64,000 bases of DNA from Streptomyces sp. HUAS CB01 (GTDB taxonomy: Bacteria > Actinomycetota > Actinomycetes > Streptomycetales > Streptomycetaceae): contig NZ_CP129137.1 in assembly GCF_030406905.1 (NCBI RefSeq), forward strand, positions 2,173,001 through 2,237,000. The letters run 5' to 3'. The notes beneath the pieces were generated by a model that saw nothing but the letters and a program-made list of their open reading frames with translations, had not been told where the DNA came from and did not search any database. The first letter of the stretch is position 1. Each line of letters opens with the position of its first letter. Positions 1-64,000 of the stretch are shown in pieces. Position numbers and translations under genes: made by a program.

Positions 1-585
1 CGCAAGAACTTCCTGTACTCCCGGCTGATGTGCTGGGTGGCGATCGAGCGCGCCATGCGCATCGCGCGGCGCCGCGGACTGCCCGCCGACATGGTGCGCT
101 GGGGCGGCGTGCGCGACGCGATCTACCGGCGGATCATGAGTCGCGGCTGGTCGGCCGAGCGCAACGCCTTCGTGCAGCACGAGGACGACAGCGTCCTCGA
201 CGCCGCCCTGCTGATGATGCCGCTGGCCAAGTTCATCTCCCCGACCGACCCGAAGTGGCTCCTGACCCTCGACGCGCTCGGCGACGAACTGGTCTCGGAC
301 TCCCTGGTCTACCGCTACGACCCGCAGGCCAGCCCGGACGGGATGCGCGGCGAGGAGGGCACGTTCTCGATCTGCTCGTTCTGGTACGTCGAGGCCCTGG
401 CCCGCGCCGGCCGCCCGGACGAGGCGAGGCTGGCGTTCGAGAAGATGCTCACGTACGCCAACCATCTCGGCCTGTACGCGGAGGAGATCGGGCACACGGG
501 CGAGCAGAACGGCAACTTCCCGCAGGCGTTCACCCATCTGTCCCTGATCAGCGCGGCCTTCATCCTGGACCGCGCGCTGGGCTGA
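1..585 (+). CDS. GH15-family glycoside hydrolase (glucoamylase/trehalase-like), C-terminal part
   Basis: The reading frame is open from base 1, so the gene starts outside the window and only the last 194 residues are seen. The visible part matches the C-terminal end of the (alpha/alpha)6 barrel of GH15 enzymes: the conserved [11 protein letters not shown] segment, which carries a general-base-type glutamate, then [10 protein letters not shown] and NFPQAFTHL. Family members cleave alpha-glucosidic bonds of maltodextrins or trehalose in the cytoplasm; the substrate cannot be fixed from this fragment. There is no signal information because the N-terminus is missing. It belongs to the chromosome flanking the mobile element and is followed by a stem-loop. 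Confidence 0.85.
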
Positions 586-596
586 CCACCCGAGTG

Positions 597-622
597 GGGC
601 ACCGCCGGGGAGGCCGGTGCCC
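597..622 (+). terminator. Stem-loop after the GH15 gene
   Basis: GGGCACCG at 597-604 pairs with CGGTGCCC at 615-622 around a 10-base loop, 12 bases after the GH15 stop. There is no T-tract, as is common for Streptomyces terminators. Confidence 0.5.
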
Positions 623-857
623 GTCGCTGCTCAGGGGCACACATCGAGTCCACATGGTCGGAGGCGGGGCTGACCAGATCACGGTCACTCTTCGCGAACG
701 CGGTCTCCGGCGCCCCACTCCCCTTGCCGACGCCGGCTCTGGAACCGTGCGCCTCCTCGGCCTCCGCGACGAGGATCGCGGCGAGTTTTCGGTAATCATC
801 CCCCGACTGGCATGATCGATTGAATGTTCGAGGTGAACGGACCGGAGGGGGAACGGG

Positions 858-1307
858 TTGTCTTTCGAAGAGGAGTGGGCCCGGTTGAAGGCCGACGCGC
901 TGGCGCGTCAGCAGACCGGCATGCAGATCAATCAGCTGCCGGTAGACGGAGGCGGCGGGGCCGTCGCCCCGGCCACCGGGTCCCTGGTCGCCAAGGCCGA
1001 GTCGATCAATGGCAACGCGAATCTGCTGATCGAGATCGCGGGCTTTCTCCACGAGGGACGGCCCGATGCCGAACTGACCACGATGGCCCGGGAACCCCGG
1101 ACGCCTGAGGACGTGGCCAAGCAGGTGGCACGGTTCGCCGGATTCGCCGATGACCAGTACCAGGACGCGGTCGCCCTGTTCGCGGCACTGTCCACTCGCC
1201 TCAGGACGACCGGCGGCGACTTCGTGAAGATCGACGACGACACGGCTCTACGCTTCCTGGACAACGTTCTGGAGTACGGTCAGTACGTCGCCCCGGAGTC
1301 GCGATGA
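858..1307 (+). CDS. Small helical protein, WXG100/T7SS-associated type
   Basis: This 149-residue soluble protein starts at a TTG preceded by a GGAGGGGG ribosome site (843-850). Its opening MSFEEEWARLKADA and predominantly helical, Ala/Leu-rich composition resemble the short WXG100-like partner proteins encoded beside type VII secretion substrates in Streptomyces. No signal peptide or membrane segment is visible. It overlaps the next gene by ATGA, so the two are translationally coupled and probably form a pair. No enzymatic motif is visible; the assignment rests on the N-terminal similarity and the neighbour. Confidence 0.55.
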   Translation: MSFEEEWARLKADALARQQTGMQINQLPVDGGGGAVAPATGSLVAKAESINGNANLLIEIAGFLHEGRPDAELTTMAREPRTPEDVAKQVARFAGFADDQYQDAVALFAALSTRLRTTGGDFVKIDDDTALRFLDNVLEYGQYVAPESR

Positions 1308-2692
1308 GGAGCGGCATCAGTCACCGCAAGGACGTCGAGTTCCTGGAGGACTGCAACCCGCCCCTCGTCGAACGGAACGCGGACGAGTTCAAGCGCCTGC
1401 ACGACATGCTCGTGACGGTTGACCCTTCCGCCGAGCGCGCCGAGAAGCACACACAGTGGAAGAGCGAGGGCAGTCAGCACTACGAGGCCAGGCTCTCCGA
1501 GGGGCGCAAGCTGATCGCGCAACTCGCGGAAGGCTACGACAAGGCGTCCAGCGCTCTGCGCAGCTACGCGTTCGCTCTGGAGGTCGCCAAGGCGCACTAC
1601 TCCAACGGCAGGGCGAACGAGCAGTTGCTCGCGGACCTGATCCACACCAAAGGCACGGCGATCACCCGTGACGCCCAGGAGGCGGAGCCGATGCGCCAGT
1701 GGGAGGACATGCGTGCGACCACCGGGGTCATGGACTTCTTCGCCGAGTTGACCATGGATGTCGACGACATCCGCGAGGACGCGAACCGGCTGCACGACGC
1801 CGCCGGCGGGGACTTCTACCTGGCTGAGACCACGGAGCGCGAGGCGCGGGAGATCTGCGTGCACGAGCTCAAGCAGGCGTACGACCTGCTGCCTGATTTC
1901 CGCATGGGTTTCATCCAGCGGGTCGACATCGTCCCGGCGATCGCGGAGCTGCGGCAAGAGGCAGCCGAGGCGAGCACGAATCCGCTGACGCGGCTGCCCG
2001 GCAGCGGCCCCAAGCAGGACTACCACCCCCTCGCCGGCGACGACATCGTCTCGCCGGCCCTGCGGGACATCCGCCTGCAGGTCGCCAACCTTCCCGGTGC
2101 GACGGACATTTACTGGAGTCCGCCGTCCAACGCCCAGGAACGGGCCGACTGGATCGCTGCGAACAAGGAGATCATCAAAGCCGCGGCACGGAATGCGGGG
2201 CTGCCGCCGGACATGGTCGCCGGTATCGCGTGGCAGGAGGTCGGCGGACAGCCCGGCATCCTGGACGACATGACCGACACCATCCGCGAACAGGCGGACT
2301 CTCCCCTGAGCCCGGTCGCTCCTGAGAGCCTGCCGTGGCGACTCGGTGGTGACCCGGACAACACGTCCATGGGCCCCATCGCCATCCAGGTGCGACGTGG
2401 CGCCGAGGTCCTCGGTTACGACCCCGAGCGCCTCACCGATCAGCAGCGCGGCACGGTGGAGACAGCCTTGCAGGATCCCGCGCAGAACATTTTCATCGCC
2501 TCGGAGTACCTGGCCCAGCTCAAGGCGGAGAGCGAGTTCGCCGATGTGCCGGCCGAGGAGATGACACCGGCCCAGTACCGGGAACTCGCCGCGCGTTACA
2601 ACGGCGGGCCGTACTGGGAGACCGACGACGCCCAGGACTACGGGCGTGGATTCGCGAACAATCTGGACGAGGCAAGGAACGCACTGCGCTGA
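1304..2692 (+). CDS. Putative secreted effector with C-terminal lysozyme-like domain
   Basis: This 462-residue protein has two parts. Residues 1-220 are helical and charged and resemble the WXG100-like bundles of polymorphic secreted proteins. From about residue 280 a lysozyme/transglycosylase-like fold is suggested by AARNAGLPPDMVAGIAWQE, where the Glu would be the catalytic acid, and by ARYNGGPYWE near the C-terminus, the AYNGG-type motif of lytic transglycosylases. There is no Sec signal, consistent with type VII export as inferred from the coupled upstream partner (ATGA overlap). The next gene, a membrane protein, overlaps at TGATG. Likely role: a cell-wall-acting effector or remodelling enzyme. 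Confidence 0.5.
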   Translation: MRSGISHRKDVEFLEDCNPPLVERNADEFKRLHDMLVTVDPSAERAEKHTQWKSEGSQHYEARLSEGRKLIAQLAEGYDKASSALRSYAFALEVAKAHYSNGRANEQLLADLIHTKGTAITRDAQEAEPMRQWEDMRATTGVMDFFAELTMDVDDIREDANRLHDAAGGDFYLAETTEREAREICVHELKQAYDLLPDFRMGFIQRVDIVPAIAELRQEAAEASTNPLTRLPGSGPKQDYHPLAGDDIVSPALRDIRLQVANLPGATDIYWSPPSNAQERADWIAANKEIIKAAARNAGLPPDMVAGIAWQEVGGQPGILDDMTDTIREQADSPLSPVAPESLPWRLGGDPDNTSMGPIAIQVRRGAEVLGYDPERLTDQQRGTVETALQDPAQNIFIASEYLAQLKAESEFADVPAEEMTPAQYRELAARYNGGPYWETDDAQDYGRGFANNLDEARNALR

Positions 2693-3003
2693 TGACCAGC
2701 CCTTCCCACGTGGACGACGACCGCGGCTGCCTCCGTCTGGTCCTCGCCGTACCGCTCACCCTGCTCACGCTCATCGCCGCGTACTTCTGCTGGACGGCAC
2801 TGACCATCAGTCCGTCCGGCAGCTGGGACGACGACGCGTACGCCGGGATCGTTCTGTCGTGCCTCCTCACCCTCGCGTCCGCCGGGGCCGCGGCTGTGCT
2901 GTGGCTGGTGCCCTCCGTGCGGAGGACCATGCCGTGGTGGTGGCTACTTCCGGCTCTGCTGCTGGGCGTGGTCGCTGGAGCGCGGTGGGTCGTGGGCGGT
3001 TAG
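2692..3003 (+). CDS. Small three-helix membrane protein
   Basis: This 103-residue protein has three clear hydrophobic segments (about residues 16-40, 50-75 and 82-101). It is translationally coupled to the preceding effector-like gene through a TGATG overlap. No catalytic motif is visible. It may be an immunity or accessory membrane partner of the upstream protein, inferred only from position. It is the last chromosomal gene before the integrated element. Confidence 0.6.
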   Translation: MTSPSHVDDDRGCLRLVLAVPLTLLTLIAAYFCWTALTISPSGSWDDDAYAGIVLSCLLTLASAGAAAVLWLVPSVRRTMPWWWLLPALLLGVVAGARWVVGG

Positions 3004-3063
3004 GCCGTGTTGCGAAGTCCCTCCTGGCCCGCGGGCGGACGGAGCTACTTTCGCAACACGGCC
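3003..3063. repeat. 61-bp palindromic element, IS-remnant or MITE-like
   Basis: GGCCGTGTTGCGAA at 3003-3016 is repeated inverted at 3050-3063, a perfect 14-bp match. The similarity continues imperfectly inward (GT..CTCC). It starts at the last base of the preceding stop codon. The ends look like terminal repeats of IS5-type insertion sequences of actinobacteria, with no transposase between them, but it could also act as a terminator hairpin. Confidence 0.5.
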
Positions 3064-3337
3064 GAGGCCCGGCTCGGCTCGTCTCTGAGCCAATGCCAGG
3101 CGCTGCCGGTAGTCGATCAGCTACTGACGGACATGTTGGATTTCATGGGCGGCAGGTACGTATATGCGGAGGACCCATCTTGGTCGGCAGCACTCCGTGC
3201 CGGAGCCGGAACAGTCGTCCCCGCACTTGAGAAGCTCGGAGCGATGCCCACTCCGGCCTGCGTCAAAGATTTCAGCGCTGCCCGAGGGACCTGCGAGGGA
3301 CGTCCGTCATCTGACCCGGCAAGCCCCGAAAGGCCGG
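3064..3337. other. Gene-free chromosomal spacer
   Basis: I see no supported gene here. Open frames cross it but have no ribosome site, no recognisable product, and run into the rnpB terminator. Confidence 0.5.
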
Positions 3338-3370
3338 AAAGGGCCTCCGACGCAGTTCGGAGGCCCTTTG
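3338..3370 (-). terminator. Rho-independent terminator downstream of rnpB
   Basis: GGGCCTCCGA (3341-3350) pairs perfectly with TCGGAGGCCC (3357-3366) over a 6-base loop, flanked by AAA and TTT. On the minus strand it lies about 20 bases beyond the rnpB 3' end and would end the RNase P RNA transcript. The symmetric A/T flanks would let it work in both directions. Confidence 0.75.
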
Positions 3371-3388
3371 CGAGGAAAAGCCACGTGG

Positions 3389-3426
3389 CGGCAGACGAGT
3401 CGGGCTGTACGCCGGGTTCTGTTCCG
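3389..3426 (-). ncRNA. rnpB: Displaced 3' end of RNase P RNA (rnpB); left attachment site
   Basis: On the minus strand this reads ACAGAACCCGGC followed by GTACAGCCCGACTCGTC, the conserved 3' terminus of bacterial type A RNase P RNA in its actinobacterial form (ACAGAACCCGG is universal; AGCCCGACTCG closes helix P1). The roughly 370 bases expected upstream are absent. Beyond about 3421 the sequence is unrelated and leads into the integrase gene. This is the pattern left when an element carrying a copy of a gene's 3' end integrates there: the intact gene is rebuilt at the far end and this stub remains. The far end is not in the window. Confidence 0.8.
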
Positions 3427-3490
3427 CTCAGGGAGCGATCACGCTCTGACCTGCATGTTCACGGGAATCCGGCGGCCGTTCCGGCCCTCT

Positions 3491-3508
3491 GGGACTTCTC
3501 AGGGACTT
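3491..3508 (+). repeat. Tandem GGGACTT pair near the attachment site
   Basis: GGGACTT occurs at 3491-3497 and 3502-3508, 11 bp apart (about one helical turn), between the rnpB stub and the integrase stop codon. This is where arm-type integrase binding sites are often found. Two copies only, so the role is tentative. Confidence 0.3.
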
Positions 3509-4762
3509 TCAGCCGAGATCCGTGAGCCACGCCTCGATCGCGGACAGTCCCCGCGCGCCAGCCTGCGGCATGAAGTGAGTGTACGTCCGGAGCGTGAACG
3601 CCGGATCGGAGTGCCCCAGCCACTTCGCGAGCGAGACGATCGACTCACCGGCTTCGAGCATCACCGAGGCGTACGTGTGACGCAGGACGTGGAAGCCGTG
3701 CTCGCGGCTCGGCTCCCATACGCGCGACGGCTTCTCGCCCGGCTGCTGCTCAGGCAGCGGCGGGATGACTCCCACGTCGGCAAGCGCCGGCTTCCACGCC
3801 TTGGTGTTCCAGGTGGTGCGGTTGATCGCACCACGCCGCCCGGTGTACACGAGCAACGGGACGGTGACCTTGCGCCGATCCTCGCGTGCGAGGTCGGGCT
3901 CCTCGGGGTCCAGCCACGGCAGGGTGACGTCGATCGGCTCGAAGCGTTCCTGGTGGCTGAGGAGCCGCTTCGCGAGCACCTTAGGCAGAGGCACGTCGCG
4001 CTCCTTGCCGCCCTTTGGCGGGCCGAAGTACAGCCGCGACTTGTACATGAGGATCTGACGCTCTACGTGCACGAAGTCGCCGCGGACGTCGCTGGGGCTG
4101 AAGCCGAACACCTCGCCCTGCCGGAGTCCGCATCCGACGCCGAGGTCGAGCGCGATCTGGTAGCGGTCGGCCAGCGCCTCCCGTACGGCGTCCACACGAT
4201 CCTGCTCCCAGGCGCGAGCCTTGCGTTCCGGCTTCTTCGGCGGCTTGATCGAGCTGTTGCCCTTGCACGGGTTGCGGTAGAGCCGCTTGTCCTCGACCGC
4301 GGCCTGCATGATCGCCTTGAGGTACACCCACGCGACATAGGCCGTACTCGACGCCACCGCCCTCTGAACGTCGGCCGACCACCTGCGCAGCTCCGCGACG
4401 CCGATGTCCCTGAGCGCCAGGTCTCCGAGCTGTGGCAGCACCTGCCCCCAGATCCGGTGCCTCATGCTTTCCAGCGTCTGGGCGGGATGCACCTGGGACG
4501 GCCACCAGTGCTTCTCGACGTACTCACGAAGGCTGATCGCACCGTCTCGCGCGTCGACGAAATCCCCTCGCCGTGCGTCGGTCTGCGCCTCGGCCAGCCA
4601 CGCCTTGGCGTCCGCGACCGTGTCGAAAGACCTGTCGCGGACCCCTGGTATCCCCTTGACCCGATAGCGCGTGCACTTGCCCCACAGAGCGGTGCGTTCG
4701 CGCTTGCCCGTCTCCTTGTTCGGTCGCTTCTTGAGCCACCGGTCTTCGATGTAACCCGCCAT
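3509..4762 (-). CDS. int: Site-specific tyrosine recombinase (integrase)
   Basis: This 417-residue phage-type integrase catalyses integration and excision between attP and the rnpB attB site. The N-terminal 75 residues form an AP2-like arm-binding region (KCTRYRVKG, RSFDTVADAKAWL), followed by a SAM-like core-binding domain (about 75-165). The catalytic domain shows Arg214 (GCGLRQGE), Lys250/253 (PPKGGKERD), His358 and Arg361 (HVLRH), His384 (GHSDP) and the nucleophile Tyr394 (LRTYTHF). All catalytic residues are present and the length is normal, so it should be active. It lies directly beside the attachment site, with the excisionase gene 124 bp upstream on the same strand. Confidence 0.95.
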   Translation of the reverse strand: MAGYIEDRWLKKRPNKETGKRERTALWGKCTRYRVKGIPGVRDRSFDTVADAKAWLAEAQTDARRGDFVDARDGAISLREYVEKHWWPSQVHPAQTLESMRHRIWGQVLPQLGDLALRDIGVAELRRWSADVQRAVASSTAYVAWVYLKAIMQAAVEDKRLYRNPCKGNSSIKPPKKPERKARAWEQDRVDAVREALADRYQIALDLGVGCGLRQGEVFGFSPSDVRGDFVHVERQILMYKSRLYFGPPKGGKERDVPLPKVLAKRLLSHQERFEPIDVTLPWLDPEEPDLAREDRRKVTVPLLVYTGRRGAINRTTWNTKAWKPALADVGVIPPLPEQQPGEKPSRVWEPSREHGFHVLRHTYASVMLEAGESIVSLAKWLGHSDPAFTLRTYTHFMPQAGARGLSAIEAWLTDLG

Positions 4763-4886
4763 ACTCGTCTTACCCTGGCCTCGCCTTGTCTCTCGGCGCG
4801 ATCTGAGTCGCGATCAGACACACAGACGATCTCCGTGCGCATGAAATTCCGAGTGCTGCTGAACTCTTCAGACCTGTCTTCCCAGG

Positions 4887-5165
4887 TCAGGCAGCCCGGC
4901 GACGCTCACGCTGCTGCGGGGCCTTGTTCAGCGGGTTGAGGGCCGGGTTCGACCGCGAGTCCACCTGCTGCTGCTCACTGAGCCAGGCGTCAAGCAGATC
5001 CCGGCGGTACATGACCCTTCCGCCGGGACCCATCCGAAAGCTGGGCGGCCCTTGCCGGCGGTGGCGCCACACGTAGAGCGTGTTCACCGAGATGCCCATG
5101 TACTTCGCGGCGTTCTGGACGTTCAGGAAGGCGGCCTCAACGGCAGGCTTTGGCTCGTTGCTCAT
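4887..5165 (-). CDS. xis: AlpA/MerR-like excisionase (helix-turn-helix)
   Basis: This 92-residue DNA-binding protein has a winged-helix motif (about 14-65: FLNVQNAAKYMGISVNTLYVWRH, then RVMYRRDLLDAWL), the signature of small excisionases/recombination directionality factors. The basic C-terminus (QRERRRAA) is typical. I chose the ATG at 5165, which follows AGAGAG. An in-frame start at 5246 would add 27 low-complexity residues without a ribosome site. Its place upstream of int and near att supports a role in excision and possibly in controlling int. Confidence 0.85.
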   Translation of the reverse strand: MSNEPKPAVEAAFLNVQNAAKYMGISVNTLYVWRHRRQGPPSFRMGPGGRVMYRRDLLDAWLSEQQQVDSRSNPALNPLNKAPQQRERRRAA

Positions 5166-5790
5166 CGCATCTCTCTGGGTATGCGCCGCCGAAGCAGCAG
5201 ACGTTCCGTGCTCACGCCCACCCGCGGGCGAAGTTGAACGAATCACCGCTGACGAGCAGCATCAGAATCCGGAGAACCAGCGGTTTGGTGCGGCTGTCCC
5301 AATCGTGATAGCGCAAAGCCCTGCGATGTTGTCAGCTTCGGACAACACCAGCAACGGCGTGGCATCAATGTGAACGACAGCGATATTCCCCAGACTGCGG
5401 CACCAGAAAATTCCCCATGGGGATCCCGGCGCTGCGCCTGCGCGGCCAGGGGGACGCCGCTCGTCCCTGGCCCGCCTGACAGCTGCCGGATCTTGCGGGT
5501 CGTGGTGAGCTGTCAAGGATGAGCGCAGCTCACCGCGGCAGCAGCGCCGAAGGCGTCCTCGAACGAGCGCCAGGACCCGAGACACCACCCGACCAGGAAC
5601 TTCCACCCTGCTGACCAGGGCATTGCCATTCGATCAGGGGTGGATGGCGGATCAGGGATTCACCCGCTCGGGCGACTTCTGACCTACGGGACGCCCTCGC
5701 CGCTTCAGAGATGGGCGCAGGCCAAGGGGCGAGCAGCGAGATCGCCCTGGGCGGCGCGAGCCAGGTGATGCCGCTGCTCACCGTCATCTG
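5166..5790. other. Long spacer upstream of xis with a 12-bp palindrome
   Basis: No gene is supported in these 625 bases. It should hold the xis/int promoter. TCCCCATGGGGA at 5412-5423 is a perfect palindrome in a locally AT-richer stretch (about 5330-5420) and is a possible operator. The frames that cross it lack ribosome sites and recognisable products. Confidence 0.4.
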
Positions 5791-7938
5791 CTACGCACCG
5801 GCTGACTCCAAGAACCGACTGGGGCGGCCCGACCACGTAATCGACAGCTGTTCCCGGGCACGAGTCGCGGAGACGAACAGCAGCGACTGCTCGCGGCGCA
5901 GGTCGGCGGCGTGCTGCAGCTTGTCTTCGGTCTCCGGGGTGAGGGCGGTGGGCAGCGGCATGTTCTGCGCACCGGCCCCGACAACCGCGACGGCTCGGTA
6001 CTCGAGGCCCTTGATGCGGTGCATGGTCATGACTTGGACGCCCTGGTCAGGTTCGGGGACGCGAGAGTCCTCGACCTTCACGGCCGCGAGCCCGGCGTCG
6101 CGCAGGGCTTGAAGGGCAGCATCGGCGATCGCGTGGGTTCGGGCCACGACCGCGATCTCATGCGGCTTGATTCCCTCCCTCTGCCATCCGTCGACGCGAT
6201 GCGCCAGCGCCTTCATCTCTGCGCCGGGGGTCCGGTACTTCTGCGTCTCAGGGATGGCGCCCGAGAGGACGGAGCGGTATCCGCGCAGCTGCTCGGGGTT
6301 CCCGTCGAGGTCGTCGAAGTCCGTGTTTCCGAGCAGGTTCAGAGACGCGGCGAGGATCTGCCGGGTGGTCCGGTAGTTGAGGGTGAGCCGCCGGGATCGG
6401 CCACGGATGTTGATCCCGTGAGCGCTGAGAGATGTCCGGTTGTCGTAGATCCTCTGGTGTGCGTCTCCCACGATGAAGAGGTCATCGTCCCCTTCGGGGA
6501 CCAGGGCACGCAGCAGCTTCCAGTGCGCCGCGTGCAGGTCCTGCGCCTCATCCACGACGATGTGCCGGTACGGCCGCTCCTCGTCGGACCAGCCGGAGGC
6601 GATCCGGGCCGCCTGGGCGGCGAGCTGGATGACGCCGGCAGCCTTCTCGCGGTCGAGCCTGCGCTCGAATTCCTCAATGAGGGACCAGACTTGAGCGCGC
6701 TCGGGGCGGTTCAGCCGTCGGCCGCGGCCGGCCCGTCGAGCAGCGAAGTACTCGTCTCGGCTGCGGATGTCCTGGGCGAGGACGACCTGCTTCCATTCGG
6801 CGTCGAGGAAGCGGCCGTCGAAGTGCGGTTCGGCCTGTTCCTGAGCGAGTTCGATCCAGCGGTTGAGGACGTCGCTGTCCTTGAGCCGGCTGGGAGCCTC
6901 CGGGCCAAAGGTCTCCTTCACCGTGCCGTAGGCGACCTTGTCGATGTTCCGGACATCGACCTTGGCCAGCAGCTGGGCTCCGCCAAGGTCCTTGAGCTGG
7001 GACTTGAGGAGGTTGGCGAGGTTGGTGGTGAAGGTGGTCAGAAGGATGGCCTGGCCAGGCGGCAGGCGCTCGGCGAGGGCCTTGACCCTGTGCAGTGCCA
7101 CCACGGTCTTGCCGGTGCCGGGGCCTCCGGTGACGCGCGCAGGGCCCTTGTACGGGGTCTTCCGTTCGGCCAGGTTCCGCTGTGCAGGGTGGAGGAAGAT
7201 CCGCCAGGCGGAGAGCGGCTCGGTCAGGATGCGCCCGAACTCGGCGATGTCGCCGGTGATGACAAATGCTTCCTTGGTGGCTGGACGCTCGATGGCGGCC
7301 TCGTAGTCCTGGGGATCGACCTCGTCTTCGGTTGCGGCAAGGGAGCTGACCTGTTCCCAGACTTCCTCGACGGACATGCCGTCCGCGAGGCACAGGATCA
7401 CGTCGCGGGCCAGTTTCGGCAGGGTCTCAACGATGCCGAGGACGGCGTCCTCGCTGTGGATCTCACGGAGTGCCGGGACGATGGAGGAGTGGACGCCAAG
7501 GCGCTCGAAGTCGGCGTCGGAGACGCCCTCGAAGAGCGCCGGCTTTGTGTCCACCGTGCTGTCCGCACTCTTCGTCTGGCCGCTGAGGGTGCCGTACAGG
7601 CTGCCCAGGTTGATCAGCTCGATACCACCCGTGACCTTGTTGATATCGAAGAGGATGTTCGCGGCGAAGTCGTACGCGTCGTCGTGCGGCAGGACAGCGA
7701 CCAAGTAGTAGATGCGGTCGGCGTAGTGCATGAGCACGGCGCGGTAGTTGTCGGTGACGCGCGCGGTGCGGACTCTCTTGTCCTTGGCGCCCTTCGGGGG
7801 CTTGAGGTTGAGGCCGTTGGAGTCGGGGTCGCGCTGCATCTTCATGATGAACTGCAGGACAAGCGGCTGGACGGAGCCGTCCAGCGCGTCGTAGGACTTC
7901 CCGAAGACGTCCGCCATGATCACCTTGGCGCCGGACAT
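5791..7938 (-). CDS. UvrD-like superfamily 1 DNA helicase with RelE-like N-terminus
   Basis: This 715-residue protein has a RelE/ParE-like fold in residues 1-100: the DNYRAVLMHYADRIYYL and HDDAYDFA segments match the beta-core of toxin-type RNases. An SF1A helicase follows, with Walker A GGPGTGKT, motif II DEAQD, motif III VGDAHQRIY, motif IV LNYRTTRQ, motif V TMHRIKGLEY and motif VI VSATRAREQ. It is predicted to unwind DNA 3'-5'. The start ATG at 7938 overlaps the stop of the upstream helicase-nuclease gene (ATGA); a longer frame to 8004 would overlap more and has no ribosome site. It is the last gene of the DISARM-like operon and occupies the place of drmC. Confidence 0.85.
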   Translation of the reverse strand: MSGAKVIMADVFGKSYDALDGSVQPLVLQFIMKMQRDPDSNGLNLKPPKGAKDKRVRTARVTDNYRAVLMHYADRIYYLVAVLPHDDAYDFAANILFDINKVTGGIELINLGSLYGTLSGQTKSADSTVDTKPALFEGVSDADFERLGVHSSIVPALREIHSEDAVLGIVETLPKLARDVILCLADGMSVEEVWEQVSSLAATEDEVDPQDYEAAIERPATKEAFVITGDIAEFGRILTEPLSAWRIFLHPAQRNLAERKTPYKGPARVTGGPGTGKTVVALHRVKALAERLPPGQAILLTTFTTNLANLLKSQLKDLGGAQLLAKVDVRNIDKVAYGTVKETFGPEAPSRLKDSDVLNRWIELAQEQAEPHFDGRFLDAEWKQVVLAQDIRSRDEYFAARRAGRGRRLNRPERAQVWSLIEEFERRLDREKAAGVIQLAAQAARIASGWSDEERPYRHIVVDEAQDLHAAHWKLLRALVPEGDDDLFIVGDAHQRIYDNRTSLSAHGINIRGRSRRLTLNYRTTRQILAASLNLLGNTDFDDLDGNPEQLRGYRSVLSGAIPETQKYRTPGAEMKALAHRVDGWQREGIKPHEIAVVARTHAIADAALQALRDAGLAAVKVEDSRVPEPDQGVQVMTMHRIKGLEYRAVAVVGAGAQNMPLPTALTPETEDKLQHAADLRREQSLLFVSATRAREQLSITWSGRPSRFLESAGA

Positions 7939-10900
7939 CAGTTCCCCTCCAACTTCTTGATGAGCTCGGGCACGTCCACAGCGCCGGCCTGGGCCACGTA
8001 CCACCCGGCACCCTCAAACGCGGCGTCCCTTGCCTCGTCTACGTCGATGAAGATCGCGACCTTCTCATCCTCCCAGGCCAGCTCGGCCAGCAGCGCCTGG
8101 TCTCCGTACTCGAAGCCGACCTCGGGCACATCGATGCGTCCCTCGCGGGCTTCCTCGACCAGAGCGAGCAGGACGTGTTCGACCTTGCTCGATGCCCATT
8201 CGAGCGCCTCGGCCCACCGGGGCGGCAGTGTCGGAGGAGCCCCGCCTTCCGTGGGCAACGCGCTGGTCAGCAGCGCCACGGTGTGCGGGTCCACCTGGTC
8301 GCTGGTGGAGACTGCGACCTGGTGGAAGGAGCGCGGCAGTTCGTCGCTGGCTGCAGGCTGGAGGAACTGCAGGAGGTTCGACCAGCGCAGCCAGTCCGTC
8401 CAACGGTTCTTGTGGTCGTCGTCGGCAACGGCCTCCGACCGGTCGTCGAGCACCGTCAGTGCGGACCATGCGCGCATGTCCGGCCGCCCGGTCCGCGGTT
8501 CCGGCCGGCGGTCCAGCAGGCCCATGATCCGTACCTGGCCGGTGGTGCGGGCCTCGATCCCGAACGCCTCCGCAGTGCCAGGTGCGGCAGGCAGATCCGC
8601 GCCGCGCAGGATGTCATGAAGCGCTCGCCCGATCTCCTCGCGGTCCACAGGCTGCGGCTGTGCCACCGCTCCGAAGCCGCCCAGCAGGCCGGCTGCTCGC
8701 CTCGCCCACTTGGCCCGATCGGGATCCGTGAGGAACTCCAAAAGCGTCTCCACCGGATTGCGCAGCACCGGGTCGAGGGTGTCGTCAGGTCGGGCCTCGC
8801 CGACCAGGCTCTGGTGGATCTGGCGGGCTCGCCCCAGCGCCTGTTCCACGTGCAGGGGCGAAGCCGGGGTGCGCACCTGCTGTCCCTGAACCGCGCCACC
8901 GACCGCCGTCGCCCACGCCATCACGTCGCCCCAGGTCAGTTGCCAGACCAGGATTCCCTCGGCTCGGAGAGCCGCCCGCTTGGCCGCGTCGTCGGCGATG
9001 CTGTTGACGCGCTCGCTGGCGTGGAAGGCAAATCCGTCAAGGAAGACAGCGACACGTTCGCTAGGGCCATCAGTGCGTTCCAGGAGGAAGTCGGGTTCGC
9101 AGCGCACGGCCGTGTCCATCCGCACGTGATCCCGCATGCGCCAGCGCGTGGCTGTACCCCCTCTCGTGAAACGCAGCTCGTGCTCGATGCCGCGCTGGCC
9201 GGCCTTGGCGGTGACCGAGCCGTCCTCCTCCTCGCGGCGTCCCCAGGAGATGAGCGTGCGGACGAACCGGTCCTCCAGCTCGCTGTCGACCAGTTGGTCG
9301 ATGCGGACGCCGGAGAGCGTGTCCACGCGCTCGACGTCCCAGTCCTTGAGGATCTCGTCCAGGAGTTCCTTCGCGATGCGAAGGGAGACGTGCGGGTGCT
9401 CACTGCTGGAGACATAGGGCAGCAGGCAGCGGTGGCAGGGAGTTCGCTGTCCTTCCTTGTGGCAGGGGCAGTCCCGGAGAGCTGTCTGGGCAAGGCTCAG
9501 GACGCGGTGGAGCACCTTCGGGTCCGCGAGGTGTTCAAGGTAGCCGGTGCCGCCGGGCATGGAGTCGTGCAGGACGAGGAAGCGCCTACGTAGCTCCCGG
9601 CTGTCCCCAGGCATGCTGTCGGTAGCTACGCGAATGTGGTCGGGGGCTCCGCCGAAGTGCTTCGTGATGCCCAGTAGCAGCGCCGCCTTAAAGGAGACCA
9701 AGCGCTCCGTGAGATCCATCGTGGAGACGGGCAGCAGGATACGCAGAGCCTGTGTGGTCAGCTCATGGGCCAGGAGCAGTTTCTCGGTCGGCTCGTGGTT
9801 CACGCCGTCATCGCGGTGGGAGCACCAGTACGCGTGCCGGGTGCCGACGCGCTGAGCGGAGGGGTCCCAAGCCTGCGGGTGCACGCCTCTCACCGCCCCG
9901 CACTCCAAACAGGTCTCGAATCCAGGAGCCTGAAGCTCGTCGCCGCGGATCACGTGGGTCGAGCCCGGTGCAGCGGACGGTCCCAGATTGATGGTGCGGA
10001 TGGTCGCCACCCGGGCGAACTCAACGCCGAAGGGCGGGGCCTTCTCCCCTGTCTTGCTGATGCGACGCCACGCCCTGAGCCCCTGGGCCTGGTCCTTATC
10101 GATGTCGACCAAGGTGATCACGTCGAACTGTCGGCGTTCGCGCTCGTCGCGCTCGTCGGTGAGGCGCGCGTCCTCGCGACGTTCACGCGCGAGGACCCGC
10201 TCGGGCACCAGTACCTTGTGCACGGCGCCGGGGTCGGCGATCTGTGGGGCCTTGCAGCGCGGGCAGGCGGTGACGTCGAGTCCGGTTTCCTCAGTTGCGA
10301 CGAATCCGCACTCAGGGCAGAACCGCCACAGTGCGTAGGCGTCCTCGCCGCCGCCGGTTCCGGTGCCGAGGTCCACGCCGTTGACGATGAACTTGAAACC
10401 GTCGGTGTGGAAGACGTTGCCAGGGGCGAGTTCGGTGAGCGCGAGGCGTGAGCCTCGCCCGTAGTCGGTGGAGCTCTCGTCGAACTCGCCGTCGCTGTCG
10501 CGCCACCACAAGGTGGCGTCGAGAACGGTCGCGTCATCGTGGAGGGTGTAGTTGGGCAGGAGGCCCAGCCGCACGAGGGCGCTGATCGAGTTCTCCGCGA
10601 CGAGGTCATCTCGGCGTTTACGTACGGTCCGCTGCTCGGCGAACAGCTGGCGCCGCTGCTTGTCACGTTCCGGATCCCCCGACGCTGATGCGAGGGCGTC
10701 GAAGGCCCGGCCGATCTGCCGCATCCTCGCGCGTAGGGCGGCCACCCGCTTGTTCCACGCGCTCGCGGCGGCCCCGACGGCCACCTCCAACTCCTGTGCC
10801 GCAAAGGACTCCACGCCCTGGCGTGCGGCCGGGCTCATCGCCGGGAAGAGCTTGATGAATGCCTGGGACAGCTCGGCGTGGCGGGCGCTGGCGACGTCGA

Positions 10901-13900
10901 GGAAGCGGCGGAACCATCCATCTTCGGCCAGCCCCTGCCCGAACAGCTCACCGATACGCGGGGGCATGGGACGCTCGGGGATCACCGTGCCTTCCCACAG
11001 GCTCCGGTCGGCGGCGCGGTCGAAGAGGAAGGCCAGGTACTGGCGTCGAAGGATCTCGGAGGCGTCCAGGTAGCAGTCCGGCGGAATGATCCTGCCCGCC
11101 AGCATCTGCTCCGGGGTGTGCAGGTAGTAGTGGCTGCGGGCGCCCCGCGGGACGAACGTGACCGCTAGGGAGTTGCCAGTGCTGCGTCCCGCCCGGCCGA
11201 TCCGCTGTGCATAGTTGGCCGGCCCGGGCGGCATCGAGGCGAGTAGCACTGCCGAGAGGTCGCCGATGTCGATGCCGAGTTCGAGTGTGGGTGTGCAGGT
11301 GAGCACGTTCGGGTCGAAGGCCGATGCCCGATTCTTGAACGCGGCCTCGACTCGCTCGCGCCGCTCCCGGCTCAGTGCCCCCGTGTGCTCGGCAGTCAGC
11401 ACGTCGCCGGGCCGGTCGAAGGTGTAGAGCCGTCGGTAGTAGTCGGATGTGTAGTCGCGGTCGTCCTCGACGAAGTGCCCCGAGCAGCGGAACCGCAGGC
11501 ACGCGGTGCCCAGCCACTGCGCGCGCCGCCTCGGCGGTACGGTCTGCCGCCAGGTGCAGGTGTCGCAGCGTACGCCGCACGCGTTGACACCGTCCTCGTC
11601 GGAGGAGGCGCTGTCGTCGATGCGGTACACGATCACATTGCGCGGCTTGAGTGCGTAGACGAGCGCCCCACCTTCGGCGTGGTAGGTGGCCAGGATCTCT
11701 CGCTGTGCGAGCAACTTCATAGCCAGCTCGGTGACCGCGCGGGCCTCGCGCCGGTCACAGCCAAGTGTGCGGTGCCCCCAGTCCGCGAACCACGTGTTGT
11801 CCCGGGTCAGCGAGTCGAAGCCGGTGGTGCGTACGCCGCCGGCTACCGGGAAGGCGGGTGCAGCGAGCCCACGTGGGAAGGCCGGCATGCCGGTGGGCCT
11901 TCCGCCCCAGATCGGCCAGCGCCTCGCACCGGCCTGGCGGATGTACTCCTGCAGCCAGGGGTGAAACAGCGCGCCGCGCAGCCGCAGCCGCTCCACCAGA
12001 CCACGCAGGAAGACCTCGTACGCCGCGTCATCCGTTGGCAGGGAGATCTGCCCGGGAAGACGCTGATGCCGCTCCCGCAACTCCGCGCACAGCTCCGGGA
12101 GGCCCTTGAGGTCGACCTCGGCGGCGGCCGTGCGAGTCAGTTCCAGGGTGCGGCCCAGACGCGAGCGCAGGCCGAACTCCAGGAGGGTCTGGAAGACCAG
12201 GCGGCTGTGGAGCATCTCCGCGCCGGCGTCGCTGAAGTCGTCCGACTCGTCGAGGAGGGTCCGGATGTCCGGGTTCTCGCGCAGGTCAGGTGGGACGATC
12301 GAGGCGAGTTCCTCACGCTCCCCCCCACCAGCGGCCATGACAACGGCCTCAGCGGCATCGGCCGCGAGATCGTGCACGGCGATCGGCTGTCCCGGGACAA
12401 GGTGCTTGGTCAGCAGTCCGCGGAGGGTGAACCCGAAGCTGCGGTTCGCGATGAACGCAGCCCGGTGTGTGGCGTCCTGCACCGCGTCGGTGAACACCAG
12501 CAGCTTCCGCTCGCTCTTGGCGAGCCCCCGCTCCGAGAACAGCTGCGTCGTGGTGACCGACGCGAGAGTGGCCGTGCCCGCGCCGAGGAACCGCATGCCG
12601 TCGTCGAGACCGCACGAGGGGCACTCCTCATCGGCGCCGACGGCCAACGGCCCCTGGGGGGTGATCACCGCGACAGTGTCCTCAGCCGGGTTGGTCAACA
12701 GCCGTTCGTTTTCCGCGTGCAGGTGCAGCACCGGGTATTCGTCCGGGCGAGCACGCAGCATCCAGCGCACCGGCCGCTTCTTCTGCGCGGAAGCCTTGTA
12801 GATGTCCAGCGTGTTCGTCTTGAGCTGCTGCCACTCCAGTTCGGTGGACAAGGCAGCCCAGCCCGACCGGCCGCAGTGACGGCAGTAGACCGCCGGAAGG
12901 TGACGCCTGTACGGCGGGCCCACAGGACGGCGCGACACGTCCTCCCGGTCGCCGATCTCACCCGCGCTGTCGACCTCCGTCGGCTGGTAGATGGCCAGAT
13001 TGGCCGGGTTCGGCCGAGAGTCGCCCGTCGGGCCGTCGTCGTCGTACCAGCGGAAGTGCGGCTCAGCGGTCGCCGCCCGGATGACGCGCCGGACCTCGCG
13101 CACCCAAAGCTGCGCCTCAACACGCAGGAAAGGGACGGGCTTTCCCGTTTCGGGATGCGGAGTGCGAGCGTGAGAGATCAGCGCGAGGATCCGCGCGAAC
13201 GCGAGTTCCACAAGGCGTGAGTCGCTTCGCGCGGCCTCGTCCCAGGCAGGGCCGCCGCCGCGCTGCGCGAACTCACGCGCGATGTCCGGGACCGTCACCG
13301 GGATGCTACCGGCAACGTCAAGGATGGCCTTGACCAGAATGTGCTGCTTCAACTTGGCGCCGATCCGCAGCGGGTCGGTGATCGGCTCGCCGAGCATGAC
13401 CCGCGCCAGTTCCACGAGAGCCGCCTCGTCGTCGAGCGGGTCGGGAAGCGCCGCCAGATCAACGGGCGTCGGTGTGGGAAGGAGGAAGTCCGGTACGTCC
13501 ACCACCTCACCAGGCAGCAGCCGGTCCTCGCCGATGAGCGCGGTGTCCGGGAAGGGCGTGCCGAAGACCTTCTCCGCGAACTCCAGCAGGAGTTCGCGGT
13601 CCGACCGCTCGGGCCCGGCCGCGACGGGGCCGTCGGGCACTCCACCGCCCAGCGTCGCCGACGTCGCCACCGGCGTGATGTCGCCGAGCGGAAGGCCCTC
13701 ACGCGCCGCTCCGGTCGCCGCGCCGAGGCGGCGCAGCAGCATCGCCACATCGGTGCCCTGGGCACCGTCGTAAGTATGGAACTCGTCGAGGACGACATAC
13801 GCCAAGGTGCCGGACTGCCACAGCGGAACATCCGGGATCCGCTGCAGCAGGAGATCCAGCATCTTGTAGTTCGTGAGCAGGATGTCCGGCGGATCCGCTC

Positions 13901-14543
13901 GGATCGCATCCCGATCGGTGATCAGCTTCGTGACGGTCGGGTCTCCCGCGAGGGAGGTCGATCCGGTGTCGCGGCCGTACGAGCCAGGCTCGTTGTCATC
14001 CTCGTCAGAGCCCGACCGGGGCCCAGAGGCCCCACCGATGTAGATACCTGCTGTGACGTCCTTCAGCGCCTCCTCGGAGGCGAGGTACTCGTCGATACGA
14101 CGGGCCTGGTCATCGGCCAGAGCATTCATCGGATACAGCAGCAGAGCCTTCACGCCCCGCTGGCCGGCCGCCCGGGCCCGTGCGCAGTGGTCCAGGATCG
14201 GCACGAGGAACGACTCGGTCTTACCCGATCCGGTGCCCGTGGTGACGATGGTGGGCTCGGGCTGACGCCCTGCCTTCGAGGACAGCCGCTGCCAGGCAGC
14301 AGCCTGGTGGGTGTACGGCGTGAGGCCCGTCGGGCTCCAGTCGAGCGCCTTCTCCCACCCCTTCGTAGCCTCCCGGAAGGGCGTACGAACCCGCAGATAC
14401 GGCCCGCGGAACAGCCGACTCTCCGGCCTCTCCAGGAACGCGTCCAGCTCCTCGCGCACGTCGTCATCGGCGAGCGCGAAGCTCGTCGTCAGGTAGGTGG
14501 CCAGGGCTCGACGCAGGTCCTCGGCGACCAGAGAGGGAAGCAT
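7938..14543 (-). CDS. DrmA/DrmB-like fusion: DEAD helicase, DUF1998, PD-(D/E)XK-like nuclease
   Basis: This 2201-residue protein joins functions usually split in DISARM. Walker A is at about 101-109 (TTGTGSGKT). The DEAH-type box LDEFHTYDGAQGTD and the SATLGGG motif follow, then a C-terminal helicase half with TPTLELGIDIGDL and QRIGRAGRS. Several zinc ribbons are seen (CRHCG, CPSCG, CPECG..CPRC). A DUF1998 region (CLECGAVRG, DSMPGGTGYLEHL, CPCHKEGQRTPCHRC) corresponds to DrmB. After it, ELEDRFVRTL, PDFLLER and VFLDGFAFHAS look like a Vsr/PD-(D/E)XK-type nuclease. Expected role: DNA-dependent ATPase/translocase that senses and degrades foreign DNA. It starts 9 bases after the methylase stop. 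Large DUF1998 helicases also occur as DruE in Druantia, so the family is broader than DISARM. Confidence 0.8.
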   Translation of the reverse strand: MLPSLVAEDLRRALATYLTTSFALADDDVREELDAFLERPESRLFRGPYLRVRTPFREATKGWEKALDWSPTGLTPYTHQAAAWQRLSSKAGRQPEPTIVTTGTGSGKTESFLVPILDHCARARAAGQRGVKALLLYPMNALADDQARRIDEYLASEEALKDVTAGIYIGGASGPRSGSDEDDNEPGSYGRDTGSTSLAGDPTVTKLITDRDAIRADPPDILLTNYKMLDLLLQRIPDVPLWQSGTLAYVVLDEFHTYDGAQGTDVAMLLRRLGAATGAAREGLPLGDITPVATSATLGGGVPDGPVAAGPERSDRELLLEFAEKVFGTPFPDTALIGEDRLLPGEVVDVPDFLLPTPTPVDLAALPDPLDDEAALVELARVMLGEPITDPLRIGAKLKQHILVKAILDVAGSIPVTVPDIAREFAQRGGGPAWDEAARSDSRLVELAFARILALISHARTPHPETGKPVPFLRVEAQLWVREVRRVIRAATAEPHFRWYDDDGPTGDSRPNPANLAIYQPTEVDSAGEIGDREDVSRRPVGPPYRRHLPAVYCRHCGRSGWAALSTELEWQQLKTNTLDIYKASAQKKRPVRWMLRARPDEYPVLHLHAENERLLTNPAEDTVAVITPQGPLAVGADEECPSCGLDDGMRFLGAGTATLASVTTTQLFSERGLAKSERKLLVFTDAVQDATHRAAFIANRSFGFTLRGLLTKHLVPGQPIAVHDLAADAAEAVVMAAGGGEREELASIVPPDLRENPDIRTLLDESDDFSDAGAEMLHSRLVFQTLLEFGLRSRLGRTLELTRTAAAEVDLKGLPELCAELRERHQRLPGQISLPTDDAAYEVFLRGLVERLRLRGALFHPWLQEYIRQAGARRWPIWGGRPTGMPAFPRGLAAPAFPVAGGVRTTGFDSLTRDNTWFADWGHRTLGCDRREARAVTELAMKLLAQREILATYHAEGGALVYALKPRNVIVYRIDDSASSDEDGVNACGVRCDTCTWRQTVPPRRRAQWLGTACLRFRCSGHFVEDDRDYTSDYYRRLYTFDRPGDVLTAEHTGALSRERRERVEAAFKNRASAFDPNVLTCTPTLELGIDIGDLSAVLLASMPPGPANYAQRIGRAGRSTGNSLAVTFVPRGARSHYYLHTPEQMLAGRIIPPDCYLDASEILRRQYLAFLFDRAADRSLWEGTVIPERPMPPRIGELFGQGLAEDGWFRRFLDVASARHAELSQAFIKLFPAMSPAARQGVESFAAQELEVAVGAAASAWNKRVAALRARMRQIGRAFDALASASGDPERDKQRRQLFAEQRTVRKRRDDLVAENSISALVRLGLLPNYTLHDDATVLDATLWWRDSDGEFDESSTDYGRGSRLALTELAPGNVFHTDGFKFIVNGVDLGTGTGGGEDAYALWRFCPECGFVATEETGLDVTACPRCKAPQIADPGAVHKVLVPERVLARERREDARLTDERDERERRQFDVITLVDIDKDQAQGLRAWRRISKTGEKAPPFGVEFARVATIRTINLGPSAAPGSTHVIRGDELQAPGFETCLECGAVRGVHPQAWDPSAQRVGTRHAYWCSHRDDGVNHEPTEKLLLAHELTTQALRILLPVSTMDLTERLVSFKAALLLGITKHFGGAPDHIRVATDSMPGDSRELRRRFLVLHDSMPGGTGYLEHLADPKVLHRVLSLAQTALRDCPCHKEGQRTPCHRCLLPYVSSSEHPHVSLRIAKELLDEILKDWDVERVDTLSGVRIDQLVDSELEDRFVRTLISWGRREEEDGSVTAKAGQRGIEHELRFTRGGTATRWRMRDHVRMDTAVRCEPDFLLERTDGPSERVAVFLDGFAFHASERVNSIADDAAKRAALRAEGILVWQLTWGDVMAWATAVGGAVQGQQVRTPASPLHVEQALGRARQIHQSLVGEARPDDTLDPVLRNPVETLLEFLTDPDRAKWARRAAGLLGGFGAVAQPQPVDREEIGRALHDILRGADLPAAPGTAEAFGIEARTTGQVRIMGLLDRRPEPRTGRPDMRAWSALTVLDDRSEAVADDDHKNRWTDWLRWSNLLQFLQPAASDELPRSFHQVAVSTSDQVDPHTVALLTSALPTEGGAPPTLPPRWAEALEWASSKVEHVLLALVEEAREGRIDVPEVGFEYGDQALLAELAWEDEKVAIFIDVDEARDAAFEGAGWYVAQAGAVDVPELIKKLEGN

Positions 14544-14552
14544 GACGGCGAC

Positions 14553-17500
14553 TTACCTGCTTTCTACCGGAACGTCGGAGGGAGCCTGCTCGGCTTCGGC
14601 CTCGCCAAGGAGGTTTCCGTGATCCCCGTGCTCGGCGGCGTACGCGGCGTAGTCCCCGTACTCGCCGGCGAGCAACCGTGCCTTGAAGTCCGCGTGGGCA
14701 CGGGTCATCTCGGCCTCACGGTCGGGCTTCAGCCAGCCTTCGGGCATCTCGGGCGTCGGATCGCCGGCGCGGGCGGCCTTCGCCCATGCCTTGACGAAAG
14801 CGGCCTCCTCCGGCGTCTGACGGATCCCGACATTGTGGGTCGCCGCACCGATCTTGTGCCCGTCCGGGGCGAAGAACATCTCCCACTCGTACTTGCGGAG
14901 CACCGCGAACTGCGACCGGTACATGGCACAGAGCTGCTCGGCGGTCAGGCCGAACATCACCGCGACAATCGCGTCGATTTCGACGAGGGCCATGCGGCGG
15001 TCGTACTCGGTGCGCAGCGGCGTCGCCGTGGACCACTGTGGCTCGACGGCTTGGAGCTTGGGGCGGGGCGACTCCAGGTCCGCCCACCGGTCCGATAGCC
15101 ATGCAGGTTCGAACAATTCCTCCCACAATGGCGCATAGTCCCGGGTCAAACAGTTGAGACGAAGCGTACGCAGGAGAAGTGGAGTAGTGAGGGGGTGTTC
15201 ATATGGCGCGGGGAAATGGCCAGCCAGCGAAACCTGGACGTCTGCCTTCCCTGAAACCTTGACCAAACAGTCGATAGCCAGTGACGCCCAGAGACCAGCA
15301 AGCACGGCGGTGTCTCGATTTACTTCAAAGGCCAAAGATTGCACAGTGTGCACATGCGTGGGACCTGGCGGAAGCAAGGCAGGCTGAAGAGATCGCTCCG
15401 TGACAGGGTCGACCATGCGCCGCCAAACGAGGCGGAAGTATTCCGTCGAATGACGTTCCCCCCAAACAGGCTGAGCCTTGCGAAGAAGATCCCGGTCGAT
15501 CAACCTCCTGTAGTTGGTCCGAGGAATCACCTCACTTGGAAGCTCCGTAAGGTCCCAACGACTATAATCCTTATTCGACTTGCAGTCGCGATTCGGCTGC
15601 TTACTAAAAGGTTCAGCCAGCCCAAAATGCGGACCTTGGAGGATAACGTCGTCCCAAGCGTCAGCTTCAACACTTCGCCACTCGATGAGGCCATCAGACT
15701 TTGCGTGGGTCTCATTAAGCGCAGAGGTCCACCAAAACTTCCGAGAAGCCATCCGCTCCGGGAATCTCGCCAGTGACCGAAGGGCCGTCGCGTCACTAAC
15801 TGTCACCGGCCGCAACATCCGCGCCTGGACGGCCGGAGTCTCAGGGCCGTCGATGATGGCAGCCCAGTCAGACAGAGTGGATTCACTGACGGGGATCACT
15901 CGATCCCTGTGCGGCCTCTGATCCCAGCCACCCCAATCGAACTGGATCCCCGGCACCTCACCACCCCCGCCATGCACTAGAGAACGTTCCGCGACGTCCG
16001 GATGCACAAGGCGACACAGTTGGTTGAATTGAACATCCCGTCGAGCACCATAAACGGAAACCGAGAAGGGAATGTTATTGTCGATCTCCTCAAACAAAAG
16101 CAAATTGTTTGCCATCTGAACAAAGAGGCGTAGTCGAGAGTAGGCTTCAGCCCGGAGCGGCCCCGCCTTAGGGTCGGTCAGGTAGGTTTCGGGCTGCACT
16201 AGCCCAACAATCCCCTCCGATCGCATATTGCGCCACGTACGCTCCATGAAGTTCATGTACAAATTGGTCCGCAGCCCTTCCAATGAAGGGTGCTCCTGCG
16301 CAGAGCCAAGTGCCGAAGTCAAGCCCGCCCAAGAACCGAGGTCGGCCAAATATCGCCTCAAAAGGGCGCCTTCAGACAGAAGCCTATTTCTCCTGTCAGC
16401 ATGAACCCTCTCAGGGATTTTCTCGGTCAGCCCAAACCATGGATCGAACTCTGCAAGTGTGAGATTTTCCTTCCAGTCGAGACGCACCCAAGGCGGGTTC
16501 CCCACCTGCAGATCAAAACCGCCACGAGAGAAGAGCTGAGCAAACTCCAACTCCCAGTGAAAGAACCCTTCCCTCCGAGCAATCGCGTCGACCTCACTGA
16601 GCCAGGGGAAGCGAAGCATCACCGTCGGCATGTCCACGCACTGGCTCAGGGTGCGGTCCAGCTCATCGTCCATGGCGAGTTGCTCGAAGTCCCCGGTGTC
16701 AGCGAACAGGCCGAACTCGTCGTCCAGCCCGGCGCCGGCGCCGGGCTTGGCCTTGGCCTTGGCCTTCGCTGGAGGCACGCCGAGGACAGCCTCGCAGAAC
16801 TCCAGCCACTCCTCGAATGTCGGAGGTTCCGGGGTGCTCGGCTGTCCCACGGGCCAGAACCAGAGCGCGCACCAGGCGTCCATCACCAGTTTCAGGCGCC
16901 CGCGCGGGGCGCCCGGCTGCTGGAGTGCCTGCTCGACCTGCTCGCGTGAGACCGCGCCGGAGGACCGCGGCAGGGGCCGCTCCTGGTCGACTTCCCAGAC
17001 GTCGATGTCGCGGCGAACCTCAGCCTCCGACACGACAAGCCGGCGCTCGGTCAGTTCCCACAGCCGCTCGACGCGCGTCGCCAGTGCCAGAAGCCGCTTC
17101 GTCTGCGTGGCCGACGGTGTGGCCGCGACCTTCTTACGCCACTCCGCGAGCCGGTCACGCTCCTCCCGCACGAGCTCCTTGGCTTGCTTGGCATCCGCGA
17201 CCGCGCCCCATCCCTTGGCCGGAAGCAGGAAGTGGTGGATCTCCTCCCCGGCATGGAAGGCACCCTCTTCAGCGCCCTCGCGAAGAGGCCGCTCGGTCGG
17301 CACCATGGCCAGCCATGCCTTCCGTTTCAGCGCCTCCTTGTCGTACACCGCGCGTCGAGCGCCGATCAGGGAGTTACCTCGCCGCAGGTGCAGCCCGAAC
17401 CACGGAGCCTTCAGGCCCTCGTGCATCGCGTTCAGCCACAGCGAGACCTCAGCCAGTTCCACGGCGGTCTGGTTGAGGTCCACGCCATACGAGTTGTGCA

Positions 17501-19451
17501 GAGCCAGGTACGCCTTGACCTTCTGCAGCTCCGCCTCATAGCGGTCCGGCGGGAGTTGCACTTCCTGGCCACGCTCGGCCGTCAGTTCGACCATGCGGCG
17601 CTTGAGGTACTCGGCCGCGAGCTGGTTGATCGCTTCGTTGAGGAAGGCACCGGAGCCGAGGGCCGGCTCGCACACGGTCAGGTCGAGGATGTCCCTGGCG
17701 GCGGTGGTCTCGCCGTCCTGGTCAAGGAGTTCGGCCAGGGCGTGCTTCACCGTACTGCGCGTGAGGACTTCGGGGGTGTAGTACGAGGCGGAGCGCTGCC
17801 GCTCACGGCCCGAGAGACGGTAGACGAACGAGCCCTTCTTGTGTTCGACGCGCTTCAACGCGCCCGTGATCGGGTCGCGGCGCTTGACGAAAACCTCGTC
17901 GTCATAGTTTTCGGCCTCGCTCTGCGGGACGACCCAGGTGCCGGCCAGGCCGTCGGATTCCGGCTTGGCGACCTCGTACAGGTCCTCGTCCGCGAAGAAA
18001 CCGGTGTACGACATGAGCCCCTCGTACACCGCTCCGAGCTGGTTGATGCCGAGCTGGGCGTACGAGATGAAACCTTTGCCGTTCTTGCCCCGGCTGAGCA
18101 TCAGCAGGTTCAGTACCTGCCAAAGGACCTTGTTGCGCAGCCGGGTGTCGACCTTCTCGCCATCGATGCGCACGGTGCCAATCAGCGGGGTGGCATCGGC
18201 CTTGAACAGGTCGCTGCGCAGCGACTCGAAGCGGATGCCGTCGGCGTCCAGCATCTCGCGGTCGCCCAGTTCACGGTCTTCCAGGGCACGGTGTCCCTGG
18301 TCGACGAGGCGGAAAAGCAGGTCCAGGGATTCGTAGAAATGGAACCTGTCCTGGGACTCCTCGGGCAGGTCGTAAGAGACCAGCTCACCAAGCCGGCCCA
18401 GGCCGTATCCGTCCTGGTAGGCATCGTCCTTGCTCGGCAGGATCCCCAGTTCCGGGCGGGCCTCGGCATACAGCAGGAACAGGATCCGATAGAGGTAACG
18501 CAGTGACTCACGGGTGAGTCGGGTGGCGAGTTCATCGCGGTCGCCGAGCTCGGCCGGGTCCGCGGGATGGTCGTGGATCCTGTTCAGGATCTCCTGGGCG
18601 ATCAGTTCGACGGACTCACGCAGGCCCTCCCGTAGTTCCTTGGAGACGCCGACCGCGTGCTTGCGGCCATTGTTGACCAGGTTGTCGAGGAATCCAGCAG
18701 CCCCGCCCTCAGTCAGCAGGGACTCGGCGCCGAACAGCGCGGAGACGGCCTCCAGTTCGCCGCCGTCGCCGGCCAGGTTGCGGTCGAGCGCGGTATCCAC
18801 GCTGACACCGAGGAACCGGCCCTCGTGCCATGCCGTGCGGTCGGCGAGCAGCACGGCACCGCCGGCGAGGAGCAGTACAAACCGCGGCGCGTAGGCGTCG
18901 TCGCAGCCGAAGAGGAAGGTGACGGCGTCCGCTGCGCTGGTGATCTCCTGCTTGCCGTCCAGCGCAATGGGGGTCAGGAGTTCGGCGCCTCCGTCTGCGA
19001 CGTCGGAGACGACGAGCTCGGCGTCCGTGCTCCACGTGACGTCCAGGGCGACGAGTTCGACACCGCCCGGTCCCTTCACGGCGAAGGCGACGGGTACTTC
19101 CCTGGCCTTGTCGGCGTGGAGGACCTCGAAGGCGCCACGCGAGATCCTGACGTGGGTGTCGTCGCGTCGCGGCTGCTCACCGTTAGGGGAGGTGTAGGCG
19201 AGAGCAGCGAGCAGTGTGTCGTTGAGGCTACGCAGCTCGGATCCGTCGGAGTCGCCCTTCTCAGTGATCCGGATCTTGGCCTTGAAGTAGCTGCGCCCTA
19301 GGTTCCGCATGCCCGAGCGCGAGGTGGGCAACCCTGCCCGGTCGGCCGCCGTCCAGCGCTTACGCAGGTCCACCAGGTCCTTGGAGAAGACCTCGGCGAG
19401 GTAGTGGGCGGAGATGTACTCACCGCGGTTGACGATCGCTTCGAATGCCAT
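14553..19451 (-). CDS. Eco57I-type adenine-specific DNA methylase, class 1 DISARM DrmMI-like
   Basis: This 1632-residue N6-adenine methylase has its SAM-binding motif I (CEPALGSGAFL) near residue 597 and catalytic motif IV NPPW (VGNPPWVRLDW) near residue 980. The N-terminal 500 residues (starting MAFEAIVNRGEY) and the C-terminal third match the long methylases of class 1 DISARM and Eco57I-type systems. Between roughly 15150 and 16560 the DNA is clearly poorer in G+C than its surroundings (hand counts of 45 % and 52 % in two 60-base stretches against 72 % at 17641-17700). This stretch lies after motif IV, where the target-recognition part is expected. The gene lies 5 bp downstream of the SNF2 helicase gene. 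Confidence 0.85.
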   Translation of the reverse strand: MAFEAIVNRGEYISAHYLAEVFSKDLVDLRKRWTAADRAGLPTSRSGMRNLGRSYFKAKIRITEKGDSDGSELRSLNDTLLAALAYTSPNGEQPRRDDTHVRISRGAFEVLHADKAREVPVAFAVKGPGGVELVALDVTWSTDAELVVSDVADGGAELLTPIALDGKQEITSAADAVTFLFGCDDAYAPRFVLLLAGGAVLLADRTAWHEGRFLGVSVDTALDRNLAGDGGELEAVSALFGAESLLTEGGAAGFLDNLVNNGRKHAVGVSKELREGLRESVELIAQEILNRIHDHPADPAELGDRDELATRLTRESLRYLYRILFLLYAEARPELGILPSKDDAYQDGYGLGRLGELVSYDLPEESQDRFHFYESLDLLFRLVDQGHRALEDRELGDREMLDADGIRFESLRSDLFKADATPLIGTVRIDGEKVDTRLRNKVLWQVLNLLMLSRGKNGKGFISYAQLGINQLGAVYEGLMSYTGFFADEDLYEVAKPESDGLAGTWVVPQSEAENYDDEVFVKRRDPITGALKRVEHKKGSFVYRLSGRERQRSASYYTPEVLTRSTVKHALAELLDQDGETTAARDILDLTVCEPALGSGAFLNEAINQLAAEYLKRRMVELTAERGQEVQLPPDRYEAELQKVKAYLALHNSYGVDLNQTAVELAEVSLWLNAMHEGLKAPWFGLHLRRGNSLIGARRAVYDKEALKRKAWLAMVPTERPLREGAEEGAFHAGEEIHHFLLPAKGWGAVADAKQAKELVREERDRLAEWRKKVAATPSATQTKRLLALATRVERLWELTERRLVVSEAEVRRDIDVWEVDQERPLPRSSGAVSREQVEQALQQPGAPRGRLKLVMDAWCALWFWPVGQPSTPEPPTFEEWLEFCEAVLGVPPAKAKAKAKPGAGAGLDDEFGLFADTGDFEQLAMDDELDRTLSQCVDMPTVMLRFPWLSEVDAIARREGFFHWELEFAQLFSRGGFDLQVGNPPWVRLDWKENLTLAEFDPWFGLTEKIPERVHADRRNRLLSEGALLRRYLADLGSWAGLTSALGSAQEHPSLEGLRTNLYMNFMERTWRNMRSEGIVGLVQPETYLTDPKAGPLRAEAYSRLRLFVQMANNLLLFEEIDNNIPFSVSVYGARRDVQFNQLCRLVHPDVAERSLVHGGGGEVPGIQFDWGGWDQRPHRDRVIPVSESTLSDWAAIIDGPETPAVQARMLRPVTVSDATALRSLARFPERMASRKFWWTSALNETHAKSDGLIEWRSVEADAWDDVILQGPHFGLAEPFSKQPNRDCKSNKDYSRWDLTELPSEVIPRTNYRRLIDRDLLRKAQPVWGERHSTEYFRLVWRRMVDPVTERSLQPALLPPGPTHVHTVQSLAFEVNRDTAVLAGLWASLAIDCLVKVSGKADVQVSLAGHFPAPYEHPLTTPLLLRTLRLNCLTRDYAPLWEELFEPAWLSDRWADLESPRPKLQAVEPQWSTATPLRTEYDRRMALVEIDAIVAVMFGLTAEQLCAMYRSQFAVLRKYEWEMFFAPDGHKIGAATHNVGIRQTPEEAAFVKAWAKAARAGDPTPEMPEGWLKPDREAEMTRAHADFKARLLAGEYGDYAAYAAEHGDHGNLLGEAEAEQAPSDVPVESR

Positions 19452-19456
19452 GGCGG

Positions 19457-22396
19457 TTACGCCTCCTTCTTCTCGCCGGTCCCAGTGGCCGGAACAAGGA
19501 CCCCGATCACGCGGACCATCGCTTCGCCCTGCGTGGCCAGGTCCTCGATGAGCTGCTCGACCTCTATGGCCGTCTTCTCGACCCGCTGCTCTGCATCGTC
19601 ACGGCGGAAACCGAAGGTGAGCTGCTCGAAGGCCGTCTCGCTCGCCTTGCGCCATGCCTGCAGGCGCTTCTCGTACTCCACCAACCGCTCGATGAGTGGT
19701 TCTTCCTGGATGGCACGCAGCTTGGTCAGATGCCGGCGGGTGGCCGCGACAGCGTCCGGCACCAAGGCCCGCAGCACGTCCAGGTCTCCGGCGAAGGGGC
19801 GGTTGAGCATCTTCGGCGCCACCCCTGCCTCATTCAGCACCTTGACCAGGTCGTCGTCGAACTCGGGGGCTCCGTGCTCCAGGCCGCTCACGCACGACCA
19901 GGCGAGGACCGTCGGGTGGCCCTTGGCGTTGGAGTACATGCCCTGCATCAGGAACTTAGGACCGTCGACGTTGGCTGTGATGACGGGGGCGGTGTTGCGG
20001 GTGAGGCGGACCAATACCTTGTCGGTGAGCCACTCCACCAGCGGGTGCTGGTCGGTCACGAAACTGACGTCCGGCCATCCGGACGTCTCGCGCCGAGTCT
20101 GCTTGGTGATCGCGCCCTTGGGCCGTTCACCGCTCAGTTCCCGGGCGCGCTCCAGCCGCTGCTGGGCGAATGTCTGGTCGAATGTGACCCGAAGCTCCTC
20201 AAGAACGCCGCGCTCGTCAAGGTAGGACTGTGGCAGCACGAGGAGCCGCCGCTGCAGCTCACGATCAGGGCTGAACGAGAGCATCTCAGGATGGTCCTCA
20301 GCCCACTGCATGCCGATCTTCGCCTGGGGGCTCTCGTCGTACACCTCGTCGAGCGCCTCTTCCACGAAGGCCCGGGTGGAGGCGAACAGCTGGGGCACGC
20401 GGTAGTGCGATCCCGTTCCGTCGACCGTGTGCTGGGCCATGAAGAGGTCGAAGGGGTCGTCCGGCTGCGCCGGGACGATCTCGTCGAACGCCTTGCCGTC
20501 CGCGAGGCCCGTCTTGATCGCGTCCTCCTCCGCGTCCTCATCGCGCAGGCCAAGGATGGAGGCGGCCTCGCCCAGGGTGCGGTGAACCTCGTCCTCACGC
20601 TCAAGCAGCCGGCGCGACACGAGTCGGTCCGCGGACGGGACGGCCGGATCCTCGTCCTGGCGGACCAGCAGCAGGGCGCGGATCTCCGGATGCTCCTCCT
20701 GCCCGTACCGGTCGATGCGGCCGTTGCGCTGCTCGATCGTGATCAGTGACCAGGGCAGGTCGTAGTGGATCATCTGGTGGCACTGGCGGTGCAGGTTGAC
20801 GCCCTCGGATGCGATATCGCCGGTGAGGAGGATCCGAAGGTCGGTGTCCGCCAGGCCAAAGTCCTTGACGATCCTCTGCTGCTCATCGTCGGACAGCCCT
20901 CCGTGTAGCTGTCGGATCGCGCCGCCGGTCTTCTCCGTGCTCGCCTCGAAGCCCAGTTCTGCAGGCAGGGCCTCGTGGAGCATCTTCAGCGTGGCACGGC
21001 GTTCGGAGAAGACGACGACGCGAGTGCCAGCCCCTGGGCCGACCCCCAGGACCTTCAGCTCGGCCACCAGACGGCGGAACTTGGCAGCCTCCTGAACCGT
21101 GGCCTCGGCAGCCAGCTCGCCCAGGTTTACGAGCGCCGACCGTTCAGCGGCACGCTGCTCCCGCTTGTTTGGGTTCTCCTTGATGTCCTTGTCGATGGCC
21201 TCGATCCGGTTCTTCACCGTCTCAGCCAGCGCCTTATGTGACGAGAGGAACGCCTTCAGAAGGGTGTATGGGAAGAGGCGGGCACCCTTGCCGCTCACCG
21301 GAGCCGACCGGCCCTCCCCAGGGTTGATCCAGACGTCGTAGATCTCCTCGAAGATCTTCTGCTCTGCGTCGCTCGCGGGGCAGTCGAAAGCCTCGGGCTT
21401 CTCGCGGCTCTTCCACTTGTGGCCGATCTCCGCCGACACGTCCGGCGACGTCTTGTGCCGACGCACGTAGAGGTGACCGAGTTGTGACTCGTCGTAGTCG
21501 CTGGTGTTGGGGATGGCTGTCGGGTCCAGCAGGCTCAGCAGTTCCCCGAATGACTCACGCTCACCGTTGTGCGGCGTGGCGCTGGCCAGGATCAGAGCGT
21601 CGGTCCTCGGTGCGAGCAGTCCCGCGAGCCGGTTGTTCTTCGTGCCCTTGTTGATCAGCTTGTGCGACTCGTCGATGACAACGGCGTCCCAGGTGACCTG
21701 CATCAGGTGGCTGCGCCACCGGTCGGAGCGCAGCGTGTCAATGGAGATGATCGCGCGCTTGTAGTACGAGAAGGGGTTGCGACCGGCCGGAATGTTCCGC
21801 CGGATGCGCTCGATACCGCTGGAGTCCAGGCGTACGAGAGGGATGGCGAAGCGCGTCCACAATTCGTGCTGGAACTGCTCCAGGATCGCCTTGGGGGTCA
21901 CAACGAGAATGCGCTCGCCCCGCCCCCGTCGGATGAGCTCCGAGAGGAGCAGCCCGACCTCCAGCGTCTTGCCCAGCCCGACCGCGTCGGCGATGAGCAG
22001 CCTCGGCCGCAGCCCCTTCAGCGCGGCTCTGGCGGGCTCCCTCTGGTACGCGAGGTCGTCGACCAGGTGCGTGCCGACGGTCGCGAGGCGCTGCTCGGCC
22101 AGCGGCAGCGGGGTCTTGCGGATCAGAGCGTCGATGAACAGTCGGGAGCGCCGGCACTCCGGGGATGTGTCGACCACCAGGTCGGTGTCCTCGGGCCGAA
22201 GGGGCGTGACCTTGTCCAGGGACTTGTGGGCGAAGAAGACAGCCCGCTGGTCGCGTACGAGCGGGGAGATCCCTCGGACGTCCAGCCTTGTCCCGTCCTG
22301 TGCCGTCTCGGACACCTCGACGACCAGCCAGTCCTCGTCCCTCGCGCGCACCTGCATGCCCGGGGCGAACTTGGCGGTGCCTACCACGCTGGTCAC
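19457..22396 (-). CDS. SNF2/HepA-type helicase, DrmD-like
   Basis: This protein of about 979 residues is an SF2 SNF2-family ATPase. The N-terminal 110 residues (FAPGMQVRARDEDWLVV) form a small beta domain typical of DrmD and RapA-like proteins. The helicase core shows IADAVGLGKT (Walker A), VIDESHKL (DEAH-type), SATPHNG, and in the second lobe VFSERRAT and IEQRNGRIDRYGQ (motif VI). I prefer the GTG at 22396, which follows AAGGAGAG at ideal spacing; a GTG at 22417 would place that ribosome site inside the gene. It is expected to translocate on double-stranded DNA together with the methylase and helicase-nuclease encoded downstream. Confidence 0.85.
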   Translation of the reverse strand: MTSVVGTAKFAPGMQVRARDEDWLVVEVSETAQDGTRLDVRGISPLVRDQRAVFFAHKSLDKVTPLRPEDTDLVVDTSPECRRSRLFIDALIRKTPLPLAEQRLATVGTHLVDDLAYQREPARAALKGLRPRLLIADAVGLGKTLEVGLLLSELIRRGRGERILVVTPKAILEQFQHELWTRFAIPLVRLDSSGIERIRRNIPAGRNPFSYYKRAIISIDTLRSDRWRSHLMQVTWDAVVIDESHKLINKGTKNNRLAGLLAPRTDALILASATPHNGERESFGELLSLLDPTAIPNTSDYDESQLGHLYVRRHKTSPDVSAEIGHKWKSREKPEAFDCPASDAEQKIFEEIYDVWINPGEGRSAPVSGKGARLFPYTLLKAFLSSHKALAETVKNRIEAIDKDIKENPNKREQRAAERSALVNLGELAAEATVQEAAKFRRLVAELKVLGVGPGAGTRVVVFSERRATLKMLHEALPAELGFEASTEKTGGAIRQLHGGLSDDEQQRIVKDFGLADTDLRILLTGDIASEGVNLHRQCHQMIHYDLPWSLITIEQRNGRIDRYGQEEHPEIRALLLVRQDEDPAVPSADRLVSRRLLEREDEVHRTLGEAASILGLRDEDAEEDAIKTGLADGKAFDEIVPAQPDDPFDLFMAQHTVDGTGSHYRVPQLFASTRAFVEEALDEVYDESPQAKIGMQWAEDHPEMLSFSPDRELQRRLLVLPQSYLDERGVLEELRVTFDQTFAQQRLERARELSGERPKGAITKQTRRETSGWPDVSFVTDQHPLVEWLTDKVLVRLTRNTAPVITANVDGPKFLMQGMYSNAKGHPTVLAWSCVSGLEHGAPEFDDDLVKVLNEAGVAPKMLNRPFAGDLDVLRALVPDAVAATRRHLTKLRAIQEEPLIERLVEYEKRLQAWRKASETAFEQLTFGFRRDDAEQRVEKTAIEVEQLIEDLATQGEAMVRVIGVLVPATGTGEKKEA

Positions 22397-22459
22397 CGGG
22401 CTCTCTCCTTCACTCACTCTTACACTGCCTCGTTATGCGCTGTTGCGCGGCCGACGGTC

Positions 22460-23527
22460 TCAGCCGCCGAAGTCGGAACGGCGGTCGCGGATCTTCCCAC
22501 GCCAGCGGTCGGCCCACGGCTCGCCCCCGCCGCTGGACGCACCCGCGGCGGCCGGTTCGGCGGGCAAGGCCGGAACATCCGGTTCCTCCGCAACCACCCC
22601 GGGATTCCCTGGAGCCTGCACCGCCGCTGGCGGCGGCACGGGAGGAGTCCCCTCCACCTGCAACACGTCCATGAGGAACGTGTCAGGCAGCGGCGGATGC
22701 ATTGGACCGCTCACCGTCACGGCATGCTCCAGCAACCGGTCCATGGCTGCCTCAAGCACCGTCTGGGCCGTGGGCCGGTCCTCCGGAGCGTAGGACAGTG
22801 CACTGACAACCACGTCTCGCAGGCTCTCCGGCAGGCCGGAGAGGTCAGGATCCGTATCAAGCATCCGCTGCACTGGCATATCAGCGTAAAACGGCGGATG
22901 CCCTGTCGCGGCATGCACGATCGTCGCGCCCAAGCTGTACACGTCGGCCGGCTCACTCGCCTTACGGGAGTCCTTCGCCTGCTCCGGGGCCATGTACGCG
23001 AGCGTTCCGACGGGAGAGTCTCCGGACGTGAGCCCGGTCGCCCCGCCTACGTGGGAGACACCGAAGTCGATCACGCGCGTGCCATGGGTCGTCACCAGTA
23101 CGTTGCTGGGTTTCAGATCGCGGTGAAGAAGGTGGACGGAGTGGATGTGGATCAGCGCCTCGGACAGGCTCGCGGCCAGCCACCAGCCTCCGAGTTCACT
23201 GACCGGCCCATGCTGGTCGAGCAGCCTCGCCAGCGAGGGTGCATGGATGTACTCGGTCGCGATCCACGGCTGCTCGGCGTCGGGATCGGCGTCCACGAGC
23301 GCGGCCGTATGAAACCCGCCGACTCGCCGGATGGCCTCCAGCTCCTGGGCGAAGCGCTGGCGGAAGTACGGCTGGTCCGCCAGCGCGGGTTTCACGACCT
23401 TGATCGCCACAGGACGAGGGCTGCGGTAACCGAGGTAGACGACGCCCATCGCGCCCTGGCCGAGACGCCCGGTCAACCGGAAACCCGCGATCTCTCGGGG
23501 GTCCTTGTCCCGCAGCGGCTCGAACAC
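22460..23527 (-). CDS. Cytoplasmic Hanks-type Ser/Thr protein kinase
   Basis: This 355-residue protein kinase starts at a GTG behind a GGGGGCGAGG site. It has the Gly-rich loop GQGAMG (23-28), Lys43 (AIKVVK), catalytic loop HRDLKPSN (135-142), DFG (154-156) and APEQ before the C-lobe. The last 70 residues are Pro/Ala-rich and disordered. No membrane segment or PASTA/sensor domain is present, unlike housekeeping PknB kinases. It ends 63 bp upstream of the drmD-like gene on the same strand, so it may be co-transcribed and could sense infection or phosphorylate defence proteins. That link is inference from position. The frame stays open upstream without a start signal. Confidence 0.9.
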   Translation of the reverse strand: MFEPLRDKDPREIAGFRLTGRLGQGAMGVVYLGYRSPRPVAIKVVKPALADQPYFRQRFAQELEAIRRVGGFHTAALVDADPDAEQPWIATEYIHAPSLARLLDQHGPVSELGGWWLAASLSEALIHIHSVHLLHRDLKPSNVLVTTHGTRVIDFGVSHVGGATGLTSGDSPVGTLAYMAPEQAKDSRKASEPADVYSLGATIVHAATGHPPFYADMPVQRMLDTDPDLSGLPESLRDVVVSALSYAPEDRPTAQTVLEAAMDRLLEHAVTVSGPMHPPLPDTFLMDVLQVEGTPPVPPPAAVQAPGNPGVVAEEPDVPALPAEPAAAGASSGGGEPWADRWRGKIRDRRSDFGG

Positions 23528-23740
23528 CCTCGCCCCCGTTCCGTGTCCGAGCGCACACACGTGACGCACAACACACGAAGAACCACAAGTCAACAACCAG
23601 AGGCTATCAGCGGCGCGGGCTTCCGCTCGTGCCTCTCGCGATCTCGACCGAAGCGTACTTGAGCATCGCCCCTTGCCGGAATAAACGCCCGCCGACCTCG
23701 ATTGTTCCTTCCCAGCGATCAAGGTGGGGCGGGGAGGCTC

Positions 23741-24652
23741 ATGAGCAACCTGAAGGTCTTCAGGGTGAGAGGCGGGCGGGCGACGGAGGTGCCGAGGGCG
23801 TCCGTGGGAGTGGAGGTTGAGCTGCAGCGGCTGATCGAGGCCAACATGGAGGCGATGCTCGGCATTCGGTTCCTGGCTACCGAGTACCGCACCGGCCGTC
23901 ACGGGGGCCGTATCGACTCCCTCGGACTGGACGAGAACGGCACGCCTGTCATCGTCGAGTACAAGCGCAACCGGGACCAGAACGTCATCAACCAGGGGCT
24001 CTCGTACCTGTGGTGGCTCCACGACCACCATCACGAGTTCGAGAGCCTGGTCCGAAGGAGGCTCGGAGACCAGGCCGGCGAGATCGACTGGAGCGCTCCT
24101 CGGATCGTCTGCGTCGCCGGGGCCTTCACGCGCCATGACACGGTGGCGGTGGAGATGATCGACCACCGGATCGACCTGTTGACGTACCGGGTCTTCGAGG
24201 ACGTCCTCACGCTGCAGCTCATCGCTTCGGCCAGCGGAACGCGCAGCTCTCCGCGGAGTGGGACGTCGGGATCGGTCCGCGTCGTGTCGGCGGCGCCGAA
24301 GTCGGTCCAGCAGTACCTGGACGAGGCGCCCGAGGAGCTCAAGGAGCTGTACGCGGACCTCGACGAGCTGCTGCTGGCACACCGGGACGTACTCAAGGAG
24401 CCCCAGCTCCACTACATCGCCTACCGGCGGATCAACAACGTCGCCACGGTGCGCCTGCAGCCGCGCAAGCGGCTGCTCGTCGTCAACCTGAAGCTCGACC
24501 CGGACACGGTGGAGTTGTACGACGGATTCTCCCGGGACATGCGCGGTGTTGGAGTCCTTGGAATCCGCGGCGGCGTCGAGGTTCGGATTGGCTCGCGCGA
24601 GGACCTCGCGCGAGCCAGCGATCTCATCCAGCGGAGCATCGACGCTGGGTGA
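23741..24652 (+). CDS. NucS-like PD-(D/E)XK nuclease with DUF5655 domain
   Basis: This 303-residue protein has an N-terminal nuclease-like domain: GGRIDSLGLDENG with Asp59, then VIVEYKR with Glu73 and Lys75, the D-ExK core of NucS/RecB-type nucleases. The C-terminal 110 residues (from SVQQYLDEAPEELKEL) match DUF5655, a domain with a beta-sheet found in putative DNA-transport or defence proteins. The ATG has a clear GGGGAGG site at 23731-23737. It is divergent from the kinase gene (213 bp apart) and convergent with a DNA methylase gene, sharing a bidirectional terminator. Possible role: cleavage of invading DNA; the substrate is unknown. Confidence 0.7.
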   Translation: MSNLKVFRVRGGRATEVPRASVGVEVELQRLIEANMEAMLGIRFLATEYRTGRHGGRIDSLGLDENGTPVIVEYKRNRDQNVINQGLSYLWWLHDHHHEFESLVRRRLGDQAGEIDWSAPRIVCVAGAFTRHDTVAVEMIDHRIDLLTYRVFEDVLTLQLIASASGTRSSPRSGTSGSVRVVSAAPKSVQQYLDEAPEELKELYADLDELLLAHRDVLKEPQLHYIAYRRINNVATVRLQPRKRLLVVNLKLDPDTVELYDGFSRDMRGVGVLGIRGGVEVRIGSREDLARASDLIQRSIDAG

Positions 24653-24669
24653 CTCCTCCGGCACGTGGG

Positions 24670-24710
24670 AAGGGCGGTTGTTCCACCTGAGTGGTGGAAC
24701 AACCGCCCTT
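24670..24710. terminator. Strong bidirectional terminator between convergent genes
   Basis: AAGGGCGGTTGTTCCACC (24670-24687) pairs perfectly with 24693-24710 over a 5-base loop (TGAGT): an 18-bp stem with A/T ends on both sides. It sits between the nuclease and methylase genes and would stop both. Confidence 0.85.
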
Positions 24711-24747
24711 CTGTGTGTTCTGAGCCCGCTGTCTCGGCTTCTCACTC

Positions 24748-25497
24748 TCACTCCTCGGGCCCGGCGAGTTCGAAGTCGTCCTGGGTCAGCGCGCCTCGCA
24801 GCCGCTGCTCGGCGATGTCCGCGTAGTGCTCGGAGAGCTCGACGCCGATGAACTTGCGGCCCTCGCGCAGGGCGGCGACGCCGGTCGTTCCGGAGCCGGT
24901 GAAGGGGTCGAGGACCGTTCCGCCCGGCGGGCAGATCCTCACCAGCTCCTGCATCACCTCCACGGGCTTCTGCGTGATGTGCACGCGGTCCTTCCGGGGC
25001 TGGCTCGCGGTGTAGAGGCCGGGCAGGTAGACGGGGTTCCGGTCGGGGTCGACCGGGCCCTTGGTGCCCCAGACAATGTATTCGCAGGACTGCTTGAGCC
25101 GGCCCTTCTGCGGTCGGGAGACCGGCTTGTGCCACGAGGCGATGCCGCGCCAGGTCCAGCCGGCGGCCTGGAGCGCGTCGGTGGTGGTGGGCAGTTGCCT
25201 CCAGTCGGTGAAGACGAGCGCGGCGCCCGACTCGGCGGTGGCCCGGTAGGACTCGGTGAGCAGGAGGGTGAGCCAGAAGTCGTACGAGCGCTGGTCGCGG
25301 TTCTCCCCGGGGAAGTTGGCGAGGTCGTGCTCGGCGTCGCCCGAGGTGTACTTCGCGCGGGCACTGCGGCCGGTTCGTTCGCCGCTGGTTCGGCCACCGC
25401 TGTTGTAGGGCGGGTCCGTGATCACGGCATCGACGCTGTTGTCGGGGATGCCGGCGAGGGCGGTCAGCGCGTCGCCTCGGTGCAGGGTGTACGGCAT
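24748..25497 (-). CDS. Beta-class DNA methyltransferase (N4-cytosine/N6-adenine)
   Basis: This 249-residue amino-methyltransferase has the catalytic DPPY motif (TDPPYNSGG, residues 27-35) first and the SAM-binding motif (LDPFTGSGTT) near the C-terminus, the order of beta-class enzymes. It starts at an ATG behind GGAAAGAGAG. The target site cannot be read from sequence. With no classical restriction gene in the same operon it may be a solitary methylase, may pair with the convergent NucS-like nuclease, or may protect the element against host restriction. It is divergent from the conjugation operon. Confidence 0.9.
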   Translation of the reverse strand: MPYTLHRGDALTALAGIPDNSVDAVITDPPYNSGGRTSGERTGRSARAKYTSGDAEHDLANFPGENRDQRSYDFWLTLLLTESYRATAESGAALVFTDWRQLPTTTDALQAAGWTWRGIASWHKPVSRPQKGRLKQSCEYIVWGTKGPVDPDRNPVYLPGLYTASQPRKDRVHITQKPVEVMQELVRICPPGGTVLDPFTGSGTTGVAALREGRKFIGVELSEHYADIAEQRLRGALTQDDFELAGPEE

Positions 25498-26062
25498 GGT
25501 GCGGTTCTCTCTTTCCGCGGGGACGGTCGTGCGGGATTCCGCGTTCCCGGAACACCGCGCACGTCGGCTTGATTCGCTCCCGGAAGCCACAGAAGCAGCC
25601 GCCTGCGGAGAGCGATGTGCTGGAGAGTAACCACCATTCCCGGCCACACCTAATGGCGCTCTGCCGCCACATCACGGGCCTCGACTGCCAGACGAGGCGT
25701 CGTTTGGTGCGGCCGGAATTCGTCTCTACAGTCTCGCCGTGTTCGACGGACCGGGGTCGCCCTCCTGCCCTGTTGAGCTGTGTTGATGCGTGTTGCCTCG
25801 TCCAGATGGCGGCACGGGCAGCATCCGCGAAGCGGTCTGATATTTAGGCGAGGTGTTTTCTCTATGTGGCGCGTGAGATTAAGAGCGCGGCTGGCTGCCG
25901 CCCTCCAGTAGAGAGGCGCCCAAGGGTCGGGAGTTAGCCGCTCCCGACCCCTGGGCCTCCATTCCCTGATCTCAAGGGTTGCAAATTTCCGACCGGTGCG
26001 GTGCCGGTGACCTTTTCGACGAGAACGCTGGTGCCGCGCTGCCTACGAGTAAGGAGCTGCTG
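25498..26062. promoter_or_regulatory. Intergenic control region of the transfer operon
   Basis: No gene is supported in these 565 bases between the divergent methylase and the transfer operon, so promoters for both should lie here. It is AT-richer than its neighbours around 25835-25885 and carries a large stem-loop at 25918-25956. The strong ribosome site AAGGAG at 26051-26056 belongs to the leader reading frame. Confidence 0.5.
25918..25956 (+). promoter_or_regulatory. Large stem-loop in the transfer-operon leader
   Basis: The 16-base arms 25918-25933 and 25941-25956 pair with one mismatch (A25923 opposite C25951) over a 7-base loop; the inner 10 bp (GGGTCGGGAG/CTCCCGACCC) are perfect. There is no T-tract. 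It lies 107 bases before the leader frame, so it may be a 5'-UTR structure, an attenuator, or the terminator of an unseen short transcript. Confidence 0.45.
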
Positions 26063-26140
26063 ATGCAGCATGCCCAGGCGCGCCCTTCCCCAGAGCCCGG
26101 CTCCTACGCCCTCGGTTCGGCGGACGGCCCTCGGCCGTGA
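26063..26140 (+). CDS. 25-residue leader peptide coupled to the NlpC/P60 gene
   Basis: An ATG at 26063 follows the perfect ribosome site AAGGAG (26051-26056, 6-base spacing) and reads 25 codons to a TGA that overlaps the GTG start of the next gene (GTGA at 26137-26140). The downstream GTG has no ribosome site of its own, so translation of the hydrolase probably depends on reading this leader. The peptide (MQHAQARPSPEP...) has no recognisable function. An alternative is that the two frames were once one gene and a base was lost, but the following frame begins with a normal signal sequence. Confidence 0.5.
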   Translation: MQHAQARPSPEPGSYALGSADGPRP

Positions 26141-27264
26141 AGGCGGGCGCGGCGATAGTCGGGGCCGTGGCTCTCGGCCCGCTGCTGCTGGTCGCCCCGC
26201 TCGCGATGGCTCTGGCCGGCGCGTCCAGCGCCCAGGCCGCCTGCGCGAACGGCAATACACAGGCTGTGGATTCTACGGCGGTCACCAAGCAGGTGGAGTC
26301 GATCCTCAAGGGCGGCGGCAAGGCCACAGTGTCCATCCCGGGGCTGGACGATCCCGCGGAGCAGATCCCGAACGCCAAGACGATCCAGGCCACCGGCGTC
26401 GCCATGAAGGTGCCGACCCGGGGCCAGGTCGTGGCTCTGGCCACAGCCTTGCAGGAGTCGGGGCTGCGGAATCTCGACTACGGCGACCGGGATTCGCTCG
26501 GTCTCTTCCAGCAGCGCCCCAGCCAGGGTTGGGGGACCGCCCAGCAGGTCCGCGATCCGGTGCACGCCGCGACGAGGTTCTACGAGGCGCTGCTGAAGGT
26601 CCCGGGCTGGCAGTCCATGACCGTCACGCAGGCGGCGCAGGCAGTCCAGAAGAGCGGCTTCCCCGACGCGTACGCGAAGTGGGAGCCGCTGGCCACGGCT
26701 CTGCAGAAGGCCATCGCCACGTCGCTGTCCGCAGGGTCGAGTTCCGACTGGGGCGACAACACCGACCAGACGGATGCGACGCCCGGCGCGTGCGGCACCG
26801 GCGAGGACGGTGCCAAGTTCGATCCGATCCCTGCCGGCTCCGTCCCCAAGGACTACAAGGTCCCGGCTGATGCGCCCACGTCGATCCGCACCGCCATCCG
26901 CTGGGGTCTGGGTCAGCTCGGCACTCCGTATCAGTGGGGTGGCACGTGCACCGATCCGCGCGGCCAGGACCCGATGGGCCGCTGTGACTGCTCGTCCCTA
27001 ATGCAGATGTCGTACAAGGCCGGAGGTATCTCGATCTCCCGGACCACGTACACGCAGGTCAAGGAGGGCAAGGCGGTCAGCGTCGATGCCCTCAAGCCGG
27101 GCGATCTCCTCTTCACCCGCGGCACGGCCCAAGTCCCGGAACACGTAGGGATGTTCATCGGTGACGGCCTGATCCTGCATGCGCCGCGCACTGGTGACGT
27201 GGTCAAGATCTCGACCCTCGCCGACTGGCGGCCGGACGTGCTCGCCGCCCGCCGGATCGTCTGA
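26137..27264 (+). CDS. Secreted/anchored peptidoglycan hydrolase, lysozyme-like plus NlpC/P60
   Basis: This 375-residue protein opens local passages in the cell wall for the conjugation machine. A hydrophobic signal/anchor spans residues 4-32 (ending ASSAQA). A lysozyme-like region (about 90-190: VVALATALQESGLRN, DSLGLFQQRPSQGWG) precedes the NlpC/P60 domain (250-375). Catalytic Cys is in RCDCSSL and His in PEHVGMFIG, with a third polar site in LILHAPRTGD. This two-domain layout is standard for T4SS-linked hydrolases of Gram-positive conjugative elements. It is the first full gene of the transfer operon. Confidence 0.88.
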   Translation: MKAGAAIVGAVALGPLLLVAPLAMALAGASSAQAACANGNTQAVDSTAVTKQVESILKGGGKATVSIPGLDDPAEQIPNAKTIQATGVAMKVPTRGQVVALATALQESGLRNLDYGDRDSLGLFQQRPSQGWGTAQQVRDPVHAATRFYEALLKVPGWQSMTVTQAAQAVQKSGFPDAYAKWEPLATALQKAIATSLSAGSSSDWGDNTDQTDATPGACGTGEDGAKFDPIPAGSVPKDYKVPADAPTSIRTAIRWGLGQLGTPYQWGGTCTDPRGQDPMGRCDCSSLMQMSYKAGGISISRTTYTQVKEGKAVSVDALKPGDLLFTRGTAQVPEHVGMFIGDGLILHAPRTGDVVKISTLADWRPDVLAARRIV

Positions 27265-27334
27265 CCGGCCCCCTCTCCCCCTCCACTCCTCCCCTTCCGG
27301 GCCTTCGCGCACCCATATTCGTACTGGAGTTCCA

Positions 27335-27643
27335 ATGAAGCTCATTCAGCACGCCCAGATGCTCGCGTACAACCCTGGCGTCACACCGAGCGAGGGCGGA
27401 CTGCCCGGCCTCGACGTCCTCAAGAAGGTCATGGGCAGCATCAACCTCTTCGGCATCATCGCCACGGTCGGCGCCCTCGCCATCTCCGCCATCGTCTGGG
27501 CCTGGGGCCACCACAGCGGAGGCCACCAGGCCGAGGCCAACGGCAAGAAGGGCACGGTCGTCGCCGCCGGCTGCGCCCTCCTGCTCGGCGCGGCCAACGG
27601 CGTCGTCGCCTTCTTCTCGGCGATGGGGACGCAGGTTCACTGA
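27335..27643 (+). CDS. Small two-helix membrane protein of the T4SS operon
   Basis: This 102-residue protein has two hydrophobic helices (about 37-58 and 73-95) joined by a polar GHHSGGHQAEANGKKG loop. It is preceded by a GGAG site and overlaps the next gene at TGATG. Size, topology and position directly after the wall hydrolase match the small membrane proteins (VirB2/TcpD-like, DUF6112-type) of actinobacterial conjugation operons. A pilin-like or channel role is inference. Confidence 0.65.
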   Translation: MKLIQHAQMLAYNPGVTPSEGGLPGLDVLKKVMGSINLFGIIATVGALAISAIVWAWGHHSGGHQAEANGKKGTVVAAGCALLLGAANGVVAFFSAMGTQVH

Positions 27644-28329
27644 TGCCGAAGAATCGATTCCCTTCCTCCAGGGAGCGGAGGCACGGAGCCCCGTCCTCGG
27701 TTCTGCGCCGCGCCTCGATCGGCGGCATCGTCCTCGCTGTCCTGCTGGCCGTCGCCGGTCTGGTCGCGTACGTCACCCGTGCGGAGAGCCCGGCCGCGCC
27801 GAAGGCCACCCCCGCGCCGGCGTCCTCTTCGGCGTCGCCCTCCCCTGCCGCCACCGCGCACGCCGGGGTGGCGGTGGTCGCGCCGCCCAGGACGACGGAT
27901 CCGATCGAGTTCGCCAAGGCCGCCACCAAGGTCCTGTGGACGTACGACACCCGGTCCTTCTCGCAGGCCGAGCACATGGCCGGCCTCAAGCGGTGGATGA
28001 CCGACGAGAAGAAGTACGCCGACTGGAAGTCCGTCTTGGACCAGGTGCCCAGTCCGGTGCTGTGGTCGCGGATGCGCGATAACGGGCAGCACGCCGGCGC
28101 CACGGTCGGCGAGGGCCACTTCCCGCAGGCGTTCAAGACCGCCCTGGCCCAGGACCCCGGTGCGATCACGGAGGCGTACGTCTACGCCGTCACGGTCACC
28201 GGCAAGCAGTCCATCGCCTGGAAGGGCTCCGGTGCCGGAGCCGAGTCCCGCTCGACGACCCTCGCCGTCCAGTGCCGACCGGACCGCGACTGCGCCCTCG
28301 TCGGCGTCCTGCCGAACGTCGCGCCGTGA
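27643..28329 (+). CDS. VirB8/TcpC-like bitopic conjugation protein
   Basis: This 228-residue protein has one N-terminal transmembrane helix (about 27-47), an Ala/Pro/Ser linker (50-80) and an extracytoplasmic domain of about 140 residues. This is the architecture of VirB8/TcpC scaffold proteins that bridge membrane and wall. Sequence identity to a named family is not obvious, so the call rests on topology and position between the two-helix protein and the polytopic VirB6-like protein. Confidence 0.6.
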   Translation: MPKNRFPSSRERRHGAPSSVLRRASIGGIVLAVLLAVAGLVAYVTRAESPAAPKATPAPASSSASPSPAATAHAGVAVVAPPRTTDPIEFAKAATKVLWTYDTRSFSQAEHMAGLKRWMTDEKKYADWKSVLDQVPSPVLWSRMRDNGQHAGATVGEGHFPQAFKTALAQDPGAITEAYVYAVTVTGKQSIAWKGSGAGAESRSTTLAVQCRPDRDCALVGVLPNVAP

Positions 28330-28360
28330 TCGCCCTCAACCTGCGAAAGGAGGCACCCTC

Positions 28361-29731
28361 ATGGGAGCTTGCGACCTTCCTCTGATGAGTACGGTTTGCG
28401 ACACCGTCGGCGGTGTCGTCGGCGCGACCGGCGAAGCCGTCACCGACGGCATCGGCGCCTGGATCGCCAAGTCGATGGGCGAGATGGCCCAGGCCGCGGC
28501 GGATCTGGCGTCGAAGGCCGTCGACCGGACCACGGCCATCGATCTCAACGCCGAGTGGTTCAGGAGCAACTACGAGCTGATCCTGCCCATCGGCCTCATC
28601 CTCACCGTCGGCACGTTCTGCCTCCAGCTCACCCGCGCCGCCTGGCGCCGGGACGAACGTGCCCTCGCGCAGGCGGTGTACGGAACCGTGGCCGGAGTCC
28701 TGTTCGCGTTCGCCGCCATCGCCTGCACCACCGTCGCGATCACCGTGGTCGACGCGCTCAGCGTCGGCCTGTTCAAGGCGGCCAACAGCTCCGTGGACGA
28801 CGCGGTACGCCGCATCATCAAGGTCAACGAGTTGGGGGCGATGTACGGCCTGGGCTGGGGTGTCCCCGCGATCGTCGCGCTCGGCTGCGCGGTGGGCGCC
28901 TTCCTCTACTGGGCGGTGATGGTCGCCCGTAAGGTCGGCATCCTGGTCCTGGTCACCCTGGCCGTGTTCGCCGGGGCCGGCGGCGGCTGGGAGGTCGCGC
29001 GGCGCTGGCGGCGCGGCTGGATCGAGGCGACCAGCACCCTGATCGTCTCCAAGCTCCTGATGACGATCGTGTTTCTGCTGGGTGTCTCCGCCATGGGCAA
29101 GACCGACGCGAGCGACGGGCTGAGCGCCCTGTCGGACGCGATCGCGGGCATCGTCGTGATGGTCCTGGTGCTGCTCTGCCCCTACGCCACGTACAAGTTC
29201 GTGCACTGGGCGGCCGACGGCGGCGGCCATGACGATCTGCACCGCACCGGTGTCGCGGGGATGGCCGTCGCCGCGGGTGCGGCGAAGACCGCGGGGCAGC
29301 TCGCGGTCCAGGCGGGCACGGGGATGCGGGCTCCGCAGGGGCCGACGAAGGTGCCTGGTCAGGGCTCCGGCGGCGTCGCCTCCGGGATCGATCCGACGGG
29401 CGGATCCGGTGGTGAGGCCAAGCCGAAGCAGACCCACTTCCGCTTCGGTGAGGATCCGAACGCGACCGGCGACAAGGGCCGGGCACTGATCCGCCGTCCC
29501 CCCACGGACGGCGACCGCGGAGTCCCTCTCATCCAGCGCCCCGGTGGCAGCGAAGCGTCCGACTCGGCGCCGGCGCTCTCCGGGCCTACGCCACAGGGCG
29601 CCTCGGTCTCGGCCCCACAGGTCACGCACCTGGACCCGCCGGCACCACGGCGCAGCGGTCCTCCGCCGGAGGGTGGCGCCACCCCGCAGCGGTGGATCTA
29701 TCCCGGGCCAGCGGACCGCTCGGGCTCGTAG
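28361..29731 (+). CDS. VirB6/TrbL-like polytopic channel protein
   Basis: This 456-residue protein starts at an ATG with AAAGGAGG (28346-28353). About six transmembrane helices lie between residues 60 and 285 (e.g. LILPIGLILTVGTF, IVALGCAVGAFLYWAVMVA, GIVVMVLVLLCPYATYKF), followed by a 160-residue soluble, Gly/Pro-rich tail. The topology fits the inner-membrane channel component of a type IV secretion system. A stem-loop terminator follows, but the operon continues. Confidence 0.75.
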   Translation: MGACDLPLMSTVCDTVGGVVGATGEAVTDGIGAWIAKSMGEMAQAAADLASKAVDRTTAIDLNAEWFRSNYELILPIGLILTVGTFCLQLTRAAWRRDERALAQAVYGTVAGVLFAFAAIACTTVAITVVDALSVGLFKAANSSVDDAVRRIIKVNELGAMYGLGWGVPAIVALGCAVGAFLYWAVMVARKVGILVLVTLAVFAGAGGGWEVARRWRRGWIEATSTLIVSKLLMTIVFLLGVSAMGKTDASDGLSALSDAIAGIVVMVLVLLCPYATYKFVHWAADGGGHDDLHRTGVAGMAVAAGAAKTAGQLAVQAGTGMRAPQGPTKVPGQGSGGVASGIDPTGGSGGEAKPKQTHFRFGEDPNATGDKGRALIRRPPTDGDRGVPLIQRPGGSEASDSAPALSGPTPQGASVSAPQVTHLDPPAPRRSGPPPEGGATPQRWIYPGPADRSGS

Positions 29732-29741
29732 CCCGGAGCTG

Positions 29742-29776
29742 ACGGGGTGGGCCGAGGCCCGCCCGGCCCACCCCGT
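29742..29776 (+). terminator. Stem-loop with pyrimidine-rich tail inside the transfer operon
   Basis: ACGGGGTGGGCCG (29742-29754) pairs perfectly with CGGCCCACCCCGT (29764-29776) over a 9-base loop and is followed by CTTCCTCGTCTTCTTTC. It lies 10 bases after the VirB6-like gene and 44 bases before the next gene, so it may attenuate transcription into the ATPase genes. Confidence 0.7.
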
Positions 29777-29820
29777 CTTCCTCGTCTTCTTTCTCCCCAT
29801 GTTCCAAGGACGGCTTCGCC

Positions 29821-31290
29821 ATGCTCTCTGACGCTTCTCACCCCGACGGTCCGCCCACCGTCAAGTTCCCTCACCGCTCGCGGCGGGGCGTGCTGCTCGG
29901 TCTCTCGGCCCCTCAGCTGATCGTCGTCGCGACCTGCGGTCTGCTCCTGCTCGGGGTGCTGCTCACCTCCGGTGTGACCGGAACACTCCAGCTCGTACCG
30001 CTGTGGGCCGTCGTCCTCGCGGCAGTCTTCATCCGCCACCGCGGACGGGCGCTCGCCGACTGGGCGCCGATCGCGATCCGATACGCGCTCCGGCGCTTCC
30101 GGGGGCAGCTGGTCTGGCTCGCCCGGCCGTCCACCCGACCGCAGCGAGAGGGCCTGCTCCACCTGCCGGGCACGGCCGCGTCCCTGCGGGTGGTCTCCTC
30201 GCCGGACGGTCGCCTCGGCGCGGTGCACGATCCGCACCAGGCCACCCTCACCGCCGTGGTGAAGGTCTCCTCCCGCGCCTTCGCCCTGCTCGACCCCGCC
30301 ACCCAGACCGGCAACGTCTCCGGCTGGGGCCGCACCCTGGCCGCGCTCGCGCGCACCGGGCACATCGCCCGCGTCCAGGTCCTGGAGCGCACCGTCCCCG
30401 ACTCCGGCGACGCGCTGAACCGCTACTGGCACGAGCACGGCAACGCCCAGACCCCGCTTGCCGGTCCGATCTACGGCGACCTGCTGGCCGCTGCCGGCCC
30501 CGCCGCCGCGCCCCACGAGGCGTACGTCTCCCTCGCCCTCGATCTCAAGGCGGCCCGCCGCCTGATCAACCAGGCCGGCGGCGGGCTCACCGGAGCCTTC
30601 GCGGTCCTGTCCCAGCTCGCCTCCACCTTCGACCAGGCCGCCCGGACCTCCGGGCTCATGCCCGCGGGCTGGCTGCCCGCGCGCGAGATCGCCGCCGTGA
30701 TCCGCACCGCGTACGACCCCAAGGCGTCGGCCGCGCTCGACCGGTGGTCCGACTCGGGCCGTCCGCAGGCCGCCCCCGCTGCCGCCGGGCCGGTGGTCCT
30801 GGTCGAGAAGGCCGACCGTATCCAGACTGACTCGGCCTATCACGCCACGTTCTGGATCGAGAACTGGCCGCGCATCGAGACCAGCCCCGGCTTCCTGCAC
30901 CAGCTCCTGTTCACCGCCGGCGTGCGCCGCACCCTCTCGCTGACCTACGAGCCCAAGGGACTGGAGGCCGCCCTGAAGGACGTACAGCGCAAGAAGGCCA
31001 CCGTGATCGCCGACGCCGCCGAGCGGGCCCGCAAGGGCCAGGTCGACTCCGAGGAGGACTCGGTCGAGTACGCCGACATCAAGCAGCGCGAGCGCCAGCT
31101 CATCGCCGGGCACGCCGATGTCGCACTCACCGGCCTGCTCACCGTGAGCGCGGACACGAGCGAGGAACTAAACGCCGCCTGCGCCGCCGTCGAGACCGCG
31201 GCCGTCGCCGCCCTCGTCGACCTGCGTCTGCTGACCTGGCAGCAGGCCGAAGCCTTCACCAACGCCGCTCTGCCGCTCGCCCGCCTGTAG
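29821..31290 (+). CDS. SCO6880-family conjugation protein (PrgI/VirB3 plus VirB4 N-terminal-like)
   Basis: This 489-residue protein has two N-terminal transmembrane helices (about 28-48 and 52-70) of the PrgI/VirB3 type, followed by about 400 soluble residues resembling the N-terminal non-ATPase part of VirB4 (GLLHLPGTAASLRVV, RAFALLDPATQ). It matches the S. coelicolor SCO6880 family that is encoded next to the VirB4 ATPase in actinobacterial T4SS. It has no Walker motifs: the ATPase half is provided by the gene at 31810, giving a split VirB4. AAGGA lies 11-16 bases before the ATG. Confidence 0.8.
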   Translation: MLSDASHPDGPPTVKFPHRSRRGVLLGLSAPQLIVVATCGLLLLGVLLTSGVTGTLQLVPLWAVVLAAVFIRHRGRALADWAPIAIRYALRRFRGQLVWLARPSTRPQREGLLHLPGTAASLRVVSSPDGRLGAVHDPHQATLTAVVKVSSRAFALLDPATQTGNVSGWGRTLAALARTGHIARVQVLERTVPDSGDALNRYWHEHGNAQTPLAGPIYGDLLAAAGPAAAPHEAYVSLALDLKAARRLINQAGGGLTGAFAVLSQLASTFDQAARTSGLMPAGWLPAREIAAVIRTAYDPKASAALDRWSDSGRPQAAPAAAGPVVLVEKADRIQTDSAYHATFWIENWPRIETSPGFLHQLLFTAGVRRTLSLTYEPKGLEAALKDVQRKKATVIADAAERARKGQVDSEEDSVEYADIKQRERQLIAGHADVALTGLLTVSADTSEELNAACAAVETAAVAALVDLRLLTWQQAEAFTNAALPLARL

Positions 31291-31334
31291 CGCGGCTCAG
31301 CACCACCGACCGCGCTCTACCGAAGGGCACCCCC

Positions 31335-31790
31335 ATGCCGACCGAGCCCCTGCCCGAACTGGCTCCGGACTTCGTCCCGTTCGCCACCGCTGCGCTCGAC
31401 TTCCACCGGGCCATCAACATGCCCGTCGCCCCAGTCGCCGCCAGCCGCACCGAACTGGACTCCCTGCACGCCCACCTGGTCGCCCTGTACGGGCTGCTGG
31501 ATGCGCACACCGCGCGGACCGCCCCGGTCGCCAGCGTCGAGGGCGACCACCTGAGGGCCTGCCGCATCCGGCTGTGGCAGGCAGCCGAGCACCTCCACGC
31601 CGCGTATCACGCGGCCCCGCAGCGACTCACCGGCCGCCTCCCCACGCGGGAGGCGTGCCGGGCCCGCCTTCCCGAGGGCGCCCCCGACCTCACCGTGTGC
31701 CAGCGCCACCTCGCCACCGCCGCCCGCGTCCGCCGTGACCACACCCCGGCCGACCTGCGCGACCCCTTCACCGGCCTCACCCGCCACTGA
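31335..31790 (+). CDS. Conserved hypothetical protein in T4SS operon
   Basis: This 151-residue, soluble, helical protein has no recognised domain. Cys and His residues are scattered (LRACRIRLWQAAEHLHAAYH, VCQRHL). It lies between the SCO6880-family gene and the VirB4-like ATPase gene and is probably co-translated with both. It resembles small proteins annotated as DUFs in Streptomyces conjugation operons. No function can be given. Confidence 0.6.
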   Translation: MPTEPLPELAPDFVPFATAALDFHRAINMPVAPVAASRTELDSLHAHLVALYGLLDAHTARTAPVASVEGDHLRACRIRLWQAAEHLHAAYHAAPQRLTGRLPTREACRARLPEGAPDLTVCQRHLATAARVRRDHTPADLRDPFTGLTRH

Positions 31791-31809
31791 CCACCGGAGC
31801 ACCACCGCC

Positions 31810-33315
31810 ATGCCCACCCGAACCACCCGCGCCAGCGCCAGCCAGCTGTTCGTCCCTCGCAAGACCGACCGCCGCACGGCCCGCGCCGCACGCGACCAGT
31901 TCGCCGCCGCCCGCGACAAGGCCCGCCACGCCGCCCGGCCCGAAGCCCGCCGTACCACGACCGGTATCGATCCCGAGCTGCGCGCCACCTACCCGGCCGC
32001 TGGCCGCCCCGGTCCCACCTCCGCCCGCGGCGGCCGTCTCAAGCTCCCCGCCCACCGGATGACCACAGCCACCGCCTCCGGTGCCTACCCCTTCCTCGCC
32101 GAGGGCGGCCTCGGCGCCCAGGGCATCTACGTGGGCCGTGACGTGCACGCGGAGGCCGCCTTCACCTACGACCCGTTCGCGCTCTACGGACGGCTCGACG
32201 GCTTCACCAATCCGAACATCCTGCTCGCCGGGGTCATCGGCATGGGCAAGTCCGCCCTGGCCAAGTCCCTCGCCGTACGCGCCGTGGCCTTCGGCTACCG
32301 CATCTACGTGCCCTGCGACCCCAAGGGCGAATGGACCGTGGTCGCCCAGGCGCTGGGCGGGCAGGCCATCGCACTCGGCCCGGGCCTTCCCGGCCGACTG
32401 AATCCACTGGACGCCCCCGCCCGGCCGTACGGCGTCAGCCAGGACGACTGGACCGGCGAGGTCCGCAAGCGACGCCTGCTTCTCCTCGGCTCCCTCGCGA
32501 AGACCGTTCTGCGGCGCGACTTGCACCCGATGGAGCACACCGCCCTGGACGTGGCACTCGACCAGGCAGTCGTACGCGCCGAAGCAGCCGGGACCACCCC
32601 GCTGCTCGGCGACATCGCGTACGTACTCGGCTCGCCCGAGCGGCTCGACGCAGCACTCGGTGACCTGTCCGGACGCCTCGGACGCGCGGCCGAGGACCTG
32701 GCCCACGCGCTGCGGCGCCTCGTGCACGGCGACCTGGCCGGCATGTTCGACGCGCCGAGCACCGTCGCGTTCGACCCGGCCGCGCCGATGCTCTCCATCG
32801 ACCTTTCCCGGCTCGGCGGCGCTGGCGACGACACCGCGCTCGTCCTGGCGATGACCTGCGCCTCCGCCTGGATGGAATCCGCGCTCGCCGACCCCACCGG
32901 GGGACGGCGCTGGGTGATCTACGACGAGGCATGGCGCGTGATGCGGCACGTCGCCCTGCTGGAACGCATGCAGAGCCAGTGGAAGCTCAGCCGAGGGCTC
33001 GGCATCGCCAACATGATGGTCATCCACCGCCTCAGCGACCTGCTCACCGCGGGCGACGCCGGCTCCCGGGGCCGCGCCCTCGCCGAGGGCCTGCTCACCG
33101 ACTGCTCCACCCGCATCATCTATCGCCAGGAAGCCGACCAACTCGGCTCCGCCGCCGCCCTGCTGGGCCTCACCGGCGTCGAGACCCAGGCCGTCTCCGC
33201 CCTCACCAAGGGGCGCGGCCTGTGGAAAGTCGCGGGCCGGTCGTTCATTACTCAACATCTGCTCCACCCGCACGAGCGCGAGCTGTTCGACACGGATGCC
33301 CGGATGCATACCTGA
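31810..33315 (+). CDS. VirB4/TraC-like conjugation ATPase
   Basis: This 501-residue RecA-fold ATPase powers T4SS assembly or substrate transfer. Walker A is GVIGMGKSALAKSL (about residue 140) and Walker B is WVIYDEAWRVM (about 370); an arginine-finger-type segment TDCSTRIIYRQEA follows. The N-terminal 100 residues are basic and Ala/Arg-rich. The ATG at 31810 was chosen because it follows the stop of the previous gene; an upstream in-frame start at 31735 lies inside that gene. Together with the SCO6880 protein it covers a full VirB4. Confidence 0.85.
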   Translation: MPTRTTRASASQLFVPRKTDRRTARAARDQFAAARDKARHAARPEARRTTTGIDPELRATYPAAGRPGPTSARGGRLKLPAHRMTTATASGAYPFLAEGGLGAQGIYVGRDVHAEAAFTYDPFALYGRLDGFTNPNILLAGVIGMGKSALAKSLAVRAVAFGYRIYVPCDPKGEWTVVAQALGGQAIALGPGLPGRLNPLDAPARPYGVSQDDWTGEVRKRRLLLLGSLAKTVLRRDLHPMEHTALDVALDQAVVRAEAAGTTPLLGDIAYVLGSPERLDAALGDLSGRLGRAAEDLAHALRRLVHGDLAGMFDAPSTVAFDPAAPMLSIDLSRLGGAGDDTALVLAMTCASAWMESALADPTGGRRWVIYDEAWRVMRHVALLERMQSQWKLSRGLGIANMMVIHRLSDLLTAGDAGSRGRALAEGLLTDCSTRIIYRQEADQLGSAAALLGLTGVETQAVSALTKGRGLWKVAGRSFITQHLLHPHERELFDTDARMHT

Positions 33316-33418
33316 GCCGTCCGCTCCCGTACACGCCTCGGGGGAACCGGCCCACGCCGCCCCGGCTCCCCCTCGCCAGTCGTTACATCACGCCCTCCGC
33401 ACAGGAAGTCGCCCCGCC

Positions 33419-33610
33419 ATGCACCTCAAGCGCACCATCCGTCGCGGCCTGCGCCGCCTCGTCCAGCTCTACGCCGACGCCGCTCGCGCCCACACCGCAC
33501 ACGGCCGCCCCTCCATGGTCGCAAGCCCGCCCGCTCCCGTGGACGCGATACGGCGGGGAGCCGACCGACGCCCTGCCGCGCACGACGAGGGCGAGAGCAA
33601 CCATGGCTGA
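33419..33610 (+). CDS. Small basic protein overlapping the next gene
   Basis: This 63-residue protein begins MHLKRTIRRGLRRLVQLYADAARAH and has an amphipathic, Arg-rich N-terminus. A weak AGGAAG site lies 12 bases upstream. It overlaps the start of the following gene by 8 bases, suggesting coupling. There is no domain match; it could be a small DNA- or membrane-surface-binding accessory factor. Confidence 0.4.
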   Translation: MHLKRTIRRGLRRLVQLYADAARAHTAHGRPSMVASPPAPVDAIRRGADRRPAAHDEGESNHG

Positions 33611-34967
33611 GCTGGCCTGGATCACGCTGGGAAGGCACCCACAGCTCGGACTCACCGCCTCCACCATCCGCGACGACTTCGGCTCCGCGCACCAGCTGTT
33701 GCTCGATGCCGGCTTCTCCACCGGGCACCCCGACTTCGCCTACGTCCTCGGAGACTGCGGTCCGGACGAGGTTCGGGCGACACTTCAGCAGCTCTACAGC
33801 GCTGTGGCCAGCCACTACGTCGCCATCGACGACGCCTTGCTCGACGAGGGCATGTCCAAGAACCCGGCGCCACCCCGTGGTTCGGAGCCCGTGCGTCAGC
33901 TGTCCCCGGCACCGCGCCAGCCGGACGGGCGGGCCGATCTCGCGGAGTTCGCCGAGGGGCTGTCGGCCCGGCTCCCCGGCTCCTGGACTGTCGCTGTCCA
34001 CGGGGGCGAGGCGGACGAGGGCCCGATCCCGCTCAGCGAGCGGGTCTGGGATTACGGGCACGTGAGCTGGGCCCTCTCCGAATTCACCACGCGTCGAAGC
34101 GCGGTGCTCACCAGTGGCTCAGGCATCGAGCTCCTGATCTCGGACCGTCCCCTGCGCGAGCACGAGTTCCTGGTCGCCGCGTTCGAGCCACTAGGCACCG
34201 AGTCCGAAGCGACCACCAAGACACCCAACGGCATCGTCGTAAGCAACGACCCGGTGCGAGCAGCCTCCCGGGTGACAACCCGCCTGCTGCCTCGGTATCA
34301 GGAGGCTGTCCGCGAGACCCAGCTCAGCCAAGTCGCCACGACGGTGGCCGCCGGCCAGCGCGTTCTGGCCGAATGGGACGCGGTCTCGGACAGCCTGTGC
34401 GACGCCGATCACTGGCCGCTCGACGAGCGGTACGGCCTGCGCCAGCAGGTCCGGGACGCGGAGATGTGGGCGCAGTTCGCTCCCTTCCTCGAGCACGGTC
34501 CGGCTCTGGTCGCGCACGCCGAGGAAACGCTTCCTCTCCTTGACCCCGCAGAGCGTGTGGCCGGGCGCTGGGCGTACCGGCTCCGTGCCTTGCGCGAGGC
34601 CCTGGACGGCGGCGCCCGGGTGCAGGCCGAGTTTCAGATGGTCGTCGAGGCGCTCCTGCCCGACCATCACCGCTCGAAGGCGGTGTTCGCGGACGCCGTC
34701 GCCATGCGCAACGCCGAGGGATGGCACTACTCCCTGACCTGGATGGACAACGCCCGCGTCCTCGTCGACATCGCGCGCGCCGACGAGGCGCCACCCGCGC
34801 CACCGACCCGACCGCTTCGTGGGCAGCGGGTCCGGTCGGCACGGGCCGATGCCGCCCGTGCCTGGTCACCACACGCCGCTCGCCAGATCACCGCGGCGAT
34901 CGAGAACAACGCCGGTCCGCCGGCTATCCGCTTCTTCAACTCCAACAGGCCGCCGCGCTCACGCTGA
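33603..34967 (+). CDS. Accessory transfer-operon protein, paralogue family member 1
   Basis: The 454 residues have an N-terminal domain of about 80 residues (ITLGRHPQLGLTAS, LLLDAGF, FAYVL) that recurs in four further proteins encoded at 35056, 35541, 36861 and 37598. A second related stretch (about 125-215: WTVAVHGG, EFLVAAFEPLG) and a helical region follow, and the protein ends with a basic tail (NRPPRSR). It is soluble, with no catalytic motif. It is the longest member of the set. The function is unknown; location suggests a role in conjugation or recipient establishment. Confidence 0.65.
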   Translation: MAELAWITLGRHPQLGLTASTIRDDFGSAHQLLLDAGFSTGHPDFAYVLGDCGPDEVRATLQQLYSAVASHYVAIDDALLDEGMSKNPAPPRGSEPVRQLSPAPRQPDGRADLAEFAEGLSARLPGSWTVAVHGGEADEGPIPLSERVWDYGHVSWALSEFTTRRSAVLTSGSGIELLISDRPLREHEFLVAAFEPLGTESEATTKTPNGIVVSNDPVRAASRVTTRLLPRYQEAVRETQLSQVATTVAAGQRVLAEWDAVSDSLCDADHWPLDERYGLRQQVRDAEMWAQFAPFLEHGPALVAHAEETLPLLDPAERVAGRWAYRLRALREALDGGARVQAEFQMVVEALLPDHHRSKAVFADAVAMRNAEGWHYSLTWMDNARVLVDIARADEAPPAPPTRPLRGQRVRSARADAARAWSPHAARQITAAIENNAGPPAIRFFNSNRPPRSR

Positions 34968-35055
34968 CTAGCGCGAATCCACGGCCGCACCAAATCCGCC
35001 TTCCGGCCGCATCCTCGTCCTCCGCACGGCCCCGACCTCTGCGAGGTGCATCTTC

Positions 35056-35514
35056 GTGGCGGAAACACGTCCGCACATCACCGTCGGCCATCACGACCAG
35101 TACGGCGTCGTGGCGGCGACGTCCCACGACAACCACGTCGCCGAGCACATCCTGCGGCTCGTCGGCTTCGAGCGGCTGCCCGGCAGCACTCTGTACGGGC
35201 TGACCGATCCGCAGCGTGACCCAGTACGGCGCGGAGCGCAGGCAGTCCAGTCTCTGCGGGCCGCGCAGTACAGGGTCAAAGCCGATGTCGCGTACGACCT
35301 CCAGCCCCATACCCGGCTCGGCACGGGCCGGGGCCTCCTGGAGCGACTGGAGAAACCATCCGCCTCAACGGTGACGCCCTCGGCCCAGCAGCGTCGCTCC
35401 CAGGCCGCCACCGCCATCTCCCCGGCCCGCGCGGGTGCGCCGCCGGCGCGGCGCGCCGCCGTAGTCGAGTACCGCCCCGTCCCCTCCGCCCCGCAGCCGG
35501 TCCGCAGCCGTTAG
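35056..35514 (+). CDS. Accessory protein, paralogue family member 2
   Basis: This 152-residue protein consists almost only of the shared N-terminal domain (ITVGHHDQYGVVAAT, EHILRLVGF, LYGLTD, QYRVKADVAYD) plus a 55-residue Ala/Pro tail ending QPVRSR. It starts at a GTG. It is the minimal version of the domain and so helps define it: a compact alpha/beta unit with a repeated pattern of a glycine-valine turn, a helix ending in GF, and a short Tyr-x-Leu strand. The function is unknown. Confidence 0.6.
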   Translation: MAETRPHITVGHHDQYGVVAATSHDNHVAEHILRLVGFERLPGSTLYGLTDPQRDPVRRGAQAVQSLRAAQYRVKADVAYDLQPHTRLGTGRGLLERLEKPSASTVTPSAQQRRSQAATAISPARAGAPPARRAAVVEYRPVPSAPQPVRSR

Positions 35515-35540
35515 ACCGCACCCACCAAGGAGCCCACGCG

Positions 35541-36314
35541 ATGACTCTGCAACTCGAACCGGATGTCGCCTTCGGGATGCACCCCGACTACGGGGTGGCC
35601 GCCGCCGTCGCGGATGTCCGACCGTTCCTCGACGAGGTCCTGCGCAAGCACCACTTCCGCTACAGCGAGTACCTCGACGTCTACCTGCTGGCGGACAACA
35701 CGCCCCACAACACGGCGGTACGGACCGTGGCCAGGGCGACCCTCGAATTCCAGGACGCCGGTCTCTCCGTCGCAGCCGACCCGAGGATCATGATTCCACC
35801 GCCGGTCCCGACTCCGGACGGAGTGCCTGCGCGGGCGACACGGCCCGGCCAGTCCCTGACCGCGCTGACCGGCGAACTGCACGAGCTGCGGCGCGCGGCG
35901 GATGTCTCCGAGGTCCTGGGCGAGATCCTCGACGAGCACCACGGCGTCGTGCTCGACCTGGAGGAGTTCATCGACACGGCCGCCGCCTGGTGCGAGCGGC
36001 TCGACACCCCCAATGGTCACGAGCTGGGCCTTCATCTGCGCAGCATCGCCCATCATGTTGCCTTCCTCGGTGATCAGCTCGTCGGCGCCCAGCTCGAACT
36101 GGCCGTCATGCCCGACGTGACCCCCGAGAACGCTCCACCCCTGGCCGAGGTACCGCTGCCCGAGCGGCAGGAATGGCTCCGGGTCACGCACACCGCACGA
36201 GCGCGCGCCGCCATGGCGTCGTCCCCCAACCGCCCCGCCATCGCCCCGAAGCCGCTGGACGAGCGAGGGCCGCGGCTCCAGGCCGCGCCGCCCGCCCCGA
36301 GTCGTACGCGCTGA
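35541..36314 (+). CDS. Accessory protein, paralogue family member 3
   Basis: The 257 residues begin with the shared domain (VAFGMHPDYGVAAAV, EVLRKHHF, VYLLAD). A helical segment follows (about 110-220: LTGELHELRRAADVSEVLGEIL) and a tail from HTARARAAMA to APSRTR. The ATG has a perfect AAGGAG site. The helical segment resembles that of the proteins at 36861 and 41416, so these genes seem to have grown by duplication. Confidence 0.6.
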   Translation: MTLQLEPDVAFGMHPDYGVAAAVADVRPFLDEVLRKHHFRYSEYLDVYLLADNTPHNTAVRTVARATLEFQDAGLSVAADPRIMIPPPVPTPDGVPARATRPGQSLTALTGELHELRRAADVSEVLGEILDEHHGVVLDLEEFIDTAAAWCERLDTPNGHELGLHLRSIAHHVAFLGDQLVGAQLELAVMPDVTPENAPPLAEVPLPERQEWLRVTHTARARAAMASSPNRPAIAPKPLDERGPRLQAAPPAPSRTR

Positions 36315-36348
36315 TCCTCCCTTTCTCGACGTTCAAGGAGTCCGGCTC

Positions 36349-36846
36349 ATGGCCGTGAAGAAGTTCTGGGCCGTCGACCACGCTTGCGGTCACACGGTCG
36401 ACGCCGATCTGTCCGACCGTCCGGCCGACCGCCGTGCCGGATACGCCCGCTGGCTCGCCGGCCGGGACTGCCCCGACTGCTGGCGAGCCTCCCGCGCGGA
36501 GGCCACCGAGGCCACGGCCGAGTGGCTCGCGAAGCAGCGGGCGACCGAGCAGGCCGAGGCCGAGGCGTGGTCCGAGCAGTACCGCATGCCTCCGCTGGAC
36601 GGCACCGACCGCGCGGTCGCATGGGCCACCCGCTGTCGCCACCAGCTGGTCTCCTCCGCGTACACCGCGCTCGTCGTCGAAGGAACCACGAGCGAGGCGG
36701 AGTGGGAGGCCATCGAGGACGCCGTACGGCTGCTGACCCGCGCCGGCTGGTGGCTTGACCAGCGCGACGCCGACCCTGCGGACCTGCCCGAGCTGCTGGA
36801 CGCCGCCTCCGCGAGCGACCGGCCGACCGAGAACCCCTACTTCTGA
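36349..36846 (+). CDS. Zinc-ribbon-like conserved hypothetical protein
   Basis: This 165-residue protein has a possible N-terminal metal site HACGH...CPDCW (residues 11-45), followed by an Ala/Glu-rich helical region and a C-terminal helical bundle. AAGGAG precedes the ATG. It lies inside the run of paralogues but does not share their domain or tail. Similar proteins accompany Streptomyces plasmid and ICE transfer genes. The function is unknown. Confidence 0.55.
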   Translation: MAVKKFWAVDHACGHTVDADLSDRPADRRAGYARWLAGRDCPDCWRASRAEATEATAEWLAKQRATEQAEAEAWSEQYRMPPLDGTDRAVAWATRCRHQLVSSAYTALVVEGTTSEAEWEAIEDAVRLLTRAGWWLDQRDADPADLPELLDAASASDRPTENPYF

Positions 36847-36860
36847 ACGGACGCCCTGCG

Positions 36861-37568
36861 ATGCCCACCCCGCCCGACGTCGTCATCACGCGCCATCCGA
36901 CCGGCAATGTCATCGCCGAAGGCGGAGACGAACTCGCCTTCACTCTCCTCAAGCGCGCGGGCTTCGTCATCGAGACGACGCCGCGGTCCTTCTGGTACCG
37001 ATTGCCCTGGGACATGGGCGAAGCCCGTGAGAACCAGATGGCCAGCCACGCGGCCCGCATGCTCACCGCCGTCGGTTACCGCGTCGACCTCGGCCCCGAT
37101 CTGTACGTCGGCCCCCTCACCACGCCCTCCGATCCCCGGGGCACACGTGTCCACGGCCACCAGATCCTGCGGCTGACCGACGAACTCAACGGCGCCGAGA
37201 CGTACGCGACTGCGGCCAGCCTGACCGACCACGTCCTCGACCCCAACGACGGGGTCCTCGTCCGGCTCAGCGAGTTCTTCGAAGCCGCCGCCGAGCAGGC
37301 CAAGGCATCCGGGACCGACGCCAGCTGGGACCTGTCGTACGACTTCGCAGAAGCGGCGGCGACGCTCACCTCTCTCGGAGAGGACCTGCACGACACCGCC
37401 GACCAGCTGCGGGCGCTCGATCCGTCGACGAAACCGAGCTGGCAGGCGCGGGTCGCCAGCTACTACGCGACCGCCCCGGCCGCCCAGCGCACCGGAACGG
37501 CCGCCCTCACGCCTGAGGCGCCTGCTGCCGCTCCACCGCCCGCGGCCAGGCCGAACCGAACACGCTGA
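36861..37568 (+). CDS. Accessory protein, paralogue family member 4
   Basis: The 235 residues begin with the shared N-terminal domain (VVITRHPTGNVIAEG, LLKRAGF, FWYRLPW, GYRVDLGPDLY). A helical domain (about 100-195) with a paired Asp/Glu-rich helix follows, then a tail ending PAARPNRTR. The ribosome site is weak, and translation may be coupled to the gene 15 bp upstream. The function is unknown. Confidence 0.6.
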   Translation: MPTPPDVVITRHPTGNVIAEGGDELAFTLLKRAGFVIETTPRSFWYRLPWDMGEARENQMASHAARMLTAVGYRVDLGPDLYVGPLTTPSDPRGTRVHGHQILRLTDELNGAETYATAASLTDHVLDPNDGVLVRLSEFFEAAAEQAKASGTDASWDLSYDFAEAAATLTSLGEDLHDTADQLRALDPSTKPSWQARVASYYATAPAAQRTGTAALTPEAPAAAPPPAARPNRTR

Positions 37569-37597
37569 CCAATCCCCCTCATCAGAAAGGCCGTTGC

Positions 37598-38035
37598 ATG
37601 TCCTTCCTGCACGAAGAGTACGGAACCGACGCCGAGATCTACCGCAAGCCGTACAGCAGCGAGGTGATCGCCGATTGCGGCGACCCGAGCGCCCACGAGG
37701 TGCTTGCCACGTGCGGCTTCGTGAAGCAGACCGTCCCGCCGCACTACGTCTGGCACCAGCTCCCCGAGGGACTGTCCGAGGAGGAACAGAAGCGGAGCGC
37801 CACGCGCGCCGCGTGCCTCCTGCGCGCACAGGGCTTCGACGCGAACGTCGCCCAGGACCTGATCTCCGAGGAAGCCGTCACCGCCGTACGCGAAGAGGTC
37901 CGGCGACGCCGGATCAGCGGCGCGGCCACGTCATCCTCGCCGACCGCCGGCCCGGTCGCGCCACCGGCACGCCCGGACACCACAGCCCCGGCATCGCCCG
38001 CCGTTCCCTCCACCTCCGCCCACCACAGCCGCTAG
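37598..38035 (+). CDS. Accessory protein, paralogue family member 5
   Basis: This 145-residue protein contains the shared domain (IYRKPYSSEVIADCG, EVLATCGF, VWHQLPEG, AACLLRAQGFDA) with little else, and a Pro/Ser tail ending SAHHSR. A ribosome site (AAAGG) precedes the ATG. It is the last of the set, immediately before the VirD4-type coupling protein gene. Confidence 0.6.
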   Translation: MSFLHEEYGTDAEIYRKPYSSEVIADCGDPSAHEVLATCGFVKQTVPPHYVWHQLPEGLSEEEQKRSATRAACLLRAQGFDANVAQDLISEEAVTAVREEVRRRRISGAATSSSPTAGPVAPPARPDTTAPASPAVPSTSAHHSR

Positions 38036-38112
38036 GAGCCCCTCGTGATCACCAGAAGAACCCGCCGGCCCCAGCCCATCGCCCCTCTCGCACCACGTAA
38101 CGGGACCGCGCC

Positions 38113-39906
38113 TTGTCTCCTGCACGCACCAGCACACCCTCGACCACCACCGGCACCGACTTCCTGCTGTACCTGATGCTGTCCGTCGCCGGCCTCGGCA
38201 TGGGGGCCGGGACGCTGGCCTGGTTGTTCGGCAACACCGCCAACACCCTCACCAGGTCCGGCCCCTGGGCCCCGTACGAACCCACCGACGCGCTGCTCCA
38301 GCCCCACGAGGTCTGGCCGCACCTTTCGCAGGCCGTCCTCGTCGGCGCCTGCTATGTCCTGCCCGCACTCGTACTCCTGGCCGCCGCGCTGCTCGGCGCG
38401 AAGGTGTGGCTGCGGCTACGCGGCAACCCCAAGGGACTGGCCGACCAACGCGATCTCGCCGACCTGATGCCCAAGAAGATCGCGGTCAAGGCCATCGATC
38501 TCCGCCCGAGTCTCAAGGGCACCAAGCCCAAGGACGTCGTACCCGACGACCGCGGTGTTCTGCTCGGCACGCTCGCGCCCGGCGCGCGCGAGGTCCGCTC
38601 CTCGTGGGAGGATGTGATCCTGGCGATCATGGCGCCCCGGTCCGGTAAGACCTCCGGTCTGGCGATCCCGGCGATCCTGCGCGCGCCCGGACCGGTGCTG
38701 CTGACCTCCAACAAGGCTGCCCGCGACGCCTACACCGCCACGCTCGCTGCCCGCGCCGACGTCGGCACAGTCTGGACGCTCGATCCGCAGCAGATCGCCC
38801 ACGCGCCCCAGACGATGTGGTGGGACATCCTCGCCGACGCCCACGATCTCGCCGGGGCCCGTCGTCTGGCCGGGCACTTCGTGACCGCCTCCGTGGACGA
38901 GTCGAACGCGGGCGACTTCTGGTCCACCGCCGCCGCGAACACGCTCACCGCGCTGTTCCTCGCCGCTGCCCGCGACCGGCGGCCGATCACCGACGTCCTG
39001 GCCTGGCTCGCCTCACCGGCCGACCGCACCCCCATCGACCTGCTCCAGGACGCCGGACTCGACGGCGTCGCCGCCCAGCTCCAGGGCACCGTGGCCGGCG
39101 CCGTCGAGACCCGCGACGGCATCTTCGAGACCGCGCGGCAGTACGCAAGCTGCCTGCTCGACCCGGCCATCGCCGCCTGGGTCACGCCGCCCAGCGGCCT
39201 CGGCAAGGTCCGCGAGTTCAAGCCGGGGGCGTTTGCCACCAGCAAGGACACGCTGTTCCTGCTGTCCAAGGACGGCGGCGGCTCCGCCTCGGCGATCATC
39301 GCCGCCGCTGCCGACGCGGTGATGCGCGCCGCAGTCATCCAGGCCGAGCGTGACGGCGGGCGACTCGACGCCCCACTGCTCGCGATCCTCGACGAGGCCG
39401 CCAACGTGTGCAAGATCGCCGACCTGCCGGACCTGTACTCGCACCTCGGCTCCCGGGGCGTCATCCCGATCACGATCCTGCAGTCCTACCGCCAGGGGGT
39501 CCGGGTCTGGGGGGAGGCCGGGATGGATGCCCTGTGGTCCGCCGCGACAATCAAGCTCGTCGGCTCGGGCATCGACGACGCCGACTTCGCGGACAAGCTC
39601 AGCCGTCTGGTGGGCGACCACGACGTCCGTACGGTCTCGGTCTCCACCAGCGAGTCGGGCAAGTCCACATCGGTCTCCATGCGCCAGGAGCGCGTGCTGC
39701 CGGCCGACGCGATCCGCGCCCTACGCAAGGGCTCCGCGCTGCTGCTGGCCACTGGCATCCGCCCCGCGCTCCTCGACCTCAAGCCCTGGTACCGGGAGCC
39801 GAACGCCGACCGGCTCGGCGCCGCGTCCGCCCAGGAGACCGCGGCGATCACTGAGCGCGCGCTGGCCAAGAGCCTGCGCCGCGACGACTTCGGTCCGGCC
39901 GCATGA
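38113..39906 (+). CDS. VirD4/TraG-type conjugative coupling protein
   Basis: This 597-residue membrane ATPase brings the relaxase-DNA complex to the T4SS. Two N-terminal transmembrane helices (about 17-40 and 72-95) precede the soluble domain with Walker A MAPRSGKTSGLA (about 180), Walker B LLAILDEAAN (about 425) and an all-alpha region, followed by the C-terminal TraM-recognition-like end. The start is TTG: an in-frame stop 15 bases upstream leaves no earlier start, and there is no clear ribosome site. Its presence, with a relaxase, shows single-strand conjugation. Confidence 0.88.
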   Translation: MSPARTSTPSTTTGTDFLLYLMLSVAGLGMGAGTLAWLFGNTANTLTRSGPWAPYEPTDALLQPHEVWPHLSQAVLVGACYVLPALVLLAAALLGAKVWLRLRGNPKGLADQRDLADLMPKKIAVKAIDLRPSLKGTKPKDVVPDDRGVLLGTLAPGAREVRSSWEDVILAIMAPRSGKTSGLAIPAILRAPGPVLLTSNKAARDAYTATLAARADVGTVWTLDPQQIAHAPQTMWWDILADAHDLAGARRLAGHFVTASVDESNAGDFWSTAAANTLTALFLAAARDRRPITDVLAWLASPADRTPIDLLQDAGLDGVAAQLQGTVAGAVETRDGIFETARQYASCLLDPAIAAWVTPPSGLGKVREFKPGAFATSKDTLFLLSKDGGGSASAIIAAAADAVMRAAVIQAERDGGRLDAPLLAILDEAANVCKIADLPDLYSHLGSRGVIPITILQSYRQGVRVWGEAGMDALWSAATIKLVGSGIDDADFADKLSRLVGDHDVRTVSVSTSESGKSTSVSMRQERVLPADAIRALRKGSALLLATGIRPALLDLKPWYREPNADRLGAASAQETAAITERALAKSLRRDDFGPAA

Positions 39907-40007
39907 CCTCGGTGCTGCCAGGTTCCCGGCTGGCGAGACGCGACGGCGCACACCCCGGCCGCCCCTCCTCCCTCCGGGCTCTCGCCCCGTCCTCTTGAGG
40001 TGTCCCT

Positions 40008-40244
40008 ATGTCCCACCCTGTCCCGTCCTGGGCCTGCGTCCGCCGGTCCGAACGCCTCGCCGGCACACCCGCCGTACGGCGCGGTGCCAGTTGGTGGCTC
40101 GTGTCCCCCTCCGGCTCCCTGCTCGCCCAGGACCCCGTCTTCACCGGTGAACTGGACCGCTTCGCCGCCGACCTGGCCGCCGCCGACTGCGCTGTCGCCG
40201 CGATCCGGGCCCAGGACACGGCCGCATTCGAGGTTCGGTCGTGA
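40008..40244 (+). CDS. Small conserved hypothetical protein
   Basis: This 78-residue protein (MSHPVPSWACVRRSERLAG...) has a predicted beta-rich start (ASWWLVSPSGSLLAQD) and a helical end. A TTGAGGTG site precedes the ATG. The stop overlaps the GTG of the next gene (GTGA), so the two are coupled. The function is unknown. Confidence 0.55.
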   Translation: MSHPVPSWACVRRSERLAGTPAVRRGASWWLVSPSGSLLAQDPVFTGELDRFAADLAAADCAVAAIRAQDTAAFEVRS

Positions 40245-41419
40245 CGCCACTCGTCCACGCCGAGCAGGCCGTGCTCGGCGCGGTCCTCCTGGAGCCCGGC
40301 CAGCTCGACCGGCTCACGCCCTGGCTGCGGCCGGAACACTTCTCCCGTCCCGCGCACACGTCGATCTACGCCGCGATGCTCCAGCTCAGGGCCGAAGGTC
40401 ACCCAGCTGCAGCCACGAAGGCCGGCGCTCCCGTCCCGCTGGCCTGGGTGACCGACACGCTACGGGAGGCGGGCACACGAACCCGCGGGCTCACCGCCTC
40501 GTACCTGCACTCCCTCGCGTCGGCATGCCCGCGGCCCGGTCACGGCCCGGTGTACGGGCGGATGGTGCTGGAAGGTGCCATCCACCGCAGCGTGGCCCAG
40601 CACGCCGCCCGTCTCCACCAGGCCGCGCTCGCCGACAGCCGGACCGGCACCGTGGAAGAGACGCTGCACCACGCCCAGGTCCTGAACGACGTACTCGCCG
40701 ACCTGGCTCGCGGCTGGGGCACCGAGGCACGTCCCGTGCAACCGCCCACCGCGCACGAGCCCAAGGCCGAGCGCCTTCAGCCGGCAGGCGAGCAGGTCCT
40801 GGCCGACGAGGAGTTCCTCCTCGGCTGCCTCACCTCCCGCCCCGACCAGTTGCTCGGCCTGGTGCGCTGGCTCCGCCCCGGCGACTTCGCCGACCCGGGC
40901 CATCAGCAGATCTACCGCGCGTTGGGGGCCCTGCACCATCGCGGCGAACCCATCGACCAGCTGACTGTGCTGTGGGAGACCCAGCGTCGCGGCGCTCTCA
41001 CCAAGGGGACGCTCGACACCGAGCGGGTGAGGCGGATCTGCGATCCGCTCGTGGGCGGAGCCGCCGAACACTTCGGCGAGCAGGTCGTCAACGCCTCCCT
41101 CCTCCGCACGGCCGCCTCGTCGGCCCGGCAGGTCGGCGCCTTGGCCGACCGCGACGCGCTCGCGCCCGGGCAGCTCATCGGCTACGCCCTGCACGCACTC
41201 GAACCGCTGGAAGACGTACGCCGCCGCCTGCGCCTCGCACACGAAGCCGAACCCGAGCCGAGGCGACCGACCAGCCGACCCGGTGCGCCCCAGCCTGCCG
41301 CCCGCATCGACGCCGCCCGCGCCCGCAGCCGCCTCGCGAACACCACGGCCCCCGCAGCAGTGGCCGCCGCCTCCTGCGCCGCGCTCCCCGACCGACGCAA
41401 TCATCGGAGCCCGTCATGA
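40241..41419 (+). CDS. Tandem DnaB N-terminal-domain protein without helicase domain
   Basis: This 392-residue protein contains two copies of the DnaB N-terminal domain: residues 5-60 (HAEQAVLGAVLLEP, RPEHFSRPAHTSIYAAM) and 185-260 (ADEEFLLGCLTSRP, RPGDFADPGHQQIYRAL). In replicative helicases this domain forms the collar and contacts primase. No RecA-type ATPase, Walker A or KOW motif follows; instead there is a basic tail with DAARARS. It could interact with host primase or DnaB to steer replication of transferred DNA. Start and stop overlap both neighbours. Confidence 0.75.
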   Translation: MTPLVHAEQAVLGAVLLEPGQLDRLTPWLRPEHFSRPAHTSIYAAMLQLRAEGHPAAATKAGAPVPLAWVTDTLREAGTRTRGLTASYLHSLASACPRPGHGPVYGRMVLEGAIHRSVAQHAARLHQAALADSRTGTVEETLHHAQVLNDVLADLARGWGTEARPVQPPTAHEPKAERLQPAGEQVLADEEFLLGCLTSRPDQLLGLVRWLRPGDFADPGHQQIYRALGALHHRGEPIDQLTVLWETQRRGALTKGTLDTERVRRICDPLVGGAAEHFGEQVVNASLLRTAASSARQVGALADRDALAPGQLIGYALHALEPLEDVRRRLRLAHEAEPEPRRPTSRPGAPQPAARIDAARARSRLANTTAPAAVAAASCAALPDRRNHRSPS

Positions 41420-42018
41420 CCGACCACACCGGCCGCGCCGGCCTGGAGAGGGACGAACTGTACGCGGTGGCCCGCGAGTTCGAGGAGGCCCGCCATGCGA
41501 TCGTCGGGTCGTACACCACGAACTCCCTGCCCGACCTCGTCACCGCGTCCCACCACCTCACCGCGCTGACGGGACTGGTCAAGGACCTGTCGGACGAAGT
41601 CCTCTTCCGCGCCACCGACAACGACCCGGGCCTCGACTTCGGCCCGGTCATCGCCGCGTACACCAGCGCGTCCGCCCCGGCGGGACGCGCAGTGAACAAC
41701 TACACCGAAGCCTTCGAACAGCTCGGATTCCTGCGCAGGTACGCGGAAGCCCCACCATCAGCGGACCTTCGCGACGCCCGCCAGGCCGCGTTCGGTGTCG
41801 CACAGGACCGGCTGGACCTCACCGTGGACTCGCTGCAGGAAACGGTCGGCGCCCTGCGGCACGCGGCCGACCGGATCGACGGCACCCCGCCTCGCGTCCT
41901 CGCCGCGCTCAGCCGCTCGGCACGCCCAGCGAACTCGATCTACCGCGTCCCGGCCAAGGTCCCCGCGACCGAGCCGACCCGTCTCGCGTACATGCCGGTG
42001 TCCCGCCATGCGCGCTGA
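41416..42018 (+). CDS. Helical hypothetical protein with basic C-terminal tail
   Basis: This 200-residue, soluble, alpha-helical protein (ELYAVAREFEEARHAIVGSY, ALTGLVKDLSDEV) has a two-helix pattern resembling the helical segment of the proteins at 35541 and 36861. The tail contains LSRSARPANS and ends VSRHAR. The ATG overlaps the preceding stop (ATGA) and its own stop lies 11 bases inside the methylase gene. The function is unknown. Confidence 0.55.
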   Translation: MTDHTGRAGLERDELYAVAREFEEARHAIVGSYTTNSLPDLVTASHHLTALTGLVKDLSDEVLFRATDNDPGLDFGPVIAAYTSASAPAGRAVNNYTEAFEQLGFLRRYAEAPPSADLRDARQAAFGVAQDRLDLTVDSLQETVGALRHAADRIDGTPPRVLAALSRSARPANSIYRVPAKVPATEPTRLAYMPVSRHAR

Positions 42019-43211
42019 CCTTCAGGCAGCGGCACCGGGGCCGTCGATCGGGAGTCTGTGTTCCGGGTACGGCGGTCTGGATCTCGGCGTCCAGGCCGTC
42101 CTCGGTGGAACGATCGCCTGGCATGCCGAGGTCGATCCGGGCCCGGCCCGGATCCTGTCCCGCCACTGGCCCGGCGTGCCGAACCTCGGCGATATCACGG
42201 CCGTGAACTGGGCCGATGTCCCGGAGGTGTGCGTCCTGACGGCCGGGTTCCCCTGTCAAAGACGTCTCGGTCGCCGGCCGCCGCGCCGGGCTGGCTGACG
42301 GCACCCGGTCCGGTCTGTGGCTGAACATCGTCCGCGCAGTCGAAGCCCTCAACCCATGCCTGGTGGTCATCGAGAATGTCCGAGGACTCCTCACCTCCCC
42401 CGCCGGTTCCCCTGGCGACGTGGAACCCTGTCCGTGGTGTCTGGGAGACGCCGCAGGCCAGCCTGCTGTGCGCGCACTCGGTGCCGTACTCGGCTCCTTG
42501 GCCGACCTCCGGTTCGATGCGCGCTGGTGCGTGCTTCGCGCCTCTGACGTCGGAGCCCCGCACCGTCGCGAGCGGATCTTCCTCGTCGCCTGGCCCGCCT
42601 GGCGGACCGCCTCTGCTGAAGACGCCGACGAGCAACCTGGCGACGAACGGTGGCAGTCAGCACCCGACCAAGAGGAAACAGGGCGGGCACGGTCCGAATC
42701 TGGCGGACGAGGTGGAGTGGTTGTTGCCGACGCCGAAGGCGTCGGACGGCACCAAGGGGTCACCCAACCAGCGTCACGGAAACGGGGACCTGACGCTGCC
42801 CTCGGCGGCGGCCCGATTGCTGCCGACCCCACGGGCGAGCGACACCGGCACTCCAGGACGCCGACCGGGCACGGGCTTCCGGCCCCCGCTCTCGGCGGTG
42901 GTGCTTCCCTTGTTCGCCCCTCAGCCGTCGACGGACAGGGAACGTGGGGCCCGTACGCCGCCGCCGTCGCCCGATGGGAGAGGGCCACGCGCCCGGCGCC
43001 CCGGCCGACCGACGACGCGGGGCGCCTCAGCCCGCTGTTCGTGGAGTGGATGCAAGGGCTTGAACCGGGCTGGGTAACGGCCACTCCGGGACTGGGACGC
43101 CCAGCCCAACTATCCGCTCTGGGCAACGGAGTCGTGCCGCAGCAAGCGGCTCGCGCGCTGGAGATCCTCGCTCCTCCCGTCGCGGTGTGCAGCCATCACG
43201 GCTCGCGGTGA
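42008..43211 (+). pseudogene. Frameshifted C5-cytosine DNA methyltransferase
   Basis: All parts of a C5 methylase are present but in shifting frames. Motif I (SLCSGYGGLDLG) and the catalytic loop GFPCQ lie in the first frame. Directly after PCQ, an extra A in the AAA run at 42258-42260 throws it out of frame; the continuation DVSVAGRRAGLADG, VIENVRG and PHRRERIFLVAW is one frame over. Near 42600 the target-recognition region (TPTSNLATNGGSQHP, LLPTPKASDG, GDLTLPSAAA) moves to the third frame, and near 42920-42950 the end (WGPYAAAVARWE, LSALGNGVVPQQAA) returns to the second. Three shifts indicate a decayed gene rather than programmed frameshifting. Confidence 0.75.
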
Positions 43212-43305
43212 ACGGCACTCTCTACACCGGATTCCCGGCCTGGCCAAACCTGGTTTTCTCCGGATCCTCGCCACCCCAACCACCCGATCTTGCGGAGGGG
43301 TAGCG

Positions 43306-43911
43306 ATGGCTGAACCCGCTCAGGACAGCGAGCCGATACGCGTGGCGGACCACGATCTGGACGATCTGGTCGCCACGGTCACGAGGCTGGTCGCGGAGAG
43401 CCGTAAGCAGGGCGAGACGCTCGCCCGGCTCATCGACGACGCCCCGCCCTCGGACGACGAGGGCGGGGAAGCCGGGCACGGTCCCGCTGAGGGCTCGGCC
43501 GCCGACGCGGCGGCGGCCGAGCCGGACGGCTCACAGGAACGGCCCGCGTCTGCCTTCATCCTGGCGTTCGACGGTACGGCGTACGCCGAGGAGCTCGCGG
43601 CGCTGACGCGTTGGGTGCACGACCTGCTGCTGCCGGTCTACGGGCGGGAGATCACCACCGGCCGCCCGTGGTGCCAGCAGTGGCAGGAGCATCCCGAGGC
43701 CGTGGCCCGCCTGCATGCCCTGTGGCTGGCCTGGCAACAGCTCACCGACGCCGAGGCCGGCCTGACGGGTCCATCGACGTGGCACCGCGACCATCTCGAC
43801 CCGACCCTGCTCCAACTCCGCATGCCCGACGGCCCGTTCGGCGCGTGCACCACCAGCCCGACCCGCCCCAACCACCGGCTCCTGGCCTCGCCCGAGCCCG
43901 CGGGAGCCTGA
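43306..43911 (+). CDS. DUF4913 domain protein
   Basis: This 201-residue protein has an acidic, Asp/Glu/Ala-rich N-terminal half (to about 80) with a short coiled coil. The C-terminal domain matches DUF4913: WVHDLLLPVYGR, WCQQWQEHPEAVARLHALWLAW, HRDHLDPTLLQL and GPFGACTTS. This family is common on actinobacterial plasmids, phages and ICEs and has no known activity. The ATG follows GGAGGGG with 6-base spacing. It is the first intact gene after the broken methylase. Confidence 0.75.
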   Translation: MAEPAQDSEPIRVADHDLDDLVATVTRLVAESRKQGETLARLIDDAPPSDDEGGEAGHGPAEGSAADAAAAEPDGSQERPASAFILAFDGTAYAEELAALTRWVHDLLLPVYGREITTGRPWCQQWQEHPEAVARLHALWLAWQQLTDAEAGLTGPSTWHRDHLDPTLLQLRMPDGPFGACTTSPTRPNHRLLASPEPAGA

Positions 43912-43912
43912 C

Positions 43913-44716
43913 GTGACCGACGCATACGAAACCCAGGCGCCGGATTACCGGATCGACGGCTTCGAAGCAGCCACCGAGCGAGTCGAAGAGGACTTCTTCT
44001 CGGTCACGATCTCGGACGACATGTTCGTCCCCCTAGCCGAGCACCACAGCGCCGACGGACGCGACAGCTACCTGCTGTTCTACGACCGGGCGGCCATCTG
44101 GGACGCGCCCGGCACGGCGGAGTACGTCGCGCTCCACCTCACCCGTGACGTCGAGCAGCGAACGTTCGCCTTCGACTACGAGCGTGTTCCCGTCGTGCCG
44201 CTCGCGCAGAACTGGCTCACCCGCCGGGGCTGTCCGCCGGAGGCCGCCGTGCCGACCAGCAACCATGGGCCACGCCCGGCCGACGCGCTCACCTCGCGGC
44301 TGGAGGACCTACTCCGGAGCAACCCCGGCGGCCGGTACGAGGTGATCGACCACCACACCGACAACCCGGGCTCCTTCGACTTCGGCACCGAGGTGCGCAC
44401 TCTCGTCCACGACAGCCACCCGGCCTCCGCGCACGCCCCCTACCGCCTCTTCCTCGAGGAGACGGCCAAAGACTTCCGCTCCTACACGGTGCGCGAAGGC
44501 GCCTTCACCAGCGTGGAGGCAGCGGACGCCTGGGCCATGGACCGCGACGCTCCCCTCCCGATGGCCCCGGCCCCGGAGAGCGTCCACAGGGCCCTGGCCG
44601 CCCGCACCCGCTCGCCGCTCGCCGGAACCGCCGGCCTCGCGGTCCCCCCGGCGCCTGTCACGGCTCCACGACCGGCCCTTCTTTCCGTACCGCGCTCCGG
44701 CCGGGGTGCGCGGTGA
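43913..44716 (+). CDS. Hypothetical protein with shared basic tail
   Basis: This 267-residue, acidic, soluble protein has no recognised domain. Two beta-rich stretches (DSYLLFYDRAAIW, YRLFLEETAKDFRSYTV) look like an internal duplication. The C-terminal 50 residues contain LAARTRSPLAG and end SGRGAR, like several neighbours. The GTG start is 2 bases after the previous stop, and its stop overlaps the next gene (GTGA). Confidence 0.55.
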   Translation: MTDAYETQAPDYRIDGFEAATERVEEDFFSVTISDDMFVPLAEHHSADGRDSYLLFYDRAAIWDAPGTAEYVALHLTRDVEQRTFAFDYERVPVVPLAQNWLTRRGCPPEAAVPTSNHGPRPADALTSRLEDLLRSNPGGRYEVIDHHTDNPGSFDFGTEVRTLVHDSHPASAHAPYRLFLEETAKDFRSYTVREGAFTSVEAADAWAMDRDAPLPMAPAPESVHRALAARTRSPLAGTAGLAVPPAPVTAPRPALLSVPRSGRGAR

Positions 44717-45189
44717 GCCGGGCGCGGTACGCCTTCGCGGCCCACCCCGAGGCCCTGGCCGACCTACGCTCGGTCCCGGATCGAATCCGTGACCTGGCCC
44801 TGCTGGAGCTGCAGCACCTGGTCCACGGGAACGAACGTGGCGCGGCGCTGACCCGCGAGCTCGCGGGCTGTCACAAGATCTACGTCGATCCGGAGACCCG
44901 CTGGCGCATGGTCATCCAGTACCGCGACGCGCCGGCGTCCTCGCAGCACCGCCGGGAGATCTACCTCCTGGCCGTCGGCGAGCGCCAGGACCAGGCCGCG
45001 TACCGCACCGCGGCTCACCAACTGGACCGCGAACGCGAGGCATCCGCAGCGACAGCGCCGCCGCACGACCGCCGTGCCCAGGCAGCGCGGTCTCGGTCCA
45101 CGCGTGGGACCGCGAGTTCGGCGCACGCCGGTTCGCCAGCCCCCGCCGCCGCCTCCGCCGCCGCGCCGCGAGCGCGCCGTCGGCCATGA
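44713..45189 (+). CDS. RelE/ParE-fold protein with basic tail
   Basis: In this 158-residue protein, residues 1-100 match the RelE/ParE toxin fold: AHPEALADLRSVPDRIRD, KIYVDPETRWRMVIQYR, HRREIYLLAVGER, AYRTAAHQLD. In that family such proteins are mRNA interferases or gyrase inhibitors. No antitoxin gene accompanies it. The tail (AARSRSTRG to RARRRP) is shared with neighbours not related to toxins. It could be an orphan toxin, a regulator, or a protein delivered to recipient cells. Confidence 0.65.
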   Translation: MSRARYAFAAHPEALADLRSVPDRIRDLALLELQHLVHGNERGAALTRELAGCHKIYVDPETRWRMVIQYRDAPASSQHRREIYLLAVGERQDQAAYRTAAHQLDREREASAATAPPHDRRAQAARSRSTRGTASSAHAGSPAPAAASAAAPRARRRP

Positions 45190-45230
45190 AGCCCAGCCTT
45201 TCGTTCACCGCACCTCGGAGGTGCCTCACC

Positions 45231-46085
45231 ATGTCGCCCCTCGACCTCGACGGCCTCGCCCCGGATACGGAGGTCCTCGTCGCACCAGTCCACCTCGCAG
45301 GTCCCGGACCGAGGGAGGCTGTCTTCGGCGTCCTCGACAACGCCTCGGGTTGGACGAAGACCGTCGCCTTCGGCACGGACACGTACTACACCAGCCCGTG
45401 CCAGCGAGTCCGCATCGCCAACCCCGTGGAGAGCCACTACGGCGGCTGGACGATCACCTACGCCGAGGACCCGCTCGGCGTTCCCGACTGGATCGCCACC
45501 TTCGACCGCGAGACACCCCACGAGATCGTCACCGCCTTCACCGAGACGCTCGTCCACGGCCTGCCCCAGCACTTCCGCGACTACCTCAGCGGTGGCGAGC
45601 GCTACACCGGCCTCGGCCCGGAGGACGTACTGCGCAAGGGCAACTGGCAAGCGGTCCATGGAAGTCGGCCGTACTGGACCGTCTCACCCGACAAGCACGC
45701 GGCCCTGCGCACGCGAAGCGGGTGGCTCGACGAGTACACCGAGCTGCAGACGCCGGAGAAGTCCATGTGGCGCCTGTCCGGCGGCGTCGATCCCGTCCAT
45801 GTGCCGAGTTTGAGGGCCTTTTTCAGCAGCGGCACCCCGCAGCACCTGCGCGCTGCCGCCGCCGTCACCCTCACCAGCCCGGACGCCGTACCGCGCTTCG
45901 TCGGCGACATCCCCGACCGACACCGCGCCCTGGCGAACGTACGCCTCGCCGAGCCGGCAGCCACCGTGCCCCGGACCCAAGCGGCGCGAGCCCGCCGGCC
46001 GTACGCAGCCCACACGCCCGGGCCGGAGGCCGCAGTCCCGTCGGCATCCCTTACCGCGCACGGTCGCTCGCGCCGTCAGCGCTGA
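45231..46085 (+). CDS. DUF317 (SPDY) domain protein
   Basis: This 284-residue protein has two DUF317 copies. The first (about 40-115) has TSPCQRVRIAN and WIATFDRETPHEIVTAFTE; the second (about 160-240) has WRLSGG and RAFFSSGTPQHLRAAA. DUF317 is restricted to actinobacteria and common on their conjugative elements; its function is unknown. I chose the ATG at 45231 because GGAGGTG lies 7 bases before it; an ATG at 45186 would add 15 residues without a site. The tail contains QAARARRPYA and ends GRSRRQR. Confidence 0.75.
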   Translation: MSPLDLDGLAPDTEVLVAPVHLAGPGPREAVFGVLDNASGWTKTVAFGTDTYYTSPCQRVRIANPVESHYGGWTITYAEDPLGVPDWIATFDRETPHEIVTAFTETLVHGLPQHFRDYLSGGERYTGLGPEDVLRKGNWQAVHGSRPYWTVSPDKHAALRTRSGWLDEYTELQTPEKSMWRLSGGVDPVHVPSLRAFFSSGTPQHLRAAAAVTLTSPDAVPRFVGDIPDRHRALANVRLAEPAATVPRTQAARARRPYAAHTPGPEAAVPSASLTAHGRSRRQR

Positions 46086-46116
46086 CGCTCTACCGCCTAC
46101 ACCCGGAGATCCCCGC

Positions 46117-46983
46117 ATGCCCTCCCGCCCGCTCGACGGCGACATCCACGTCGCGCCGCTGTACCTGGCCGGCTCCACCACCATCGGCGACCCGGCGCTG
46201 CAGCCGCTCCTCGACCACGGCTTCACGGTTCAAAGCGACGAGCTGGCGAACGTCTACGTCTCCTCCCTGGACCAGCATGTCCGGCTCGGCTTCCTGCCCG
46301 AGGGCCCGGACAACACCTTGTGGAAGGTCGCCGCCCACAGCGATCCCTTCGGACCGCCCGACTGGCTCGCCACCTTCGACGCCAACACGCCGACGGAGCT
46401 GGTGACGGCCTTCACCACCACCCTCGCCGCCCGCTACTCCGAGGACCCGGACGCAGTCCTGACCGGCGCTCCTCGGCCAGCCGAGGAGGGCTTTCGTCCC
46501 CTGGGGGACGCCGGATGGAAGCGAGGAGACTGGCAGCTCACCACCCTTTTCACCGCGCCCGACGAACTCGCCGGCCTCACCTACAGGGGCGGCATCCTAG
46601 ATCCCCACGCCGAACTACGCGGCGACCAGGACCGCTGGCTGCTCTGGGGTGGCCACGATGGCTACAGCTCACGCTGGTACGCCACGTTCACCACCGCGGT
46701 CCCCGTCGACCTCATCGCGGCGACCACCGCCCGGCTGGCCGACCCCGCCCCCGTAATCCGCTACGAGTCCGAGGTCCCCAAGCGAAACCGCAATGCCGCC
46801 CGGATACGCCGCACGGCTCCCCCGGTGCCGACTCCGCTGGACGTCCGGCGCGCCGCAGCCGCACGCGCACGCTCCCATGCAGCTCGCCCTGTCAGCCGCG
46901 CCCCGGCAGCCACGTGCAGCCCCACCGCCCTCCTGCCAGCCCGCCCCAACCACGGCCGACGAGTCGCGGCGGGGCGGTCATGA
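46117..46983 (+). CDS. DUF317 (SPDY) domain protein, second copy
   Basis: This 288-residue paralogue of the preceding gene has two DUF317 copies: LDQHVRLGFLPEG with WLATFDANTPTELVTAF, then WLLWGGHDGYSSRWYATF with LIAATTARLAD. The tail has AAARARSHAARPVSRA and ends RRVAAGRS. The stop overlaps the next start (ATGA). The duplication and shared tail with the neighbouring gene point to local gene amplification. Confidence 0.75.
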   Translation: MPSRPLDGDIHVAPLYLAGSTTIGDPALQPLLDHGFTVQSDELANVYVSSLDQHVRLGFLPEGPDNTLWKVAAHSDPFGPPDWLATFDANTPTELVTAFTTTLAARYSEDPDAVLTGAPRPAEEGFRPLGDAGWKRGDWQLTTLFTAPDELAGLTYRGGILDPHAELRGDQDRWLLWGGHDGYSSRWYATFTTAVPVDLIAATTARLADPAPVIRYESEVPKRNRNAARIRRTAPPVPTPLDVRRAAAARARSHAARPVSRAPAATCSPTALLPARPNHGRRVAAGRS

Positions 46984-47525
46984 ACGACAAACCTCAGCCC
47001 CATCTCCGTGCCCAGGAGCCACCCGTGCCCGACGAATCCGATCTCGCTGCTGCCGACGCCATGATCCACGCCGCCTGGGGCCATCCCGTGGACCAGCTGA
47101 CCCACTTCCTCCGCGAGGGAAAGGTCCAGGACCCCGCGCTGGTCGCCGTACTCAGGATACGAACAGCGCTCGTCATCGACGACAGCGACGTTTCTGCCCA
47201 TCAGCAGCGCCTGCACCGCCTCACCCGCCCGGACCGTGCCCCACTCTTCTACGAGCTCACGCAGGTCAGTACGTCCTCCGCCGAGTTGGTCAGCGCCCGC
47301 GCAGGCAGCCAGGCCCGTATCCACGCCATCCGCTCGGTGATCGACGCCTACCCCGAGAACCACCTCGTCGACGGCCTCACGCGCTCACTGGCACGGTCAG
47401 CCACACCACGAGTGGAAGCCGCTCGCGCCCGCTCAGCTGCGGAAGCGGTGAACGGTCCTCCAGTTGCCCAGAACACCAGCCAGGTGGTGTCCACCAACCT
47501 GGCGACTCGAACGAGTCGCCGTTAG
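46980..47525 (+). CDS. Hypothetical protein with shared basic tail
   Basis: This 181-residue, soluble, helical protein has no recognised domain. The tail contains VEAARARSAAEAV and ends LATRTSRR. The ATG overlaps the previous stop, so it is translated together with the DUF317 genes. It is the last plus-strand gene before a 390-base gap that carries a hairpin and a small reverse-strand gene. Confidence 0.5.
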   Translation: MNDKPQPHLRAQEPPVPDESDLAAADAMIHAAWGHPVDQLTHFLREGKVQDPALVAVLRIRTALVIDDSDVSAHQQRLHRLTRPDRAPLFYELTQVSTSSAELVSARAGSQARIHAIRSVIDAYPENHLVDGLTRSLARSATPRVEAARARSAAEAVNGPPVAQNTSQVVSTNLATRTSRR

Positions 47526-47704
47526 TGCCCGTCGGGCCTGCAGCTCTCCTGGCCGGGCCCTTCCTCCGCGCCTCGCACCATCAGCGCGAGCTCCTCGACG
47601 CTCAGCTCGATCCGCCTGCCGTCCGCCATACGAGATCGCCCCACGGATGCCGCCACCACATCGTCCACGGCTTCGTCGTACGTACGCATCGTCCCGTTCA
47701 GCAC
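47522..47704 (-). CDS. Small reverse-strand protein inside the transfer operon
   Basis: This 60-residue frame starts at a GTG right behind a very strong GGAGAGGAGG site and ends 4 bases inside the 3' end of the opposite gene. The product (RTYDEAVDDVVAASVGRSR...ELSVEELALMVRG) is acidic and helical. There is no domain match. The strong ribosome site argues that it is real. It could act as a local regulator or antisense unit; a hairpin lies just upstream of it. Confidence 0.45.
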   Translation of the reverse strand: MLNGTMRTYDEAVDDVVAASVGRSRMADGRRIELSVEELALMVRGAEEGPGQESCRPDGH

Positions 47705-47724
47705 GCCCCTCCTCTCCTTCCTTT

Positions 47725-47755
47725 GGTTGCCCCGGGAACAGCTCCCGGGGCAACC
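47725..47755. terminator. Perfect 13-bp stem-loop
   Basis: GGTTGCCCCGGGA (47725-47737) pairs with TCCCGGGGCAACC (47743-47755) over a 5-base loop. On the plus strand it could end the upstream transfer transcript; on the minus strand it sits in the 5' leader of the small gene at 47522-47704. Confidence 0.55.
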
Positions 47756-47911
47756 GCTACATTCCTCCAGGGCTCACCAGCGATCGCTCCCCCGACCCAG
47801 TTCGCCCACGGCAGACGCCCATCCCCGTGGAAGGACTGGAGACCTGTCGGCCGACCATGTCAACGTACGACCGCTTCGAAAAACCCCAGGTCAACGAAGG
47901 GTCTTCTCCTC

Positions 47912-48286
47912 ATGACGCTCATCGCCACCACACCGGTCGAGGTCCCCGTCGCCGCTCCTCACCCCACGCTCGGCGACCGCAAATGGCTGCTCGACTGCCA
48001 CTGTGCCACCCCGGTGGTCGAGCTGCTCCGGCACCAGGGCTGGGACGTCTCCTCCGACCCGTACGCGAACGTCCACTGCTCCAGTCCCGATCAGCGTGTG
48101 TACGTCGGGTTCCTCCCCGAGACCAAGGAGGCCGCGCGCGGCGAGCTCTGGCACATCCACGTCAAAGACGCCGACGACAAGGTGGCCTGGAGCGAGACCT
48201 TCGGGCCCGGTGTCCCGGCCCAGGCCGTGGCCGGATTCCTCGCCGCGCTCATCGCCTCCCCCAACCGCGGCTGCCCTTGCGTCTGA
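47912..48286 (+). CDS. Single-domain DUF317 protein
   Basis: This 124-residue protein has one DUF317 domain (SSPDQRVYVGFLPET, LWHIHVKDADD, WSETFGPGVPAQAVAGFLAAL) and no basic tail. The ATG follows GAAGGG at a somewhat long spacing. It is the third DUF317 gene within 3 kb and the shortest. Confidence 0.7.
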   Translation: MTLIATTPVEVPVAAPHPTLGDRKWLLDCHCATPVVELLRHQGWDVSSDPYANVHCSSPDQRVYVGFLPETKEAARGELWHIHVKDADDKVAWSETFGPGVPAQAVAGFLAALIASPNRGCPCV

Positions 48287-48328
48287 TCCACGCCAGACCA
48301 CCCCGTTCAACCAGCTCAGGAGACCGTC

Positions 48329-48553
48329 TTGCCCCATCAGATCACCGTTCGTCAGCTGATCCGCCAGCTCCAGGCGGTTGACCCGGATCTCCCCTTGTAC
48401 TTCGCCATCAACCCGGACTGGCCCCAGGTCCACCGCGTCGGACGCGTCGTTGAGGTCAGCGGCCCGGACGGCGCCGTTTACCTCGCCGAGAACGGTCAAG
48501 AGGGCGTGCTGCCGCCCGAGGTCCGCGGTCAGCTCGACTGGGCCGACGTGTGA
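48329..48553 (+). CDS. Small conserved protein (DUF6225-like)
   Basis: The 74 residues begin at a TTG behind AGGAG. The pattern TVRQLIRQLQAVDPDLPLYFAINPDWP then GRVVEVSGPDG resembles small actinobacterial proteins annotated as DUF6225; this match is from memory. The stop overlaps the next GTG (GTGA). The function is unknown. Confidence 0.55.
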   Translation: MPHQITVRQLIRQLQAVDPDLPLYFAINPDWPQVHRVGRVVEVSGPDGAVYLAENGQEGVLPPEVRGQLDWADV

Positions 48554-48972
48554 ACCGCCGCTCGCGCTCGCGGTTCCCGGCGGACGCGAAGAAACCTCCG
48601 CGTCCGGCCTTGTTCCTCGGCGACATCGCTCAACGTCCCATGCCTCCCGGCGCACGCGGCGCTCTCGTCCGCTCCGTGCCCCAGTCCGCCGTCAAGCCGA
48701 TCCCGACGACCTGGGTGTCCGTGCGAGATCCACATCCCGTGCGTCCGGGCTCGGTTCTGCTGTACTGGGGACCCACCCCATCGGGCGGGATGAACGTCGT
48801 CGCCCGCCTGGGCCTGGCCTCGACGGACGTCCCCTTGGCCACATGGCCGGACCTTCCCGGAGACTGGATCCGCGTAGTCCATCCCACGCTCCTGGAGACC
48901 ATCGGTCTTCACGCCGCACTGTCCGTGGCCACCAAGGCGCTGCACCTCGCCAACCGCCTTGCCGATGTCTGA
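48550..48972 (+). CDS. Hypothetical protein ending the transfer operon
   Basis: This 140-residue soluble protein begins with a basic stretch (MNRRSRSRFPADAKKPPRP) followed by a beta-rich middle (SVLLYWGPTPSGGMNVV) and a C-terminal helix. It is coupled to the previous gene. A wobble-containing hairpin terminator lies 24 bases downstream, marking the end of the plus-strand operon. No function can be given. Confidence 0.5.
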   Translation: MNRRSRSRFPADAKKPPRPALFLGDIAQRPMPPGARGALVRSVPQSAVKPIPTTWVSVRDPHPVRPGSVLLYWGPTPSGGMNVVARLGLASTDVPLATWPDLPGDWIRVVHPTLLETIGLHAALSVATKALHLANRLADV

Positions 48973-48995
48973 CCCGATGACGCACCTCGCACGCC

Positions 48996-49026
48996 GAGGG
49001 AGCTGCCTCAACCAGGCGGCTCCCTC
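48996..49026. terminator. Stem-loop between the converging operons
   Basis: GAGGGAGCTGCC (48996-49007) pairs with GGCGGCTCCCTC (49015-49026), 12 bp including one U-G pair, over a 7-base loop. It separates the plus-strand transfer operon from the minus-strand pPIWI_RE operon. Confidence 0.65.
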
Positions 49027-49092
49027 GACGCATGTGATTGCCCGCGCACCGGCCTCCCGCGCGGCCGACGCAAGGGCTGACTGCCTGTCGCC

Positions 49093-51675
49093 CTACACGT
49101 CGTCCTGCGCTTCGTCCGCCTCGGGGGTGATGTTGGGCTCGATGCTGGGGCCGCGGTATTCGGGGTGGGCGCGGTCCATGGCGCCGGCGACATGCAGCGG
49201 GAACGGGTGGCGAGTACGCGCATCCCAGGCCAGGGACTGGTGGCACAACTGTGCTGCAAGGGCAGCGAGTTGTTCCGGGTCCCGGCCTCCGGCGTGGGGG
49301 ACGGCAAGCTGCGTAGCCGTGAAACTGTGCCAGTCCTTGCGCTGGAGGGCCCAGTCGTCCTTGGGAAGGGTAAAGCGGGTGTAAACGCCGCCGATGCTGC
49401 CAGCTTGTCCGAAGCCCTCGTAGGTACGGGACGCCTGGGCGGTGTACCAGCTGGTAAGGCCAGTGCCGGTCGTGCGCCGGTAGAGGCGGTCTTGGGGCTT
49501 GGGTGGGCGTTTGGGGCTCTTGCGGGGGCTGGCGGTGTTCTCCACCGGGGTGGGCACTTCGCCGTAGGAGGTGTTGATGGAGATCACGGCGACGGACCGC
49601 GTGGGGGTGCGCAGGTCATCCCCCGGCAGCGACCCCCTGCCGAAGTGGACGTTTTGGAGACCGGGCCAGATGGTGCGGCAGGCTTCCGCGTCCACGAAGA
49701 TGATCAACGGGCGATCGGAGGGAAGGATCTTCAGAGCGGAATCAATGTGCTGGCGCGCCAGCAATGCGCCCTCTTCGTGGCGCGCGTGCCCCTCTCGGCC
49801 GATCGAGCCCCGGCCGAAGGCCGCTTCTGCTGCAGCCTGGGGCCGCCAGTCATGGGTGCTGTGGTCGTAAGACTCCATGCGCCACGGACGGTCGGGATCC
49901 TTGCTGGTGTGGAGCGCAGTAAGGACTTCGACCATTTGCGTGCGGTCGGCGGCGCCGGGCCGGCGGTTGCTGATGCGCTGCTGGCGTAGGTGGATACCGA
50001 CCAGGATGGGTTCGTCGGCCAGGTCGGTGACGTGGCGGAGACGATCGTCCACGCAGCCGAGCCGGAACATGAGATCCCGCAGGGCGTTGATCGCCTTGTA
50101 GTCCTTGGGAGGTTCGGTCTCGTCATCAGTTTCTGTTTCCGCCACGTCGTCGGGTTCGGGCGTCGTCTGGCGGGCCAAGAACTGGGAGACGATGTCGCGC
50201 TCGTACAGGGCACGGCGCAGGTCGCGTTTGTGATCGTGGCGGTGCTGACCCGCTTCGCGTTCGCGCTTGGTTGGCTTGGGGTTCCAGATGGTCTCGACCC
50301 AGGCGCCGTTCAGGGTGCCGTCCTCAAGTTGGTCCAGGAAGGCGAGTTCGTCGTGCCAGTCGACGCGGTCGGCGCGGTCGAGGGCGGGCAGGCGGTGGAA
50401 GCGGACGAAGAGCCGTTCGCTGAGGCGGTGGTCGGTGTGGTCGCTGCAGTCCAGCGGCTGGTTGGGGGTGTTCGTGTAGGGGGCTAGGGCCTCGGTCATC
50501 CTCCGGCGCGTCGTGCCGTCGCTGTAGAGGGCAATGATGCGAACGGCTTCGCTGCCGGTGGCGGCGAGGGCGTGGTCGAGATCGGCGCGAGCGATCGAGC
50601 CCTTGGCCGGACGGGTCAGCTCGATGGGGGTCGGCTCGAAGCCGACTTGGATGATCTTGGGGCGCTTGAAAGTCTCGTTGATGTGATCGGCGAGGATCTT
50701 GTTGAAGCGGGTTCCGACACCTTTGCCGAGGACGTGCGGCACGGGACCCGGAACGAGGGCGCGCATCTGGCCTCGGAGCGCGGCGAGATCGTCGTTGGCG
50801 GGCCAGGCGGTGAAGTCCATGCCGCAGGCATCGAGGACTTCGGCGGCGTAGTTGCGGGCGTAGGGCACCCACTGGCCGTCGCTGTTCTTGGTGTGGCCGA
50901 TCGGCATCCGCAGCAGCGTGTTCTTGTTTGTGCCGTGCTCGATGAAGGCGGTGCGGGTGCTGGCCCAGTGGGTGGCCAGGCGGCTGAACGTGGGCAGCAC
51001 GTGGAGGGCGAACAGGGGCTCGCCGGGCTGGGTGACGACACGGAAGTCCAGTTTGTGCAGGGCGTATCCGGTGCGCTTGGGCTTCAGGGTCGTCCTCTTC
51101 GTGACGGCGTCCCAGCTGATGAGGCTGCCCTGGGTGTCCATGCGCCAACGGATTCGGCGCATCCGGGGGCCGTCGGGGACGGGCAGGGAGGTGCGGGCCA
51201 GGCGCTGCGCGAAGTTCCAGGCCGCGACGCGGTAGAACCAGCCCGGGGCGTGCGGCGTGCCGTCCTCGGCACCGCGGACGTAAGAGGCCAGATTGGGGTG
51301 TTCGACTTCGGCGGCAGCCAGCAGGGGGGCGAGCGTGTTGGCGTCCTCGCCCTTGCGTACGCACCGCTCCCACTCGCTGACCGCAGTGGACAAGATCCAG
51401 GGGTCGAACGGCCGGGTGGTGACGGCGACGGCGGGCTGGGCAAATTCGTCGTCGACGGGCTCGTAGCTGTGCGGCATGAGAACGACAGGCTGGCCCGACA
51501 CCGCGCTGAGCGCGGAGGCCAGCCCGGCATACGGGGGGCGGCGCGGCTTGCCGTTCTTCGCGTCGCCGTAGCTGGGCAGGGAGCTCCATGCCTCCCCGAA
51601 CTCGCGATTCAGGGGGTAGAGCGTGATCTTCCCGAGCCCGCTGTACGGGAAGAGGAAGGCCAGGGTGCTGATCAT
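49093..51675 (-). CDS. PIWI-RE family protein (pPIWI_RE island)
   Basis: This 860-residue protein of the prokaryotic PIWI-RE family has an N-terminal region of the pPIWI_RE module type (FLFPYSGLGKITLYPLNREF), a middle region, and a C-terminal RNase H-fold PIWI domain: VGIHLRQQRISNRRP (about 560), FVDAEACRTIWPGLQN (about 655), SINTSYGEVP (about 700) and TSWYTAQASRTYEGFGQ (about 745). The family is named for conserved Arg and Glu residues and has been predicted to bind nucleic-acid guides or RNA-DNA hybrids in defence. The ATG overlaps the stop of the DinG-like helicase gene (ATGA). Whether it cleaves or only binds cannot be told from sequence. Confidence 0.8.
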   Translation of the reverse strand: MISTLAFLFPYSGLGKITLYPLNREFGEAWSSLPSYGDAKNGKPRRPPYAGLASALSAVSGQPVVLMPHSYEPVDDEFAQPAVAVTTRPFDPWILSTAVSEWERCVRKGEDANTLAPLLAAAEVEHPNLASYVRGAEDGTPHAPGWFYRVAAWNFAQRLARTSLPVPDGPRMRRIRWRMDTQGSLISWDAVTKRTTLKPKRTGYALHKLDFRVVTQPGEPLFALHVLPTFSRLATHWASTRTAFIEHGTNKNTLLRMPIGHTKNSDGQWVPYARNYAAEVLDACGMDFTAWPANDDLAALRGQMRALVPGPVPHVLGKGVGTRFNKILADHINETFKRPKIIQVGFEPTPIELTRPAKGSIARADLDHALAATGSEAVRIIALYSDGTTRRRMTEALAPYTNTPNQPLDCSDHTDHRLSERLFVRFHRLPALDRADRVDWHDELAFLDQLEDGTLNGAWVETIWNPKPTKREREAGQHRHDHKRDLRRALYERDIVSQFLARQTTPEPDDVAETETDDETEPPKDYKAINALRDLMFRLGCVDDRLRHVTDLADEPILVGIHLRQQRISNRRPGAADRTQMVEVLTALHTSKDPDRPWRMESYDHSTHDWRPQAAAEAAFGRGSIGREGHARHEEGALLARQHIDSALKILPSDRPLIIFVDAEACRTIWPGLQNVHFGRGSLPGDDLRTPTRSVAVISINTSYGEVPTPVENTASPRKSPKRPPKPQDRLYRRTTGTGLTSWYTAQASRTYEGFGQAGSIGGVYTRFTLPKDDWALQRKDWHSFTATQLAVPHAGGRDPEQLAALAAQLCHQSLAWDARTRHPFPLHVAGAMDRAHPEYRGPSIEPNITPEADEAQDDV

Positions 51676-54600
51676 CGGCTGGTCTCCCGGATGTGGTGAT
51701 CGGCGAAGCGGAAGAAGGCGTTCAAGGTGGTGCCGTAGTAGCGGCGCATGAGGGGCAACTCGTCGCTCCGGGCCCACTGGGTGCGCAGCTCGCGGATGAG
51801 GTAGGGCAGGTCGGAGTTGCCGCGTGTGTCCAGGAAGGCGGCGTCGACGAGTTTGATGCGGCCCGGTGTGCCTCCGCGCCGGGCGCGGCCGACGAGCTGG
51901 ATGAGGCTGATGATGAGCTCGGCGGCGATGGCTCTCTTGGCCCGGGGCGGCAGGGAGCGGAAGTAGCGTTCGCTGGTGATCAGCTTTTCGAAGTAGTGGC
52001 CGGCCACCACGCGGCGCCGCTCGAGCTCGGTCCAGGGCTCGCTGCTGGTCTCCTTCTCGTCCAGGGCGCGGGCACCGACGTGGGCGAGGAGTTCGTCAGG
52101 TTCGTCGACCAGCGGGACGGGGCGGATGGCGAGCCAGATGGAGCCGATCGCTGACTTGTTGGACTGCGGCGCCAGGATGTTCAGTCCGCGTTCGGCCCGG
52201 CCCAGCGGAGCAATCAGGATCCGGGCCTTGGGCAGCCGGGTGAACGATTCCAGCTGGTCGCCGGGGATCTCGTGCCAGAGCGGTTCGCCGGTCTCGTCAT
52301 GGCGAGCCATGGGCTCGTCATCCGGTCGGGGTCTGACGGCGACCGCGATGAGACCGGGTTCGGCTCCGGCGGCCAGCAGGCCGTCGCGCAGGTGCTGGCA
52401 GCTGTCGTAGGAGGTGGTGACGAGCAGGATCGAGTCCTGAACACGGCGCTTGCTGAGACCTCCGAGATCCTTCAGCTCGCCACGCAGCCTGGGCCACATG
52501 CGTCGGCCCAGAAGACGCGTGGCCTCGATCCGGTCCTTGCCCGTGATGCCAGAGATCCTCAGCATCTCTTCGCCCAGGCCGGGGAAGAGCTCGGCCTCGA
52601 TGCTCACCCCGTGATCGACGTCGTCGGGTACCCACCAGGTGGGGACTGCGTGCACATGGTGGCGGTGCGCACCGGGCGCGTACGCGGTGGCGGACAGGCC
52701 CAGCACGACACGCTTGTGGCCGCTGTGTGCCAGGGCGGTGATCTGGCCCAGGGTGGTGACGTACGTGTGCGGATCCCCGCCGAAGGCCGCCACGCTCAGC
52801 CGGGTGTCTTCCGGCACCCCGGTCCTGACGTCCTCGGTGAAGGCGAACATGAGCCGTCCCTGCGGACCGTGCGGGATGGCCCGCCACGCGCTGAAGGGCC
52901 CGAGCACATCGGCGATGTCCCGTGCCGCCTCGACGCCGGCCAGCTTGAGCTGCTGTGCATTGTGGACGAAGCGGTACAGCAGCAGCCGCAGCGGTTCGAG
53001 GAAGGCCCGGCGCAGCATCCGGTCCAGCACGTCAGCCCGGACCTGCTGATTGGGCACCCACGGGGCAAGCCGCTGCTCCAGCTGCTTGCGCACGGGGGAC
53101 AGGGATCCGGCGTCCGCGTCAGGGTCGATGACATCCCGCAGGAGCTCGGCGAACGGATGCAGGTGCTCGGGCAACGCGGTCATCTTGATCTTGCGCTCGT
53201 ACAGGGCGGCGAATAGACCACGCTCCGCCGTATCCGGCGAGAAGCCGCGCTCTTGCGTGGTCACCTGCTGGTCGTCGTTGGCGAACAGGGCACGCAGCTG
53301 CGTACTGATCCACCCGTCCCAGCGCTGCGGAATGATCCACCGTCGCTCCTGAGCCGGACGCCCCGACTTCTTGGGGCTGCGGCTCCTCTTCTTCGTTTCT
53401 TTGCGGTCGCTGGGGCCAAGAGCACCGTGGGCGAGGTGGCTGGTGTAGGTCTCGGCGAGCCAGCGGGTACGCATCAGCGTGTTACGCATGCTCTCGTCCA
53501 GGGCCGGGCGCACCCGTCCGAATGCCTGGATGAACTCACCGTCGAGCCTCAGCAGCGGGCGCTGGTCCTGGCGGTTGCCCCAGGCCAGAGTGAGTCCCCT
53601 GCCGGCCCGGCCCAGGACGAATGACTGGAAGGCGTCCACTTCGTCCAGAGCGGTGAGCTGGCAGCGCCGCATGATCAGTTCCTCCACCGTCATCCTCTCG
53701 ACGATGGCACCGGAGTCGACCTGGACCGGGATGTGCAGATGCCCCTGGTAAAAGTTCGCGTGCGTGGTGACGATGATCTGCGCGGTACAAGCCTGCCGGG
53801 CCAGACGGAACTTCCCACACACCGCACGGAACGGGCAGGCGCAGGTCCCCAGCCGCCGCGCCTTCGAGCCCCGGCCTGATTCCAGGGCGCCGACGGGCCG
53901 ATACGGGACCAGGGACATGCAGGCCTCATGACCGGGTACCCAAGCATCGACCTCGTCGTCGACGGTGGCCAGCGACGGCAGGGCACAGCCGTACCCGAGC
54001 CGGTCCTCCGCCCACTTGATGAAGGCCCGGTCCCTCGACTCCGCTGCCACTTGATCCAGGGCGACCATCATGCTGTTCGGCGACATCAGCGGCACAACCA
54101 GTCGCTCGGGATGCTCAACTCCACGCGAGCGCAGGTCCTTCTCGATGCCGTAGGCCATCTTCAGCGCCGCCATGGTGGTGGGAACGGCCAACCCCAGCGT
54201 GACGCCCTCCGCATGGGCCCAGGAGCCCAGGCTGCGCATCAGCACGCTCTTGCCGAACCCGGTCGGGGCCTGGAGCACCTGCAGATTCCCTGCCTCGACT
54301 CGCAGCAGTTCACCGAGCTCGACGTCGTCGCCGGTGCGCAGCTGAGCAAACAGCGGCTCGAGGGACTCGGTACGGAAAGACTCACCGGCTTGCTGGTCCA
54401 GCTCCCTGTTGAGAGCGAGGAACTCGTTCACCTTGAGGGCCAACTGCCCAGCCGCCGACGCGGTGCGCACCCTGACAGGCTCGGCCTCCGGTGCCGCATG
54501 CCGCTCCTCCAACGTGTAGTGGGCCTGAACGGCCCACGTGGAGTCGTGACCGGCAATCGGCACCCGCAGGGTGGTCACGTAGTCGCCGGGCTCGGCGTCG

Positions 54601-55034
54601 GGCAGCGCACCGGAGTTCTCGGCACGCAGCCGGTCGATCTCCTCCAGTAGCACGTCGGCCAGCTCCTCGGGCAGCATGCCGTGGCGGGCGGCGAGCACGT
54701 CATCGTCCTGCAGGACGTACTCACAGATCGCCCCCGTGGCCAGGAACCGCTCCGCGTCCGTACGCAGCGACTCCTCGTTACTCAGCCGGTTGGGGCGCTG
54801 GCGCAGCATGCGGCTGATTCGCCGCTGCTCGTCACCCGAGAGCTGCGGATACTCGGTCCACGCGTCGTACTGCCCCGTGAGCAGGTAGGACACGCGCTGT
54901 AGGTCGGTACCGGCGCTGCCGTCCCCCGTCCGCAGCGGAAAGTGCTGTTGCGCGAGTGCGCACGCGCAGGCGATGACCTTCGGCAGAATCCGCCGGTCCA
55001 GCTCGCTGTCCTTCTCCACCAGCTGTACTGTCAT
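51672..55034 (-). CDS. DinG/XPD-like helicase of the pPIWI_RE island
   Basis: In this 1120-residue protein the N-terminal 240 residues are specific to the island; Walker A APTGFGKSVLM is near 253. A cysteine cluster CACPFRAVC...RQAC (about 395-415) fits the Fe-S site of DinG/XPD helicases. The DEAH-type box is ALDEVDAF (about 460), and the C-terminal helicase half includes LLVTTSYDSCQHLRDGL and LIQLVGRARRGG (motif VI, QxxGRxxR). It is expected to unwind 5'-3' and to open R-loops or duplexes for the PIWI-RE protein. Both ends overlap neighbouring genes by ATGA, so the three proteins are made together. Confidence 0.85.
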   Translation of the reverse strand: MTVQLVEKDSELDRRILPKVIACACALAQQHFPLRTGDGSAGTDLQRVSYLLTGQYDAWTEYPQLSGDEQRRISRMLRQRPNRLSNEESLRTDAERFLATGAICEYVLQDDDVLAARHGMLPEELADVLLEEIDRLRAENSGALPDAEPGDYVTTLRVPIAGHDSTWAVQAHYTLEERHAAPEAEPVRVRTASAAGQLALKVNEFLALNRELDQQAGESFRTESLEPLFAQLRTGDDVELGELLRVEAGNLQVLQAPTGFGKSVLMRSLGSWAHAEGVTLGLAVPTTMAALKMAYGIEKDLRSRGVEHPERLVVPLMSPNSMMVALDQVAAESRDRAFIKWAEDRLGYGCALPSLATVDDEVDAWVPGHEACMSLVPYRPVGALESGRGSKARRLGTCACPFRAVCGKFRLARQACTAQIIVTTHANFYQGHLHIPVQVDSGAIVERMTVEELIMRRCQLTALDEVDAFQSFVLGRAGRGLTLAWGNRQDQRPLLRLDGEFIQAFGRVRPALDESMRNTLMRTRWLAETYTSHLAHGALGPSDRKETKKRSRSPKKSGRPAQERRWIIPQRWDGWISTQLRALFANDDQQVTTQERGFSPDTAERGLFAALYERKIKMTALPEHLHPFAELLRDVIDPDADAGSLSPVRKQLEQRLAPWVPNQQVRADVLDRMLRRAFLEPLRLLLYRFVHNAQQLKLAGVEAARDIADVLGPFSAWRAIPHGPQGRLMFAFTEDVRTGVPEDTRLSVAAFGGDPHTYVTTLGQITALAHSGHKRVVLGLSATAYAPGAHRHHVHAVPTWWVPDDVDHGVSIEAELFPGLGEEMLRISGITGKDRIEATRLLGRRMWPRLRGELKDLGGLSKRRVQDSILLVTTSYDSCQHLRDGLLAAGAEPGLIAVAVRPRPDDEPMARHDETGEPLWHEIPGDQLESFTRLPKARILIAPLGRAERGLNILAPQSNKSAIGSIWLAIRPVPLVDEPDELLAHVGARALDEKETSSEPWTELERRRVVAGHYFEKLITSERYFRSLPPRAKRAIAAELIISLIQLVGRARRGGTPGRIKLVDAAFLDTRGNSDLPYLIRELRTQWARSDELPLMRRYYGTTLNAFFRFADHHIRETSR

Positions 55035-56212
55035 CGCCGACCGGCCTTTCGCACCTCGGCCTTGGCCGCCTTGAGGACCTCGCTTACCAGCAGGACCGTC
55101 AGATTCGGCAGCTGTTCAGCCAGCTCGTCCCGCTGCGCCTCGCCCCGGTAGTCGGGAATGACGATGGTGCGTGCCGCTGGCGGCTTCCTGCGCAACTGGT
55201 CAGCCAGTGACACCGCGCACCCGTAGTCCTTTACGTCGATCCGCAGCTCCCAGCCTGTCGCAGGGACGCGGACCAGCAGGTCGTAGCGGTCCTTGCCCGG
55301 CCAGAGTTGAACCTCGACACCCCGCTCCCTGAGCGCGTCCAGCCTCTCGAAGAGGTAGATCTCGGACACCCCGGAGATGACGATGTGGCGCCACACCGCA
55401 GTCTCCACGCACATGCTGCGCTTCGGCCCTTCGCGGTGAAAGGACCGGGCCGCCGGTTGCCGGGGCACGCCGCCGTCGCGTCGCTGCAGCATCGGGCGCC
55501 CTTTGGCGGAGTCTGTGCGCACGAAGTACGCCGCGTTGTGCAGGGGGAAGCGGCAGCGCACCTGCTCACCGTCGACATGCATCGGCCACTGGCACACCGG
55601 ACACGGCCACCAGTACCTTCCTCGGAACACCTGATCGGCCGGGATTGGCACGTAGCGCACGGACTTACGCATGCCGACCGCCTGACTGAACAGCTCCGCC
55701 AGCTGCCGCTCTTCACCGGCGGGTTGCTTCACCACGAAATACCGGTGCGCGGTGTACTCCTTCTCGCTCGCCCCCTCGTTGATCTGCTGGAATGCCTCGC
55801 GCTCCACCAACTCGCCGTGCATCCACGCCCACGTGGGAAGCCAGCGGCGCGCCGGATCCACACCCCCGCTCAACAACTCGACGATGTCCTCGCAGCCCTC
55901 GGCGTACACGTCGTCGCTGAGCTCGCCGCCGTCGAGAACCGTCAGCGAGCCCATCGTGCTGTCGGCGAAGAGCTCGGGAGCGATCTGCGCGAGGGGACGA
56001 TGCAACGCCTCGATGAGCATGGTCGGCGTGTTCGGGCCCTGGCCCGGGCCACACACCGACATGACGACCCCGGTCATGCGGGCGATCTCCCGGCGGGCAG
56101 CCGGCTCCTCGTAGCGGCAGGTGTGCGCGTACCCGGCACGGACGGCCGCGCTGGTGAGCACCCGGCGGTGATACTGCAAAACGTCAGACGACAGCGTCAT
56201 CCGGCTCTCCAT
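55031..56212 (-). CDS. Restriction-endonuclease-like protein of the pPIWI_RE island
   Basis: This 393-residue protein has a helical N-terminal part (about 1-190, the Z-type region of the island), a zinc-ribbon-like site CPVCQWPMHVDG...RC (204-220) and a C-terminal PD-(D/E)XK nuclease domain: Asp311 (KDRYDLLVRV), Asp326 and Lys328 (RIDVKDYG), with acidic residues in the preceding helix. It should cut DNA. It is the first gene of the three-gene operon. The first ATG at 56212 has a poor site; the ATG at 56200 follows GGAGAG closely and may be the true start. Confidence 0.8.
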   Translation of the reverse strand: MESRMTLSSDVLQYHRRVLTSAAVRAGYAHTCRYEEPAARREIARMTGVVMSVCGPGQGPNTPTMLIEALHRPLAQIAPELFADSTMGSLTVLDGGELSDDVYAEGCEDIVELLSGGVDPARRWLPTWAWMHGELVEREAFQQINEGASEKEYTAHRYFVVKQPAGEERQLAELFSQAVGMRKSVRYVPIPADQVFRGRYWWPCPVCQWPMHVDGEQVRCRFPLHNAAYFVRTDSAKGRPMLQRRDGGVPRQPAARSFHREGPKRSMCVETAVWRHIVISGVSEIYLFERLDALRERGVEVQLWPGKDRYDLLVRVPATGWELRIDVKDYGCAVSLADQLRRKPPAARTIVIPDYRGEAQRDELAEQLPNLTVLLVSEVLKAAKAEVRKAGRR

Positions 56213-56234
56213 CTCACATCATTAAGTGACCACG

Positions 56235-56248
56235 ACAGAGCTCTCTGT
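56235..56248. promoter_or_regulatory. Short inverted repeat upstream of the pPIWI_RE operon
   Basis: ACAGAG (56235-56240) and CTCTGT (56243-56248) are inverted around CT, 23 bases before the operon's first ATG. They are placed where an operator could overlap the promoter. The rest of 56249-56486 shows no gene. Confidence 0.3.
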
Positions 56249-56486
56249 GATGACGGGATGATGCCAGCAGCCGCCGCTGCCTCAGCGGAGCCAGGACACG
56301 CCACATCAGGTGCTGACCTGCAACAACTGCGACGTGAGGGTGCATCCGGCGTAATTGGAATTCATCAGGATCGGTGAGCGACGATGCACCGAGTTGACGG
56401 TCGGCGCGACTCTGGCTGCATCACCATCCCCCGGTCAATGTCGCTGCCGGTCTCAGCCAGAGGGCATGGATGCCGCCGACCAGGAC

Positions 56487-56891
56487 CTACTCGGGCCTCG
56501 GCTCCGACAGGTAGGTGCCGGCGAGCGTGCCGTCGTATCCCACGGCCTGGGCGGCGGCCTCCAGGCTCGGATAGTCCTGGCCGCCGACGTCGATCATCGC
56601 CTCGTAGTCCGCGCGCGTCAGCTCGGGCTCGACCCACTGGTGCGCGCACCGGCATCGGATGCTGATCTGGCTGCGGTCGCAGATGACCATCCAGTCGCGC
56701 CGGGCTCCGCACTTCGGGCACATCACCAGGATGCCGCCGACGCGGATCTCCTCGGGGTGGGTGGTGGCGCGGAGACGGATGATGCCGTCGCCGAGCCGCG
56801 TCTCCTTCTCGAGTCTCAGCAAGGGGTCGTCGGGTGCCGTTTCCGGCAGCACGGTTCTCCGGGTCCGGAGGTCTTCGCTGAGCATCGGCAT
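56487..56891 (-). CDS. Zinc-ribbon hypothetical protein
   Basis: This 134-residue protein has a central zinc ribbon, MCPKCGARRDW...SIRCRC (about residues 57-83), and a C-terminal helix (SLEAAAQAVGYDG). I chose the ATG at 56891, which follows GAGGAG at good spacing; an ATG at 56921 has no site. It lies between the relaxase and the pPIWI_RE operon on the same strand. It may bind nucleic acid; nothing more can be said. Confidence 0.6.
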   Translation of the reverse strand: MPMLSEDLRTRRTVLPETAPDDPLLRLEKETRLGDGIIRLRATTHPEEIRVGGILVMCPKCGARRDWMVICDRSQISIRCRCAHQWVEPELTRADYEAMIDVGGQDYPSLEAAAQAVGYDGTLAGTYLSEPRPE

Positions 56892-56962
56892 CGTCTCCTC
56901 GTCCTGTTGTTGACCAGCCATAACACCGCTGGCCGTGGGCGTCCAACCCTTTGAGGTGCTGG

Positions 56963-58708
56963 TCAGCGCCGGGGGCCCGACCTGCGGGAGCTGTTCGTGT
57001 CGTTGCGAACCGTGGGCTCAGCTGCCTGCGGCTTCGAGGCTCGGGGCGGCGCCGGTGTCCGCTGGTGCGCTCGTGTGCGGGACAGGTCCGCTGTGGCGGG
57101 TAGCTTCCCGATGCGCCGCAGGCGCCAGACGAGTACGTCGGTGACATTGTCGGCGGTCTCCAACTCGCGCCATTCGATCGCCTGCTGGAGCAGTGCGTCG
57201 GGGTTGTGTCCGGCTCGTTCGGCTTGGGCAAGGGTGGCGGCGAGCGCGTCCCAGCCAGGCTCGTGCAGGACGTGGTCGGCCTGTCCGGGCAGTGCGGCTT
57301 CCATGGTGTGGGCGTAGCGGTCGCGTACGGGGGCGGGGAGTCGGCGTCCCTGTTCGCGCATCGCCTTCATGGGCGTGGCGGACGCGGTCTGGTAGGCGGC
57401 GCGCAGGTGCTGCGCGGCTTGTCGGGCGGCAGCGGCCTGCTGGGCGTGGCCGCGGGCGGAGTGCCAGTGGATGGCGGCGATCGTGACGAGGACCATCGTG
57501 GACAGGAGCATCGCGGTGGTGCCGCCGTCCTCGCCTTTGCCGAGGGCGTTGCCGGCCTGGACGATGCCGCGCGCGGCGGAGCGGAGGGCGCGGTGGTCGG
57601 CGTGCTCGGCGCGGGTGTGGGAGCGGGTGGCACGTTCGAAGGCGCGGGCGGCCTCAGCGAGTTCCTGGCGGGTGGAGGCCGGGGAGGTCTGGGCGACGGC
57701 GTCCAGTAGTTCACCAACGCCGATGAGCTGAGCGGCGCCTGCCGCGTCGTCGTCCCCGGCGAGTACGGTGACGGCCTGCTCGGCGACGTGGGTGGCGTCT
57801 CGGCGAGCACCGGCTGGGCGAGCGGCCCGTGGGGCGGGGCCCGTGACGGTCGTCGGCTCGTCCTCGGGCGGTCCGTCCGCAAGGCGCTGGCGAATCCTGG
57901 GGAGGGAGAGGTCGGGGGCGAGCCGGGAGCCGGGGAACCAAATAGGCTCGCCGTCACGGTTCCGGTCGCCGGGCAGGGCGACCTTGTATCCGAGGATGTC
58001 GCCGGAGGGGGCTACACGCTTTTCGAGGCGAAGGCCGGCTTCGGTGAGACGACGGAAGAACTCGTCCTCGTCGGCGGTGCCGGCCAGCGCCTGGCGGACC
58101 TGCTCACGCAGCGTTTCACGGGGCGGTTCGGTGCGGCCAGTACGCTCCGCCTTGGCGCGTTCGGCGCTGGTGGGGCGTTGGGCGGCGGTGCGGTCGCCTT
58201 CGTTGAGGATCTGCAGGCCCCACTCCTTTTCGATCTTGCGGCACTCGGCCTGGGCGCGGATGCCGTCCTGGTGCCGACGGGGGCTTCGTCCGTCTTCGCG
58301 TTTGAGCGTGGCGACGATGTGGATGTGGTCCTCGGCGTGGCGTACGGCGATCCAGCGGCACGCCTTGTCGTCGCCTTCCTCGGCGATGCCGGTGGCGTGG
58401 ACGATGCGGCGGGCGACCTCGGCCCATTCGGCGTCGGTGAGGTGCCGGTCGCCGGGGGCGGTGCGGACGGGGCAGTGCCATACGTGCTGGGCCGGGCGGC
58501 GGTTCTTCGGGAGGGCGAGGACGGGGAGGTCGAGCCGGTCAGTGAGCTGCTTGAGGGTGGCGTTCGGGTCCCGTCCGGGGTCGGGGGCCAGTTCCGGCAT
58601 CCAGGCGGCGACGAGGTGCGGGTCGGTGTGTTCGTCGCGGCGGCCGGGCCCGTAGAGGTAGGCGAGGAGTCCGTAGGTGCGACTGCCGGTGGAGATGTCC
58701 GGGACCAC
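56963..58708 (-). CDS. Relaxase/mobilization nuclease (MobA/VirD2-like)
   Basis: This 581-residue relaxase nicks oriT and pilots the strand. Candidate catalytic tyrosines lie at the N-terminus (TYGLLAYLYG, residues 11-20). The metal-binding histidine motif is HIHIVATLKREDG (about 132-144), preceded by HVWHCPVR. The C-terminal half is helical, with one hydrophobic stretch (about 398-415, AMLLSTMVLVTIAAIHW) and a basic end SSRRSGPRR, suitable as a secretion signal. The GTG start lies 4 bases after the mobC stop. Together with MobC and the VirD4-type protein it makes the element self-transmissible. Confidence 0.88.
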   Translation of the reverse strand: MVPDISTGSRTYGLLAYLYGPGRRDEHTDPHLVAAWMPELAPDPGRDPNATLKQLTDRLDLPVLALPKNRRPAQHVWHCPVRTAPGDRHLTDAEWAEVARRIVHATGIAEEGDDKACRWIAVRHAEDHIHIVATLKREDGRSPRRHQDGIRAQAECRKIEKEWGLQILNEGDRTAAQRPTSAERAKAERTGRTEPPRETLREQVRQALAGTADEDEFFRRLTEAGLRLEKRVAPSGDILGYKVALPGDRNRDGEPIWFPGSRLAPDLSLPRIRQRLADGPPEDEPTTVTGPAPRAARPAGARRDATHVAEQAVTVLAGDDDAAGAAQLIGVGELLDAVAQTSPASTRQELAEAARAFERATRSHTRAEHADHRALRSAARGIVQAGNALGKGEDGGTTAMLLSTMVLVTIAAIHWHSARGHAQQAAAARQAAQHLRAAYQTASATPMKAMREQGRRLPAPVRDRYAHTMEAALPGQADHVLHEPGWDALAATLAQAERAGHNPDALLQQAIEWRELETADNVTDVLVWRLRRIGKLPATADLSRTRAHQRTPAPPRASKPQAAEPTVRNDTNSSRRSGPRR

Positions 58709-58712
58709 GGTG

Positions 58713-59336
58713 TCAGCGCCTCGCCATCTCGATGGCGGCGGCCTCGACCCTGGCGGCGGCGCGCAGGACGCGGGCGACGGCGTCGTCGGCGTACTCGGCC
58801 TGGCCGCCGGAGTTGAGGACGCGGGCGACCTGGTTGAGGTTGTTGCCGGCGCGGGCGAGCTGGGCGCTGGCGGCCATCAGCTCCTCGACCCGTCCGCGCT
58901 GGTCCATCAGCCATGCCTTGGGACCGCCCTGGGCCTGCGCGACGGCGACCGCGGCGTCGGCGAGGAATCCGGCGGTCTTGAGGCCGACGGCTTCGGCGGC
59001 GCGCTTGACGACGTCGAGTTCGTCGCGGGTCAGGCGGACGCTGCGGACTTGGTCGCGGTGCACGCTCTGGCGCAGGCGGGGGCGCGTACGAGGCGCGGAG
59101 CGCGCGGCTCCTTCTCCCTCCGGCTGCGATCCGCCCTCGGTCGCAGCCTCAGAGTCCGGTGCCCCCTGGTGCCGGCCCTCCCCCGCCCCCTCGTGGGTGG
59201 GGGCATGCGCTTCCGAAACTCCTCCGCGGCCCGTGGCTGCGGAGGAGTTTCGGAAGCTACAGCTTGCTCGGCCTCGTGCCGGGCAGTGGTCTTCGCCCAG
59301 TTCAGGGGGTGTGCCGAGCGGATCGGGGAGCGTCAT
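58713..59336 (-). CDS. mobC: MobC-like relaxosome accessory protein
   Basis: In this 207-residue protein, residues 1-90 are low-complexity (and overlap a 19-bp inverted repeat in the DNA). Residues 95-130 form a ribbon-helix-helix DNA-binding unit (VRSVRLTRDELDVVKRAAEAVG). The C-terminal segment has the MobC signature ARAGNNLNQVARVLNSGG. MobC helps the relaxase open oriT. The ATG overlaps the upstream stop (ATGA). The unusually long N-terminus might be an annotation artefact if translation really begins near the RHH domain. Confidence 0.85.
   Translation of the reverse strand: MTLPDPLGTPPELGEDHCPARGRASCSFRNSSAATGRGGVSEAHAPTHEGAGEGRHQGAPDSEAATEGGSQPEGEGAARSAPRTRPRLRQSVHRDQVRSVRLTRDELDVVKRAAEAVGLKTAGFLADAAVAVAQAQGGPKAWLMDQRGRVEELMAASAQLARAGNNLNQVARVLNSGGQAEYADDAVARVLRAAARVEAAAIEMARR
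59209..59257. repeat. Perfect 19-bp inverted repeat, candidate oriT
   Basis: GCTTCCGAAACTCCTCCGC (59209-59227) is repeated inverted and perfect at 59239-59257 over an 11-base spacer. It lies in the 5' part of mobC, next to the relaxase gene, the usual place of oriT. It is the longest perfect inverted repeat noted in the window. A nick site could not be identified. Confidence 0.5.
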
Positions 59337-59557
59337 CGGGGCAGTCCGGTGACGTCCCGGCGTACGTCGCGCAGGACTTCGGCGACGAAGTCGAGGGCGA
59401 GGACGGGGTGGTGGAGGGTGCGGGGTGTGCTCGTGGGTGTGCGCTGGACGGTCCAGGCTCCGTCGGGACCGGGTTCGGCGTGATGGAGGTGTCCGTACCG
59501 GCCGAGCACGGTGATCCAGGCGTCGGCTTCGGCTCGGGTGGCCGTGGTGGTGCGCAT
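59333..59557 (-). CDS. Small protein upstream of mobC
   Basis: This 74-residue protein (MRTTTATRAEADAWITVLGRYGHLHH...) combines a helix, a short beta region (PDGAWTVQRTP) and a C-terminal helix (ALDFVAEVLRDVRRDV). A GGAG site precedes the ATG and the stop overlaps the mobC start. It has no domain match. It is co-translated with mobC, so a part in mobilization is possible. Confidence 0.55.
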   Translation of the reverse strand: MRTTTATRAEADAWITVLGRYGHLHHAEPGPDGAWTVQRTPTSTPRTLHHPVLALDFVAEVLRDVRRDVTGLPR

Positions 59558-59660
59558 GTGGCGGCTCCGGTGCGTGTGCGAGGTGAGAGGGAGTCGTGTG
59601 GTCGGCGGGTGCGCCGGTCCGGATGTCCGGGCCGGGACACCCGCCGAGCAGGCTGTCCGG

Positions 59661-60689
59661 TCAGCCGGTCCGGGTGTCCGGAGCCTTGTCCGCTTCCTTG
59701 CGGAGGTGCTGCATCAGGACGGTCAACCGGTCATTGCCGAGACCGTGTCCGTGACCGCGGATGGCGTCCGCGACGACCTTGCGGGTCAGGTCGCCGGCCT
59801 CGGTGACCGCCGGTCGGGCGATCGCGAGGAGTTGTTCGTCGGTGACCGGGGCCGACTTGCGGGGTTCGGTGTCCGGAGGGTCGGTGGGCCGGGCCTTCGC
59901 GGACGGGCCCGAAGTGGTGTCCGGACGCTTGGCCGGGTCGGCGGGGTGGGTGACCGGGCGGGGTCTGGGAGCGGGGTGTCCGCCCTGGTCAGCGTCGCGG
60001 CCACCGTGCTCGGGCTCCGGTTCGACCGGCTTCTTCCGCGCTCCGGACACGGTGTCCGGGGTGGTCTCCGAGGTGTCCGGCCGCTGGGTGACCGCCGGGC
60101 GGCCGGTGTCCGGGCCGGGCAACTCGGCCGGGTGTCCGGACACGACCGGGGCTGTACCTCGTACGCCCCAGCCGAGGTGGTTATCCGGACGGTCACCGGT
60201 GACACGCTCCGTCCGGACACCGGCGGTCTCCTGGTGTCCGGACAGGCCGGCCTCGGTGGCCCGCCGGGCGATCAGGATGTACAGGTGGACGGCTCCGGCC
60301 AAGGCGAGCGGGGCCAGGGTGGACAGGACGCCGACGGTGACGTCGCCGAGCCGGAGGCCCGCACCGTCGTGCCGCTGCTGGTTGAGGCGTACGGCGTGCA
60401 GGGCGTTGGCCCAGATACTCGCGGCGGTCGCCGTTCCGAACAGCGTCCACACGTAGCAGCGGGCCGCGAGCGGGGCGGTGCGTAGGACCAGGAGGGCTCG
60501 CACTCCGTAGGCGATGAATCCGTCGATGACCAGGGGGAAGACGAAGGTCAGGAGTCCTCGGACGTGGATCGCGGTGGCCATCTGCTGCAGGGCGTCGTAC
60601 GAGAGCGCGCATCCCGCGCCGCCGAGGGCGACGACGGCGGCCCGGTCCCAGCCGTTGATCCGCGCCGGTACGGGCGCGGTGTGGCTCAC
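59661..60689 (-). CDS. DUF2637 membrane protein (SpdB2-like)
   Basis: This 342-residue protein has four transmembrane helices (about 14-32, 41-65, 73-93 and 107-128) forming the DUF2637 domain, found in Streptomyces plasmid-spread and ICE proteins. It has a long Pro/Asp/Thr-rich linker (150-280) with repeated PDT, and a C-terminal winged-helix-like segment (EQLLAIARPAVTEAG, VADAIRGHGHGLG). The GTG start overlaps the whiB stop (GTGA). The protein may link membrane and DNA during transfer. Its DNA carries eight exact copies of GGTGTCCGG. Confidence 0.8.
   Translation of the reverse strand: MSHTAPVPARINGWDRAAVVALGGAGCALSYDALQQMATAIHVRGLLTFVFPLVIDGFIAYGVRALLVLRTAPLAARCYVWTLFGTATAASIWANALHAVRLNQQRHDGAGLRLGDVTVGVLSTLAPLALAGAVHLYILIARRATEAGLSGHQETAGVRTERVTGDRPDNHLGWGVRGTAPVVSGHPAELPGPDTGRPAVTQRPDTSETTPDTVSGARKKPVEPEPEHGGRDADQGGHPAPRPRPVTHPADPAKRPDTTSGPSAKARPTDPPDTEPRKSAPVTDEQLLAIARPAVTEAGDLTRKVVADAIRGHGHGLGNDRLTVLMQHLRKEADKAPDTRTG
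59673..60241 (+). repeat. Eight copies of GGTGTCCGG
   Basis: Exact copies start at 59673, 59868, 59916, 60051, 60072, 60105, 60131 and 60233, with near copies at 59622 and 59652. Six are read in frame as Pro-Asp-Thr by the gene above; two (60131 and 60233) are in another frame (Ser-Gly-His), and the near copies lie beyond the stop codon. Confidence 0.6.
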
Positions 60690-61279
60690 GCCGCAGTCCC
60701 GAGGTCGTCGCGGGCCGGGAGTTTGGCGGCGGGATTCTTCAGGGCCCGGGGGGCGTTGTCGGGCGTCTTCGATGCCTCGTTCGCCTTCTTCTGCTGGTCG
60801 ACGGCGCGGTTGCGGATCTCCCGGCGGGTCCGGCGGTAGAGCTTCCCGGCGTGTGCCTCGGTGACCTTGAGTATCCGGGCGAGCCGCTCGGCGGGGATGT
60901 CGGCCTGGTAGGCGGCGCGGACGACTGCCTTGCGCTCGGCCTTGGTGAGGTGGATGTCGCGTCCGGACAGGGCTTCGTTGACGCGGGAGTAGTTGAGGCG
61001 TTGCCCCAACTTGCCGTGCAGAAGCTCTCGCTCCTCTTCGGTCATGCCGCCCCGGATGCCGTCGCGGTCGCCGTTCTCGAGGGCGGCGTCGAGGCAGGTG
61101 CTGCGGACCGGGCACTGCGCGCACAGGGCCTTGGCCGCGGCGATGCGGTCGACCTCGTCGGGCTCAGGGAAGAAGAGTTCGGGGTCGACCTGATGGTGCG
61201 GGGTCGAGCGGCAGGCGGCCCGGTCGCGCCAGGTGTGGTCGCCGAGGGCTCGAGGCTGCGCGGTGTCAGTGCGGTGCAT
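60686..61279 (-). CDS. WhiB-family Fe-S regulator with extended C-terminus
   Basis: In this 197-residue protein, residues 15-85 form the WhiB domain with Cys23, Cys53, Cys56 and Cys62 (CAQCPVRSTC), which bind a [4Fe-4S] cluster, and the GIRGG turn (74-78). Beyond the usual WhiB length a second helical region follows (110-160: LTKAERKAVVRAAYQADIPAERLARILKVTEAHAGKLYRR), which looks like a helix-turn-helix, and a basic tail. WhiB proteins bind the principal sigma factor. This one is placed between replication and mobilization genes and probably controls them. Confidence 0.85.
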   Translation of the reverse strand: MHRTDTAQPRALGDHTWRDRAACRSTPHHQVDPELFFPEPDEVDRIAAAKALCAQCPVRSTCLDAALENGDRDGIRGGMTEEERELLHGKLGQRLNYSRVNEALSGRDIHLTKAERKAVVRAAYQADIPAERLARILKVTEAHAGKLYRRTRREIRNRAVDQQKKANEASKTPDNAPRALKNPAAKLPARDDLGTAA

Positions 61280-61380
61280 GGGGGTGTCTCCGTATCCCCC
61301 CGGGCCGCGTTTGGGCAGGGGCGACCTGGGGGTTGGTGCAGGTATGAGAACGGGCCGGTGCCGGCCGTCACGGGGCAGGG

Positions 61381-62094
61381 TCAGGCGCTGGCGGCGGCGA
61401 TACGGCGTCGCTCGGCCGCGAGGGCTCGTCTGCGGTCGGGGCCGTCGAGGATGACCCGGTCGGTCATCTCGGTGAGACGGGAGGCGACGCGGTCGCCGAT
61501 GTGGGCACGCAAGTCGGCCATGCCGAGGTTGGTGGTGATCAGGGTCGGGAGCATCGCGTTGTAGCGGCGGTTGATGAGCCGCATCGTGATCTCCTCGGTC
61601 CACTCGCTGTTCTTCGCGGCGCCGAGGTCGTCGATGATCAGCAGCGGGCAGCGGGCCAGGTCCATCAGCTCGCGCTCGCCGTCGTGTCCCGGGCGGGGTC
61701 GCAGCTCGGCGTACAGGTCGGCGGCCGTGATCGCCTTCCAGCGCAGCCGGACCCCGGCGATCAGGAGCGAGCGGACCGCTCCGTACGCCTGGTACGTCTT
61801 GCCGGTCCCGGTGGTGCCGACGATCAGCAGCGAGCGTCCCTCGGCGAGTCCCGGGGCGCCCTCGGGTCCGGGGCGTCCCCGCTCGGCCACCTCGCGGACC
61901 CAGGCGGCGACGGCCGGGTGGTCGGCGACGGCGGCTCGGTAGCGGGCCGGGATACGGGCCTGCGCCGCCTGGAGGGCGGGGAGAGGTTCGGCCGGGTCCG
62001 TGAGCTTGGTGCTCGGGTCGATGCCCCGGGAGGTGAGGATGTGCGCCAGTCGGCGGGCGATGCCTCCGACGGGCTGGGCGTCGTAGTCGCGCAT
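61381..62094 (-). CDS. DnaC/IstB-like AAA+ ATPase (helicase loader)
   Basis: This 237-residue AAA+ ATPase has Walker A GTTGTGKT (93-100), Walker B LLIIDDLGAAK (about 150), sensor 1 TLITTNLGM and an arginine-finger region (RVASRLTEM). Such proteins load the DnaB-type helicase during replication of phages and plasmids. The ATG at 62094 follows GAGGAG with 5-base spacing and is preferred over the adjacent GTG at 62097. It overlaps the replication gene upstream and forms a rep-loader pair with it. Confidence 0.85.
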   Translation of the reverse strand: MRDYDAQPVGGIARRLAHILTSRGIDPSTKLTDPAEPLPALQAAQARIPARYRAAVADHPAVAAWVREVAERGRPGPEGAPGLAEGRSLLIVGTTGTGKTYQAYGAVRSLLIAGVRLRWKAITAADLYAELRPRPGHDGERELMDLARCPLLIIDDLGAAKNSEWTEEITMRLINRRYNAMLPTLITTNLGMADLRAHIGDRVASRLTEMTDRVILDGPDRRRALAAERRRIAAASA

Positions 62095-63035
62095 CACAGC
62101 TCCTCGGCGTAGGCGGCGGCAGGGTCGGCGGGATTGGCCCAGGCCCGGTGACCCGGCACGCTAGGCCGGGATTCCGGCCGGACCAAACCGGCGCGGGTGG
62201 CGTTCATGGCTTCGTGGACGAGGCTCGGCAGAGTGCTGGGGTGCAGGCCCTTGGCGCGGTGGAGGGCCAGCCCGGCGCGGATGTGGCCGGAGTCGATGCC
62301 CTCCGCGAGGAGTTTCGTCGTCTCGCGCCCGAGGTGACCGAGGACTCCGCTGGGCGGGCGGTGTACGCAGGCGGCTGCGTACTCGGCGATGAGCTGCTGA
62401 GCAGAGGCGGTCTCCGGTGCGTGGGCGCTCGCGCCCCCCGAAGGGGAAGAAGTTCCTAGATCCAGGTTCCTAGGTCCAAGATCCAGGGGGTGAGGGCTCA
62501 CTGCGGGTTCAGCGCTTCCTCCGTGAGTGCTCAGTGAGGACTCACTGAATGCCTCGCGACCTGCGGTTTCGTGCGGTCCGGAGGATTCAGCGGGGATTCG
62601 TGCGTCCTCAGTGAGTCCTCCGTGAGCCTTCACTGAAGACTCCGGGACGTCTCCGTGAGTTTGCTGCGCATCCGGCTTCGGCTTCGCGGCGGCGTGCTTC
62701 GGACACGCGGGGAGCCGGCTGCGGCTCGCGCGGTTGATCTTCTGGTGCCGGTACCAGGTGACGATGTGCAGGTACCGCTTGCCTTCGTCGTCCTCGTAGC
62801 GGCAGATCAGGTTGGCGGCGGCGAGTTGGATCAGGTCGTCCTCGACGTCGACCGGCGTACGCCCGCCCCGGACGGCCCAGAGCTCTCCACAGAGCGCGGC
62901 GGGCTGGTCACGGAGGCGTCCGTGGTCGTCGGCGCGGCTGATCAGCCCGAAGAAGGTGCGCTCCGCATAGACGCTCACCTGCGCCAGGGACTCGGACGTG
63001 AAGGCTTCGGGCTTGAAGGTTCGGATCCTCGCCAC
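62094..63035 (-). CDS. Replication initiator/replisome-organizer-like protein
   Basis: In this 313-residue protein the N-terminal 110 residues (ARIRTFKPEAFTSESLAQVSVYAERTFF, GLISRADDHGRLRD, YLHIVTWYRHQKIN) match the winged-helix domain of phage replisome organizers. The central linker (115-215) is repetitive and encoded by repeat-rich DNA (62453-62660). The C-terminal helical part (SAQQLIAEYAAACVHRP, HPSTLPSLVHEAM) resembles DnaD-like domains. With the DnaC-type ATPase it should start replication of the excised element. The start is a GTG behind GGAGGCGC. Confidence 0.8.
   Translation of the reverse strand: MARIRTFKPEAFTSESLAQVSVYAERTFFGLISRADDHGRLRDQPAALCGELWAVRGGRTPVDVEDDLIQLAAANLICRYEDDEGKRYLHIVTWYRHQKINRASRSRLPACPKHAAAKPKPDAQQTHGDVPESSVKAHGGLTEDARIPAESSGPHETAGREAFSESSLSTHGGSAEPAVSPHPLDLGPRNLDLGTSSPSGGASAHAPETASAQQLIAEYAAACVHRPPSGVLGHLGRETTKLLAEGIDSGHIRAGLALHRAKGLHPSTLPSLVHEAMNATRAGLVRPESRPSVPGHRAWANPADPAAAYAEEL
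62453..62660. repeat. Repeat-rich segment in the rep gene, candidate replication origin
   Basis: There are two 14-base tandem units TTCCTAG(A/G)TCCA(G/A)G (62453-62480) with a third partial ATCCAGG to 62487. TCCTCCGTGAG occurs at 62517-62527 and 62616-62626, with TCTCCGTGAG at 62650-62659. TCAGTGAG occurs at 62531 and 62608, and CTCACTGA or close forms at 62497, 62541 and 62629. TCAGTGAG-GA-CTCACTGA (62531-62548) is an inverted repeat. Origins with iterons inside the initiator gene are known for phages such as lambda. Confidence 0.5.
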
Positions 63036-63037
63036 GG

Positions 63038-63397
63038 TCAGCGCCTCCCGTCCGCGACCGCGTACGCCTCGGCTGCGGGACGCAGGACACCGTTGGTGAG
63101 GTCGAGGTCGTATGCCTCGTTCCAGTTCACATCGGGGTGGGTGCGCATCACCCAGCGTGCGGCCGTCAGGCCCTGGGCCCGGTTGAGGGCGACAGGGCGC
63201 CCCTGTTCGTCGTAAGCGCGGGTATGGGGGCTGGGCCAGGTCCGCTCGGGTTCACGCTGCGAGACGCGGATGGTGCGAGCACCGGGCACCATGTCCGCGA
63301 GGAGGGTGGCCAGGCGACGCCGGCGGGATCCGTTGGCAGGGTCGGTGACCTGGACGGGCTGGGCGGTGTGTGCCCTTCCGTTCCGGGACTCGGGCAT
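63038..63397 (-). CDS. Hypothetical protein upstream of rep
   Basis: This 119-residue basic protein has a charged N-terminal half (SRRRRLATLLADMVPGARTIRVSQ) and a C-terminal half with GLTAARWVMRTHPDVNWNEAYDLDL. I prefer the ATG at 63397 (AGGAA upstream); a GTG at 63412 adds five residues. Its stop lies 2 bases before the rep start. It is the first visible gene of the minus-strand replication/mobilization operon. The function is unknown; size and basic character would suit a DNA-binding control protein. Confidence 0.5.
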   Translation of the reverse strand: MPESRNGRAHTAQPVQVTDPANGSRRRRLATLLADMVPGARTIRVSQREPERTWPSPHTRAYDEQGRPVALNRAQGLTAARWVMRTHPDVNWNEAYDLDLTNGVLRPAAEAYAVADGRR

Positions 63398-63412
63398 GCG
63401 AGAATTCCTCAC

Positions 63413-64000
63413 TCGTAGGTGAAGTGGGACGGCCGTTCTCGTCGAAAAGGTCAGCCGACCCGCTCCAGTTATGGATCCGCCCCCTTCGGGTGGCGGGCTC
63501 GGCGTCCGGAAGCGGCTAACTTCTGGGCGCCGGTTTCATTTCCCCTCGAGGAAGCGCGTCCGTGGCGCTTGGGGTGGTTCCTACTTCCCTCCCACGTGTT
63601 GACCTGACGTCGGCGTTTCCCGCCGAGGGACCAGCAACATATGCAGACGGCGGTCAACACTCCAGCTGGCAGCGGGTGCTGAGCCGATTCGACGCCAACT
63701 CGACATATGCCGCTAGGTCGGTGGGCGGTGGCGACTCACGGCCCGCCCGGACACTGCACCCCCGCTCGGCGTCCAAGCTGCCGAAGAGGGCTCCGTGTCT
63801 CTCCGGGCCGAAGCCGAGCACTTCCCAAAGCCCGAGAGGCGAGTCCCGCCACCAATCCGTTCTGAGAGTTCTCCGCGCACTGGATGTCGCAGGGGACTCC
63901 GATCTCTCCCTCCCGCGACCCAGAGCCGTGGAAGGGTTCGAAAACGAAGATCGAGCAAGCGTGCAACGCCGCCCGCTCTTCGCTAAGCTGAAACTATTCC
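63413..64000. other. Gene-free region upstream of the replication operon
   Basis: I see no supported gene in these last 588 bases. Short frames exist on both strands but none has a ribosome site or a recognisable product. The promoter of the rep operon should lie near 63410-63660. No rnpB sequence is present, so the element continues to the right. Confidence 0.45.

Follow-up and report, generated by a model that had tools for sequence, protein, structure and literature searches.

A pPIWI_RE three-gene island on a Streptomyces conjugative element belongs to a clade that has lost both name-giving residues

Introduction

What an Argonaute-like protein contributes to an operon that brings its own helicase and nuclease, if its active site is missing, is the question raised by the locus described here. 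The three-gene islands around pPIWI_RE proteins, which are also represented in the "Ppr" models of PADLOC, were predicted by Burroughs et al. (2013, PMC3702460). That paper calls the name-giving Arg and Glu absolutely conserved and describes catalytic residues as retained by only a subset of the proteins, so inactive versions were already expected. PsPIWI-RE from Pseudomonas stutzeri carries the residues D525/D610 and R639/E718 and uses RNA or DNA guides for cleavage (Huang et al., 2022, PMC10991935). The initial annotation of the locus described the mechanism as little tested, which agrees with our literature search: among the matches listed, this prediction and this biochemistry were found, and no further biochemical study of the family. 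The window analysed is a stretch of 64,000 nucleotides from Streptomyces sp. HUAS CB01, a soil bacterium.

Results

Organization of the island

The initial annotation had proposed a complete, ATGA-coupled set of a PIWI-RE protein, a DinG-like helicase and a PD-(D/E)XK protein, and three minus-strand ORFs are indeed found at exactly the proposed position (Table 1). The assigned identities hold for all three genes. The REase matches PF18154 (73 bits, cut-off 26.1) and PF18156 (38.5 bits, cut-off 26.7), the helicase is recognized by the PprDinG model, and the PIWI protein matches PF13032 (207.7 bits, cut-off 25), PF13111 (96.5, 30.5) and PF18157 (30.9, 26.6), with the X, MID and RNase H domain profiles of the family all above their curated cut-offs; the annotation had regarded a lack of such matches as grounds for its rejection. 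Both gene junctions read ATGA and represent 4-nt overlaps, at 51,672-51,675 between helicase stop and PIWI start and at 55,031-55,034 between REase stop and helicase start. Profile scores, conserved sites and dN/dS values rule out a degraded or chance set of ORFs.

Table 1. Features of the island and of the surrounding element (window coordinates).
Feature	Position	Strand	Evidence or remark
pPIWI_RE three-gene island	49,093-56,212	-	REase, DinG-like Fe-S helicase, pPIWI_RE protein; three ORFs
Gene 1, REase: Y domain, zinc ribbon, PD-(D/E)XK nuclease, 393 aa	55,031-56,212	-	PF18154, PF18156
REase active-site stretch, E284/D311/D326-V-K328	55,229-55,363	-	E-D-D-K conservation
Gene 2, DinG-like Fe-S superfamily 2 helicase, 1120 aa	51,672-55,034	-	PADLOC PprDinG, 362 bits
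Fe-S cluster Cys C350, C372, C400, C406	53,817-53,987	-	each 64/64
Helicase DExD motif (Walker B), D464-E465-V-D467	53,634-53,645	-	64/64
Gene 3, Argonaute-fold pPIWI_RE-derived protein, 860 aa	49,093-51,675	-	PF13032, PF13111, PF18157
PIWI His562, position expected for first catalytic Asp	49,990-49,992	-	alignment; strand 557-566 of model
PIWI Ser699, site of name-giving Arg in family	49,579-49,581	-	alignment
PIWI Gln789, site of name-giving Glu in family	49,309-49,311	-	alignment
Upstream region common to relatives	56,213-56,408	-	blastn match ends 56,408 (L011, L048), 56,327 (L045)
Tyrosine recombinase (integrase) of element	3,509-4,762	-	PF00589 42.6 bits, cut-off 27.1
attL-like 38-bp repeat, one mismatch	3,385-3,422		partner at 98,533-98,570 in rnpB 3' end, beyond window
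SCO6881 and SCO6880 family transfer proteins, two genes	28,160-31,290	+	605 and 417 bits, above cut-offs
VirB4-like transfer ATPase	31,735-33,315	+	NF045971 65.8 bits, below cut-off 325
VirD4-type coupling protein	38,113-39,906	+	PF12696 110 bits, PF02534 65 bits
Relaxase (MobA/VirD2-like), near island on upstream side	56,963-58,708	-	PF03432 29.6 bits, cut-off 24.6
MobC/NikA-like accessory protein	58,713-59,336	-	PF05713, PF21983 above cut-offs

The PIWI ORF as listed starts with GTG at 51,777 and comprises 894 aa, but the true start is almost certainly the ATG at 51,675, which gives 860 aa, because the closest full-length homologues (P0001-P0007, 858-861 aa) align from that residue. Translation of the REase may begin at 56,200 (M5) instead of 56,212, the former corresponding to the annotated start in the plasmid relative L011. 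The shared region upstream of the REase gene is a probable promoter and leader; when this region was compared among four islands, a good alignment was obtained only close to the gene, and the 28 bp adjoining the start at 56,212 are identical in all four. No known structured RNA was found beside the island by a search of the whole window against Rfam at gathering scores.

Of 66 loci, 64 contain all three genes, a value that speaks for near-complete proteins, since 60 of these loci were chosen by hand from about 140 listed PF13032 matches, mostly near full length; the same loci also served to build the models by which the genes were located. Eleven further plasmid islands (four cyanobacterial, five pseudomonadotal, one from Bacteroidota and one from Streptomyces) carry the three genes in order as judged from their annotation, the PIWI gene of the Bacteroidota island (L113) apparently being in pieces. 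Within the genus the occurrence is patchy, at 111 of 392 genomes with the source genome counted.

Nuclease and helicase

As indicated by profiles and conserved residues, the REase combines a Y domain with its conserved Arg (R157), a zinc ribbon (C204/C207/C220/H225) and the nuclease domain. R157 and the three Cys are kept in 64/64 islands, and the E-D-D-K site is intact in 56 of these 64 as well as in each of the 11 additional plasmid islands, all but one of which come from other phyla.

The helicase shows no match to Pfam above cut-off. Walker A (G261-K262) and motif VI are intact in 64/64 islands, and the Fe-S Cys are invariant in 31 aligned sequences, other phyla included. Its AlphaFold2 model (pLDDT 83.9) gave 28 Foldseek matches at E<=1e-3, of which 21 are titled DinG, CasDinG, XPD or DdmD and the remaining seven come from structures of TFIIH/transcription or repair complexes, in which the matching chain is presumably XPD/Rad3. 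By its predicted fold, the protein is therefore a member of the DinG/CasDinG/XPD/DdmD group. The N-terminal Z domain, expected to be largely helical, is not matched by PF18155, yet the model shows predominantly helices for residues 11-140.

The Argonaute-fold protein

The model of the PIWI protein shows an Argonaute fold over its entire length. At column 562, where the first catalytic Asp is expected, His is present in 42/42 members of the clade of the window protein, a set that includes truncated sequences and at least one duplicate (L045 and P0006 are apparently one record), and the other 64 rows contain His (37) or Trp (27). Thus, the position is His or Trp in 106/106 aligned PIWIs and Asp in none. 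In the far plasmid islands it is occupied by W, Y, T, S or G, and it is Thr in 120 relatives of a cyanobacterial PIWI (best 120 of 215 matches; L109, L111 and the second protein of L114 were left out of this alignment). A search for catalytic relatives yielded no sequence with Asp at this column in these sets, to which PsPIWI-RE itself did not belong, and a Cupriavidus PIWI used as query against the genome contigs found no relative. Note that the equivalence of column 562 with D525 of PsPIWI-RE is deduced from where the RNase H domain begins and from the residue spacing, which is 85/29/79 by the published numbering of PsPIWI-RE and 80-121/36-50/77-130 in the aligned rows (without L114 and its second protein, whose ends are misaligned). 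The distance of 29 between D610 and R639 is shorter than in any aligned row.

Both name-giving residues are lost in the clade as well. The Arg column contains S, A, T or C and the Glu column Q, H or P in 41/41 members with a letter there, the lone Pro belonging to P0040, whose end diverges; Arg and Glu are each present in 57 of the 64 others. In the far islands Arg occurs in 11/11 and Glu in 9/11, plus one Asp and one gap (the second protein of L114 set aside), and the best 120 of the 215 matches to the cyanobacterial PIWI show 120 Arg and 119 Glu with one gap. The window protein is thus, as judged from sequence, not a standard PIWI-RE protein, because the eponymous pair is gone and His stands at the position expected for the first catalytic Asp; the label given by the initial annotation stands as far as the family profiles are concerned, but not for these residues. 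We infer that the protein is unable to cut.

Five residues (E461, D481, K483, Q498 and G540) are invariant in 106/106 PIWIs and all lie inside the MID match; together with the fold, this invariance suggests guide anchoring. Q498 resembles the Gln of the Argonaute MID pocket, a likeness on which this suggestion does not rest. The PIWI gene is under purifying selection, with dN/dS values of 0.11-0.17 similar to those of the partner genes. In a quick LG+G4 tree of 89 rows with long branches flagged, which leaves out 22 of 40 P rows (P0012, P0035, P0039 and P0040 among them), L059, L063 and four of the 11 far islands (L107, L109, L111, L114), the window protein and its clade members group as one clade (SH-aLRT 100) that is joined with the R/E-bearing L046, L050, P0037 and P0038 (support 90). 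Common descent with R/E-bearing members of the family is indicated by this grouping.

The conjugative element

The view that the island resides on a conjugative element is borne out by an att-like repeat, a tyrosine recombinase, SCO6880/SCO6881/VirB4-like proteins, VirD4, a relaxase and MobC. Judged from the 38-bp repeats in rnpB, the element should be near 95 kb in size; the rnpB site is unoccupied in the relative G023. The island itself moves as a 7.3-kb unit between unrelated flanks, and a relaxase homologue is also located near islands of other PIWI clades (L065, L066, L068 and L070). A phage origin was rejected, as two PIWI queries gave no match in 50,697 phage records and conjugation genes are present.

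Discussion

The three-gene set was known already, and inactive PIWI versions had been expected. The window shares with the predicted pPIWI_RE islands the REase-DinG-PIWI order, the overlapping genes, the Fe-S helicase and the Y, zinc ribbon, PD-(D/E)XK, X, MID and RNase H domains, and differs from them in the loss of the defining Arg and Glu. Likewise, the gene for PsPIWI-RE overlaps an upstream dinG by 4 nt and clusters with a nuclease gene (PMC10991935), but the window protein contains His and Asp at the presumed catalytic positions and neither R nor E.

Since the Argonaute part has neither the expected cutting site nor the name-giving residues, it probably finds invading DNA, which its partners destroy. 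We lean, by a narrow balance, towards regarding the island as a mobile DNA-interference cassette in which an Argonaute-fold protein unable to cut marks the invader and helicase and nuclease act on it. This protein would bind a short guide or an RNA-DNA hybrid and mark invading DNA of a plasmid, phage or rival element; the DinG-like Fe-S helicase would be recruited to the marked target into a putative complex, load on the displaced strand and unwind, and the separate PD-(D/E)XK protein would make the cuts, a division of labour as in DdmDE with the nuclease as its own polypeptide. The components of the island and its mobile setting make an exclusion of plasmids and phages, as proposed initially, plausible. 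A more tentative proposal, which we consider possible although we would not count on it, is that the R/E-less, presumably dead actinobacterial clade represents a split DdmDE, in which a guide-loaded Argonaute sensor would pass DNA on to a separate Fe-S DinG helicase and a separate zinc-ribbon PD-(D/E)XK nuclease, and by which conjugative carriers would destroy competing replicons. In DdmDE of Vibrio cholerae, helicase and nuclease are united in DdmD (PMC12409362), whereas in the window they are two ORFs (51,672-55,034 and 55,031-56,212), the nuclease bearing a zinc ribbon and Y domain and the helicase four conserved Cys.

Direct R-loop restriction without stored guides, in which the PIWI protein would sense RNA-DNA hybrids on invaders undergoing active transcription or replication, DinG would unwind them and the REase would cut the exposed DNA, was predicted by Burroughs and colleagues (PMC3702460) and accords with the confirmed DinG-like helicase and with RNA/DNA hybrids being the only pairs cut by PsPIWI-RE (PMC10991935). 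We regard it as unlikely in view of the full Argonaute fold and the invariant MID-match residues, which suggest guide anchoring, although the present data separate neither hybrid sensing nor guide loading from the other. Less probable still is abortive infection, in which target recognition by the presumably dead PIWI protein would release a non-specific REase that degrades the cell's own DNA. It is modelled on BPAN, in which an inactive long-B pAgo acts with a PD-(D/E)XK DNase and the cell is killed on plasmid sensing; however, BPAN differs in nuclease architecture, and its description names no helicase partner (all from the available excerpt of PMC10620215), whereas the helicase motifs are intact here in 64/64 islands. 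The two-gene BPAN layout of long-B pAgo and bAgaN nuclease was rejected for the window, which contains a three-gene set with a conserved helicase.

A maintenance role for host or element, aiding replication, conflict resolution or transfer instead of defence, would be in line with the ciprofloxacin sensitivity and the cell-division phenotype of a PsPIWI-RE deletion (PMC10991935) and with the nearby relaxase, a homologue of which lies near islands of other clades. We give it little credence, considering the patchy occurrence in the genus, the transfer of the cassette between unrelated flanks and the intact nuclease site of most islands.

Being under purifying selection, with a PIWI protein devoid of both the Asp expected for catalysis and the two name-giving residues but with intact helicase and nuclease sites, the clade offers a clean test case. 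It sets the recognition role of the PIWI protein apart from catalysis and links an old prediction with the DdmDE and CasDinG machines, which have been solved, and the choice between R-loops and guides therefore becomes directly testable. If the split DdmDE proposal were true, a single kind of Argonaute-helicase-nuclease machine for DNA elimination would exist in two layouts, the three-gene pPIWI_RE islands and DdmDE, and the R/E pair would be dispensable for it. Compared to CasDinG of type IV-A CRISPR systems, the presumed guide carrier in the window is Argonaute-like, and none of the scanned proteins was recognized as the product of a Cas complex gene; the weak matches to Cas3 and typeIV_DinG fall on helicase domains.

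The pPIWI_RE island and its distribution

The window belongs to an 8.07-Mb contig (positions 2,173,001-2,237,000), and the three-gene pPIWI_RE set proposed in the initial annotation is real and complete and of a kind already known. The suggested search with pPIWI_RE models matched genes 1 and 3, and gene 2 matched the PprDinG profile, with no Pfam family above the cut-off. The ATGA coupling noted for the operon was likewise found, as 4-nt overlaps at both gene junctions, and homologues place the PIWI start at 51,675, which gives a protein of 860 aa.

Coordinates and assignments of the features (window positions, except for the last row, which refers to locus L004)
Feature	Assignment	Position	Strand	Basis or remark
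Three-ORF island	pPIWI_RE island	49,093-56,212	minus	ORFs fill whole interval
Gene 1	pPIWI_RE_REase with Y domain		minus	profile matches
Gene 2	PprDinG		minus	profile match
Gene 3	pPIWI_RE X, MID and RNase H domains		minus	profile matches
Second cluster	defence-like	5,791-25,675	minus	same element
ORF of second cluster	Ser/Thr kinase domain, residues 734-975	22,460-25,675	minus
DUF5655/NucS-C-like gene	PADLOC candidate PDC-S18	23,702-24,652	plus	419 bits
Gene group at right element end (L004)	Hsp70-like protein and following ORFs	6,507-14,522	minus

Of 392 genomes of the genus, 111 have a PF13032 match (the strain's own counted), as do five of 296 genomes taken across the phylum, these five all belonging to the same genus and one being the strain's own; as judged from record names, relatives of the PIWI protein are also present in the actinobacterial genera Nocardiopsis, Actinoallomurus, Actinospica, and Kitasatospora. 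The window PIWI was matched by 15 of 72,556 plasmid records, every one named Streptomyces, and by none of 50,697 phage records. Gene context was taken for 60 of the 140 PF13032 matches of the genus, which together with the window and five plasmid loci gave 66 loci. REase, helicase, and PIWI genes stand together in 64 of them, and the PIWI ORFs of the two exceptions (L059 and L063) are shortened. Eleven further plasmid islands, ten from other phyla and one from Streptomyces, were assessed by annotation; the PIWI of the Hymenobacter island (L113) is apparently split into pieces. On plasmids of Bradyrhizobium, Microvirga, and Azospirillum ramasamyi (L109, L111, and L114), the island is preceded by a divergently oriented WYL-domain gene. 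These plasmids also encode a very long protein with an RNaseH domain, either as the third gene of the island or following that gene.

Mobility of the island

The location on a conjugative element, also claimed initially, is supported by SCO6880, SCO6881, VirB4-like, and VirD4 proteins, a relaxase and MobC, by a 38-bp att-like repeat with one mismatch (3,385-3,422 and 98,533-98,570; spacing 95,148 bp), and by an unoccupied site in a relative (G023), in which about 2.2 kb separates rnpB from the left-flank gene. The right repeat copy lies within the 3' end of rnpB, which is matched over its full length (RF00010, 285.8 bits), an integrase adjoins the left copy, and both element ends carry about 150 bp resembling the sequence downstream of rnpB; the attachment site is the 3' end of this RNase P RNA gene. 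A literature search on this point listed a single paper, on a Streptococcus suis genome. Three loci (L011, L045, and L048) have 7.2-7.3 kb of the island in common with the window at 85-89% identity, with different immediate flanks, and the island therefore moves as a cassette. Relaxase homologues also occur near islands of other PIWI clades (L065, L066, L068, and L070).

Loss of the Arg/Glu pair

Passages of Burroughs et al. (2013; PMC3702460) define the family by an Arg and a Glu that they describe as absolutely conserved. The window PIWI carries Ser699 and Gln789 instead, and the 42-member clade around it (41 with a letter at each site) shows S (19), A (16), T (3), or C (3) at the Arg site and Q (36), H (4), or P (1) at the Glu site. 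The 64 other PIWIs have R (57) or L (7) and E (57), R (5), or D (2), the 11 further plasmid islands R throughout and E in nine, with one D and one gap, and the relatives of a cyanobacterial PIWI (best 120 of 215) R in all and E in 119, with one gap. Among the sequences examined, both residues are lost only in the window clade. This clade is monophyletic (SH-aLRT 100) and is joined in the tree to sequences bearing the pair, so their absence is a derived loss. The single losses outside the clade argue against a strict need for a salt bridge, in line with the PIWI-RE protein of Pseudomonas stutzeri (PsPIWI-RE), whose cleavage was unaltered by R639A and by E718A (PMC10991935). Among the matches listed from the open-licence PMC literature (40 of 202 and 25 of 64 for two of the queries), no report of a clade without the pair was found. 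One separate clade (L015, L056-L058, and L060) has kept the Arg and carries an Arg at the Glu position.

Catalytic sites and possible mode of action

Column 562 (window PIWI numbering), where the first catalytic Asp is expected, is H or W in all 106 PIWIs, T in the 120 cyanobacterial-type relatives, and W, Y, T, S, or G across the 11 further plasmid islands; the second Asp (column 662) is present in the window PIWI and in 39 of the 42 clade members. The window PIWI would probably be unable to cut. An inactive PIWI is in itself not new, because only a subset of the family keeps the catalytic residues, as stated in passages of the 2013 paper (PMC3702460). The Walker A, DExD, four Cys, and motif VI of the helicase are invariant in all 64 islands and across 31 aligned sequences, other phyla included. 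The REase site E284-D311-D326-x-K328 is complete in 56 of the 64 islands and in all 11 further plasmid islands, reads E-G-E-K in L091, and is gone in seven of the 64. In seven islands of one PIWI clade (L089, L093-L096, L098, and L099), Leu replaces the PIWI Arg and the catalytic Asp/Lys of the REase are gone; helicase motifs are kept in these three-gene islands without a recognisable nuclease site.

The analysis establishes the parts of the island, their sites, selection, and mobility. These parts fit a scheme in which a non-cutting Argonaute-type PIWI would recognise the target, the DinG-like helicase would separate the strands, and the separate PD-(D/E)XK protein would make the cuts; guides, targets, the complex, and the outcome for the island we infer. 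The rival readings are direct sensing of R-loops, abortive infection, and a role in maintenance. Recognition by a non-cutting Argonaute has known counterparts, as described in passages of the respective papers: in DdmDE, built from the same types of parts as the window island, plasmids are eliminated by a helicase-nuclease brought in by an inactive long pAgo (PMC12409362), and in BPAN an inactive pAgo triggers a PD-(D/E)XK DNase (PMC10620215). The initial view that the pPIWI_RE mechanism is little tested holds among the open-licence PMC matches listed, in which the papers on this family are the 2013 prediction (PMC3702460) and the 2022 PsPIWI-RE study (PMC10991935), besides some reviews naming PIWI-RE. 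Among the matches listed from the same literature, no report comparing DdmDE with pPIWI_RE was found; the one paper with both names mentions each once, DdmDE just in a reference title.

Other conflict-type genes

The second defence-like cluster encodes, besides the kinase domain, a DrmD-like SNF2 helicase, a type IIG restriction-modification protein (980 bits), a DruE-like/MZB helicase of 2,201 aa, and a UvrD helicase, and forms a mixed DISARM/Druantia-like set. The DUF5655/NucS-C-like gene lies on the strand opposite to the kinase ORF, across from its upstream part, and DNA matching this gene also occurs close to pPIWI_RE matches in L008, L054, L074, L082, L083, L104, and L092 (the same place as L044). 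At the right end of the element, the L004 group, possibly another conflict system, has an Hsp70-like protein whose NYN-RNase match is weak and below the cut-off, then two further ORFs and, adjoining the right att copy, a large superfamily 1 helicase.
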